A stretch of 41,370 nucleotides of DNA from Mesorhizobium sp. 65-26. GTDB taxonomy: Bacteria; Pseudomonadota; Alphaproteobacteria; Rhizobiales; Rhizobiaceae. The translations under genes were made by a program, and so were the position numbers. The DNA is taken from positions 11,993 to 53,362 of the forward strand of contig MKVL01000014.1 in assembly GCA_001899205.1 (NCBI GenBank). The letters are read 5' to 3'. The notes beneath the pieces are model-generated. The model did not search any database, was not told where the DNA came from, and saw nothing but the letters and a program-made list of their open reading frames with translations. This document shows positions 1 to 41,370 of this stretch, piece after piece; position 1 is the first letter of the stretch; each line of letters opens with the position of its first letter.

Positions 1-142
1 ACGTCAACCTGGTCGCCTACCTCTCCAAAACTCTCGACGCCACCACCAACGGCCATCCGCAGAGCCAGATCGAGGAACTCATGCCCTGGCGATTCCGGAA
101 AACGTCAAGCCCAAATCCATAGGCGATCGGCGAGGCGCTTAC
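1..142 (+). mobile_element. Right end of an IS66-family insertion sequence (partial)
   Basis: The window opens inside the last part of an IS66-type transposase gene, and 20 bp after its stop codon the sequence ends in GGCGCTTAC (134-142). Read on the other strand this is GTAAGCGCC, which matches the start of the terminal inverted repeats usual in the IS66 family. The element therefore probably ends at 142. IS66 elements make 8-bp target duplications, so 143-150 (GACCAATT) should also flank the unseen left end. The left end and most of the element lie outside the window, so completeness cannot be judged. Confidence 0.65.
3..122 (+). CDS. tnpC: IS66-family transposase TnpC, C-terminal end (partial)
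   Basis: The frame starting at base 3 is open to a TAG at 120-122 and gives 39 residues. It includes VNLVAYLSKTLDA and HPQSQIEELMPW, which is the characteristic C-terminal tail of IS66 DDE transposases (a helix followed by 'I-[DE]-[ED]-L-[ML]-P-W'). Only the tail is visible, so whether the gene is intact is unknown. The catalytic DDE residues would lie left of the window. The adjacent inverted-repeat-like end at 134-142 supports the identification. Confidence 0.7.
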   Translation, partial: VNLVAYLSKTLDATTNGHPQSQIEELMPWRFRKTSSPNP

Positions 143-196
143 GACCAATTCCGGGGCGGCGACAACCACCCTCTATATTAGCTAGGGGCACAACGA

Positions 197-212
197 CTTA
201 CATTTTTGTAAG
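197..212. promoter_or_regulatory. Palindromic box CTTACA-N4-TGTAAG, candidate response-regulator site
   Basis: This is a perfect 6+6 palindrome with a TTTT centre. The same arrangement recurs at 3468-3483, before the copper operon, and imperfectly at 3305-3320, before the small secreted protein. A -10-like TAAAAT follows at 230-235, so the right half of the box covers the -35 position, as in promoters activated by OmpR-type regulators. There is no obvious gene between here and the terminator at 300-337. Confidence 0.5.
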
Positions 213-241
213 CCTCGTTTCAATCAGCGTAAAATTTGGTG

Positions 242-337
242 ATTTAACAAGAACTGTCTCAGACGCAGTGCAAGTGAATGTGCAGTGCGGATGGTTATTG
301 TCCGCCCGCGAATTGACCTCCGCGGGCGGACCTTTTT
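242..337 (+). ncRNA. Candidate regulated small RNA (speculative)
   Basis: This is the roughly 95-nt stretch between a putative -10 (TAAAAT, 230-235) and a perfect intrinsic terminator (300-337). It holds no convincing reading frame with a ribosome-binding site. The upstream palindrome at 197-212 matches the boxes at the copper genes, which would make this a copper-responsive small RNA. The promoter assignment is inference. The terminator could instead serve read-through from the insertion sequence, or protect the convergent kinase gene. Confidence 0.2.
300..337 (+). terminator. Intrinsic terminator
   Basis: A perfect 11-bp stem (GTCCGCCCGCG at 300-310 pairs with 321-331) with a 10-nt loop is followed by five T residues at 333-337, so it terminates rightward transcripts. 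It lies directly beyond the stop codon of the leftward sensor kinase. In that direction the stem is followed by CAATAACC rather than a T run, so it would be a weaker terminator for the kinase. Confidence 0.8.
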
Positions 338-1697
338 ACTGTGAATATAGCGGGAAATCGATCCTGACGATCAGGCCGGGCTCGTTGTCATGGAGGGATA
401 CCGACCCTCCGTGCAATTCCGAGATGGCTTTCACCAGGCTCAGTCCCAACCCTGTCCCTTCTGTCGTCCTGCTCTTCTCAAGCCTGTAGAAGCGCTTGAA
501 GACGTGCCCGCGTTCGTCCACGGGAACGCCAGGACCATCATCCGCAATCTGAACCGTCCACCAGCTAGCGTCGTTGTACGTCGAGACCACAATGGAGGTG
601 CCAGGTGGTGTATGGCGCATAGCGTTTACGATGAGGTTCACGCACATCTGCTTCAAGAGGTCGCTGTCGCCAAAAATGCGCGCAGGTTCATATCTTTGCT
701 CGCTGACGAATGTTAACGTGCGCCCGCTATCTTCGACAATGTCCTTATAGATATCGCATATCTCGTCCAGGAGCGCATAAAGGTCGATCTCGGCGAACCG
801 CGAGCCTCGGGCTCCGGATTCTATCTGGGAAATGCGCAGCAAACCTTCGAATGTAGCAGTGATGTTGGTCGCCTCGTTTTTCGCTCTGTCGAGGAGACTC
901 TTTATTGATGGCAGTTTGTCCTCTTCGAACGCTGCATCAAGTATGAGGAAAAGCCGTCCAATCGGCGTTTTGAGATCATGTGCAATGTCAGTGGTTACCT
1001 GCGTCATGGCAGACACGCTCGCCTGTAGCTGCGCCAGGGCCACGTTGATCTCGACCGCGAGCGTGTCGATGTCATCCTTCCGCCACGAAACGGGCAAGCG
1101 CGTCGACAAATGACCTGCCCCGACAGCCTTCATCGCACTCGATAGCGACCCGATGCGGCTGCGCATGCGGCCAGCCGTGATAGCTGCGGCGCCCAGCCCG
1201 ACGGCAAGGACGATCGCCGTCGCCAAACCGAAGCTGACAATGGCAATCTTCCGCAAACGATTGGTATCGTCATAACTCACGCCGACCGTCAAATCGTATG
1301 CGCCGAGCGCTGACCGGAACACACGGTAGTTGTTGAGCTTCCTTTCATGACTTGTTGGTGCCCGCGTCGAGAACCCAGGCGGTACTTCGGCGAGTTGGAC
1401 ATTTCCGGCGAGAAGCCCCCCCTCCGGGTCCCTCAGCGTGTAAATCGTCTCCTGACCTGTTAACGCCGGGCTATGGCTGTTGATCATGGCGATCGCGCCT
1501 TCAACGTCTCGCGCCTCGTAGGCAGCTGATATCTCCCGAAATCGTTCCGTCACGTTCGAGTCCAGTCGCTCATAGAGATAAGCGGCTACAAGATTGTAGG
1601 CGAGGGCATTGCCTCCCAAGAACGAAGCCAGGAAGAGGCTGATATACAACGCTGCAAGGCGGATCGACGTGCTCCTAGCGAAGCTAACGTTGGCCAT
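336..1697 (-). CDS. Sensor histidine kinase of a heavy-metal-type two-component system
   Basis: This 453-residue inner-membrane sensor kinase should phosphorylate the response regulator encoded just upstream. TM1 is at about residues 14-38, followed by a periplasmic sensor loop of about 110 residues, TM2 at 150-174 and a HAMP linker. The H box is DIAHDLKTPIGRL with the phosphorylated His at about 240. The N box (NLIVNAMRHTPPG), G1 (DDGPGVP), F box (FKRFYRL) and G2 (GTGLGLSL) follow. An upstream extension to 1859 would lie wholly inside the regulator gene. The ATG at 1697 gives a 14-bp overlap with that gene and a proper membrane start, so it was chosen. The layout resembles CusS/CopS/CzcS kinases, and the copper operon nearby suggests copper as signal; this is inference. 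The periplasmic loop does not show the His/Met-rich metal site of CusS. Confidence 0.88.
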   Translation of the reverse strand: MANVSFARSTSIRLAALYISLFLASFLGGNALAYNLVAAYLYERLDSNVTERFREISAAYEARDVEGAIAMINSHSPALTGQETIYTLRDPEGGLLAGNVQLAEVPPGFSTRAPTSHERKLNNYRVFRSALGAYDLTVGVSYDDTNRLRKIAIVSFGLATAIVLAVGLGAAAITAGRMRSRIGSLSSAMKAVGAGHLSTRLPVSWRKDDIDTLAVEINVALAQLQASVSAMTQVTTDIAHDLKTPIGRLFLILDAAFEEDKLPSIKSLLDRAKNEATNITATFEGLLRISQIESGARGSRFAEIDLYALLDEICDIYKDIVEDSGRTLTFVSEQRYEPARIFGDSDLLKQMCVNLIVNAMRHTPPGTSIVVSTYNDASWWTVQIADDGPGVPVDERGHVFKRFYRLEKSRTTEGTGLGLSLVKAISELHGGSVSLHDNEPGLIVRIDFPLYSQ

Positions 1698-2361
1698 GGA
1701 TGCTGTAACCGGTGTTGCGAGTATTGTGCAACAGAGGCACAGAGAAGGGCTTATCGATCTTCGCCCGTAGGCGACTGATATGTGTTTCAACAACCGTGCT
1801 CTGAGGATCAAAATTAAAATTCCAGATTCGCTCCAGAAGCATAGTTTTGGTGAGGACACGCCCTTCGTTTCGCATCAGCAGCTCAAGTAACGCGAATTCC
1901 CGGGGTAACAATTCTATGGCTATGCCGTCCCTGCTCGCCAGCCTGCTGAAAAGGTCGAGCTCGAGGTCGGCCACTTTGAGCTTTGTCTTTTCGGCGGCGA
2001 TCGGAGGGCGACGGCCAAGCGCATTGATCCGTGCTAGAAGCTCGGAAAATGCGAAAGGCTTAACCAGGTAGTCGTCGGCACCGGCCTCCAGTCCTTCCAC
2101 CCGGTCGTGGACACCACCCATGGATGTCAAGAAAATCACCGGCACCTTCGCGCCTGCGCCACGCAATCCACGCAACAACGACAATCCGTCAAGGCCAGGC
2201 AGCATCCGGTCTATGATCGCAACGTCGAAGCGCTCTTGCAGACCGATCAACAGCGCGTCTTGCCCGTTTCGGAAAACATCAACAACATGTCCTGACGACC
2301 GAAGAGCGGTTTCTATGTATTGGGAAATATCCTTGTCGTCCTCAACCAGCAGAATTTTCAT
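1684..2361 (-). CDS. OmpR/PhoB-family response regulator (CopR/CusR-like)
   Basis: This 225-residue protein has a receiver domain followed by a winged-helix DNA-binding domain. Receiver residues are intact: the acidic pair D8/D9, the phospho-acceptor D51 in AIIDRMLP, T79 and K101 in LVKPF. The C-terminal domain carries the OmpR-type recognition region (LLPREFALLELLMRN, and later TVVETHISRLRAKI). It precedes and overlaps the sensor kinase gene, so the two are probably co-transcribed leftward. The best guess for its targets is the TTACA-N4-TGTAA palindrome seen three times around the copper genes. No such site is seen before its own start, so self-regulation is not apparent. The ribosome-binding site is weak. 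Confidence 0.9.
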   Translation of the reverse strand: MKILLVEDDKDISQYIETALRSSGHVVDVFRNGQDALLIGLQERFDVAIIDRMLPGLDGLSLLRGLRGAGAKVPVIFLTSMGGVHDRVEGLEAGADDYLVKPFAFSELLARINALGRRPPIAAEKTKLKVADLELDLFSRLASRDGIAIELLPREFALLELLMRNEGRVLTKTMLLERIWNFNFDPQSTVVETHISRLRAKIDKPFSVPLLHNTRNTGYSIHGQR

Positions 2362-2937
2362 AATGGAATGCTTTCATCTAGCTTGGGTCTCAAGCGTGGA
2401 TGACCTCTATGTCAGGTATCGTTCGCCCGCTATGCCGGGAGATGTCTCAGCGTGATGTTGTTCGGCGGGTATTCCCGCTCGGTTCTGATCCGCGGCTGTG
2501 CCAGATTGGCCGGAACTTGTGCTAACTCAATATCGCTCGGGGCCTCCTACAATCGCGCCAGAACGGGCCGCCGCCACGGATGGCCGTCGTCAATGAGAAC
2601 ATAGAGTCGCACGCAACCGAGTTCGTTTCGCATTGCATTCGATGAACGGTCGCAGCGTCTCGCGGGACTGTGTTCAATGTTGGCCGAGACCTTGGCAATT
2701 TCTCACAGGCTATCAAGCCAAAGTGACGCAGGTGCCGGCGGCAGATGCCATACGCGAAACGACGGTCGGTCAAGCCAGACCAGACAGTGGTCTGGCGGCA
2801 GAATGTTCTGTTGCAACGTTCGGAACCCAGGTTCGGAGACGAGCGGCACATTGATAGGGTGAACCGGCACTCACATTGCCGGTTCATCCCGATAAGCGGT
2901 AGAGGCGCCCGGGGAGAGTGGCGCCTTGCAGTCGGTC
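2362..2937. other. Gene-free stretch with two strong hairpins
   Basis: No convincing coding region is seen. Small frames on both strands lack ribosome-binding sites and family resemblance. There are two perfect inverted repeats. One is at 2774-2782/2788-2796 (GCCAGACCA arms, 5-nt loop). The other is at 2860-2869/2877-2886 (TGAACCGGCA arms, 7-nt loop). Neither is followed by a T run on either strand. The leader of the response regulator must start within the left part of this region, and the 3' end of the small secreted protein's transcript lies in the right part. The hairpins could be factor-dependent terminators, transcript-stabilising structures or part of an RNA gene. Confidence 0.4.
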
Positions 2938-3219
2938 TTACCTTCCGACCCAGGAGGGCCGTTCAGTGGTGCTTCCGGGGCGATGCGATCTTACGATCTC
3001 CATGGTGTTGTAGCGGCGATTGATCTTCTGGACGGTCCCGCTTTCCAGAACTTTGTAGGAGACGTCTCCGTTGGACGAGGGAACAACCACGTCGCCAGGC
3101 GTGCCATGGCCATGCAACACCCTGTCGATCTCCCCTTCGGAGGGGATTGGCCCGCTATTGGCGAAGCTTACCGATGTCATGGTGGCGAAAATAGCAAAGC
3201 TGTAGACGATCTTCTTCAT
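2938..3219 (-). CDS. Small secreted protein of unknown function
   Basis: This 93-residue protein has a clear Sec signal peptide (MKKIVYSFAIFATMTSVSFA, cleaved before NSGPIP). The start is supported by AGAAGG, 8-13 bases before the ATG. The mature part is about 70 residues and has no cysteine and only a few His residues (VLHGHG, RSHRPG). It seems to be one of the small rhizobial periplasmic proteins with a PIPSE...HGHGTPGDV core; no domain can be named. It is divergent from the copper operon and has an imperfect copy of the copper-box palindrome about 90 bp upstream, so co-regulation with copper genes is likely but unproven. Confidence 0.65.
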   Translation of the reverse strand: MKKIVYSFAIFATMTSVSFANSGPIPSEGEIDRVLHGHGTPGDVVVPSSNGDVSYKVLESGTVQKINRRYNTMEIVRSHRPGSTTERPSWVGR

Positions 3220-3243
3220 TGTTCATTCCTTCTTCGATGGGCA

Positions 3244-3276
3244 GGCGTTTAAACGCCGGCAGGGCCGTAATACGGC
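3244..3276. repeat. Two adjacent short palindromes upstream of the small secreted protein
   Basis: GGCGTTTAAACGCC (3244-3257) is a perfect 14-bp palindrome. GCCGTA-A-TACGGC (3264-3276) is a second with a one-base centre. They sit 25-57 bp upstream of the leftward start at 3219, in the 5' leader or promoter of that gene. They may be operator sites or leader hairpins; nothing more can be said. Confidence 0.4.
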
Positions 3277-3304
3277 GTCAAACTCACAGGGGTTTTCCGC
3301 AAAA

Positions 3305-3320
3305 CTTACACGTCTGTGAT
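3305..3320. promoter_or_regulatory. Imperfect copy of the copper-box palindrome
   Basis: CTTACA-CGTC-TGTGAT keeps the left half of the CTTACA-N4-TGTAAG motif exactly and has two changes in the right half. It lies 86 bp upstream of the leftward small secreted protein. Being an imperfect match in intergenic DNA, it could be chance, but two better matches within the same neighbourhood make a shared regulator plausible. Confidence 0.35.
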
Positions 3321-3643
3321 TCTTCTTACGGTCGCGACCGGGTCAGCCGCCCGCGCGCCAGAGGGCTCGAAGTCGGCGGACCTACGGTGTCCGTGTGCGT
3401 TGGAGCGTAACATCCGCGGGAGGCGCTCAACGACCAAAACCGTACGGCGCGCAACTAGTCCGGAACGTTTACAAATATGTAAATAAAATTCTTTTGACCC
3501 AATTTTATATCAATGGTTACTTTGTGCGACCTTGCTATAAGGGAATGAGTTTCTCAAATCTCAAAAAATATGTAGATACATGAGGTGCTTTATTATTTAG
3601 AAAGTCGATATAAAGAATTTATCTTCAACAGATAAAGAATTGA
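3321..3643. other. AT-rich promoter region of the copper operon
   Basis: No gene is seen here. From about 3460 to 3640 the base composition drops sharply to AT-rich, unlike the GC-rich genes around it. It contains the copper-box palindrome at 3468-3483, a TTGACC hexamer (3494-3499), a TATAAG hexamer (3536-3541) and a short palindrome ATGTA-GA-TACAT near 3570. The exact transcription start cannot be assigned. This must hold the promoter of the operon that begins at 3644 and leaves it a fairly long leader. Confidence 0.5.
3468..3483. promoter_or_regulatory. Palindromic box TTTACA-N4-TGTAAA before the copper operon
   Basis: This is a perfect 6+6 palindrome with centre AATA, 160 bp upstream of the first copper-operon gene. 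It shares TTACA-N4-TGTAA with the box at 197-212. OmpR-family copper regulators such as CusR, PcoR and CopR bind short inverted or direct repeats of this general kind. It is therefore the best candidate binding site for the regulator encoded at 1684-2361. Confidence 0.55.
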
Positions 3644-3871
3644 ATGAAACGAATGAAATCCTATCTCATTGTTGCTTTGGTCTGGTTTTTATCTGCTTGC
3701 TCGGCAGTGCCTAACCTTGAGGTTGACTTTTCGCCGGCCGCGGCAGACTCGCCGGTTCCCCATACACGATACGCCCCTGTCCTTGCTGGCACGGCGGACT
3801 ACCATCCGGTGTCTGTAAAAGATTGGGTAGAGAGCAACGATCAGGTTGCGCCAAAGGAGGGCGGCAAGTGA
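3644..3871 (+). CDS. Small lipoprotein, first gene of the copper operon
   Basis: This 75-residue protein has a lipoprotein signal peptide: a basic start (MKRMKS), a hydrophobic core and lipobox LSAC with Cys at residue 19. The mature part is about 57 residues, rich in Pro and Ala (VPHTRYAPVLAG), with no metal-binding cluster. Its stop codon overlaps the GTG start of the outer-membrane factor, so the two are translationally coupled. It is probably anchored in the outer or inner membrane and could help the efflux channel; no function is known to me. A second ATG at 3653 is possible, and neither start has a strong ribosome-binding site. Confidence 0.7.
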   Translation: MKRMKSYLIVALVWFLSACSAVPNLEVDFSPAAADSPVPHTRYAPVLAGTADYHPVSVKDWVESNDQVAPKEGGK

Positions 3872-5313
3872 AATCGTTGAGATCTCGGCAGACCTTTGGA
3901 CTTGCTAAGCGCCGACGCTTTCAACTGGGGAGCGTTGCGCTTGTAGCGCTGACACTCAGCGGATGCGCCACATTCGGCGGCGATGGGGGACTGACGCCGG
4001 TTAGGGCCCAGGTCGCATCGGCAATAGGCGCCGATACGATCAAGATTTCTTCGCGAAGCACCGCCGCCGCCGCCGCCTCACGCGTCAAGGCCCTGCTGGC
4101 CAAACCGTTGACCGCTGACAGTGCCGTTCAGATCGCACTACTCAACAATCGCGGTCTCCAGGCAGAATATAATGCGCTCGGCATTTCAGAGGCGGCGTTC
4201 GTGGAAGCGAGCCTGCCGCCGAATCCAATCGTCTCGGTCAGTGGTGTGGTCACTGACGGCGCCTTGTCAATTGAGCGACGCCTGGTCGGCTCAGTTCTTG
4301 ATCTATTGACGTTGCCTGCGCGAAGGAAGATTGGCGAAAAGCAGTTTGAAGCCGCCCGTTACCGCGCAATTGAGGCCACTTTCCGTCTCGCGACCAACAC
4401 CCGAAAGGCTTACTACAAGGCCGTGGCCGCACGCAACCGCGCCAGCTTCCTTGAGCAGGCCCGCTTGTCGGCCGAGGCAGCAGCGGACCTGACTAGAAAG
4501 CTGGGCGAAACAGGCTCCGCGACCAAGCTGGATCAAGCGCGAGCTAGCGCATTCTACGCCGAGACATCCAACCAATTGGCGGCAGCCAGACTCGAGGCCG
4601 GTCTTGCTTTTGAGTCCCTCACGCGAGAGCTGGGGGCGTGGGGAGCAGACGCCACCTACAAGTTGCCAAATCGCCTACCGGCGCTCCCGAGGAAGATTCA
4701 GACCTCTGATCAAGCGGAAGTCGAAGCAATCCGGAAGCGTGTCGATCTCATCGCTGCACGACTGGAGCTTGAGGCCCTGGCGCAGTCCTTGAAGTTGGTC
4801 GACGCCACCCGGTATGTGTCAGCCTTTGATCTTGCGGGCCTCGCCAATTTCGAGCGTACCAAGGCCAATGGCGGGGTCGAGACAGCGCGCTCCCGTGGAG
4901 GAGCACTCGACCTGCAGCTTGAGATACCGATATTCGATTTCGGTGAAACGAGCCGCCGTCGCAACGCCGAAATCTACATGCAAGCGGTCAACCGGTTCGG
5001 CATGCTTGCGGTAAATATCCGTTCGCAGGCGCGCTCTGCATTGCTGTCCTACCGGGCGGCGAACGATATCGCGCGCCAGTACCGGAACAACGTCATCCCG
5101 ATGCGTAAGGTAGTCAGCGAAGAAACCCAACTTCGATACAACGGCATGCTGATCGATGTTTTCGAGCTGCTCACCACTGCGCGCGAAGGGATCGAATCCA
5201 ACCTCGCCTCGATAGACGCCCAGCGCGACGCCTTTCTTGCCGGTATCGATTTCCAAAGCGCCATCCTCGGCGGAGGCACGGCCGAGGCCGCATCCGTCGC
5301 GAACAGTGACTGA
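3868..5313 (+). CDS. CusC/TolC-type outer-membrane efflux lipoprotein
   Basis: This 481-residue protein is of the outer-membrane factor (OEP/TolC) family. The GTG start at 3868 has a strong AAAGGAGG 7 bases upstream and overlaps the preceding stop; the open frame before it is not needed. An unusually basic N-terminus of about 20 residues is followed by a hydrophobic segment and the lipobox LSGC, so the mature protein is lipid-anchored like CusC. Two OEP repeats follow, visible in the helical, Ala/Leu/Arg-rich segments (about residues 80-270 and 290-460). The operon contains no RND pump or membrane-fusion protein, so this channel must pair with a transporter elsewhere, or act with the periplasmic copper-handling proteins encoded next to it. 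Confidence 0.87.
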   Translation: MKSLRSRQTFGLAKRRRFQLGSVALVALTLSGCATFGGDGGLTPVRAQVASAIGADTIKISSRSTAAAAASRVKALLAKPLTADSAVQIALLNNRGLQAEYNALGISEAAFVEASLPPNPIVSVSGVVTDGALSIERRLVGSVLDLLTLPARRKIGEKQFEAARYRAIEATFRLATNTRKAYYKAVAARNRASFLEQARLSAEAAADLTRKLGETGSATKLDQARASAFYAETSNQLAAARLEAGLAFESLTRELGAWGADATYKLPNRLPALPRKIQTSDQAEVEAIRKRVDLIAARLELEALAQSLKLVDATRYVSAFDLAGLANFERTKANGGVETARSRGGALDLQLEIPIFDFGETSRRRNAEIYMQAVNRFGMLAVNIRSQARSALLSYRAANDIARQYRNNVIPMRKVVSEETQLRYNGMLIDVFELLTTAREGIESNLASIDAQRDAFLAGIDFQSAILGGGTAEAASVANSD

Positions 5314-5329
5314 TCGACGGAGTACAGCA

Positions 5330-6727
5330 ATGACGGTATCCCGTCGAAATTTCCTTGCCGCGTCCGGGGCTATTTCCCTGATCGGAGCCAGTCAGTTGTC
5401 GGGGCGCACGGCATACGCATCGGCGCCTGAGGCGCCGACGATGAAGGAAGCCGTAATGCAGCCACCGCTGGTTCCGACAACTGGCCCGGATTACAACCCT
5501 GTGGTTACGTTGAACGGCTGGACACTGCCCTGGCGCATGAATGGCGACTGGAAGGAGTTTCATCTCGTCGCCGAACCGGTTGTACGCGAATTCGCCCCGG
5601 GCATGGTCGGCCATTTGTGGGGCTACAACGGCCAGTCGCCAGGCCCAACTATCGAGGCGGTGGAAGGCGACAAGGTGCGCATCTTCGTCACCAACCGGCT
5701 GCCCGAGCACACCACCATTCACTGGCATGGCCAGATTCTGCCCAGCGGCATGGACGGTGTCGGTGGCATGACCCAACCGCAGATTCCGGTCGGCAAGACC
5801 TTCGTCTACGAATTCCAGCTCCAGAAGAGCGGAACCTTCATGTACCACCCGCACGCCGACGAAATGGTGCAGATGGCGATGGGCATGATGGGCTTCTTTG
5901 TCGTGCACCCTAAGGATCCGGCCTTTCGTCGTGTCGACCGCGACTTCGTCTTCCTGATGGCGGCCTATGACATCGATCCCGGCGCCTATGTGCCGAAGGT
6001 GGCCGAGATGACCGACTTCAACATGTGGACATGGAACACGCGCGTCTTCCCCGGCATCGATCCCTTGGTCGCAGCCAAGGGCGACAGGGTGCGCGTTCGC
6101 TTCGGCAACCTCACCATGACCAACCACCCGATCCATATGCACGGCTACGACTTCAAGGTCTCGTGCACGGATGGCGGCTGGGTACCAGAGGCGGCCAGCT
6201 GGCCTGAAGTCACCATTGACTGCGCGGTCGGCCAGATGCGCGCCTTCGACTTTGTCGCAGGTAACCCTGGCGACTGGGCGATCCACTGTCATAAGTCGCA
6301 TCACACGATGAACGCCATGGGTCACGGACTGGCGACCTTCATCGGCGCCGACAAAAAGGAGACCGCGAAGAAAATCAAAAAGCTCGTTCCCGATTACATG
6401 CCGATGGGTACCGCCGGCATGGCCGACATGGGCGAGATGGAAATGCCGCTGCCCGATAACACACTGCCGATGATGACCGGTTTCGGTCCATTCGGTCCGA
6501 TCGAGATGGGCGGCATGTTCTCGGTGGTGAAGGTGCGAGAAGGTCTCGCTTCCGGGAACTACAAGGACCCCGGCTGGTACCAGCATCCGCAGGGTACCGT
6601 CGCTTACGAGTGGACCGGCCCAGCCCAGAAGACGGAGCGTTCTGCCGCCCCCGTCTTCGACAAGAGCAAGACCGCCGAGCTGACCGTCGTCAAACCCGGC
6701 ACCACATCCTCCCGAAACAACCACTGA
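5330..6727 (+). CDS. Compact multicopper oxidase, Tat-exported
   Basis: This 465-residue periplasmic copper oxidase probably oxidises Cu(I) to the less toxic Cu(II). The start at 5330 gives a twin-arginine signal (SRRNFLAASG) and has GGAG 8 bases upstream. The four copper motifs are present: HWHG (131-134), HPHADE (173-178), HPIHMHG (266-272) and HCHKSHHTMNAM (319-330), with type 1 ligands Cys320, His325 and Met330. Only about 90 residues separate the second and third motifs, so the middle cupredoxin domain of classical three-domain enzymes is missing or vestigial. A Met-rich tail follows (about 357-396, MPMGTAGMADMGEMEM), probably binding extra copper. It lies 16 bp after the efflux lipoprotein in one operon. 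Confidence 0.92.
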   Translation: MTVSRRNFLAASGAISLIGASQLSGRTAYASAPEAPTMKEAVMQPPLVPTTGPDYNPVVTLNGWTLPWRMNGDWKEFHLVAEPVVREFAPGMVGHLWGYNGQSPGPTIEAVEGDKVRIFVTNRLPEHTTIHWHGQILPSGMDGVGGMTQPQIPVGKTFVYEFQLQKSGTFMYHPHADEMVQMAMGMMGFFVVHPKDPAFRRVDRDFVFLMAAYDIDPGAYVPKVAEMTDFNMWTWNTRVFPGIDPLVAAKGDRVRVRFGNLTMTNHPIHMHGYDFKVSCTDGGWVPEAASWPEVTIDCAVGQMRAFDFVAGNPGDWAIHCHKSHHTMNAMGHGLATFIGADKKETAKKIKKLVPDYMPMGTAGMADMGEMEMPLPDNTLPMMTGFGPFGPIEMGGMFSVVKVREGLASGNYKDPGWYQHPQGTVAYEWTGPAQKTERSAAPVFDKSKTAELTVVKPGTTSSRNNH

Positions 6728-6742
6728 AGGACAGTCAAGTTC

Positions 6743-7210
6743 ATGAAAGTCAGAATTCTTATAGCGGCAGTTGCCGTGTTGTCGTGGCCGATGGCCGCTT
6801 TCGCCGATGCAGGCCATGACGGTGCTGAGCGCGCCTACGGCGAACCCGGCAATCCCAAGAAACCGGCACGCGTCGTACAAGTCGTTATGCGGGAAACCGA
6901 CGGCCGCATGGAGTTCCTGCCCAACCGAGTTGAGATCAAAAAAGGTGAGCAGGTAAAATTGATGCTGCGCAACAACGGCGAACTGGACCACGAGGTGGTC
7001 CTCGGCACGCTGGCTGAGAATCTCAAGCACGCTGAGCAGATGCGCCAGAACCCCGACATGGAGCATGACGATCCGAACGCCATGCGGCTGGCGCCGAAGA
7101 AGGCCGGCGAGATCGTCTGGAAATTCACCAAGGCGGGCGAGTTCGATTTCTCCTGCCTGATCCCGGGCCACCGGGAAGCCGGCATGGCCGGCACCATCGT
7201 CGTCAAGTGA
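6743..7210 (+). CDS. Periplasmic cupredoxin (plastocyanin/azurin-like)
   Basis: This 155-residue protein has a Sec signal peptide (cleaved near AFA-DAG) and one cupredoxin domain. The type 1 copper ligands are all visible: His83 in LDHEVVLG, then Cys138, His143 and Met148 in SCLIPGHREAGM. The region between residues 95 and 115 carries extra His and Met (LKHAEQMRQNPDMEHDD), which could bind a second copper. AAGGA precedes the ATG. The gene follows the oxidase by 15 bp, so it may pass electrons or copper to or from that enzyme. Related proteins are annotated as copper-resistance cupredoxins (CopI-like). Confidence 0.9.
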   Translation: MKVRILIAAVAVLSWPMAAFADAGHDGAERAYGEPGNPKKPARVVQVVMRETDGRMEFLPNRVEIKKGEQVKLMLRNNGELDHEVVLGTLAENLKHAEQMRQNPDMEHDDPNAMRLAPKKAGEIVWKFTKAGEFDFSCLIPGHREAGMAGTIVVK

Positions 7211-7250
7211 CGACGTCGTAGTCCTCAAACATAACCGAAGGAGAAACCTC

Positions 7251-7535
7251 ATGCGTAAGATAGCTGCCACCGCCATCCTCCTGCTCACTGTCGCTGCTGC
7301 GCCTGCGCTCGCCGCGCCGGTGGACGGCCAGGTCACCAAGATCGATAACGCCCAGGCAAAGATCACCCTGAAGCATGGCCCGATCACCAACCTCAATATG
7401 GACGGCATGACCATGGTGTTCGCCGTCGCCGATCCGGCGGCACTGAAGACGGTCAAGGTCGGCGACAAAGTGAAGTTCGAGGCTGACCGCGTCAACGGCC
7501 GCCTCACCGTCACCAAAATCGAGAAGGCGAAGTAA
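7251..7535 (+). CDS. CusF-like periplasmic copper-binding protein
   Basis: This 94-residue protein has a Sec signal peptide (cleaved near ALA-APV) and a small OB-fold domain of the CusF/CusB_CusF family. The E. coli CusF copper ligands H36, W44, M47 and M49 align by spacing with His42, Met50, Met53 and Met55 here. The tryptophan that makes the cation-pi contact is therefore replaced by Met (NLNMDGMTMVF). AAGGAGA precedes the ATG. It is the last gene of the copper operon, followed at once by a strong terminator. It probably ferries Cu(I) in the periplasm to the efflux channel or oxidase. Confidence 0.9.
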   Translation: MRKIAATAILLLTVAAAPALAAPVDGQVTKIDNAQAKITLKHGPITNLNMDGMTMVFAVADPAALKTVKVGDKVKFEADRVNGRLTVTKIEKAK

Positions 7536-7543
7536 TGATCGTT

Positions 7544-7580
7544 GCGGGGCCTGCCTTGGCGGGCCCCGCATTTCTTCTTT
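7544..7580 (+). terminator. Intrinsic terminator of the copper operon
   Basis: GCGGGGCCTGC pairs with GCGGGCCCCGC (7544-7569, one G-T wobble, 4-nt loop CTTG) and is followed by a T-rich run (TTTCTTCTTT, 7571-7580). It starts 9 bp after the CusF-like gene's stop codon. Confidence 0.88.
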
Positions 7581-8271
7581 AGGGGGAGATCGAATGTTGC
7601 TCCGATCAATCGATGTGCGCGGACACAGGGAGCGGCGGCCGAGAGCACGCCTCTTGGAGCACTCCGTCCATGCTCAGCGCAACCCAACCGATGTCTCGGC
7701 GACAGGAGGCTTGAGAGAGGTCATCATGGCGGTTTCCAAAAGAAAGCGCGCAACTGCCTTCGTGACATTGCTAGCTGTGTAGTCCCCGAGTGTGATGGTG
7801 CATCATCAAGCCTGAGTCGTCAGGATGAAGATGCCCTATGGCAAGTGTTCTTCACGGCAGCGCCCGCACGACGCCGCGTCTTCGAGCCGAGTTCCAAGCG
7901 TCGCAAGAGAGCACCCGCTCCCTTGCCACCAGCATGATTGCGGTGTTTTGCAGATATTGCCCTCAGCTTGCCGTTCGTTGACTCTGGTCGTATTGACCTG
8001 CGAGATCATCACCGTCGACCACATCGCGTCTATTTTGAACAAAGTTCCGAAGCGGTCGCTGGGAGAAACCCAAAAATGAACATGATGGCGTACGAAGTAT
8101 GGCGCTTCTTCTATTTTGCCCGCGCCTGACGCAAGCCCTTAAGACGCTGTCCGTCAGGTGCGTACGATTCGGCATGGTCATGACCGTCAACGCTTCCGCT
8201 AACAGCTTCGTCATTGCGTTGCTAAAGCTTGTTGCGTTGATCAAATACGCGCACTGACCTGAGGCTCTATC
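7581..8271. other. 690-bp stretch without a convincing gene
   Basis: Small frames exist on both strands but none has both a ribosome-binding site and a recognisable product. Two very short ones look signal-peptide-like. One reads MAVSKRKRATAFVTLLAV then stops (7727-7783), and one reads MVMTVNASANSFVIALLKL (from 8174). They may be remains of lost exported proteins. A TTGATCAA palindrome near 8239 is too short for an FNR box. The promoter of the carrier gene at 8272 should lie in the right part. Confidence 0.4.
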
Positions 8272-9498
8272 ATGACATGGACGGGCGCGGTCGCGCTTTT
8301 CATCTTGGTAGCCACCTATGCCGGCGTCGCCGTCGGCCGCATTCCCGGCCTGCGCCTCGATCGCGCCGGCATCGCGCTGCTCGGCGGCGCCGCCATGATC
8401 GCCATTGGCGCGATCGGCATCGAGGATGCCTACAAAGCCATCAATTTCGACACCATCACGCTGCTGCTCGGCATGATGATCGTGGTCGCGCATCTGAAGG
8501 TTTCGGGCGCGTTTCGCGCGCTTGGCGGCTTTGCCATCGAGCATGCCCATGCGCCCTTCATGCTTCTGGTGATGGTGACGCTGTTGACTGGCGTGCTCTC
8601 GGCCTTCCTGGTCAATGACGCGATCTGCCTGGTGGTGGCGCCAATCGTCGTCCACGTCACCCGCGTCATCAACCGCAACCCGGTGCCCTATCTGATCGCC
8701 ACCGCCGTCGCCTCGAACGCCGGCAGCGTCGCCACCATCACTGGCAACCCGCAGAACATGGTGATCGGCGCGCTGTCCGGCATTTCCTATCCGACCTTCA
8801 CGCTGGCGCTGGCGCCGGTGGCCCTGTTCGGCCTCTTTTGCGTCATCGTCATCGTGCGCGTCGTCTACCGCGCCGAATTCTCCCGCCCCGCCGAACTCAG
8901 CCCGGAAGTCTGTCGCGGCCGCATGCTGCCCGGGCAGGTGCTGAAGGCCACCATCGTTTGCGTGTTGCTGGCGCTAGCCTTCTTTGCCGGCGTTCCCGTC
9001 GCCAAGGCGGCGCTGATTGCCGGCGCCTTCCTGCTGGTCACCCGGGCAATCAAGCCGCGGCGCATCTACCGCGAGATCGACGGGCCGCTGCTCTTCATGT
9101 TCGCCGGCCTATTCGTGGTGGTGGCCGGCGCCGAGCGCACGCTGCTCACGCCTGATATGATCGCCTGGGCGAAGAACATTGGCCTCGACAATGTCTGGCG
9201 GCTGTCCGGTTTCACCGCAGTGCTTTCCAACATCATGAGCAATGTGCCGGCCGCGCTGGCGCTCCGACCCTTCATCCCCGGGTTGGAAAACCCGCAGCGC
9301 GCCTGGCTGGTCGTGGCGATGAGCTCGACGCTTGCCGGCAATTTCACGCTGCTCGGCTCGGTCGCCAATCTGATCGTCGCCGAGCAGGCAAAGGCGGCCG
9401 GCAAGGAGCTGTCCTTCATGGCCTTCTTCAAGGTCGGCCTACCACTGACGCTGGTCACACTCGCCGCCGGCACGGTCTGGCTGAATACTGGTGGATGA
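8272..9498 (+). CDS. ArsB/SLC13-type anion or metalloid carrier
   Basis: This 408-residue, very hydrophobic inner-membrane protein has about ten membrane segments. It belongs to the ArsB/NhaD/SLC13 ion-transporter group (COG1055/COG0471 type). The conserved repeat signatures are visible: SAFLVNDAICLVVAPIV in the first half with SNAGSVATITGNPQNMVIG after it, and SNIMSNVPAALALRP with STLAGNFTLLGSVANLIVAE in the second. GAGG lies 8-11 bases before the ATG. Substrate cannot be told: arsenite, tellurite, dicarboxylate and sodium/proton exchange are all known in this group. No ars genes are adjacent. It stands alone between decayed sequence and a convergent gene. Confidence 0.85.
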   Translation: MTWTGAVALFILVATYAGVAVGRIPGLRLDRAGIALLGGAAMIAIGAIGIEDAYKAINFDTITLLLGMMIVVAHLKVSGAFRALGGFAIEHAHAPFMLLVMVTLLTGVLSAFLVNDAICLVVAPIVVHVTRVINRNPVPYLIATAVASNAGSVATITGNPQNMVIGALSGISYPTFTLALAPVALFGLFCVIVIVRVVYRAEFSRPAELSPEVCRGRMLPGQVLKATIVCVLLALAFFAGVPVAKAALIAGAFLLVTRAIKPRRIYREIDGPLLFMFAGLFVVVAGAERTLLTPDMIAWAKNIGLDNVWRLSGFTAVLSNIMSNVPAALALRPFIPGLENPQRAWLVVAMSSTLAGNFTLLGSVANLIVAEQAKAAGKELSFMAFFKVGLPLTLVTLAAGTVWLNTGG

Positions 9499-9697
9499 CC
9501 GGCGAGCATCGTACGGCCTAGCCAGGGCCGAAGCTAGGTGCGTGCTGCCACAACGAAGACGTCTGAACTTTCGCGCAACGCGTGCAGGCGCCGACAGGAA
9601 GCGATCTCGACACATAGTAAAGAAGGCCATGGCGCCTGCCTGGGACGCTACCCAGTTGAAAAGGGAAGCGCATGTTTGATCCGTAGCGTCAGCTGGA

Positions 9698-10477
9698 CTA
9701 AGGCTTGCGGATGAAGGCGGCGCCGAGGATCGGTCCGGGCATGCCGTCCTTGCCGACGGACTGCAGCAGCACCGCGCAGCCGCCCTTCTTGGCGATTTCG
9801 GTCATCGGCAATTCGTAGCGCTGCGCCTTGCCGTGCCACATGCCGGCGATCTGGATGTCGGAGACGGCGTTCCAGTAGGTGAGGCTGCGACCGCTGTTCT
9901 CGCCCTGGCCAATGCTGACCGTCTGCGGCGGGTCGAAATAGACGATCACCACATGGGCATCGCTCGGTCCGCTGCCGGCGTCGCCAGTGTCGATCACGAC
10001 GTGGTCGCTCGCGCGGCTGACCTTGATGCCGACGCGCATGCCCTCGCCGGCCCGGTCGAGGCGCGCCAGCGCGCCGTCGACATCCTTGCGGCTGGCACCG
10101 TTAACATGGCTGCGGCCGTTGATGACCGCCTGCGGCGTGTAGACCGAGCGGCTGCCGAAGGCGCGCATATAGTCATACTGGCGCTCGGTGTTCTCCTTGC
10201 TGCTCAGCTTGTCCTGCCAGCCCAGATAATCCCAGTAGTTCACATGGTAGGCGAGGGCGACGATGTTTTCCTTCGCGGCGAGCTCGGCGAAGAACTCATC
10301 GGCCGGCGGACAGGAGCTGCAGCCCTGGCTGGTGAAAAGCTCGACCACGCCCAATGGTTTCTCGGGCTGGGACTTCCCGGCCTGAAGCGTCTCGGGCTCG
10401 CTTGCCAGCGCGGCACCGGCGAACGCTGAGACGGCCAGCGCCAATGCCGCAAGCCGCAATGGTCGTCCAGATGCCAT
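9698..10477 (-). CDS. DUF1223 family secreted thioredoxin-like protein
   Basis: This 259-residue protein starts at ATG 10477. A TTG at 10525 would extend it by 16 residues in front of a normal signal peptide and is less likely. The signal peptide is MASGRPLRLAALALAVSAF..., with cleavage near ALA-SEP. The DUF1223 core follows: VVELFTSQGCSSCPPADE with a CxxC-like pair as in thioredoxin folds, then HVNYWDYLGWQD and YTPQAVINGR. Proteins of this family are periplasmic or secreted, and the exact reaction is not established. It converges on the carrier gene; no operon partner is seen. Confidence 0.88.
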   Translation of the reverse strand: MASGRPLRLAALALAVSAFAGAALASEPETLQAGKSQPEKPLGVVELFTSQGCSSCPPADEFFAELAAKENIVALAYHVNYWDYLGWQDKLSSKENTERQYDYMRAFGSRSVYTPQAVINGRSHVNGASRKDVDGALARLDRAGEGMRVGIKVSRASDHVVIDTGDAGSGPSDAHVVIVYFDPPQTVSIGQGENSGRSLTYWNAVSDIQIAGMWHGKAQRYELPMTEIAKKGGCAVLLQSVGKDGMPGPILGAAFIRKP

Positions 10478-10660
10478 GGCCGTTCCGATTCCCGCTGGTG
10501 ACGCCAACCTTGTTCTGATTGCCAAAACATGTGGCAGAAGCGCCAGTCAACGGGAAGTCACGTTGCGGTGAAATTTTATTGTTGCAACCGCAGATAAGCA
10601 CGCAATTGGAGAGGCCTGCATTTTTCGACGCAGTTCGATTCGAAGGGCGGCATCATCACC

Positions 10661-11150
10661 ATGTGGGCAAACTCTCCCGACCCCGTCGATCTTTATTGCG
10701 AGCGGATCGAGCCTGGACTTTGGGCCGAGCCGGCCAATGCTTTGACCAACCTCGCGTTTCTTGCCGCTGGATTGTGGAGCGTGCAGGAAGTAAGGCAGAA
10801 CGGAAGCGGAGTTTCGCCGAGGTGCTGGCCTGGTGGGTGGAGGCGATCGCCATCGGTTCGACGCTGTTCCATACCTTCGCCGTCAAGTTGGCGGTCTGGG
10901 CCGACGTGTTGCCGATCGCTGGCTTCACGCTCGCTTTCACGCTATTCAACCTGCGCCGCTTCCTCGGCCTGGGGCCAGGCAATCGCCGTCTTCGTCGCCT
11001 TCTACGCCGTCAGCGGGCTGTGACCTATGCGGTGCCCGACTGGCTGAGGCAGGCCTCGAACGGCACGACCGGCTATCTGCCGCCTTTCCTTGCAATGGCC
11101 GTTTTCGGCGCGTGGACCGCAGCCAGCGGCAACCCACTTTGGCCTCGAAA
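10661..11150 (+). pseudogene. Ceramidase-like membrane protein, broken by frameshifts
   Basis: Conserved pieces of the bacterial ceramidase/alkaline-ceramidase-like family are spread over two frames. The N-terminus is in one frame (DPVDLYCERIEPGLWAEP then NALTNLAFLAAGLW). AEVLAWWVEAIAIGSTLFHTF and KLAVWADVLPIAGFTLAF are in a second frame after about 10800. AIAVFVAFYAVSGL and a stop are back in the first frame (to 11023), and the second frame resumes with DWLRQASNGTTGYLPPFLAM. At least three frame changes are needed, and the C-terminal membrane segments are missing after about 11150. It is a decayed gene, not a split functional one. Confidence 0.75.
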
Positions 11151-11692
11151 CCACGAAAAGTCATAAGGCAATGTTTGATCCCAGGCGTTGATGGGGCATC
11201 CTTGTCTTCCGAATCAAAGGATGCGTTGTGGGCCGAACGGTTAAGGTTCTTGCTCAAACGCCTGCTCCGACAAGTGATTGGTTCTGGCGGCGCCAATCAC
11301 CCTATGGACGCGGACCGCCAGCTGCCGATCGTCGATGTCCAGAGTGTCTCGGTTGGCTATTCCGTTTGGCTATTTCCTCGATCAAAATCCCTCGAAAGAT
11401 TGAGTATTTCGTCCAGTTTGTCGGGGCTTCTCCATGGCAGTGGCGAGGGGCAGCACATGCAGTGGGCGCTAGAATTTCATGGCTTCTTAGCACTCGACGG
11501 CCTGGTGATGGGCACGCGCCCCGGTGCCATCGATTCCGGCATCCTGCTCCATTTGGGAAGGCTTTCGCAGATGAGGTGCAGCACCTGCTTCACCGGGAGT
11601 CGGGCTTGCTTAGGTGGCCTCGTGTACTTGGTTCTTCACCGCCGGGATCGGGGAACACTCGGTGCCGATGCGAGCCGCAAGAAAGGGGTGGC
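11151..11692. other. Stretch without a recognisable gene
   Basis: Open frames run through on the plus strand but lack ribosome-binding sites, family motifs or a protein-like composition. Given the decayed ceramidase-like gene on the left, this is probably eroded coding sequence. The 3' end of the leftward membrane methyltransferase-like gene lies at its right border, and no terminator hairpin was seen there. Confidence 0.4.
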
Positions 11693-12331
11693 TTACCCCC
11701 ATGTTCCGCGTAGCAGATGCCAGTCGGGAATGAGCATCGGGACGCGTTGGCGGTACTCAACAAACCGGCTCCCGAAACGGCTCATCAAGGCCACCTCCTC
11801 TCGCTTGGCAAGGTTAACGTAGAGCCAGACAATTACAGGCGCAAGCGCAAGCGTGGGGATAGTTGGCCAGTCGATGATCTGCCCGAGGACCAAGAGGATT
11901 ATCCCCAGGTATTGCGGATGCCGAACGATCGCATAGACGCCCTCGGTCAGAAGATTATCGCCACCGAAGTAGACCCGCACCCAGCCTTTGACAATCAGGA
12001 GCAGCCCTGAGACCAGGAAAACAAAGCTGATCATTGCCTCGACCGCAACTCCAAGTCGGCCGTAGCCCAAAAGAGTGGCCCAGAGGTGACCGCTGGAATG
12101 AACGAGCGGAATCTTAAGGGGCAAGAGGCTTGTGAAAAGATAAATCGTGAGCGGAAAACCGTACATCTCCGCGTAGAGCGCGATGATGAAGGCCTGGACC
12201 AATCCCGCGCCGGACCATTCCCGCCAGCCTGAAGGGGCTAGGAAGTGATGGACCGCCCAGACACCCACGACGATCAGCAACACGGCATAGGGCCAGAGCG
12301 CCGTCCACTCGGCATAGTCAGACACATTCAT
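11693..12331 (-). CDS. Isoprenylcysteine carboxyl methyltransferase-like membrane protein
   Basis: This protein of about 212 residues has roughly five membrane segments and the C-terminal ICMT/PEMT-type signature. The signature is LLTEGVYAIVRHPQYLGIILLVLG, the SAM- and substrate-binding region, followed by YVNLAKREEVALMSRFGSRFVEYRQRVPMLIP. Members methylate lipids, prenylated thiols or unknown substrates at the inner membrane. An ATG three codons upstream (12340) sits immediately after AGGAAG, too close for a ribosome; the ATG at 12331 has that sequence 9 bases upstream and was preferred. No partner gene is adjacent. Confidence 0.82.
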   Translation of the reverse strand: MNVSDYAEWTALWPYAVLLIVVGVWAVHHFLAPSGWREWSGAGLVQAFIIALYAEMYGFPLTIYLFTSLLPLKIPLVHSSGHLWATLLGYGRLGVAVEAMISFVFLVSGLLLIVKGWVRVYFGGDNLLTEGVYAIVRHPQYLGIILLVLGQIIDWPTIPTLALAPVIVWLYVNLAKREEVALMSRFGSRFVEYRQRVPMLIPDWHLLRGTWG

Positions 12332-12340
12332 TTCGTACAT

Positions 12341-13008
12341 CTTCCTATTGCGAAAACTCCGTGACGATCCCTAGCCGAACATGTCGTTGGTCCAGCGAGC
12401 GAGCCGCGGCAATGCGGTGGAGCCGAGAATAGCCAGACCGCGACTGCGATGCCGTACCAGATGGCAAAGAAAGGCGGTGAACCGTCAGTGCAGTGCAGGT
12501 GTCCGCGTGAGCGCCGCCTAGACGGTTGGCTGGCGGTCTCCTATCGAGCCGACGCAAAGCGCTACGCTGACCTCCGTTTTGGTTCATCGCGTAACTGAGC
12601 ACCTGTCGAGTATGTCCGTCGCGTACAACGCCACGCAACGGTGCGGTCGCCCCTTCGTTCATCGCATGCCTGATTATTCAATTCGTTGACAAAGGGTCGG
12701 TTGTTACGAGGCTCGCACATTTTTCCCCCGCAGAAATCGGCGATTGCGAACGTTGTTTCCATCCGAACAGTAGTGACGCGGCTTAGGTTGTACTGGTCCA
12801 AACGTAAACTCGCTTCGGTAGGGGAATCCGAATCCTCCAACGAAAAATGGTGACCAGCATCATGAGCTGGAGAGCGTTCGGCAGCAGAACAAATATTAGA
12901 CACAAATCGGAGTTTTCTTCGCAGGGCTGAAATCGCAGCCTACCACAAGCGCGACGACCTCGGCAGGCAGTAACCGATGCGGTCGCTTGCAGGTAAGCTG
13001 TTTCCCAG
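12341..13008. other. Stretch without a recognisable gene
   Basis: No supported coding region is seen. A leftward segment near 12350-12480 translates to FFAIWYGIAVAVWLFSA, which resembles a membrane segment, but it has no start or continuing protein. It may be another gene relic. Frames up to 113 codons occur leftward near 12562-12903 but carry no family motif. The composition is mixed and probably reflects decay. Confidence 0.35.
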
Positions 13009-13754
13009 ATGCCGAACGTCTTTCAAGTCCCCTCCTTCCGCATTCGGCAGCACGCTCTCGACGATGTAGCAGGGAGGGCAGGGCTCCGACTAAGATCCGT
13101 CGACTTGGTTCGTGGCCTCGGTATCATCGGAGTTGTGATTTTTCATTTCGTCTGGGATTTGGACATGACCGGGCTTATCCCGGCACGTCTTGCAAGGCAT
13201 CCGGCGTGGATCCTCTTCGGCCGATCGCTCGCGAGCGCCTTCATGATCCTTGTCGGCGTCAGCCTTGCCTTGGCGCATCGGCGGGCGACTTGCTGGACAC
13301 CATTCGCCGAACGCTTGCTGACAATTGCTTGTGCCGCCTTGGCCGTTTCGATTGCCACCAGGATCGTTTTCCCTCGGCCTGCTGTTCCTCCGCCTACCCG
13401 CGACGATTATCGCCGCTGCAGGCATCGCGGTCATCGTGCTTCCAAGACTGATCAGTTCCCCGCTGTTCAACACCCGATTGCTGGCCTGGATTGGCTATGC
13501 CAGTCAACCGCCGTTAAGCAATGACTATGTTCCTGTATTTCCGTGGATCGGTTTTGACCCTGTTGGGGCTTGCTATCGCCAGGACGGCTATCAGATATTC
13601 AGCCGATCAGTGGATTAGCCGTCATGAGCCTGATCATCCAGTTGGGAACGGTATCGGCTGGCTGGGACGACACAGTTTGGCGATCTATTTGGTCCATCAA
13701 CCCGTATTGCTCAGCCTGATCTTGCCGCTCACCAACTGGCTGGGCCAGCCGTAG
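13009..13754 (+). pseudogene. DUF1624 (YeiB-like acyltransferase-type) membrane protein, broken
   Basis: Family landmarks are found in order but in three frames. [26 protein letters not shown]... and [15 protein letters not shown] are in the first. [20 protein letters not shown] and [15 protein letters not shown] are in the second. SVLTLLGLAIARTAI and WLGRHSLAIYLVHQPVLL are in the third. About 20-30 residues that normally link the first two parts (the 'F-GILH' region) are missing, so there is an internal deletion near 13360 plus a frameshift near 13545. Proteins of this group are membrane acyltransferase-like (DUF1624/heparan-alpha-glucosaminide acetyltransferase type). The last frame ends cleanly at 13754. 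Confidence 0.78.
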
Positions 13755-13755
13755 T

Positions 13756-15012
13756 TCACACAAGCTGCCGCGTGATGGCCTGGATGGGCTTCATGCCGTG
13801 TCCAAAACGGGCAATCGCTTCGCGATTCGACTTGAGCTCGCCATAGGGCAGATACCTGACCTTGAGGTCGGCGACGCGGCTGAACGCAGGCCGACCAAGC
13901 TGAGTACGGACTTCGTCCTCGCGACCGTCGGGCGCCACCAGAAAGAGCCCTTCCAGGGCATGGACGTCCTCGCCAAGTGCAAGATCGAGCATGCGGACGA
14001 TACCTGAGTAGATTGAAGTCGTGTGCTCCACCTCGTAGGCGGCAATGATGCGTCCTGAGGATCTGTCAAGCCAAAGCACGTCGATGAGCCGGATCGCCTC
14101 GAGCCCCGGGGTGGTCGATGGAACCGGAAGGCGCTCGAGGCAGCCGTCGCCAAGCTTCCCGGGGCCCAAAGGACGGTTTCGATCATTTGCCGCTATCCAG
14201 ACGTCGTACCCAACCGCCAAACCGAGATCCCTCAACCAGCCTTGAACCTCGGTGTGAGTATGATCGCTCTCACGCGCTTCAACGATAGCCTTGTTGGCCT
14301 TGGCAGCTTCCTCGCGGACCCGGGCAAGATCGGCTTCCCAGATCCTCATTGCTTCTTCGTTAGTGTCCCGGGGAGGTGCGGGGTATCGGCCGCCGCCAAC
14401 GTCGAACAGCAGGCCACCAATGGCCCCGAGGTCGTTGCTCAGCAAATGCCTGAATTGGGCATTCAGGGAAAGAACGCCCTGCCGCATGGCCAGAAACTCG
14501 TCCCACCGGCCGAGCTTCACCTTGGCCCCGGTGAGCGCATTGTAGCCGTTTACAATTGCGGTGTTGAACGGCGGAATAATGGTGGGATGCAGGAAATAGA
14601 GGAGGTTGGCGACCGCAGGACCAAGCCCCTTTATCGCCATGCGGTCGATCTCCTGTATTGCGCCAATTACCTGCTGCTCCGTGCTGCAACAAACGCAGGT
14701 GTCGAGGAGCCGACCGAAGGCCTTCTGATTGTCAGGATTCTCGTATATGTCCGGAATCCGAAGCTTGGGCTTCCACAGGAAAGCGTGATCCGCACCTCTG
14801 AAGATCTGGCGTTGCTCTGCAATCGAATGCACTACGGTCTCAAGCGAGGATCCCCGGTAGGCGGTACCGAAGTTGCCCGCGCAGATCTCGGTGACGATCT
14901 GTTGGATGCCCCGCCGGATCGATCTGAAGTTCTTGAGCCGCTCCTCCCAGAGAAACCATGAGCGGTAAGTTCCGTTGGCGTCCCCCCGCCAGCGGTCTAG
15001 CAATTGTACCAT
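13756..15012 (-). CDS. Putative nuclease: HhH-like N-terminal half and PD-(D/E)XK-like C-terminal half
   Basis: This soluble protein has about 418 residues from ATG 15012, preceded by GGAAG 6 bases away; a TTG 13 codons upstream is possible. Around residues 122-150 it shows IDRMAIKGLGPAVANLLYF followed by HPTIIPPFNTAIVNGYNAL. This resembles the helix-hairpin-helix of HhH-GPD DNA glycosylases and the loop after it. A helical linker (about 215-255) leads to a C-terminal part with TEVQGWLRDLGLAVGYDVW, LIDVLWLD and AAYEVEHTTS, which fits the E...D...ExE pattern of variant PD-(D/E)XK nucleases. It may be a restriction or defence enzyme acting alone. No methyltransferase is adjacent. The reading of both domains is by eye and uncertain. 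Confidence 0.6.
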   Translation of the reverse strand: MVQLLDRWRGDANGTYRSWFLWEERLKNFRSIRRGIQQIVTEICAGNFGTAYRGSSLETVVHSIAEQRQIFRGADHAFLWKPKLRIPDIYENPDNQKAFGRLLDTCVCCSTEQQVIGAIQEIDRMAIKGLGPAVANLLYFLHPTIIPPFNTAIVNGYNALTGAKVKLGRWDEFLAMRQGVLSLNAQFRHLLSNDLGAIGGLLFDVGGGRYPAPPRDTNEEAMRIWEADLARVREEAAKANKAIVEARESDHTHTEVQGWLRDLGLAVGYDVWIAANDRNRPLGPGKLGDGCLERLPVPSTTPGLEAIRLIDVLWLDRSSGRIIAAYEVEHTTSIYSGIVRMLDLALGEDVHALEGLFLVAPDGREDEVRTQLGRPAFSRVADLKVRYLPYGELKSNREAIARFGHGMKPIQAITRQLV

Positions 15013-15118
15013 CGCTTCCGACAACTTTGCCCCCGTTCCACAAAAGACCAACGCAGCACTTCATTTGCTCCCTCAGTGTATGCCGCTTCAGCACGCAACA
15101 GTTGTCAAGGGACTACCA

Positions 15119-15305
15119 CGTTGGCGTAAGCGTGTGGCCGAGGCCCTGAGAATACGACATGGTGGGCCTCGACACCGGATGCATGACCTCGGAATCCGGG
15201 CCTTTCGGTGGAGTGAAGCAGTCCGGCATCAGGCGGGAGAGTTCCCGGTACGGCCTCGGGGCCTACCTTGAGATGAAGAATCTCTGCATGGGCGGCGTCC
15301 AATTG
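15119..15305 (+). pseudogene. Aldehyde dehydrogenase (GabD-like) C-terminal remnant
   Basis: RVAEAL (15131-15148) and EYDMVGLDTG then SGPFGGVKQSGIRRESSRYG and LEMKNLCMGG (from 15150) match the C-terminus of succinate-semialdehyde dehydrogenase-type proteins. The usual form there is RVAEALEYGMVGLNTG followed by PFGGVKxSG. A single extra A at 15149 separates the two frames and creates a TGA. Only about 60 of the usual roughly 480 residues are left and the catalytic Cys region is absent, so this is a dead fragment. Confidence 0.8.
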
Positions 15306-15443
15306 ACGAACCAAATGTGCCGTCTTCGCGGGATGGCCAGCTCGTTGAATGCATACGAAGTGGTACGACCGTAGACAGAAGGCTCCATGCTGCCGGTCGA
15401 CATCGAGAGCCTGCGCAGAGAACTACGGAAAACGACAAGCTCA

Positions 15444-15650
15444 TCAAGACACAAACGGCTCATTGACCAACGCTTTGCCATGGCGAGCGGTCACTCGACC
15501 CTTCTTTACGACCAGCTTGCGAATGGGCCTCGAAACGACGGCTTCTGCAACCGTCTCGGCATCGACCAGCACAAAATCGGCGCGGCATCCTGGCTCCAAG
15601 CCGTAATTGTCACACGCCTTCGCTTTGGCGCCGCCGCACGTGCAGACACT
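15444..15650 (-). pseudogene. Amidohydrolase (cytosine deaminase-like) C-terminal remnant
   Basis: Read leftward, one frame gives DNYGLEPGCRADFVLVDA, then ETVAEAVVSRPIRKLVVKKG and RVTARHGKALV before a TGA at 15444-15446. This is the typical C-terminal small beta domain of the metal-dependent amidohydrolases related to cytosine deaminase. The upstream catalytic barrel with its HxH motif is not present, and homology fades at about 15650. It is a fragment with no start codon or promoter. Confidence 0.7.
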
Positions 15651-16068
15651 TAGCGCAACCCGCGCGAAAAGGTTTTGGTCGCTCGCGTTGACGTCAGCCG
15701 GGATCTAGATCCCGATCTTTCGTCTGCATCACGCCAACTTTGGCATGGGTGGGCATAGGTCACCCAGGGCCGCCGGTCGCCTACTTGCTTTAGAGCCCAA
15801 AAGAGCCCAAAGGCTGGCAGGCACTCACGTGCAGAAAACTGGCACGCAGTCTTAACCGAATTCGGACCTGCGCAAGCAACTTCTTGTGGGCGCGTTACAG
15901 TCAAAACGCGGCAAGCCCTATTGCCCCGACACGATCAGCCCCCCGACGCGTGGGTCGGAAAAGCGGCTGATCGGCGCTTTGTCAACCTTGGAGCCTACGG
16001 AGCTTCCACGATTTGCGGCTTTGATTTGCATCAAGGACCAATGCGACATTGAGTTTAAATTAGCCCCC
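15651..16068. other. Stretch with inverted repeats and the promoter of the second copper cluster
   Basis: No gene is seen. CGGGATCTAGATCCCG (15699-15714) is a perfect 16-bp palindrome. At 15932-15973 a 9-bp arm pair (CGATCAGCC/GGCTGATCG) encloses a smaller CCGAC/GTCGG hairpin. Neither has a T run that would make it an intrinsic terminator. The right end contains the FNR/FixK-type site (16021-16034), described separately. Some of this DNA may be the lost upstream part of the amidohydrolase. Confidence 0.45.
16021..16034. promoter_or_regulatory. Perfect FNR/FixK-type box (TTGAT-N4-ATCAA)
   Basis: TTGAT-TTGC-ATCAA matches the FNR/FixK/FnrN consensus in all ten fixed positions. Its centre (16027.5) lies 41.5 bp before 16069, which is the classical distance from box centre to transcription start. 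A -10-like TTAAAT at 16055-16060 fits too. It should place the second copper cluster under low-oxygen activation by a FixK/FNR protein. Confidence 0.65.
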
Positions 16069-16452
16069 ATGAAAATCGCCTTGGTTCAGCTATGGATAGT
16101 ACTGGCCGTAATCCTCCTGATTGCGGGCGGTGGGATTGCTGGTCTCGCGGGGTCGGCCTCAGCAACGGCTGCCGGCCCGGAGGTCACCGGGCTCTCGGCG
16201 ATGGTCTCGCACAAGACGACGGGGCACTCTGCTTTCACGGACCAGGGCAACCACCGCGGCCCATGTGGTGAGTGCCTGGATTGCGGCTTACACTCGACCG
16301 GCTCCGGCTGCTGTTCTGCAAGCCTTGCCACCTTCCAAAGCGGAATTCCCTGCGACGCCCACGATGCGGTCCGTTTCATTGCGGGCAAAACTGTCTCGGT
16401 AACTGGCATAAATCCGGAGGCCCTGCTGCCACCTCCCCAAATCCACGCCTGA
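16069..16452 (+). CDS. Cysteine-rich exported protein of the second copper cluster
   Basis: This 127-residue protein starts at ATG 16069. A longer open frame upstream has no signal sequence and would cross the FNR/FixK box. A hydrophobic N-terminus (MKIALVQLWIVLAVILLIAG) suggests export or a membrane anchor. The mature part contains GPCGECLDCGLHSTGSGCC, with five Cys in 19 residues plus nearby His, probably a metal-binding knot. It ends in a PPPQIHA tail as in small proteins next to copper genes. No named domain is recognised. There is no ribosome-binding site, and the predicted transcription start nearly coincides with the ATG, so translation may be leaderless. Confidence 0.6.
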   Translation: MKIALVQLWIVLAVILLIAGGGIAGLAGSASATAAGPEVTGLSAMVSHKTTGHSAFTDQGNHRGPCGECLDCGLHSTGSGCCSASLATFQSGIPCDAHDAVRFIAGKTVSVTGINPEALLPPPQIHA

Positions 16453-16602
16453 TATCGCGCTATCGCGGCCGTTGGAACGGTTGAAGGCCAGCGGTGTCCG
16501 TCAAGGCCGCGTGATACGAAACGAAAACGCCCCGGCGATCCGACTTGCGCACCCATTTTTGGAGTTCGCCTGTCTGTCCACACCAACGACAAGGAAACAG
16601 TC

Positions 16603-17166
16603 ATGAAAACCTACCTTCGATTGATCACGCTTGCCGCATGCGCAACGCTGTCAGGCACGGCTTTTGCCCAGACGGATCCGCACCATCCGGCGGCCGATGT
16701 GCCGCAAGCGACGATAGCGACTCCGCCCGCATCGGCGATGCCGGGCGGGTCGCCCGAGCAGTGCACGGCGATGATGTCCATGATGCAACAGATGATGCCC
16801 ATGATGCAGCAGATGGTGCAGGGCGGCACGATGCCCGGCACGCAAGGCGGCATGGCGCAGGGCCAGGGCGGCGGCATGACGAACATGCCGATGGGCACTG
16901 CCAACATGTCCGAGGCCTCCAGAAACTACATGCAGGCGATGAAGCAAATGGACGGGCCGATGATGCAGGGCATCCAGGCCGGCGATCCCGATGTCGCTTT
17001 CGTCCAGGCGATGATCCCGCATCACCAGGGGGCGATCGACATGGCCCGCGCGGCTCTGCAGTTCGGCAAAGATGATCAGGTCAAGGTATGGGCCAATCAG
17101 ATCATCACCGCTCAGCAAGCCGAAATCGCCGCTATGCAGGAGTGGCTCAAGCAACACGCGAAGTGA
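16603..17166 (+). CDS. DUF305 family Met-rich periplasmic protein
   Basis: This 187-residue protein has a Sec signal peptide (cleaved near AFA-QTD). Next comes a very Met-rich segment (about residues 55-105, CTAMMSMMQQMMPMMQQM), then the DUF305 helical domain with FVQAMIPHHQGAIDMARA and an alpha-helical end. The MIPHHQGAIDMA motif is diagnostic. The family is associated with copper handling (CopM-like proteins bind Cu). AAGGA precedes the start. It probably stores or buffers copper in the periplasm. The DUF5676 gene follows after 12 bp and the oxidase and ATPase of the same cluster lie further on. Confidence 0.9.
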   Translation: MKTYLRLITLAACATLSGTAFAQTDPHHPAADVPQATIATPPASAMPGGSPEQCTAMMSMMQQMMPMMQQMVQGGTMPGTQGGMAQGQGGGMTNMPMGTANMSEASRNYMQAMKQMDGPMMQGIQAGDPDVAFVQAMIPHHQGAIDMARAALQFGKDDQVKVWANQIITAQQAEIAAMQEWLKQHAK

Positions 17167-17178
17167 CAGGAGGAAGCC

Positions 17179-17457
17179 GTGAACAAACTGAGCGTTCTGT
17201 CCGTCGGCTTTGCGCTAGGCGTGACGCTGGCCCTGATGAGCATGTTCTGCGCTCTGGCCTTCGCTATCTGGCCGGACGCAACGCTCGATTTTTTTGGCGC
17301 CGTCACGCACGGACTTGACCTCAGTGCGGTCAGGTCAACGGCGCCGATGAGAGCCGGCCGACTTGTCTACGGCGTTCTCGGCCTTGGTGTCGTCGGCCTC
17401 GTGGCGGGTGTCGTTTACGCCTCGATCTACAATGTCGTCGCCACCGGGCGTCGGTAA
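17179..17457 (+). CDS. DUF5676 family small membrane protein
   Basis: This 92-residue protein starts at GTG 17179 with a strong AGGAGG 5 bases upstream. It has two membrane helices: about residues 8-32 (VGFALGVTLALMSMFCALAF) and 61-86 (VYGVLGLGVVGLVAGVVYAS). The second ends in IYN, as is usual for this family. It follows the DUF305 gene by 12 bp and is surely co-transcribed. Its role is unknown; such proteins are often found with DUF305 and copper genes. Confidence 0.82.
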   Translation: MNKLSVLSVGFALGVTLALMSMFCALAFAIWPDATLDFFGAVTHGLDLSAVRSTAPMRAGRLVYGVLGLGVVGLVAGVVYASIYNVVATGRR

Positions 17458-17775
17458 AGCGCGTCGAGAACCAGGTGTGAAAGCCGCGCAACCGGGACAA
17501 TGTCGTTCGCAACCCCGCTCTGGCAGGAAGGCAGCCCCGTTATCGGATAGCGCCTGATGGCCACGCAGTTGCTACGGCCTTCCCCTGATTGCGTTGGGGT
17601 GTTCGGACGCGTCATCCCGTCGCGATGGCCGGGCGCTCTCGCTGACAGCGACGTCCATCGGTTTTGCCCAGCGCATGACCAGTATCGCGTTGCAAACCGA
17701 AAAAGTGAATTTTGTTAAACCCTGACCCGGGCCGGATGTTTCAACAGCCTGGAGTTCAAACCGAAGGAGATGATT
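17458..17775. other. Gap before the second multicopper oxidase; no gene seen
   Basis: No frame here has a start signal and a recognisable product. No FNR-type box, copper box or intrinsic terminator was found. The oxidase may be read through from the genes to the left or may have its own weak promoter near 17700, where the base composition becomes AT-richer (AAAAGTGAATTTTGTTAAA). Confidence 0.4.
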
Positions 17776-19209
17776 ATGAAGCGCCGAGATTTCTTGAAAG
17801 TTGCGCTTGCTGGCGCGGCAGGACTTGCGGTGCCAGCACTCCCACTTAGACCGGCTTTCGCCGGTCAGTCGGGCGGCCAGGCGCCGCTTGGCATCGTCCG
17901 CCGCACTATCGAGGTGAACGGCAAGGCCGCAAGCGTCTTCGGGTTGCGAAGAGCCGACGGGGCGCCAGGCCTTCGCTTGCGTGCGGGCGATGCCTTCAAC
18001 GTGCTGCTTCGAAACGAGACTGCCGAGCCAACGATCATCCACTGGCACGGGCTGACGCCGCCGTGGCCGAACGATGGCGTGGCCGACGCACCGCTGTCGC
18101 TCATCGCCGCTGGCACCGATCGCGCCTACGATTTCCCGGTGGGCAAGCCCGGCACCCATTGGATGCACGCCCACACTCTTCAGGAGCAGGCCCTTCTTGC
18201 CGCTCCTCTGATCGTCTACAATCCCGACGACAAAAGGGATGAACAGGAGATCGTTATCCTGCTTCACGACTTCTCGTTCTCGTCGCCGGAGGAATTACTG
18301 GCCGGCTTGAAGGGCAAGAATGCTGGAGGCACCATGCCCATGGGACAGGGCGGCATGGACATGTCGGGTGGCGCCGGCAACACAATGGCAGGGATGGACG
18401 ATGGCGGCATGGCGACCGATATCAACGACATCGACTACGACGCCTATCTGGCTAATGATCGCACGCTGGACGATCCTGAAGTCGTCTCGATGGAAGCCGG
18501 CGGCCGGGCGCGGCTACGCATCATCAACGGCGCGACCGCGACCGCATTCACGATCGACCTCGGCGAACTCGAAGGCGAACTGATCGCTGTCGATGGTCAG
18601 GATATCGAGCCGGTCAAAGATCGTCGATTTCCAATGACGATGGGGCAGCGCATCGACGTCCGCGTGCAGTTGCCGCGCGAGTCCCGCTCCTTCCCGATCC
18701 TCGCGCTCCGCGAAGGAAGCAGGGAGCGGACCGGTATTGTCCTGCGTCCGGCCGGAGCGACGGTGACCAAGCTCGCGACGACGGCTGATGTCGACGCTCC
18801 GGTTCTCGATTTGATGCTTGAGGCACAACTGCGTGCTATCGAACCATTGGCATCGCGCCCGGCCGACAAGACATTCGACATGGCGCTGACCGGTGATATG
18901 GTCGCCTACCGTTGGGGGTTGCAGACCAACCCGCCGCTCGTCGTGGATCCTGGCGACCGCGTGGAGGTCATGCTGCGCAACACCAGCATGATGGCGCATC
19001 CAATGCATCTGCACGGCCATCATTTCCAGGTGGTCGCGATCGACGGACGGCGGCTTCCAGGGGCGGTGAGAGATACCGTCTTGCTGCCCCCCAATCGCTC
19101 CGTAACGATTGCCGTGGATGCCGTCAATCCCGGCCAATGGGCATTCCATTGCCACCATCTCTACCACATGGCGACCGGCATGATGTCGACCTTCGCCTAC
19201 CGAGCCTAG
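17776..19209 (+). CDS. Three-domain multicopper oxidase, Tat-exported (CopA/CueO-like)
   Basis: This 477-residue periplasmic oxidase has a twin-arginine signal, [18 protein letters not shown] 17776 has AAGGAGA upstream at good spacing; the ATG at 17770 would be too close. Copper motifs are HWHG (89-92), HAH (131-133), HPMHLHGHH (408-416) and [13 protein letters not shown] (458-470), with type 1 ligands Cys459, His464 and Met469. The spacing of about 275 residues between the N- and C-terminal motif pairs allows the usual three cupredoxin domains. A Met/Gly-rich insert (about 187-211) resembles the copper-binding segments of CopA and CueO. It should act with the P-type ATPase encoded 80 bp downstream to oxidise exported Cu(I). 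Confidence 0.92.
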
Positions 19210-19289
19210 AGCATCGCAGGCGGCGGCGATCGTCCGCAGCCTGCAACCGAACCGCAGCATGTTGCAGCCGCAAGTATAGGACACTGGCC

Positions 19290-21713
19290 ATGAAGAAGGT
19301 GAATCTGGAAGTACGCGACCTCGTCGGCATGATGGATTTCGCAGCCGTCGAAATGCATCTCGCCGCCTTGCCCGGTGTCGCCAGTGTCGCGATGAACGCG
19401 GGGTCCACAACCTCAACCGTCGAATTCGACGAGGGGCGGACGAGCCCGGAGATCCTTGCCCGCGAAATCGAGGCCTGTGGCTTCCATTGTCGCGGCGAGA
19501 CCGTGCCGCGGCATCTGTGCATTCCCGACAGCACGACGATTCCGCCGGGGCATCCGCGCGCGACCTCCGGGCACGCCGGGCATGATCATGCCGGGCACGC
19601 GTCCATGATCAAGCCAGGTGCAGCGGGCCGGAGGACGGCTGCGGCCACGGCGTCGCACGACGCCATGGCCCATGAGATGGGACACGGCGCCGGCATGGAT
19701 ATGCAGGGCATGGTCAAGGACATGCGCAATCGTTTCCTTGTCAGCCTGGTTTTCACTCTGCCGATTTTCGCCATGGAGCCCATGGGGCTGGGCGAGCCCT
19801 GGTTGCGTCCACCTTTCGGGATGAGAGAGGATCTGGCGATGTTTTTCCTTGCCAGCGCCGCGATCCTCTATCCGGTCTGGCCCTTCCTGGTTGCCGCATG
19901 GCGGGCCCTGCGCAACGGCGTGCTTAACATGGCGGTGCTGGTGGTGCTGAGCGTAGGCACCGGCTACCTGTTCAGCGTCGGCGCGACCTTCTTCTTCGAG
20001 GGGCAGCAATTCTACGAGGCGGCGAGCGTGCTGCTGGTGTTCATCCTGCTCGGCCACTGGCTGGAGATGCGCGCCCGCGCCGGGGCTTCGGCCGCGATCA
20101 GAGCCCTGCTCGACCTCGCCCCGCCCAAGGCCACCGTCTTGCGAGACGGCAAGGAGGTCGAGGTCGCGACCGCGGACGTCGTGCTCGGCGACATTGTGGT
20201 CCTGCGCCCCGGCAACAAGCTTCCCGTCGATGGCGAGGTGACCGAGGGCACGTCGACCATTGATGAATCGATGCTGACCGGCGAGTCGATGCCGGTGACA
20301 AAGAAGGTCGGGGACAAGGTCATCGGGGCGACCATCAACAAAAGCGGCACGCTGCGCTATCGCTCCACCAAGGTGGGCGCCGACACCGCCCTTGCCCAGA
20401 TCGTCAAGTTGGTCCAGGAAGCCCAGAATTCGAAAGCGCCGGCGCAGCTGCTCGCCGATCGCGCGTCGCAATGGCTTGTGCTTGCCGCGATCGTCATCGG
20501 GCTTGCGACTTTCGCGATCTGGTTTTGGTGGCTCGGCCAGCCCCTACTGTTCGCGATGACCCTGACCATCACTGTCTTCGTCATCGCCTGTCCCGATGCG
20601 CTCGGCCTCGCCACGCCGATGGCCGTCATGGTTGGCACCGGCCTTGGCGCTTCAAACGGCATCCTGTTCAAGAATGCCGCCGCTCTCGAGGAGGCGACCA
20701 AGCTCAACGTGATCGTATTCGACAAGACCGGCACGCTGACCATGGGCCAGCCCAAGGTCGTCGAAATCGTCCCGGCTGTCGGCATTTCGCTCGAGGAGGT
20801 TCTGCAAGTCGCAGCCGCCGTGGATCAGGGGTCGGATCACCCGTTAGCCGTCGCCATCGTCGAGCGGGCCAAAGACCTGAAGCTCCCCAAAGTGTCGGAC
20901 TTCCTGAACATCGAAGGCGAAGGCGCCAGAGCCGCGATCGGCGGGGCGCCGGTCTTCCTCGGCAACCGGCGTCTTATGGACGAGCAGAAGATCGATCTTC
21001 TGACGCTCGGCGAGAGGGCCGAGACGCTCAAGGGCGAAGGCCGTACCGTCATCCATGTCGCGCGGTCCGGCAAGCTGCTCGGGCTGATCGCGATCGCCGA
21101 TACGCCCCGCCCGACGGCCATCGCAACGATTGCCAAATTGCACGACCAGGGCGTTCGCGTAGCCATGCTCACGGGCGACAATGCAGGCACCGCCAAGCGC
21201 ATCGCCGGCGCACTCGGTATCGACATCGTTCTGGCCGACGTTTTGCCGGGACAGAAGGCCGAAAAGATCAAGGAATTGCAAGGGCAGGGCTTGAAGGTCG
21301 GCATGGTTGGCGACGGCGTCAACGACGCGCCCGCCCTGACACAGGCCGATGTCGGGTTCGCAATCGGAGCAGGCACCGATGTCGCCATCGAAAGCGCCGA
21401 CATCGTGCTGATGAAGAGCGATCCCTACGATGTGGTCGGTGCGATGACGCTCTCGCGCGCCACGCTGCGCAAGATGCACCAGAACCTATGGTGGGCGGTC
21501 GGATACAATCTCATCGCCTTCCCGGTCGCGGCGGGCGTGTTCTACCCGTTCCTGCTGAGCCCCGAGATTGCGGCGCTGGCAATGTCGGGCAGTTCGGCTC
21601 TCGTGGCCGTCAACGCTCTGCTGCTCAAGCGAACCAGGCTCGCGGGCATCCGGTCCGCCGGGTCGATGACCGAAGGTGCCGCTCACGAGCACCCAACTGG
21701 CCTCCCGGCATGA
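19290..21713 (+). CDS. CopB-like heavy-metal P1B-type ATPase with CPD motif
   Basis: This 807-residue inner-membrane copper-type export ATPase starts at ATG 19290, with AGGA 8 bases upstream. Residues 1-67 look like a heavy-metal-associated (HMA) domain fold that has lost the CxxC metal site. Residues 86-140 are His/Met-rich ([24 protein letters not shown]), as in CopB. The core is complete: TGES (330-333), DKTGT with Asp478, SDHP near 515-518, and GDGVNDAP. The membrane metal motif is CPD (434-436, [12 protein letters not shown]) rather than CPC, CPH or SPC. The last membrane segments read YNLIAFP and [11 protein letters not shown], consistent with a copper or silver enzyme. Neighbours support copper. 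Confidence 0.9.
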
Positions 21714-22039
21714 GCGTATCCACTAAAGGCCCCCTGCCCGCATCGTGGTGGTTCCTGGGCGCACTTCGCGCCTCGGCCTTTGTCGTTGCGCGCGGCTATG
21801 GGATTTGGGGGCGGTTGTCGGATTTCATCGGGCGCCGGCCCATCCTTATCGTCGATCTGATCGGCTTTGCCGTCACTTTGGCGGCTTCGTCCCTCGTGCC
21901 GAGTTTGCCCGTTCCTTATGTCGGGCGGATCTTGAATGGTGGCCTCGCTGCCGGATTTGACTCGGCAGCGCGGGTCCCTCCTCTACGCAAGTCGTCCCGG
22001 TGCCTCTCGCGGCCGCCCGGGTTCTGGCCACTGCTGTAG
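21710..22039 (+). pseudogene. MFS transporter fragment (TetA-like)
   Basis: The ATG at 21710 overlaps the ATPase stop (ATGA). The 109-residue frame contains the major facilitator signature GRLSDFIGRRPILI with two hydrophobic segments after it (FAVTLAASSLVPSLP and YVGRILNGGLAAGF), then non-family sequence and a stop. The first membrane helix is poorly preserved and at least eight of twelve helices are missing, so it cannot be a working carrier. It is a truncated relic, probably once the next gene of the copper cluster. Confidence 0.7.
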
Positions 22040-22071
22040 GTAACGGGACTGCTCTTCCTAGAGATCGATCA

Positions 22072-22100
22072 ACCGGCCGCTTCACGCCACCGCGGCCGGT
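22072..22100. terminator. Hairpin after the MFS remnant, possible terminator
   Basis: Perfect 9-bp arms ACCGGCCGC (22072-22080) and GCGGCCGGT (22092-22100) with an 11-nt loop. There is no T run after it on the plus strand, so it would be a weak or factor-assisted terminator between the copper cluster and the nuclease operon. Confidence 0.35.
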
Positions 22101-22189
22101 GCTTGAGACAGCTGAGCTTCGCGCCGTTTACGGGAGAGGTATTGCCGAATGAGTATTCTCGGACTTTTACCAATTGCTTGGAGAGTTAC

Positions 22190-23575
22190 GTGAAACAAGA
22201 TTCCTCACCATCACTTCAATTTCTCGGGGCCGCAGGAACAGTTACAGGATCGCGGTACCTGCTTGAAACGGATGGACACCGCATTCTCATCGATTGCGGT
22301 CTCTTTCAGGGCTACAAACAGCTGCGCGATCGCAATCGCGCGGCATTCCCGGTGTCGCCCGAAACCATCGACACGATGCTGCTGACTCATGCGCATCTCG
22401 ACCATTCGGGCTATATTCCCGCGTTGGTGCGCGATGGGTTTCGCGGCAAGATCATATGCACTCCCGCCACCGCCGAGTTGTGTTCTCTGCTACTACCCGA
22501 CAGCGGCCACCTTCAGGAAGAAGAGGCAAGGTACGCGAAGGAGCGAGGCTATTCCAAGCATGCCAATCCTGCGCCGCTGTACACTCTTGAGGACGCGAGG
22601 GCTTCCCTGGAACATATCGAGACTCGGGATTTCGATTGTGAATTCGAAATCCGGCCCGGCGTTCGAGCCCGTTTCATCCACGCTGGGCATCTTCTTGGCG
22701 CCGCGCAGATAAGCTTGAAATTGGCCGACATGACGTTGCATTTCAGTGGTGATCTCGGGCGCCCGCAAGACCCACTGATGCGGCCACCCCAACCACTGCT
22801 GGAGGCTGACATTCTCGTCTGCGAATCTACCTACGGCAACCGCAGACATCCGCGAGCCAACGCTGAGGCGGAACTTGCTCCAGTCATCCGGCGTGTCGCA
22901 GCTCGGGGCGGTGTGATCGTCATCCCGGCGTTCGCCGTCGGCCGCGCCCAAGGCATCATGCTGCACATTGCTCGCCTTCGCCAGCGCGGCGAGATCCCAA
23001 CCGTGCCCGTGTTCCTCAATAGCCCCATGGCTGTCGATGCTACGGAAATCTACCACCGTTTCCATGACGAGCACCACGTCAGCGTCGATGAATGCCGGGC
23101 CATGTACTCAATCGCGACGCTGGTGCGCTCTGTCGAAGAATCCAAAGCCCTGAACCTCAGGCGGGGGCCCATGATCATCATATCGGCAAGCGGCATGCTC
23201 ACCGGAGGACGGGTGTTGCACCACCTTCAGGCATTCGGATCGGATGCGCGCAATGCGATCCTGCTTTCGGGTTTCCAGGCCGGGGGTACGCGAGGTGCGG
23301 CTCTAGCAGCCGGCGCCGACCACCTTCGGATGTTTGGACGTGATGTGCCGATCCGTGCGGAAGTCGTTCAGCTTGAGAGCTTTTCCGGTCACGCGGACGC
23401 AGACGAGATTCTCGAATGGATGCGACCCGCTCGCCGCGCACCCAAGATTGCATACATTACGCACGGCGAACCGGACGCCGCTGATACACTGCGTGGCCGC
23501 ATCAATCGCGAACTGCGATGGCGGGCTCGCACGCCCGAGCACCTCGAGCGGATTGATCTGGAGCGGCCAGCATGA
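22190..23575 (+). CDS. Beta-CASP metallo-beta-lactamase-fold RNase-like protein
   Basis: This cytoplasmic protein has 461 residues from GTG 22190, which has GGAGAG 4 bases upstream; an ATG 29 codons earlier has no such signal. The metallo-beta-lactamase motifs are FLGAAGTVTGSRYL, HAHLDHSG (motif 2), HAGHLLG (motif 3) and FSGDLGR (motif 4). The beta-CASP part follows with VIVIPAFAVGRAQ, SASGMLTGGRVLHHL, SFSGHADADE and YITHGEP. This is the CPSF73/YSH1-type family of RNA endo- and exonucleases. It is the first of three overlapping genes, so its RNA breakdown products may feed the next two enzymes. Zinc ligands look complete. Confidence 0.9.
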   Translation: MKQDSSPSLQFLGAAGTVTGSRYLLETDGHRILIDCGLFQGYKQLRDRNRAAFPVSPETIDTMLLTHAHLDHSGYIPALVRDGFRGKIICTPATAELCSLLLPDSGHLQEEEARYAKERGYSKHANPAPLYTLEDARASLEHIETRDFDCEFEIRPGVRARFIHAGHLLGAAQISLKLADMTLHFSGDLGRPQDPLMRPPQPLLEADILVCESTYGNRRHPRANAEAELAPVIRRVAARGGVIVIPAFAVGRAQGIMLHIARLRQRGEIPTVPVFLNSPMAVDATEIYHRFHDEHHVSVDECRAMYSIATLVRSVEESKALNLRRGPMIIISASGMLTGGRVLHHLQAFGSDARNAILLSGFQAGGTRGAALAAGADHLRMFGRDVPIRAEVVQLESFSGHADADEILEWMRPARRAPKIAYITHGEPDAADTLRGRINRELRWRARTPEHLERIDLERPA

Positions 23576-25083
23576 GTGGCGACCATAGCCAGTTGCGCCT
23601 CGTCCGAGCAGGCATCGACACATACCAGCAACCGGTGGTCTACATGCATCGCGACTGTCATGTCTGCCGGTCAGAGGGCTTTACCGCCCTGACCCGAGTT
23701 CTGGCACGTAGCGGCGACCGCGAGGTGGTAGCCACGCTCAACGTGGTTGTCGACGATCATCTCGAATTGGATGTCGCGGCGCTGTCCGAGGCGGCCTGGA
23801 CGATCCTCCAGCCGGGCCCCGACGCAGTCGCCGTATTCAGCCATCCGGAGCCGCCCGTGTCGGCACCGGCGTTGCGGGCGAAGGTCTTCGGCCGGCGGCT
23901 CCGCGAGGCCGATTTCCTTGCCCTCATGCGCGACACAGTCGACAACCGGCTGTCGGATATCGAATTGACGGCATTCATCACGGCATGCGCCGGCGAGCGG
24001 CTCGACAATGAAGAGACGACTGCCCTCACGAAGGCAATGTTGGCGGTCGGCGAGCGCATCGATTGGGGCAGCGGCGCGGTATTGGACAAGCATTGCGTCG
24101 GCGGCCTTCCCGGAAACCGCACCACGCCGATTATCGTAGCGATCGTTGCCGCCGCTGGTCACCGAATCCCAAAGACGTCCTCACGGGCCATCACATCCCC
24201 CGCCGGCACAGCCGATGCCATGGAGGTGATGGCGCCGGTGGCGCTGGACCTCGAAGCCATGCGAAGCGTGGTCGAGCGTGAAGGAGGCTGCATCGTCTGG
24301 GGCGGAAATGTCCGGCTCAGCCCAGCCGATGACATTCTGATCCGCATCGAGCGCCCGCTCGACTTCGACAGCGACGGCCAACTGGTCGCAAGCGTGCTTT
24401 CGAAGAAGGCCGCGGCCGGCTCCACCCACGTGGTGATAGACATTCCCATCGGACCGACCGCCAAGGTGCGTTCTTCCTCTGCCGCCGCGTTGCTTGAGGC
24501 AAGGCTCCTGGCGACAGCTCAGGCTCTCGGACTTAACCTGTCGGTTGTGCGCACCGATGGCCACCAACCGGTTGGATACGGCATCGGGCCGGCTCTTGAG
24601 GCGCGAGACGTGCTGAGCGTCCTGCGCAACGACGCGGCAGCGCCCGGCGATCTGCGCAGCCGTGCACTTGATCTTGCCGGCGCCTTGCTCGATGCCGCAC
24701 CTGGGGCCGTGCCCGGCAAGGGACGGGTGTTGGCCTGCACACTGCTCGACGACGGCGCCGCCTTGCGCAAGTTTGTTGCGATCTGCGAGGCACAGGGCGG
24801 CTTTACCGAGCCAGGAATGGCTCCCCACATCCGTCCGGTTTTCGCCAACCGAACCGGCCAGATCCACCAGATTGACAACCGTCGGCTTGCAAAGGTCGCC
24901 AAGCTTGCCGGCGCTCCCGGCAGCGCCGTTGCTGGACTTGATTCCCGCCTTCGCATCGGCGACAGTATCAAGATCGGCGAGCCGCTGTTTCACGTCCACG
25001 CCCGGTCCCCTGGAGAACTGGAATACGCATTTGAATATGCTTCGGCTCATCCGGACATATTCGAGATCGGGGGCGGACAATGA
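23572..25083 (+). CDS. Thymidine/AMP phosphorylase family protein (long, archaeal-type form)
   Basis: This 503-residue protein overlaps the preceding stop by ATGA. An N-terminal extension of about 80 residues is typical of AMP phosphorylases and absent from ordinary DeoA. The phosphorylase core follows: DKHCVGGLPGNRTTP (phosphate and substrate loop), KTSSRAITSPAGTADAMEVM and GGNVRLSPADD, then the GAALRKF region and a C-terminal beta domain. AMP phosphorylases turn a nucleoside 5'-monophosphate plus phosphate into ribose-1,5-bisphosphate and base. The true substrate here could be AMP, CMP, UMP or a nucleoside. The neighbouring nuclease and PRPP synthetase homologue suggest nucleotide salvage. 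Confidence 0.88.
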   Translation: MSGDHSQLRLVRAGIDTYQQPVVYMHRDCHVCRSEGFTALTRVLARSGDREVVATLNVVVDDHLELDVAALSEAAWTILQPGPDAVAVFSHPEPPVSAPALRAKVFGRRLREADFLALMRDTVDNRLSDIELTAFITACAGERLDNEETTALTKAMLAVGERIDWGSGAVLDKHCVGGLPGNRTTPIIVAIVAAAGHRIPKTSSRAITSPAGTADAMEVMAPVALDLEAMRSVVEREGGCIVWGGNVRLSPADDILIRIERPLDFDSDGQLVASVLSKKAAAGSTHVVIDIPIGPTAKVRSSSAAALLEARLLATAQALGLNLSVVRTDGHQPVGYGIGPALEARDVLSVLRNDAAAPGDLRSRALDLAGALLDAAPGAVPGKGRVLACTLLDDGAALRKFVAICEAQGGFTEPGMAPHIRPVFANRTGQIHQIDNRRLAKVAKLAGAPGSAVAGLDSRLRIGDSIKIGEPLFHVHARSPGELEYAFEYASAHPDIFEIGGGQ

Positions 25084-25991
25084 CCCGCGTGCTGCTTCCT
25101 TTCCCGTTGCAGCGAACCCTGGCAGACGCACTAGCCCCTTTGCTGGGCGCGCGAACCGGCCGGCTGGACTGGCGCCATTTTCCGGACGGCGAATCCCTAG
25201 TCACAATCGAACAGGATCTGCACGGCGCCGACGTCGCGCTCGTAGCCAGTCTCCACAGCCCTGATGAACTCGCCATGCCGCTGCTGTTCGCGGCGGCGAC
25301 AGCGCGCGAATTCGGAGCTCGCTCCGTTGGGCTTGTTGCGCCATATCTGGCCTACATGCGTCAGGATAAGCGGTTCAATCCCGGTGAAGCCGTAAGCGCG
25401 CCAGTGTTCGCACGTTTCTTGACGGAAAATTTCGACTGGCTGGTGACAGCGGATCCCCACCTGCACAGGAATCCCAGGGTTTCCGAGCTGTTTCGCATCC
25501 CGGCCCGGGCAGTTGCCACGGCTCCCCTGGTCGCTGAATGGATTCGAGGCCATGTCCCGAACGGCGTCCTGATAGGTCCCGACAGTGAAAGTGGCCAATG
25601 GGTATCCGACGTCGCTCACCGCGCCGGTGTTACCTATCATATCTTGACGAAAACCCGACGCGGTGACCGCGACGTCGAGGTGAGCCTTCCTTCGATTGAC
25701 GCGGCTCGCAGCCGAACCCCAATCATCGTTGATGACATCGTTTCGTCGGGAGGGACCATGATCGAAACCCTGGGTCACCTAAGGCGACTTGGTCTGCCTC
25801 CTGCAGTCTGCATCGTCATTCATCCCGTGTTCGCTCAAGACGCCTACGCGCAGCTGTTGGCGGCCGGTGCCGAAAGGGTCGTGAGCACAGACTCGATTCC
25901 GCATCCGTCGAATGCGATTTCCATCGCCAGCTTGCTGGCCGAGGCCAGCGCCGAATTGTTCGGAAACGCTCCGTCAAGGCAAAGGTCGTGA
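25080..25991 (+). CDS. Ribose-phosphate pyrophosphokinase (PRPP synthetase) paralogue
   Basis: This 303-residue protein overlaps the phosphorylase stop by ATGA. It has two phosphoribosyltransferase-fold halves. The ATP-binding motif is YLAYMRQDKRFNPGE, close to the usual ARQDRK. The catalytic flap is TKTRRGDRDVEV, with Lys and Arg kept. The PRPP loop is IIVDDIVSSGGTMIETL. Insertions typical of the housekeeping enzyme's allosteric site are not obvious, and it is slightly shorter than the usual 310-320 residues. Housekeeping Prs is normally a separate gene, so this is likely a specialised copy working with the phosphorylase. It would make PRPP from ribose 5-phosphate, or possibly act on a related sugar phosphate. 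Confidence 0.87.
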   Translation: MTRVLLPFPLQRTLADALAPLLGARTGRLDWRHFPDGESLVTIEQDLHGADVALVASLHSPDELAMPLLFAAATAREFGARSVGLVAPYLAYMRQDKRFNPGEAVSAPVFARFLTENFDWLVTADPHLHRNPRVSELFRIPARAVATAPLVAEWIRGHVPNGVLIGPDSESGQWVSDVAHRAGVTYHILTKTRRGDRDVEVSLPSIDAARSRTPIIVDDIVSSGGTMIETLGHLRRLGLPPAVCIVIHPVFAQDAYAQLLAAGAERVVSTDSIPHPSNAISIASLLAEASAELFGNAPSRQRS

Positions 25992-26043
25992 CAACGTCGC
26001 TCGCCTACCGCCTCATCACCGGCACTCTATAGGACGCCTCGGG

Positions 26044-28082
26044 ATGCTGACGTCCCTGGTCTCATCGGTGGTCGAATTCCTGACGGCGCGCCCGCATGTG
26101 GCCTATCTGGCGGTGTTTGTGCTGGCGCTTTCGGAGTCGATCCCGATCGTCGGCGTCGTCATCCCCGGCACCGCTGTGATCCTCGCGCTCAGCACCCTGG
26201 TGCCGAGCGGCGTATTGTTGCTCTGGCCGTTGCTGATCGCAGCCACTTCAGGCGCCATCGCTGGTGATGGCTTTCATTCTGGCTGGGGCACCGGTACCAT
26301 CGCGAGATTCTTGGCCTCTGGCCACTGAACCGGAACCCCGAACTGATTGAGCGCAGCGAGGCCTTTTTCACGCGTCATGGCGACAAGAGTGTTTTTCTCG
26401 CCCGCTTCACACCGGGCGTCCGCGCCTTCATTCCGCTCCTCGCCGGCATGCTGGGAATGCCGGTCAGACGGTTCTATGCCGTCAATGTTGCGTCGGCGCT
26501 CGCCTGGGCTCCGTCGCATATCCTGCCCGGTGTGCTCGTTGGTGCCGCCTTCGGCATTTTCGGTGCGGCCGCAAAGCCGCTGGCGATCCTGCTGATCGTT
26601 CTGCTCGTAACGGGTTGGGTGGTTCTGCATGTCGTGCGGTGGACTTTGGGCCGCGGCATAGCCTTGCTCGTCATCGGTGGGGAATGGCTACGGGCCTGGG
26701 CCGGCACCCACGACACCTGGCTCGGCCGCAATCTCACTAGTTTGTTTGATCCTTTACAGAACGAGGCGCGGGCTCTCGCACTGCCGATGGTTCTGCTCAT
26801 CGGAGCAGCATGGCTGTTCTTCGGCATCCTTGAAGATGTAGTCAGCGGCGATCCGTTGGTGCTCGCTGACGGCGCGATCTATCGCGCCCTCCAGGATCTT
26901 CGCACCGCACCTGGCGATGCGGTGATGATCGCCATCACCGAACTCGGCGACACCGCCGTCGTGGTGGCGGTCACAATCATCATCTTTCTGTGGCTTGCGT
27001 GGAAGCGCGCCTGGCGCACGGCCGCCTATTGGATCGCTGCAATCGCTGGAGCTTCGGCTCTCAACACAGTCATCAAGGTGGCTTTGCATCGAGCCAGGCC
27101 AGGTGAATCGCTCTATCCCGGCTGGAGTGCGTTTTCCTTTCCAAGCGGCCATAGCACAGTCAATATGGTGCTCTACGGATTCCTCGCCTTCCTTATGGCG
27201 CGTGAACTTCGCCCCGTGTTGCGCGTCTTGGTCGCACTCGTCGCCGCGGTCCTGATATTTATGATCGCATTCTCACGCCTCTACCTCGGTGTACACTGGC
27301 TGTCCGACGTGCTCGGAGGTTTGGCATTCGGGTCCGCCTGGCTCGCGCTGCTTGGACTGTCCTATCTGCGCCGCCAAACCGAGCGCATTGAACCAAGTCG
27401 GCTGCTTGCCGTCGGATGTGCGTCGCTCATCCTCGCCGGAGGCTTTCATATCTACCGCAGCAACGCGACGGATATCCAGCGATACGCCATCAAAAGCACG
27501 ACGCAATCCATGGCGGCCGCTGATTGGTGGGCGTCGGATTGGCAGCAGCTGCCAGCGCGCCGCATCGACCTTACCGGCGAGACGCAAGAGCCGCTGACGT
27601 TCCAGTGGGCCGGTAGCTTGCAAAGCCTGCAAGACGTCTTGCTACGGAAGGGCTGGCACACATCGGCAGCTTGGGCGTCGTTGAGCACTCTGACCTGGTT
27701 CACCGGATCGGCCAGTGCGGCCAACCTTCCGGTTGTTCCCTTTCTCGCCGGCGGTCGCTTTCCCAGCCTGACCCTTGTTCGACAGTCCAGTGACGTTGTA
27801 TTCTTGGATTCTCGTCTCGTGCTCCGGCTGTGGGCCGCCGACGTCGAGGTTACCAACGGCCAGACCGCGCCGCTCTGGATTGGGTCCGTCGCCGAGGAAC
27901 GTGTCTATCATCCTCTCGGGCTCGTCACGCTGGTCTCGACGCAGTCCGACGTCGACGCGCCGCGAAAAGCGCTGGCAGAGGCTCTCGACGCAGGACGCCT
28001 CGTTTCGCGGGCCAAAGGAGTGATGGCCTCGGATTGGGACGGGCAGGTGCTATTGGCTCGCCAAGACGACATGCGGAAATGA
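26044..28082 (+). pseudogene. DedA-PAP2-LssY fusion membrane protein, single frameshift
   Basis: The start at 26044 has AGGA upstream. The N-terminal DedA domain begins MLTSLVSSVVEFLTARPH... and reads SGAIAGDGF, after which the frame is lost at about 26275. One missing base in the expected TTT-TCA-TTC restores FWLGHRYHREILGLWPLNRN and FARFTPGVRAFIPLLAGMLG in the next frame. That frame runs on through a PAP2 phosphatase domain (KVALHRARP, PSGHSTVNM, SRLYLGVHWLSD) and the LssY C-terminal domain to 28082. The intact protein would have about 680 residues and act on lipid phosphates at the inner membrane. As written it is broken; a sequencing error is possible. An internal start such as 26448 could still make the PAP2-LssY part. 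Confidence 0.8.
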
Positions 28083-28183
28083 TGTCCGAACAGTCACCGA
28101 TCAGCGTTCAACCGACTCATATGTCGGTGCAGATGCATTCTGTCGCCCTCGGCAACGCGACGTCCGCGAAAACGACTCATTGA
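28082..28183 (+). CDS. Very small frame overlapping the end of the DedA-PAP2-LssY gene (doubtful)
   Basis: A 33-codon frame begins with ATG overlapping the preceding TGA (TGATG). It reads MSEQSPISVQPTHMSVQMHS..., ending KTTH. It has the position of a coupled gene but no family resemblance and little length. The DNA after it is gene-free to 28345. It may simply be chance. Confidence 0.2.
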   Translation: MSEQSPISVQPTHMSVQMHSVALGNATSAKTTH

Positions 28184-28345
28184 ACGACGTTTTGCGGAAT
28201 GACGTCTCGATCAGCGGGCATTCCGGCAATGCGCTGTCCGCGCGGTGGGCTTCGTCACATCATTTGCCGCGAATTCGCTAGCGTATCCCGAAGTCATGCG
28301 CCCAATGCCCGTAGGAACCCCCGGAGGCAATAGTGCTGGTCCTGA

Positions 28346-29473
28346 TTACGACTGCCGTGCGAGCATTGTCCTGAAGCGCGACAGGGCAACAGCAACAAAC
28401 GCGGCGCCCAGCGCCGCCATTGCCGCCAGGTCCTTCCAGACGAGGTCAACTCCGGCGCCACGATAGAGGACCGATTGCGCGAATCTGACAAAGTGCGTCG
28501 ACGGCGACGCGTACATGATGTCTTGCAGCAACACCGGCATGCTCTCGAATGGAGTGAACGAGCCTGATAGCAGGAACATCACGATGAAGACCGGGATCGC
28601 TAGCAGCGCAAATTGCGGCATCGAGTTGGCGATGGTGGCTAGCAAGATGCCGAGCGATGTCACTGCGAAGAGATAGACGGCGGTCCCGGCAAGGAAGAAT
28701 TCCACCGATCCCACGATTGGCACTTGCAGCGCGAACTGCACCACGAGGTGGAGCGAAAGCCCTGCCGCCAGCAGGACAATCAATCCATTCGCCCAGATCT
28801 TTGCCGCAAGAATTTCGTTCGGCAGCACAGGCATCACCAATAAATGCTCAATGGTGCCGCGCTCACGTTCGCGCATCACCGCCGCGCCGGCAAGGATGAC
28901 CGCGAGGATCGTGACATTGTTGATGATACCCATACTGGCGGAAAAACGGATCGCCTCAAGGTTCTGATTGAACAAGGCGCGGATGACCGGTTCGATCGGA
29001 ACGGCCTGGGTGGCACCGTGCTGATGCAGAAAGTCTGCCGTCTCGCGGGCAATGATTTGCTGGATGTAGGCTGTTCCAACGGCGGCTTGTGCCACTGCCG
29101 TCGCATCGACATTGATTTGTATTGACGGACCGCGGTTCGCCAAAAGATCGGCTTCGAAGCGCGGCGGAATTTCGAGGACAAAGGTGTATAGTCCCTTGTC
29201 CAGGAGTTCATCGAGTTCTGAGCGATCGATTTCGCGGGGTACGCGAAAGTAAGGCGGCTGCAGGGCGTCCTTGATGCTCGCGGACAAGATCGAGTGGTCG
29301 GCATCGACGATGGCCACACCGGCATTGCTTACGTCGGTCTTCATGGCGGTCGCCTCGGAATAAACGGCGACCGTGAAAACATAGACAATCAGAACGGCCA
29401 TGACCACGTCGCGCGCCAGGCTGGCGAGTTCCTTGACACCGAGACGAAATACGTTCCGAACCCAATATTTCAT
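28346..29473 (-). CDS. yhhJ: ABC-2 type transporter permease (YhhJ-like)
   Basis: This 375-residue inner-membrane permease starts at ATG 29473 (MKYWVRNVFRLGVKEL), 2 bp after the stop of the fused ATPase-permease gene. The long open frame before it is not coding. It has one N-terminal helix, a periplasmic domain of about 150 residues (DADHSILSASIKDAL..., IQINVDATAVAQA) and five or six C-terminal helices with AVMRERERGTIEHLLVMPV, the conserved ABC-2 cytoplasmic loop. It resembles E. coli YhhJ, which is encoded with RbbA and a HlyD-type protein exactly as here. Substrate is unknown. Confidence 0.9.
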   Translation of the reverse strand: MKYWVRNVFRLGVKELASLARDVVMAVLIVYVFTVAVYSEATAMKTDVSNAGVAIVDADHSILSASIKDALQPPYFRVPREIDRSELDELLDKGLYTFVLEIPPRFEADLLANRGPSIQINVDATAVAQAAVGTAYIQQIIARETADFLHQHGATQAVPIEPVIRALFNQNLEAIRFSASMGIINNVTILAVILAGAAVMRERERGTIEHLLVMPVLPNEILAAKIWANGLIVLLAAGLSLHLVVQFALQVPIVGSVEFFLAGTAVYLFAVTSLGILLATIANSMPQFALLAIPVFIVMFLLSGSFTPFESMPVLLQDIMYASPSTHFVRFAQSVLYRGAGVDLVWKDLAAMAALGAAFVAVALSRFRTMLARQS

Positions 29474-29475
29474 GG

Positions 29476-32256
29476 CTAGATGCTTTGCTTGCGGACCGAC
29501 AGGCGAGCCAGCAGGAGAAACACGATGCCAAAACCGATCAATACGGCGATCTCGGTAATAAACGCATTCGCCCCGAGCCCTTTGGCAAAGACGCCGAGAC
29601 TGACGGTTTGGAACCAAAGTGCGGGAAATGAAAGCCCCATTACACGGGCCGGACCTTCAAGTGTCGAGGCCGGGAAAAGGAACCCGGAATAGTGCGCCGC
29701 AGTCATTGCGGTCAGAATCGCTGTTGCAAAAATCGCCGCGACCTGTGTCGAGACGAATGCCGATACCAAAAGACCGAAGGCGGTTGCCGCAAACACGTAG
29801 CTCAAGGCTGCAATTGACAAGGCAAGCACGGACCCCTTTGGGACTACGCCAAGCACGCCGGCAGCCATCACCACAAGGCTGACAAAACTGACAAGGCCGG
29901 TCGCAACATAGGGTAGCTGCTTGCCGATGAGATATTCGCCGACCGTCGCGGGAGAGGCGTAGACGTTCGTAATCGAGCCCATCTCCTTTTCCCGGACGAC
30001 GGCGAGTGCCGTCAGCATCGCTGGAAACACGACCAGCAGAAGCATGATCGACCCCGGCGTGATTGCGAAAACGCTGCGGAAGTCCTGGTTGTAGCGAAAC
30101 CGCGGCTCGACATTGACCGGCGACATCTGCGCATCTTGGCCATGTTCCTGAAGCTGGCGCTCCGCCGCGTAGGTCAGAACCGCACCCTGAATATAAGCGC
30201 GCGCCGTCTCCGCCGGAAACGTATTGCCGCCGTCGAGCCAGAAGCTCACCTGCGGCTGGCGATCATGCAGAAGGTCGCGACCAAAGCCGGGCGGAATATC
30301 GACAGCGAACCGCAACTCCCCCGAGCGCAAGCGATTGTCGATCTCGAATTCGTTTGTCAGTGGTGACTGCTCAACAAAATAGCGGGAATGCGAAAACTGC
30401 TCCAGGAACAAGCGACTCTCGACAGACTGATCTCGATCGAGCACAGCGTAGCGAAGATTTTCGATATCGAACGAGATGCCATAGCCAAACGTTGCCAGCA
30501 GCAAGAGAGGTCCAAGCAGCGCGAAAGCAAGCCGGATGCGATCTCTCAGGAGTTCCACGGCCTCTCGCCGGGCAAAGGCCCAGATTCGACGCACAGATGC
30601 CGCTGGCGATCTTGGCGAGAGGTCTGCGAGGGACGTCGTCTCTGACCCGGACAGAGCAGACGCATTGGCCAGCTCGACGGCGGCAGATGATGCAGGTAGA
30701 TTCTTCGGCGCCGCCGACTGGGCCGATGCCTCCTCGAGATAGGCAACAAAGGCGTCCTCCAGATTGCCGGCGTTACGCGCCAGGCGAAGTTCGTCGGGGT
30801 TGCCGATCGCAAGAACGCGGCCTGCATGCATCAAGGAAACTCGGTCACAGCGTTCGGCCTCGTTCATGAAATGTGTCGAGATGAAGATGGTCACTCCATC
30901 GCGGCGCGACATCTCGACGAGGAGATCCCAGAACCGGTCACGTGCCGCCGGGTCCACACCCGAAGTAGGTTCGTCGAGGATCAGCACTTCGGGCTGATGC
31001 AGACAGGCCGCGGCAAGCTGGAGCCGCTGGCGCATCCCGAGCGGCAGTTCAGTCGGCAACGCGTTCGCAACGACTTCGAGGTCGAACCGGGTCAATGCTG
31101 AGGCGACGCGCGCCTCAAGGTCGCCTGCAGGAATGCGGAAGAGGCGTCCATGAAGCTCCAGGTTCGCCCTGACGGAGATCTCCTCGTAGAGCGAGAAGGA
31201 TTGCGACATGTAGCCGATGCGCATTCTTGTCATGATGTCGCGGGCATCGACAGGCTTTCCCAACAGCTCGGCTCGCCCTTCGCTCGCCGGCAGAAGTCCC
31301 GTGAGCATCTTCATCGTGGTCGTCTTGCCGCAACCATTCGATCCCAGAAATCCAAAAATCTCTCCGCGCTGGATTCGGAAGCTGACGTGATCCACCGCGG
31401 TGAAATCGCCGAAGCGCATGGTCAGGTTATCGGCAGCGATCGCGGGAGGACCATCGCTATGTTGCAGCTCTGGAATCGCCAGCTCCTTGCGATCGCCGCG
31501 ACGCTCGGGACGCTGGAGAGCGATGTAGGCTTCCTCCAGCGTGCTTGCCTTGGTTTGGGCAAGGATCTGCGCTGTGTCACCTGCGGCGATAACCTTGCCC
31601 TCATCCATGGCGACGATGTGATCGAAGTGCTCGGCTTCCTCCATGTAGGCGGTCGCCACCAGCACCGTCAGGCCGGGACGCTCGATGCGGATTCGTCCGA
31701 TCAGGTCCCAAAATTGGCGCCGCGACAGTGGATCGACACCGGTTGTGGGTTCATCGAGGATCAACAGGTCGGGGTCGTGGATCAGGGCACAGCAAAGGCC
31801 GAGCTTCTGCTTCATCCCGCCCGACAATTTGCCGGCAGGGCGGTCCGGGAAGGGATCGAGCCCCGTCGCGATGAGAAGGCGCGCGATGCGTTTGTGGCGC
31901 TCGCCTTCTGCCTGTCCATACAATCGGCCGAAGAAATCGATGTTCTCGACGACGGAGAGGGTCGGATAGAGGTTGCGGCCGAGGCCCTGTGGCATATAGG
32001 CGATGCGAGGCGCCACCGAATCGCGGTGAGAGCGCAATGCCATGTTCCCGCCAAGAGCCGCCACGGTTCCAGACTGGATTTGCTTGACGCCGGCCATCAG
32101 GCCGAGAAGGCTGGACTTGCCGACGCCATCTGGGCCGATGAAGGCCGTCGTCGTTCCAGAGTCGATCGAAAGGCTGACGCCGTCGAGCGCAATCGTTTTG
32201 CCATAGCGGTGGCGAACCGAACCGACTCGAATGCCGGGTTCCTGGTCAGCGGACAT
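29476..32256 (-). CDS. rbbA: RbbA-like fusion: two ABC ATPase domains and an ABC-2 permease
   Basis: This 926-residue protein is close to the length of E. coli RbbA (911). The first ATPase domain (about residues 8-245) has Walker A GPDGVGKSS, signature KLSGGMKQK and Walker B LLILDEPTTGVD. The second (about 275-510) has GSNGCGKTT, a weaker signature ELPLGMRQR and LILDEPTSGVD. An Ala/Ser-rich linker leads to the permease part (about 560-926) with a periplasmic loop and LTALAVVREKEMGSITNVYAS. The start overlaps the end of the HlyD-type gene by 11 bp. RbbA was first described as a ribosome-bound ATPase; in this setting it is more likely the motor of an export pump. Confidence 0.93.
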   Translation of the reverse strand: MSADQEPGIRVGSVRHRYGKTIALDGVSLSIDSGTTTAFIGPDGVGKSSLLGLMAGVKQIQSGTVAALGGNMALRSHRDSVAPRIAYMPQGLGRNLYPTLSVVENIDFFGRLYGQAEGERHKRIARLLIATGLDPFPDRPAGKLSGGMKQKLGLCCALIHDPDLLILDEPTTGVDPLSRRQFWDLIGRIRIERPGLTVLVATAYMEEAEHFDHIVAMDEGKVIAAGDTAQILAQTKASTLEEAYIALQRPERRGDRKELAIPELQHSDGPPAIAADNLTMRFGDFTAVDHVSFRIQRGEIFGFLGSNGCGKTTTMKMLTGLLPASEGRAELLGKPVDARDIMTRMRIGYMSQSFSLYEEISVRANLELHGRLFRIPAGDLEARVASALTRFDLEVVANALPTELPLGMRQRLQLAAACLHQPEVLILDEPTSGVDPAARDRFWDLLVEMSRRDGVTIFISTHFMNEAERCDRVSLMHAGRVLAIGNPDELRLARNAGNLEDAFVAYLEEASAQSAAPKNLPASSAAVELANASALSGSETTSLADLSPRSPAASVRRIWAFARREAVELLRDRIRLAFALLGPLLLLATFGYGISFDIENLRYAVLDRDQSVESRLFLEQFSHSRYFVEQSPLTNEFEIDNRLRSGELRFAVDIPPGFGRDLLHDRQPQVSFWLDGGNTFPAETARAYIQGAVLTYAAERQLQEHGQDAQMSPVNVEPRFRYNQDFRSVFAITPGSIMLLLVVFPAMLTALAVVREKEMGSITNVYASPATVGEYLIGKQLPYVATGLVSFVSLVVMAAGVLGVVPKGSVLALSIAALSYVFAATAFGLLVSAFVSTQVAAIFATAILTAMTAAHYSGFLFPASTLEGPARVMGLSFPALWFQTVSLGVFAKGLGANAFITEIAVLIGFGIVFLLLARLSVRKQSI

Positions 32257-33244
32257 CCGGGAGCCTCGGCGTCAGATCGGCCGGCCAGGCTGCTCCGGCC
32301 TGTACTTTGACGTAAGCGTAGCCGGTCATGCCTGCTTTCACATAGCCGCTGTGTTTTTGGAGTATCTGCGGATCAATGTGCAGCTTGATCCGGTACATCA
32401 GCTTCTCGCGCTCATCGACGGTCTCGACATATTTTGGGGTGAACTGCGCATCCGCTGCGACGAAGGAAACCGTTGCCGGGACGACGTATCCGGGCGCCCC
32501 GTCGAGCACGATCCGCGCCTCCGATCCGAGCTCGACACGCCCGACTTGGCTCGTGGGAAGGAAGATCGTCATATGGGCGTCCGAAAGGTCGAGAAGCGTG
32601 AGCACCCGCCCGCCGGCCGCGACCACCTCCCCGGTTTGAGCAAGGCGATATTCGACTCGGCCCGACACCGGAGCTTTCAGCGTCATGTCGGCAATCATCG
32701 CCTGGATTTGGGTCACTTGAGCCTCGGCAGCCTCCACCGCTGTCTTGGCGTCTTCCACAGCCACTTTGGCGCTATCCAGAGCAGCTTTTGAGATGTCTCT
32801 CTGTGCCGTGCGACGATCCAGTTCCGCTTGGGTGGCCGTATTGGTGCGTGTGAGCTCGGCGGCGCGCTTCAGCTCTACGTCGGCCAGCTTCAACTCCGCC
32901 TCGCGCACGGCAACATTGGCCTCGGCGTTTGCCACACCCTGATGGCTGCGGTGCACGCCAGCTTTCGCCGCGGCAAGCTGCGCAAGTATCTCTGTCGTGT
33001 CGATGCGGGCGAGAACAGCATCTTTCTCGACATCAGAGCCCTCGTTAACGCCCACCTCGGAGAGGCGGCCGGCATATTTGGTTGCGATGTCGACGCGCTC
33101 GACTTCGATCCGACCATTGGCTCGCGCCAATCCTATGGGTACGCGGGTCGCCTCTTCCCTCAACCAGTATGCGTAACCGCTGCCGGCGGCGGCTATGAGG
33201 ACAGTAACAGCGACGATCGGAGCAAGACGCATTCTTTTATCCAT
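32246..33244 (-). CDS. HlyD-family membrane fusion protein (YhiI-like)
   Basis: This 332-residue periplasmic adaptor has an N-terminal membrane anchor at about residues 8-27 (APIVAVTVLIAAAGSGYAYW). A barrel-sandwich (lipoyl-like) half follows, with GRIEVERVDIATKYAGRLSE. Next is a long coiled-coil hairpin (about 85-190, Ala/Glu/Lys-rich), then the second lipoyl half with APVSGRVEYRLAQTGEVV and a beta-barrel domain. It is the first gene of a leftward three-gene operon with the RbbA- and YhhJ-like genes, and would link the pump to an outer-membrane channel. A palindromic site lies 59 bp upstream. No outer-membrane factor is encoded alongside. Confidence 0.92.
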   Translation of the reverse strand: MDKRMRLAPIVAVTVLIAAAGSGYAYWLREEATRVPIGLARANGRIEVERVDIATKYAGRLSEVGVNEGSDVEKDAVLARIDTTEILAQLAAAKAGVHRSHQGVANAEANVAVREAELKLADVELKRAAELTRTNTATQAELDRRTAQRDISKAALDSAKVAVEDAKTAVEAAEAQVTQIQAMIADMTLKAPVSGRVEYRLAQTGEVVAAGGRVLTLLDLSDAHMTIFLPTSQVGRVELGSEARIVLDGAPGYVVPATVSFVAADAQFTPKYVETVDEREKLMYRIKLHIDPQILQKHSGYVKAGMTGYAYVKVQAGAAWPADLTPRLPDVR

Positions 33245-33302
33245 ACTTGGCGCACAAACCGCGCTCAGGTCAGCACCGCCTCGGCCCGGTTATAGCAAAG
33301 CG

Positions 33303-33320
33303 TCACGTGTCGTCACGTGA
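33303..33320. promoter_or_regulatory. Palindromic operator-like site before the export operon
   Basis: TCACGTG-TCGT-CACGTGA has perfect 7-bp arms around a 4-bp centre. It lies 59 bp upstream of the HlyD-type start codon. Size and position fit a TetR-family operator over the promoter. No regulator gene is encoded next to the operon, so the protein that binds it would lie elsewhere. Confidence 0.5.
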
Positions 33321-33393
33321 AAGTGGCGTAGTTGCCTTGATGCTGCGAAAACAACGAATGTGGTAGGACGACGTCGCACCGATCAGCCCCTGG

Positions 33394-33558
33394 TCACTTG
33401 TGCACGGGCAGATGAGGAAGGTCCCTTGGATAGCAGTTTTTGGCGTCGCTCGCCTTTGACCGGCATTGCTTGGGGGACCAATGATCGGCAGGTAACTGCT
33501 GGCACCCCGAAACAATCAATGCCACAGCCAACATCGTCAAAGCAGGCATGCTCCGCAT
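33394..33558 (-). CDS. Very small lipoprotein upstream of the export operon
   Basis: This 54-residue frame starts at ATG 33558 with AGAGGG about 6 bases upstream. MRSMPALTMLAVALIVSGC is a textbook lipoprotein signal with Cys at residue 19. The mature part is 36 residues and contains two more Cys (PKQCRSKASDAKNCYP), which could form a disulfide. Earlier ATGs in the same frame would put a charged tail before the signal. It has no recognisable family. It is oriented like the export operon but separated from it by about 150 bp with the palindromic site in between. Confidence 0.45.
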   Translation of the reverse strand: MRSMPALTMLAVALIVSGCQQLPADHWSPKQCRSKASDAKNCYPRDLPHLPVHK

Positions 33559-33730
33559 CAGAGACCCTCTAACCATACGAGTTTCGACGCCCTTGGTAAG
33601 AGCCGGGGTCGCTAAGTTCTTTGCTTTCATCTTTCCTGTTCCCATAAGTTGTGGAAATTTTCTTTATCATCTGCACCGCCGGTCGGAAAAGCGATGTAGA
33701 GGGACTCTACCGTCATCGAATGCGTTTTCT

Positions 33731-33744
33731 TTGAGCCAGATCAA
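33731..33744. promoter_or_regulatory. FNR/FixK-type box (TTGA-N6-TCAA)
   Basis: TTGAG-CCAG-ATCAA keeps the eight core bases TTGA...TCAA of the FNR/FixK site and has one change from the full palindrome. It is in the gene-free stretch 33559-33896, about 170 bp before the small lipoprotein start on the leftward strand. No rightward gene follows it. The rest of that gap shows no gene. Confidence 0.4.
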
Positions 33745-33896
33745 AACCTGCCCTTTCCACAGGCTATGCCCTGAGAAAAGCCTTTCAAGGAAGAATGCTT
33801 CTCCACGTCGATTTCCCACGCATTCGGCAATGCACCCTCCAGTCGCGACGATGCCGCAGTTTGCCGTTTACGCTCTCCGCCTCGGGCGCAAGCCAC

Positions 33897-35258
33897 TCAA
33901 GCGATTGGCGTCGATTCTTGATCGAAATCCCTCAACCAGCCGCCTTCAAATCCTGCCCGTTGCAAGCCGTTGCGGACATACGGGCATGAGCGCATCAACC
34001 GCCACAAGAGGCCGCTGGCGTCATTCTCGATCATCAGGACGACGGGCCCTTCGTTGAGGCCGAAATGCCAAGGTGAAATCCACCATCCAAAAGCATCGTC
34101 GGACGTCCCCGGATGCGTCGGATTGAAGGCCGCCTTGAACCCATAAGCCTTGGCGGCCTTGAGCTTGGCCTGGTGGATGCAGAAGCTGATCGCTGGCCGG
34201 ACGATTTCCGGCGCAAAAGGCAAGGAAGCGGCGATGGCCCACGGAGCGAGCGTGCCATCGTCGGGACCGTAGGGAACTCCGCGCGCGACATAGCCTTCGA
34301 ACCGGCGTTCGATGCCCTTCACCCTGAGTGTTGAGGGACCGGGCCCCTCACTTGCGGTAATGCCCCAGCAGTGTTCGCCGTAGCCTTCAAAACCGCGCGG
34401 ATTGTCGATGGCATAGCGTTGTTGGACGAAGGTGGCACGCCGGCTGTTCTCGAAGTAATCACTGCCCTTGCTCCGCATGAAGGCATCCTGCAAACCTCGA
34501 AGATCGATCCATACGTGCGAGAGCTGATGAATGAACAATGGCCCGGCATAGAGGTAGTCGTAGCCGTAGCACTGCTCCCATCGAAATGTTGCCGTCCAGG
34601 CCGAGTAGCTGCTTTCTGGAAGGGGGTAGGTCGGCGAACCGAGCCCCAGAACATAGAGCAGGAGCGCCTCGTCATAGCCTTCCCAGCGATATTTGATGAA
34701 TCCGCGCTCCGGCGTCCAACCATGAGTGACGGTTTCTCCTCCATTCCGTGCCCAGCGCCAATCGGCACGGCAAAAGAGCGCGTTCGCCAAGGTGCGGATT
34801 TCGGTTTCGGCCTCGGTGTCGGCATCGAAATACTGCCCCGCCGCCAGCGCGCCAGCCAGCAGGAGCGTGCTGTCGATGGTCGACAACTCGCATTGCCAGG
34901 CCCTCCTGCCAGTTTGCATGTCCAGGAAATGGTAATAGAAGCCGCGATATCCCGTTGCGTCCGGCTCCGGGCCCTGTGAACTGTTCCAGAAGAAGCGTAA
35001 CGTCGTCAAGGTACGTTCAACAGCTGCGGCCCGGCTCATGAATCCGCGCTCGACTCCCACCGGATAGCAGGACAGCGCAAGACCGGTGGCTGCGATGCTA
35101 GCGGGCCAATCTGCCTCGGTCTTGTCCAGGATGAGACCGTTGGCAGGGTTCGCCTCGTGGATGAAGTAGTCGAATGTCTCGCGCTGCAATGTCGCCAGGT
35201 CGTCTTGCATGGCAGAGGTGGTTGCCGGATCGTTGGGTTCCGAAACATGCGATCGCAT
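33897..35258 (-). CDS. Glucoamylase-like glycosidase (GH144/COG5368 type)
   Basis: This 453-residue protein has an alpha/alpha-barrel glycoamylase domain, the same domain that occurs at the end of rhizobial cyclic beta-1,2-glucan synthases. Visible family landmarks are ETFDYFIHEANPANGLILDK, SIAATGLALSCYPVGVERG, LLLAGALAAGQYFD, YDEALLLYVLGLGSPTYPL and GECW-like GYGEHCWGITASEGP. Known relatives in GH144 are endo-beta-1,2-glucanases. No signal peptide is seen (MRSHVSEPNDPATTSAMQDD), so it may act in the cytoplasm, unlike secreted relatives. GGGGAG lies about 10 bases upstream. It follows the CBS-BON gene by 24 bp in a leftward operon. Confidence 0.82.
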   Translation of the reverse strand: MRSHVSEPNDPATTSAMQDDLATLQRETFDYFIHEANPANGLILDKTEADWPASIAATGLALSCYPVGVERGFMSRAAAVERTLTTLRFFWNSSQGPEPDATGYRGFYYHFLDMQTGRRAWQCELSTIDSTLLLAGALAAGQYFDADTEAETEIRTLANALFCRADWRWARNGGETVTHGWTPERGFIKYRWEGYDEALLLYVLGLGSPTYPLPESSYSAWTATFRWEQCYGYDYLYAGPLFIHQLSHVWIDLRGLQDAFMRSKGSDYFENSRRATFVQQRYAIDNPRGFEGYGEHCWGITASEGPGPSTLRVKGIERRFEGYVARGVPYGPDDGTLAPWAIAASLPFAPEIVRPAISFCIHQAKLKAAKAYGFKAAFNPTHPGTSDDAFGWWISPWHFGLNEGPVVLMIENDASGLLWRLMRSCPYVRNGLQRAGFEGGWLRDFDQESTPIA

Positions 35259-35282
35259 CTTTGTATGCTCCCCGACCGCTGT

Positions 35283-35921
35283 TCAGGGATGCGCCACGTT
35301 AAGCTGGTCGAACACCCCTTTGACGCCCCTGACGCCCTCGGCAACCACGCGGACGGCATCCCGTTCGGCCTGCGATCCGACCGTGCCCGAAAAATGCACC
35401 AGACCATCGCTGACCGTGAGCGCTAACGCTTCTCCCTCGACGCCTGCGTCCTCTCGCAACCGCGTAAGAATGCTGCGCTTGATCGCATCGTCACCCGCCG
35501 CCGTGTCGTCGTCGAATTTTGCCGCTACCACGGCGCGCAAAAGGTCGGCACGGCTGACGACGCCGACCAGATGTTGTCCCCTCATCACCGGTATGCGCTT
35601 GATACCGTGCTCCTGCATCAGGAGAGCAATTCGACCTATCGAGGTTTCCTCATCGACCACAACGACATTCGAAGTCATCAGATCGGCCACTTTCCAGCTA
35701 TGGCCCTTCACATAGCCGCGCGCCTCGACCGGCGACGACGCACCTAGCTCCGACCGGCGCAGGAAATCGCCTTCGCTCACAACTCCAGCCAGGCGGCCAT
35801 CGTCGCCGACAACCGGGACGCCGCTGATGCGATGATCAAGCATGATTTTCGCGGCGTGTCTTACGCCGTGGTCAGGCGATACCGTGACGACATTCGCGGT
35901 CATTACATCTTTTGCTTTCAT
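35283..35921 (-). CDS. CBS-domain pair with C-terminal BON domain
   Basis: This 212-residue protein has CBS domain 1 at about residues 1-60 (DVMTANVVTVSPDHGVRHAA, GVPVVGDDGRLAGVVSEGD). CBS domain 2 is at about 78-133 (DLMTSNVVVVDEETSIGR, RIPVMRGQHLVGVVSRADLL) and the BON domain at about 146-212 (LTVSDGLVHFSGTVGS). CBS pairs bind adenine nucleotides and act as energy sensors; BON domains bind membranes or lipids. No signal peptide or membrane segment is seen, so it is cytoplasmic. The start is supported by AAGG upstream. It is the first gene of an operon with the glycosidase and might sense AMP or ATP levels altered by the phosphorylase module nearby; that last point is inference. Confidence 0.9.
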   Translation of the reverse strand: MKAKDVMTANVVTVSPDHGVRHAAKIMLDHRISGVPVVGDDGRLAGVVSEGDFLRRSELGASSPVEARGYVKGHSWKVADLMTSNVVVVDEETSIGRIALLMQEHGIKRIPVMRGQHLVGVVSRADLLRAVVAAKFDDDTAAGDDAIKRSILTRLREDAGVEGEALALTVSDGLVHFSGTVGSQAERDAVRVVAEGVRGVKGVFDQLNVAHP

Positions 35922-36233
35922 GTGCCTTCACTCCATGAACTCAGTTCAAGCGGACGCCCGAGCGCTAACAGGCATAATGTAGCGTCGTTGCCCCCGACCT
36001 CCTTTGCGGCAAATCAATACCGGCTCGGACCAGCCGATCCGGCGTGCAATATCCGAGCAGGAACCCACCAAGCCACTGGGGCCGCGGCGTGTTCGAGGCC
36101 GCAACTGTCGGCGTAAAGATCCGCATGTGTCATGTTTAATGACTACCTATGGACAATTTTTACATCGTCAATCTAATCTCGCTGCAACGGCATCCGCCGC
36201 CTGTGCAGAAAGAGTCGACGCAGTGAGGTTTTT
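35922..36233. other. Divergent promoter region between the CBS-BON and DUF6629 genes
   Basis: No gene is seen. The gap must hold promoters for both directions. GTCAT-GTTTA-ATGAC (36129-36143) is a perfect 5-bp inverted repeat about 90 bp before the DUF6629 start. TTGCG-GCAA-ATCAA (36004-36017), 83 bp before the CBS-BON start, is a degenerate FNR-like site with two changes. Sequence near 36150 (ACAATTTTTACATC) is locally AT-rich. Confidence 0.4.
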
Positions 36234-36932
36234 ATGTGCTTCTCGGCCAAGGCGAGCTTTACGGCGGCCGCGCTCCTGCTTCCGTCAGGCGCTTTCAGCA
36301 TCCTGAGGGCCTATCGTACCGACCGCCGCTACGCACCGATCTGTGCGCTGCCTCTGCTGTTCGGCCTGCAACAGCTCCTGGAGGGGTTCGTCTGGACCAG
36401 CAGCGCAAGTGGCGATCGCGATCTCGTCAAATTCTACGCTATCGGCTACATGTTCTTCTCGTGGCTGGCTTGGCCGATATGGGTCCCATTCTCGACCTAT
36501 TTCCTTGAGCCGCTGCGCCGAAAGCCGCTCTATCTTCTCTTCGCTATCGCAGGCGCAATCCTCGGCGCCGGCCAGTATCTTCCCTATTTCGTTCATAGCG
36601 ACTGGCTCAGCGTACAGTTTCTCGATTCAGCGATCGTGTACGATGGGGTCGAATTGTTCGATTTCTTGTTCGCTCGTGAACTCACCTACGCCATCTACCT
36701 TATGCTCATCATCCTGCCGCTTCTTCTTTCCACCAGGGGGGAGATCAGGATCTTTGGAGTGCTCGTAGCGATCGTCGCGGCCATCACGTATCTGTTTTTC
36801 CGTTTCGCCTACATATCGGCGTTCTGCTTCGGCGGTGCCCTGATGTCGTTCTATCTAGTCGCCATGATCTTCAGGATCGATCGGGGCAGGCACAACGCTG
36901 TGTCGCTCACAGTCGCGGTCGACATTGACTGA
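36234..36932 (+). CDS. DUF6629 family integral membrane protein
   Basis: This 232-residue protein begins MCFSAKASFTAAALLLPSGAF, the hallmark start of the DUF6629 family, and has about seven membrane helices. LPLLFGLQQLLEGFVW in the second helix is also typical. GAGG lies 6 bases before the ATG. Function is unknown. The gene stands alone, divergent from the CBS-BON operon and convergent with the cardiolipin synthase gene. A second frame overlapping its N-terminus is not coding. Confidence 0.85.
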   Translation: MCFSAKASFTAAALLLPSGAFSILRAYRTDRRYAPICALPLLFGLQQLLEGFVWTSSASGDRDLVKFYAIGYMFFSWLAWPIWVPFSTYFLEPLRRKPLYLLFAIAGAILGAGQYLPYFVHSDWLSVQFLDSAIVYDGVELFDFLFARELTYAIYLMLIILPLLLSTRGEIRIFGVLVAIVAAITYLFFRFAYISAFCFGGALMSFYLVAMIFRIDRGRHNAVSLTVAVDID

Positions 36933-37081
36933 CTGGACCGCGCTGACGGCGAATCTACGCACTACTAATCTCAGCGCAAAACCGATTGGATTGCCGCCGA
37001 AGAGTTGATGTGGGCTAAGCAGACCATTTTGACGATCATGAACGCCAAGGGCTAGTTCGTCTACGCCGGACAAAATTCAGC

Positions 37082-38518
37082 TCACAAGAGTGGACTCATC
37101 AAGCGCGCCAAATTCTCGCAGACTTTTATGCCAAAGAAACGGCCCCGCCACAGGGGAAATGTCAGCAAATCGCTGCTCGCAAAGTAGCGCTCCTGCTCCA
37201 GGAGAAGGCGAGCCGTTATGTCTTTATCATAGAAGATCAGACTGACCTCGGCGTTCAGCAGGAACGAGCGAATATCGACGTTGCTCGACCCGATCTGGGT
37301 AATCTCGCCGTCGATGCTGAAGTGCTTCGCATGCAATAAGCGGCTCCGATAGAGGTGAATTTGGATGCCGGCTTCAAGCAGTTCCTCATAGTAGGAGCGC
37401 TGCGCGAAACCGACCAAAATCTGGTCCACCTGGCGTGATACCACGAGGTGGACCTCGACGCCGCGTAACACAGCTGCTTGGAGCGCCCGCAACAAGGCCT
37501 CATCCGGTATGAAGTAGGGGGTTGTAATTACTACCCGCTCCCGCGCGCCGTGGATGAGGCCTACCATGAGGTGTGACACCCCAGCAGTCGGGTAATCGGG
37601 TCCACTGGGCAGGACTTGCGCGACGACGCCTGCACCAGGATGGTGGTGGGGGAAGAGACCCGCGATATCGAGCACCTCTTCGGTTTCCAGGAACCAATCG
37701 GCGGCGAAGACTGCTTGCAGTTCCAAGACGACCGGACCTGTAATGCGCGCGACAAGCTCCTCGTTAGTCGTATTGGCGTCGACGATGTTCTGGGAGCCGG
37801 CGTACCCAATCCGGCTGTCAATCACGAAGATCTTCCTGTGATTGCGCAAATCGGCTCGGGCGGTTCTACGACGTATCAGTCCGAGTGGCAGCACCAAGTG
37901 AGTGGTTACGCCTCCGGCAGTGAGAGCCTCAAGAACGCGACGCGCCCACTGCCGCGAACCAAGAGCATCGATAAGAACTCGGCACGTGACGCCCCGCCGC
38001 GCCGCCTCAACAAGGGCTTTGATCACTCTTCTGCCGGTAGCGTCATCTGCAAAAATGTAGACGACCAGGTGAACGTGATTTCGGGCACCTTCGATATCCG
38101 CAATGAGTTTGTCGATGAGACCGTTGTAGTTGCTGAGAAGTTCCGCATCGTTGCCGGCCAGCGTGGGAAATTGGCCGAGGTTCTTTATCAGCGTAGCGGC
38201 CTGAACCAAATTGCTCGGGAGAAGGGGCGGACGACAAGCTTGTATACGAGAGAGCTGGTGGGTCGCTCCCTCAAGGATCGTGCGCAATCGGGCGAAGCGA
38301 ATGCGACGCCACCTTGGATAGTTCGGCCTCCCAATGAGAATATATAGCACAAGGGCTGGAACCGGCAAAAAGAAGACCAAAAGCAGCCAGCCTTTTGCAG
38401 CGTCTGGTGAGCGACGAAATGGTACGACCATCAACATGATGATCCGGATCGACCATTCGAAGAGAAGGTAGAACAGTGTCCAGAAGCTGCCGATTTCGAA
38501 ATACAAGGCTTCGGGCAC
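37082..38518 (-). CDS. cls: Cardiolipin synthase (phospholipase D superfamily)
   Basis: This 478-residue inner-membrane enzyme starts at GTG 38518. Two N-terminal helices are at about residues 8-32 and 40-62 (GWLLLVFFLPVPALVLYILIG). Two HKD catalytic motifs follow: NHRKIFVIDSRIGYAGS and LLHAKHFSIDGEITQIGSSN. The region HVHLVVYIFADDATG is also typical. The enzyme joins two phosphatidylglycerol molecules into cardiolipin and glycerol. No strong ribosome-binding site is seen before the GTG. Rhizobia normally have a separate housekeeping cls, so this may be an extra stress-related copy. Confidence 0.92.
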   Translation of the reverse strand: MPEALYFEIGSFWTLFYLLFEWSIRIIMLMVVPFRRSPDAAKGWLLLVFFLPVPALVLYILIGRPNYPRWRRIRFARLRTILEGATHQLSRIQACRPPLLPSNLVQAATLIKNLGQFPTLAGNDAELLSNYNGLIDKLIADIEGARNHVHLVVYIFADDATGRRVIKALVEAARRGVTCRVLIDALGSRQWARRVLEALTAGGVTTHLVLPLGLIRRRTARADLRNHRKIFVIDSRIGYAGSQNIVDANTTNEELVARITGPVVLELQAVFAADWFLETEEVLDIAGLFPHHHPGAGVVAQVLPSGPDYPTAGVSHLMVGLIHGARERVVITTPYFIPDEALLRALQAAVLRGVEVHLVVSRQVDQILVGFAQRSYYEELLEAGIQIHLYRSRLLHAKHFSIDGEITQIGSSNVDIRSFLLNAEVSLIFYDKDITARLLLEQERYFASSDLLTFPLWRGRFFGIKVCENLARLMSPLL

Positions 38519-38913
38519 AACCCACGTCCATGTCAGAGCTCATTCTGGAAAACCGAATACAATTATAACAGTCTGATCGGGTCAAGATATTTGGACCCGG
38601 AAATGAAGCCAGGTTGGATGGCCCCTGCGACTGAGGACCCAACATGTCGCGCAGATCTCCTTGCGCCCACGCGGTCAAGTGGAAAACGAAATCGAGGCAG
38701 CCGCGACAGGTCCGTATCGCGTCGCGGCGGGCCGGGGATGCGACGGGGCGGCGGTCGCAGAGCCGACCTGTTCGGCGAGCCGTGCCACGCCGGTTTGCTC
38801 TGATCAAACGATCAAACAGGTATTCGCAGGATCCACGCCCGGGCATTTAGGACTGCGCCGCCCATCAGGCAACGTTGGCGATGCCCCGCCACGGTGTGGG
38901 CCTCGCTGATAAT
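38519..38913. other. Gap between DUF2933 and cardiolipin synthase genes; no gene seen
   Basis: Only frames without ribosome-binding sites or family resemblance are found. The cardiolipin synthase promoter probably lies just right of 38518, where AATACAATTATAACAGTC (about 38558) is AT-rich. No terminator hairpin or FNR-type box was recognised. Confidence 0.4.
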
Positions 38914-39288
38914 TCAACAATGGTTGCGATGCCGCCGATCACCGGTCGGCCGCTCCTCACCACCATGTGCAGCGTGCTCGGTCGTCGGCGCCGACGCATC
39001 AACTGAGGCAGTTTCGTGTTCGGGCGCAACTTTGGGAACGATGGAGCTGCGACGGGCCGTGTTAGCGTCGTTGCCCCGCGGGGCGTGAGGATGGTCGGCC
39101 AACGGCCCGGAGGCCTCGAAAACCTCGCCCTCTGTCTGTCTGCCCAATCGATCGGCCGGGGCCGCGGGGTCATGATCGTGACCGTTGCCATGGGCGGGCC
39201 CATGTCCGTGCCGATGCCCGAAAAAGTGCATGGCGAACATACCGAAGGCGAACACGATCCAAATCCAATTATTTCCAAGCCAAGTCAT
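38914..39288 (-). CDS. DUF2933-like small His-rich membrane protein
   Basis: This protein of 124 residues starts at ATG 39288 with AAAGGAG 7 bases upstream. MTWLGNNWIWIVFAFGMFAM forms one membrane helix, followed by HFFGHRHGHGPAHGNGHDHD, a His-rich run typical of DUF2933 proteins. The C-terminal 75 residues are polar and low-complexity, ending in EERPTGDRRHRNHC. The family is common near copper and other metal genes and the His run could bind metal. It is longer than most members (50-90 residues), so the tail may be non-family sequence. Confidence 0.72.
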   Translation of the reverse strand: MTWLGNNWIWIVFAFGMFAMHFFGHRHGHGPAHGNGHDHDPAAPADRLGRQTEGEVFEASGPLADHPHAPRGNDANTARRSSIVPKVAPEHETASVDASAPTTEHAAHGGEERPTGDRRHRNHC

Positions 39289-39497
39289 CACACTACTCCT
39301 TTGCAGTGGCTGTCGCAGAGGCGCTCCGAGTCAGGCACGTCCGTCCGATGGCCATGAAACTCTGCAGTCGACGTGCCGAGGCTTGCTTGCTCGCTCGAAC
39401 CTGTCGCGGACCACTTCAATCGCCTCGTCACATTATCATTCGACGCCACTCGACCCGACGGCTCTTTGCTACAGCAGACGGCGTCACCTCTTGACCT

Positions 39498-40232
39498 CTA
39501 GCGCCGGCGATCGCCGAAGAGCTGCATCATCAGAAGGAAAAGATTGAGGAAGTCGAGGTACAGCCCCAGCGCGCCGATGATTGCCTTTTTCCCAGCGACC
39601 GTCGCATCCTCACCCTCGAGGTAGAGCTCCTTGATCCGTTGCGTATCCCAGGCGGTGAGGCCTACGAAGACAAGGACACCGATGATCGAGATCGAGAACT
39701 GCAGCGCCGAAGAGGCGAGGAAGATGTTCACGAGGCTAGCAGTCACTATGCCGATCAGACCCATGAGCAGGAAAGAGCTGAAACGGGAGAGGTCGTTCCG
39801 TGTCGTGTAGCCGTAAAGGCTCATCGCGCCAAATGTTGTGGCTGCGATGAAGAATACCCGCGTGATGCTTGCGCCGGTGTACATGAGAAAGATGCCGGCG
39901 AGCGACAGACCGACGAGCCCCGCATAGGCCCAGAAGGTCAGCTGTGCCGCGCCAAGGCTCATGCGCTCGATGCGGAAGCTCAAGAGCATAACGAGAGCTA
40001 AGGGGGCCAGCAGCACTATCCAAAACAAGACCGTACCAACAATAGCTTGATACAAGCCACTCGCAGCCGCGCCGTAGGCGACAACTCCGGTCAGAATCAG
40101 CCCGCCGGCCATGTAGTTGTAAACGCGCAGCATATACGCGCGGAGCCCCGCGTCGATCGCTGGCTGTTCGACAGCGGTCGGAGCTGTGGCGTGGGAGGCA
40201 TGTTGGTCGAACATGATGCTTCTGCTTCGCAT
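39498..40232 (-). CDS. Bax inhibitor-1/YccA family membrane protein
   Basis: This protein of 244 residues (or 238 if the ATG at 40214, MFDQHAS, is used; neither has a strong ribosome-binding site) has seven membrane helices. The family's signatures are LRAYMLRVYNYMAGGLILTG near the N-terminus and FVGLTAWDTQRIKELY plus GALGLYLDFLNLFLLMMQLFG at the C-terminus. Bacterial members are thought to be proton-sensitive calcium leak channels or to interact with FtsH. A perfect FNR/FixK-type box lies 104 bp upstream, so it may be induced at low oxygen. Confidence 0.92.
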   Translation of the reverse strand: MRSRSIMFDQHASHATAPTAVEQPAIDAGLRAYMLRVYNYMAGGLILTGVVAYGAAASGLYQAIVGTVLFWIVLLAPLALVMLLSFRIERMSLGAAQLTFWAYAGLVGLSLAGIFLMYTGASITRVFFIAATTFGAMSLYGYTTRNDLSRFSSFLLMGLIGIVTASLVNIFLASSALQFSISIIGVLVFVGLTAWDTQRIKELYLEGEDATVAGKKAIIGALGLYLDFLNLFLLMMQLFGDRRR

Positions 40233-40335
40233 TTCGAGGCCGATAACTTCGGGTTGTGCGCGGGCTTGAGCGCTCGTTCCGTCCTCGGATCAACTGGAAC
40301 TGTTTGCACTCTAAGGAGCCGCGCGCTGGCTAGCT

Positions 40336-40349
40336 TTGATTTCGATCAA
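40336..40349. promoter_or_regulatory. Perfect FNR/FixK-type box (TTGAT-N4-ATCAA)
   Basis: TTGAT-TTCG-ATCAA matches all ten consensus positions of the FNR/FixK site. It lies 104 bp upstream of the Bax-inhibitor-type start. It is also beyond the stop codon of the leftward UbiB-like gene on its right, so the leftward Bax-inhibitor gene is the likely target. Transcription would start about 40 bp left of the box centre, near 40301. Confidence 0.6.
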
Positions 40350-40483
40350 TGTGGGGGCGCGCGCCGAAGACATTCCCGAGACGGCGGTCTATTTTCTACT
40401 GAGGCTCGATAACGAGGCCCAGACCGGAGTGCGTGCTGTTCGGCCACTCGACCATGTTCCACCAGAGGTGCTACAATCTTGCT

Positions 40484-41370
40484 TCAAAGCTTTCCGGACC
40501 TGGCAATCCCACGGACAAGTCGAAAGGTGAACCAGAGCGCTAGAATGTAGGCGAATGCAGCCAGGGCGGGCATGTCACCGAAAATACGTGGCCCTATGCT
40601 GTGCTGCATGAGCAGCGAGCCGGCAATATAGAGACCTAGCGTGACAAGGCCGAGCGCGAGCCGGTTGCTGCCGCGGTCGATATGCTCGTTCAATCCCTTC
40701 AGCTCGCGCACGTGCAAGCTCAGGCCTAGACCATCGCCTTCCTGCACCAGTTGCCGAGTCCATGACCTGATCACCGCCGGCAGGTCGTGTGCCGCCGTGA
40801 TGGCGTCGATTTTCAGCCGGTCGAGCGCCCCCGTCCAGTCGGATTGCTCCATCGCGCCTTTGAGCGCCTCAGGGCCTTTGGCTTGAAGATTTTCCAACAG
40901 CTGGAAATCGGGGTCGAGAATGCGCACAGTGTGCTCGGCGAGGAACATGGCGCGCATTAGGATGAGCAGGTCGAGAGGGACGAATACGTTCTGAGCGCGT
41001 CCGAGCCGCGTCACCCGCAAGAACGCTTCGGCGAGAGACCAGTCCTTGAGCGGCAACGCGGCGTAGTCGGCAATAATCTCCGCCAGCCCGCGTCGGAACT
41101 CGCCTCGATCCATTTCGCCGCCCAGAACGCCAAGGTCGATGGCCGCGTCGAGGAGCCAGTCGGCATCCTGGCGAATGAAGGCGATGGTGAACGCGGCGAG
41201 CTTGCGGCGCGCCGCCCGGTCAAGGAACCCGATCAGGCCGAAATCGTGAAAGCAAATCCGTTTGTCCTGGGTGACGAAGAGATTGCCGGGATGCGGGTCC
41301 CCATGGAACACGCCGAGAACGAATATCTGATGGAGGTACGCATCGACGAAATTCTGCGCGAGCCGCGGAC
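40484..41370 (-). CDS. ABC1/UbiB (AarF) kinase-like protein, C-terminal part (partial)
   Basis: The frame is open to the right edge of the window, so the N-terminus is missing; about 295 residues are seen. They begin RLAQNFVDAYLHQIFVLGVF, then HGDPHPGNLFV and ICFHDFGLIGFLD, which are the catalytic-loop-like and DFG-like motifs of the ABC1/ADCK/UbiB atypical kinases. A long helical stretch and two C-terminal membrane helices follow (LALGLVTLGLYIAGSLLMQ and LAAFAYILALWFTFRLV). UbiB proteins support ubiquinone synthesis at the inner membrane. Ubiquinone-cluster genes are not adjacent, so this could be a second copy rather than the housekeeping one. Confidence 0.88.
   Translation of the reverse strand, partial: PRLAQNFVDAYLHQIFVLGVFHGDPHPGNLFVTQDKRICFHDFGLIGFLDRAARRKLAAFTIAFIRQDADWLLDAAIDLGVLGGEMDRGEFRRGLAEIIADYAALPLKDWSLAEAFLRVTRLGRAQNVFVPLDLLILMRAMFLAEHTVRILDPDFQLLENLQAKGPEALKGAMEQSDWTGALDRLKIDAITAAHDLPAVIRSWTRQLVQEGDGLGLSLHVRELKGLNEHIDRGSNRLALGLVTLGLYIAGSLLMQHSIGPRIFGDMPALAAFAYILALWFTFRLVRGIARSGKL

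Follow-up and report, generated by a model that had tools for sequence, protein, structure and literature searches.

A candidate bacterial nucleotide-phosphorolysis module built around ribose-1,5-bisphosphate in Mesorhizobium sp. 65-26

A three-gene locus and its genomic surroundings

The window (the whole stretch of DNA analysed, 41,370 nucleotides of contig MKVL01000014.1 from Mesorhizobium sp. 65-26) holds three overlapping forward-strand genes that encode, in order, a beta-CASP RNase, a nucleoside monophosphate (NMP) phosphorylase homologue, and a paralogue of PRPP synthetase (Prs) (Table 1). A preceding sequence-only reading had described these genes as joined by ATGA overlaps, and both four-base overlaps and all three family assignments are confirmed. 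Literature searches returned no description of this module. The Burkholderia lxa low-oxygen locus was considered as a possible known name and set aside, as a term search of the main text of one paper on it came upon neither the word phosphorylase nor the word pyrophosphokinase (PMC6127331).

Table 1. Features of the trio and of the gene run that it closes (window coordinates).
Feature	Position	Strand	Remarks
Perfect FNR/FixK-type box TTGATTTGCATCAA	16021..16034	+	34 bp before ATG at 16069
Multicopper oxidase	17770..19209	+	same + strand run
Heavy-metal P-type ATPase ORF	18912..21713	+	same run, before trio; true start inside ORF
Beta-CASP metallo-beta-lactamase RNase	22190..23575	+	461 aa, GTG start; family profiles
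ATGA overlap, RNase/phosphorylase	23572..23575	+	4 bases, sequence
Archaeal-type NMP (AMP) phosphorylase homologue	23572..25083	+	503 aa, with N-terminal domain
ATGA overlap, phosphorylase/Prs	25080..25083	+	4 bases, sequence
PRPP-synthetase (Prs) paralogue	25080..25991	+	303 aa; family profiles

The trio ends a run of forward-strand genes opened by the ATG at 16069. The P-type ATPase ORF of this run is 67% identical over 790 residues to the ATPase of another locus (L116), which matches E1-E2_ATPase and HMA. The window has two perfect FNR boxes, a number reached in 0 of 300 resampled windows, and the contig has six, together with a phosphoketolase-acetate kinase operon and an arcDABC (arginine-deiminase) operon. 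Directly before the trio there is no perfect FNR box, the two-mismatch site at 22059 being within chance expectation (15 found, 11.5 expected), and a scan of positions 21700-26500 for sigma-70 promoters found none. In Bradyrhizobium diazoefficiens, the trio genes show higher protein and transcript levels at 0.5% O2, with the proteins on the lenient list of that study (log2 of at least 1) and no induction entered for bacteroids (PMC6515984); loss of fixK2 lowers bll3117 and bll3115 and likewise phosphoketolase-acetate kinase (PMC9104804). The trio probably serves the cell when oxygen or energy is short.

Family membership and diagnostic residues

The RNase carries the Pfam domains Beta-Casp (116 bits), RMMBL (60), and Lactamase_B (49), and its closest PDB sequence match is RNase TTHA0252. 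The HxHxDH motif and the other metal ligands are intact: H67, H69, D71, H72, H167, D188, D207, H401, and H425 are kept in every aligned row with a letter at the position (72-74 of 74 same-strand homologues from the loci, the window included). This combination of domains and ligands places the protein among the beta-CASP RNases, and identity with the Cas14 of type VII CRISPR systems was rejected (NF045584, 361.7 bits against a cut-off of 800). Judged by its family, the enzyme would free 5'-NMPs from RNA.

The phosphorylase exceeds the cut-offs of PRK04350 (630 bits; cut-off 434) and TIGR02645 (534; 435) and falls below those of TIGR03327, AMP_phos (426.6; 535), and TIGR02643, DeoA (129.6; 570.7). 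Its AlphaFold2 model has a mean pLDDT of 91.4. Its best PDB match, 4ga4/4ga5, is listed there as a putative thymidine phosphorylase, although we take 4ga4-4ga6 to be the Thermococcus AMP phosphorylase. The archaeal NMP (AMP) phosphorylase taken for comparison is TK0352 (PMC9700705). If, in line with NCBI naming, the enzyme were a phosphorylase of thymidine or pyrimidine nucleosides, the module would amount to plain nucleoside salvage. PRK04350 and TIGR02645 do bear that name, and of the 11 positions that are invariant in the bacterial rows and differ in the Thermococcus enzyme, four (W165, K173, M217, and A282) have the residue of DeoA. Against this stand 22 family-invariant positions common to the phosphorylase and the Thermococcus enzyme at which the genome's DeoA differs (two of them gaps in DeoA), and the presence in the same genome of a separate, true DeoA (TIGR02643, 677 bits; cut-off 571). 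We regard this alternative as very unlikely, and the sequence-only assignment to the archaeal AMP type is upheld over DeoA by the two profiles passed, the failure on TIGR02643, and the 22 discriminating positions.

The Prs paralogue, annotated publicly as a ribose-phosphate diphosphokinase, passes PRK07199 (387 bits; cut-off 322) and TIGR01251 (197; 113), and its AlphaFold2 model has a mean pLDDT of 91.2. F34, D36, E38, R94, Q95, D96, H127, K191, R193, D218, D219, and T226, which presumably form the ATP site, catalytic loop, and R5P loop, are conserved in no fewer than 103 of 106 rows. The pyrophosphate loop D-x-G-G(A) is replaced by GPDxES..W, the loop thus rewritten being the one we expect to hold the pyrophosphate of PRPP; H129, R130, and E170 occur in 104/104 rows with a letter and W174 in 104/105. 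Three further residues, LHR, are inserted behind the catalytic His in comparison with 1u9y, 4twb, and 8yq0.

These features bear on the possibility that the paralogue works as a conventional PRPP synthetase (R5P + ATP -> PRPP + AMP) and that the phosphorylase removes or recycles its AMP, tuning the adenylate and PRPP pools under stress. The retained ATP-binding and catalytic residues that were checked and the passing of TIGR01251 speak for such a role, as does the fact that the known product, AMP, is the would-be substrate of the adjoining phosphorylase. The uniform change of the pyrophosphate loop argues against it, as do the genome's own housekeeping Prs (29% identical to the paralogue) and a route that comes near a futile cycle; together with the genomic evidence on ribose-1,5-bisphosphate (R15P) given below, this leaves the explanation improbable.

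Conservation of the pair and an apparent exchange of partner

Among 398 genomes of the phylum, 45 encode the phosphorylase, 41 the Prs paralogue, and 40 both, so that the paralogue is found in 40/45 phosphorylase genomes as opposed to 1/353 others (Fisher p ~3e-48, ignoring kinship). The module is conserved over many families and on plasmids, and prs lies at most 200 bp downstream of the phosphorylase gene in 38/47 loci of the draw and in 67/80 others. (Loci L084-L088 and L169-L174 are outside the 127-locus counts, and L072 and L081 were left out of the phosphorylase tree.) An NTGA stop/start overlap occurs at the phosphorylase stop in 78 of 105 Prs-adjacent loci, with the Prs match in frame with that start in 71 of the 78. 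The gene for the beta-CASP protein is less tightly associated than the other two, being situated at most 200 bp upstream of the phosphorylase gene in 11/47 and 50/80 loci of the two sets and after prs instead in a further 7/47.

Mere co-travel on an island for stress by metals and low oxygen, with no shared pathway, could also bring such genes together. P-type ATPase homologues lie near 55/127 loci, the phosphorylase occurs on 116 plasmid records, and only 2/9 genomes of the window's genus have it. This explanation is nevertheless highly improbable, since a P-type ATPase is near only 9 of the 38 Prs-adjacent loci of the draw, stop and start overlap as frequently as noted above, and one clade appears to have exchanged Prs for another partner.

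That partner is PhnN, a guanylate-kinase relative that in E. coli acts as ribose 1,5-bisphosphokinase (R15P -> PRPP). Five phosphorylase genomes lack the Prs paralogue: in four of them, PhnN forms the N-terminal part of a fusion with the phosphorylase (PhnN 164-186 bits, cut-off 156; PRK04350 544-590, cut-off 434), and the fifth has a fragment. A further fusion, on a Pacificitalea plasmid, brings the fusions to five. These group together as a single clade (100/99) within a larger clade of 28 rows in the phosphorylase tree, the remaining 23 rows of which are all Prs-adjacent. Given this nesting, a partner swap is the simplest explanation, and where R15P is concerned PhnN and the Prs paralogue seem to be interchangeable. 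Fusion to an R15P enzyme is also hard to explain for a thymidine phosphorylase, unless its product is R15P. We therefore consider it likely that R15P is the intermediate: the phosphorylase would convert NMP + Pi into base + R15P, keeping the energy of the glycosidic bond, with its use of 5'-phosphorylated substrates suggested by homology and the PhnN fusions.

Possible fates of ribose-1,5-bisphosphate

The archaeal exit is lacking in the window's genome, as the sequence-only reading had proposed from the window: RuBisCO has no match there, and the sole homologue of R15P isomerase proved to be MtnA. Among the 45 phosphorylase genomes, none encodes an R15P isomerase over cut-off, 23 have weaker homologues, and RuBisCO is present in 21 and absent from 24; RuBisCO was accordingly rejected as the R15P exit. 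PhnN, which the earlier reader missed, is encoded elsewhere in the window's genome. As a general exit it was rejected too, being not enriched in Prs-linked genomes (over cut-off in 10/40 compared with 75/353 others; one Prs-linked genome, G246, has a sub-cut-off match of 135 bits). With PhnN in 10/40 and the isomerase in 0/45, R15P would lack a nameable exit in 30/40 genomes if Prs had no role, which also weighs against an ordinary PRPP synthetase. The dedicated Prs paralogue plausibly acts on R15P itself, a role that one clade would have given to fused PhnN, and it is with similarly moderate confidence that we read the trio as a bacterial nucleotide-phosphorolysis module.

Two directions can be envisaged for this step. 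In one, the module has PRPP as its output (R15P + ATP -> PRPP + ADP) and recycles NMP ribose for salvage and NAD synthesis, either because the paralogue runs the PhnN reaction or because PhnN does so and the paralogue tops up PRPP. Prs homologues form PRPP, the genome has PhnN, and a PRPP-forming enzyme takes the place of Prs in the fusions. A homologue of nadC, whose product uses PRPP, is found upstream in the same orientation at 4/4 fusion loci compared with 0/43 other loci of the 47-locus set; it is over cut-off in both fusion loci scanned, and nadC is also annotated on the Pacificitalea plasmid. No phosphoketolase was found near the fusion loci, and this pattern favours PRPP output there. 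The rewritten loop, the lack of PhnN enrichment, and the phosphoketolase and acetate-kinase links, which point to catabolism, tell against PRPP output more widely. As an account of the module, which partly overlaps our main reading, it is unlikely, and PRPP formation from R15P by the paralogue itself is unlikely as well; the PRPP exit first suggested from the sequence finds independent support in the natural PhnN-phosphorylase fusions beside nadC and is questioned by the loop and the phosphoketolase links.

In the other direction, the altered loop and these same links suggest that the paralogue may make R5P and ATP or ADP (R15P + ADP or AMP), after which phosphoketolase and acetate kinase would follow. 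A phosphoketolase homologue is in the flanks of 26/127 loci, 24 on the same strand and 18 next to prs, in several gene orders. In 23/25 loci that matched, the linked enzyme is divergent (22-28% identity to canonical), with H85, H118, H340, and H569 among the residues that at least 90% of 22 divergent rows retain; a canonical phosphoketolase as the linked enzyme was rejected for this reason, and XFP_N over cut-off had no match in 27/40 Prs-linked genomes. For phosphoketolase-linked modules, we lean slightly towards R5P over PRPP. Under standard conditions, the reaction R15P + ADP -> R5P + ATP is endergonic, and linkage can reflect shared regulation instead of shared chemistry. R5P formation from R15P by the paralogue is offered as a tentative proposal. 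The fuller reading, in which a Prs-family enzyme moves the C1 phosphate of R15P to ADP or AMP and a hypoxic bacterium thereby conserves energy through phosphorolysis alone, using its own RNA, is about as tentative; the core idea of the sequence-only reading stands, R15P being the likely intermediate.

What is known of R15P metabolism comes mainly from archaea and, for bacteria, from the part that PhnN plays in the use of phosphonates. A bacterial module around R15P that is widespread and often carried on plasmids would add a route of nucleotide and RNA breakdown for low-oxygen survival, and two common names, thymidine phosphorylase and ribose-phosphate diphosphokinase, would need correcting. 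Were the energy-yielding reading true, RNA -> NMP -> R15P -> R5P, followed by phosphoketolase and acetate kinase, would give the survival island a third route of substrate-level phosphorylation, in addition to its arginine deiminase and phosphoketolase routes. With natural fusions to PhnN at hand, the R15P question can be tested directly.

Several known systems invite comparison. The phosphoketolase-acetate kinase and arginine deiminase pathways, which proceed from phosphorolysis through an activated phosphate to ATP, share the contig and FNR-type boxes with the trio, and XFP-ackA is FixK2-dependent like the B. diazoefficiens trio; those pathways are characterised, whereas the R15P route is predicted from genes. 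With archaeal-type PRPP synthetases (1u9y, 4twb), the paralogue shares the sequence family, ATP site, catalytic K/R loop, and R5P loop, but has D-x-E-S..W in place of D-x-G-G/A and carries the LHR insertion. The phosphorylase is 43% identical over 394 aligned residues to the archaeal AMP phosphorylase, with the motifs SSRAITS..AGTAD and GG(L/V)PGN(R/K)T and an N-terminal domain to which the family models extend; it differs in its sub-threshold TIGR03327 score, in a bacterial branch separate from the archaeal rows (weak support, 84/53), and in its partner, a Prs paralogue or fused PhnN. The archaeal pentose bisphosphate pathway comprises R15P isomerase and RuBisCO and has a non-carboxylating form in haloarchaea (PMC9700705). 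The bacterial module would share its first step and R15P as node, but not the isomerase, and the two haloarchaeal plasmid regions looked at have no prs annotated beside the phosphorylase gene. The paralogue belongs to the Prs family and PhnN does not; PhnN, for its part, handles R15P, the substrate predicted for the paralogue, and is naturally fused to the phosphorylase in five loci.

Conservation and spread of the phosphorylase–Prs pair

The trio's positions and its two ATGA overlaps, as given by the sequence-only reading, were borne out, and each product matches its family (see the table). Elsewhere the same genome encodes both a second PRPP synthetase (Prs), 29% identical to that of the trio and taken by us for the housekeeping copy, and a true thymidine phosphorylase, which scores 677 bits against the TIGR02643 cut-off of 571; both trio enzymes are therefore extra copies. 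AlphaFold2 predicted the structures of the phosphorylase (mean pLDDT 91.4) and of the Prs paralogue (91.2) with confidence. Against the Cas14 (type VII CRISPR) model, the RNase reaches 362 bits, far under the cut-off of 800 but more than it gains on any other NCBIfam model listed for it; the RNase group of the trio may lie near the origin of Cas14.

Features of the window and of related DNA (positions are those of the window unless preceded by L178, DNA from the window's own contig, or L084, plasmid pSinB)
Feature	Position	Strand	Basis or context
Beta-CASP/RMMBL metallo-RNase	22190-23575	+	family match
Phosphorylase, member of PRK04350/TIGR02645	23572-25083	+	family match
Prs paralogue, member of PRK07199/TIGR01251	25080-25991	+	family match
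Perfect FNR-type box	16021		34 bp before ATG 16069
Second perfect FNR-type box	40336-40349		between Bax1-I family gene and ABC1-kinase gene
Perfect FNR-type box	L178 8583-8596 (contig C14 at 71972)		divergent start of phosphoketolase-acetate kinase and arginine deiminase operons
PRK04439-type methionine adenosyltransferase	L178 3508-4704		after phosphoketolase-acetate kinase operon
DNA matching pSinB	17751-21804, 28347-33271, 33933-35722		81-82% matching
MFS transporter remnant	21710-21952		between P-type ATPase and RNase
Whole MFS transporter	L084 10329-11600		same place on pSinB
pSinB phosphorylase	L084 11638-13224		no match to the window's before residue 97

In a sample of 398 genomes drawn from the phylum, phosphorylase matches split in two with a wide gap between: 48 matches in 45 genomes at E < 1e-82, and DeoA-type (thymidine phosphorylase) matches from 1.5e-37 on. 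At E up to 1e-28, 41 genomes have the Prs paralogue, and all of them except G383 are among these 45 (40 genomes; Fisher p ~ 3e-48, kinship uncorrected). Loci were fetched for all draw matches minus the window's own (47 loci) and for a named set, the best 80 of at least 585 confirmed relatives. The sequence-only reading had treated the three genes as one module, and its phosphorylase–Prs part recurs in other genomes: Prs lies ≤200 bp downstream of the phosphorylase in 38/47 draw loci and is adjacent in 67/80 named ones, whereas the RNase is directly upstream in only 11/47 (≤200 bp) and 50/80. It follows Prs in another 7/47, and 43 of the named 80 have the three in a row. The phosphorylase stop codon forms an NTGA overlap in 78 of the 105 loci where Prs is adjacent; in 71, the frame of the overlapping start is also that of the Prs match.

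The named loci include records of Bacteroidota, Verrucomicrobiota, and Gemmatimonadota. The phosphorylase (E up to 1e-40) is carried on 116 plasmid records, 46 of them typed conjugative, and haloarchaeal plasmids account for 3/60 of the plasmid matches listed. It occurs in two of the nine draw genomes of the window's genus and is thus accessory here. The closest named relatives among the matches listed are Mesorhizobium MAGs and plasmid pSinB of Sinorhizobium M14. Where pSinB has a whole MFS transporter, the window retains a remnant of about its first 123 residues (47% identity). No RNase is annotated in front of the pSinB phosphorylase, whose N-terminal part looks, from the alignment, to have been replaced or lost.

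Candidate consumers of ribose-1,5-bisphosphate

The sequence-only reading had also claimed that the archaeal exit for ribose-1,5-bisphosphate (R15P) is absent, and this held: the window's genome has no RuBisCO, and its sole isomerase-type match was identified as MtnA. Among the 45 phosphorylase genomes, none has an R15P isomerase over the cut-off, 23 have weaker homologues, and 21 have RuBisCO. PhnN, the kinase turning R15P into PRPP, passes its cut-off in 15/45 (in G246 a 135-bit match falls under it) and is not associated with the linked pair (10/40 Prs-linked vs 75/353 other genomes; p 0.55). Given this scarcity of PhnN and isomerase, the Prs paralogue is the only R15P consumer candidate that we can name in 30/40 Prs-linked genomes, some of them incomplete (down to 70%).

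We compared 106 linked Prs rows, the window's included, with the other Prs of the window's genome and with solved Prs sequences. The adenine and flag residues, the catalytic Lys/Arg loop, and the R5P loop are kept in the linked rows, and an L-H-R insertion follows the catalytic His. The pyrophosphate loop reads P-D-x-E-S, with Trp three residues on, where normal enzymes have P-D-x-G-G/A; among rows with a letter, E170 is found in 104/104, S171 in 101/104, and W174 in 104/105. The roles of these loops, such as that of the pyrophosphate loop for PRPP, are known from work on PRPP synthetases. So uniformly rewritten a pyrophosphate loop fits one phosphate on C1, as in R15P, and we therefore lean towards a paralogue that would form R5P and ATP or ADP from R15P; possible outcomes also include a PRPP-forming enzyme, an ordinary synthetase, or an unrelated activity.

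Fusions of PhnN to the phosphorylase

Five of the 45 phosphorylase genomes are without the Prs paralogue. In four (G308, G382, G392, and G249), a PhnN domain scoring 164-186 bits (cut-off 156) is fused to the N terminus of the phosphorylase. In the fifth (G255, locus L081), where the paralogue was likewise not found, the phosphorylase is matched over residues 51-346 only, the RNase gene is on the opposite strand, and the phosphorylase looks like a decayed copy. Another fusion is annotated on Pacificitalea plasmid pDY25-A, with nadC annotated upstream. Upstream of the fusion, a same-strand nadC homologue is present in 4/4 draw fusion loci, against 0/43 other loci of the set, and two that were scanned passed the cut-off of 198 (313 and 324 bits). 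The order nadC homologue, then fusion, thus holds in 5/5 (L079, L080, L082, L083, and L088), possibly a separate NMP-to-PRPP-to-NAD unit.

A tree of 70 rows places all five fusions in one clade of their own (100/99), within a 28-row clade (98/98) whose remaining 23 rows are all Prs-adjacent; most simply, then, fused PhnN replaced the Prs partner once. Support for the bacterial versus archaeal split of this tree is weak (84/53), and a very long branch leads to the DeoA outgroup. PhnN converts R15P to PRPP (excerpt of PMC9700705, citing Hove-Jensen 2003). Hence, from homology and the fusions, the phosphorylase likely yields R15P, and an exit to PRPP is plausible in the fusion clade.

Phosphoketolase and low-oxygen expression

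A phosphoketolase homologue occurs in the fetched flanks of 26 of the 127 loci (80 of them the best of at least 585), on the same strand in 24 and ≤300 bp from prs in 18. Gene orders include RNase-phosphorylase-prs-xfp, prs-xfp-RNase-phosphorylase, and RNase-phosphorylase-ackA-xfp-prs; 4/4 draw fusion loci have no phosphoketolase nearby. XFP_N passes its cut-off in 15/45 phosphorylase genomes vs 53/353 others (p 0.005, kinship uncorrected), which makes phosphoketolase a frequent, not a necessary, partner. In 23 of 25 matched loci, the linked enzyme is divergent (22-28% to the canonical one of the window's contig); L054 and L112 have canonical enzymes. The divergent subfamily recurs near the Prs paralogue (L038, L047, L093-L101, L143, L144, and others), retains many conserved polar residues, and may use a substrate other than xylulose-5-phosphate. 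Of the same 127 loci, 55 have a P-type ATPase homologue nearby (9/47 draw, 46/80 named).

The window's 83-kb contig carries a canonical phosphoketolase-acetate kinase operon, followed by a methionine adenosyltransferase of archaeal type, and an operon for arginine deiminase functions (an antiporter with ArcA, ArcB, and ArcC). Each of these four products clears one or more NCBIfam cut-offs for the function concerned (ArcA falls short of TIGR01078, 475 vs 489). Perfect TTGATNNNNATCAA boxes of FNR type number six on this contig. The two inside the window exceed the maximum of 300 first-order resamples, and 2.1 Mb of related loci hold 18 vs 1-5 in ten resamples. The first precedes the start of a co-directional gene run ending with the trio, a candidate single transcript.

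In Bradyrhizobium diazoefficiens at 0.5% O2, the partial record of PMC6515984 gives all three trio members as up: MBL hydrolase bll3115 (protein log2 2.9; transcript 15.4-fold), Prs bll3116 (4.4; 7.7-fold), and phosphorylase bll3117 (2.1; 5.1-fold), with phosphoketolase bll2518 (4.3; 8.2-fold). There, bll3115-bll3117 appear in the lenient list, with neither induction in bacteroids nor a mark for direct FixK2 control entered. The portion of PMC9104804 available predicts that bll3117-bll3116-bll3115 form an operon, gives its FixK2 box at -74, and fixK2 loss lowers bll3117 6.6-fold and bll3115 30.6-fold; bll2518-bll2517 (phosphoketolase-acetate kinase) has a box at -89 and falls ~10-fold. No pathway for bll3115-bll3117 is discussed in those parts of either paper. 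The literature searched, mostly outside subscription papers and so weak evidence of absence, gave no description of the bacterial module. The B. diazoefficiens order, phosphorylase-prs-MBL, is that of an annotated Bradyrhizobium septentrionale plasmid and of our loci L075-L078.
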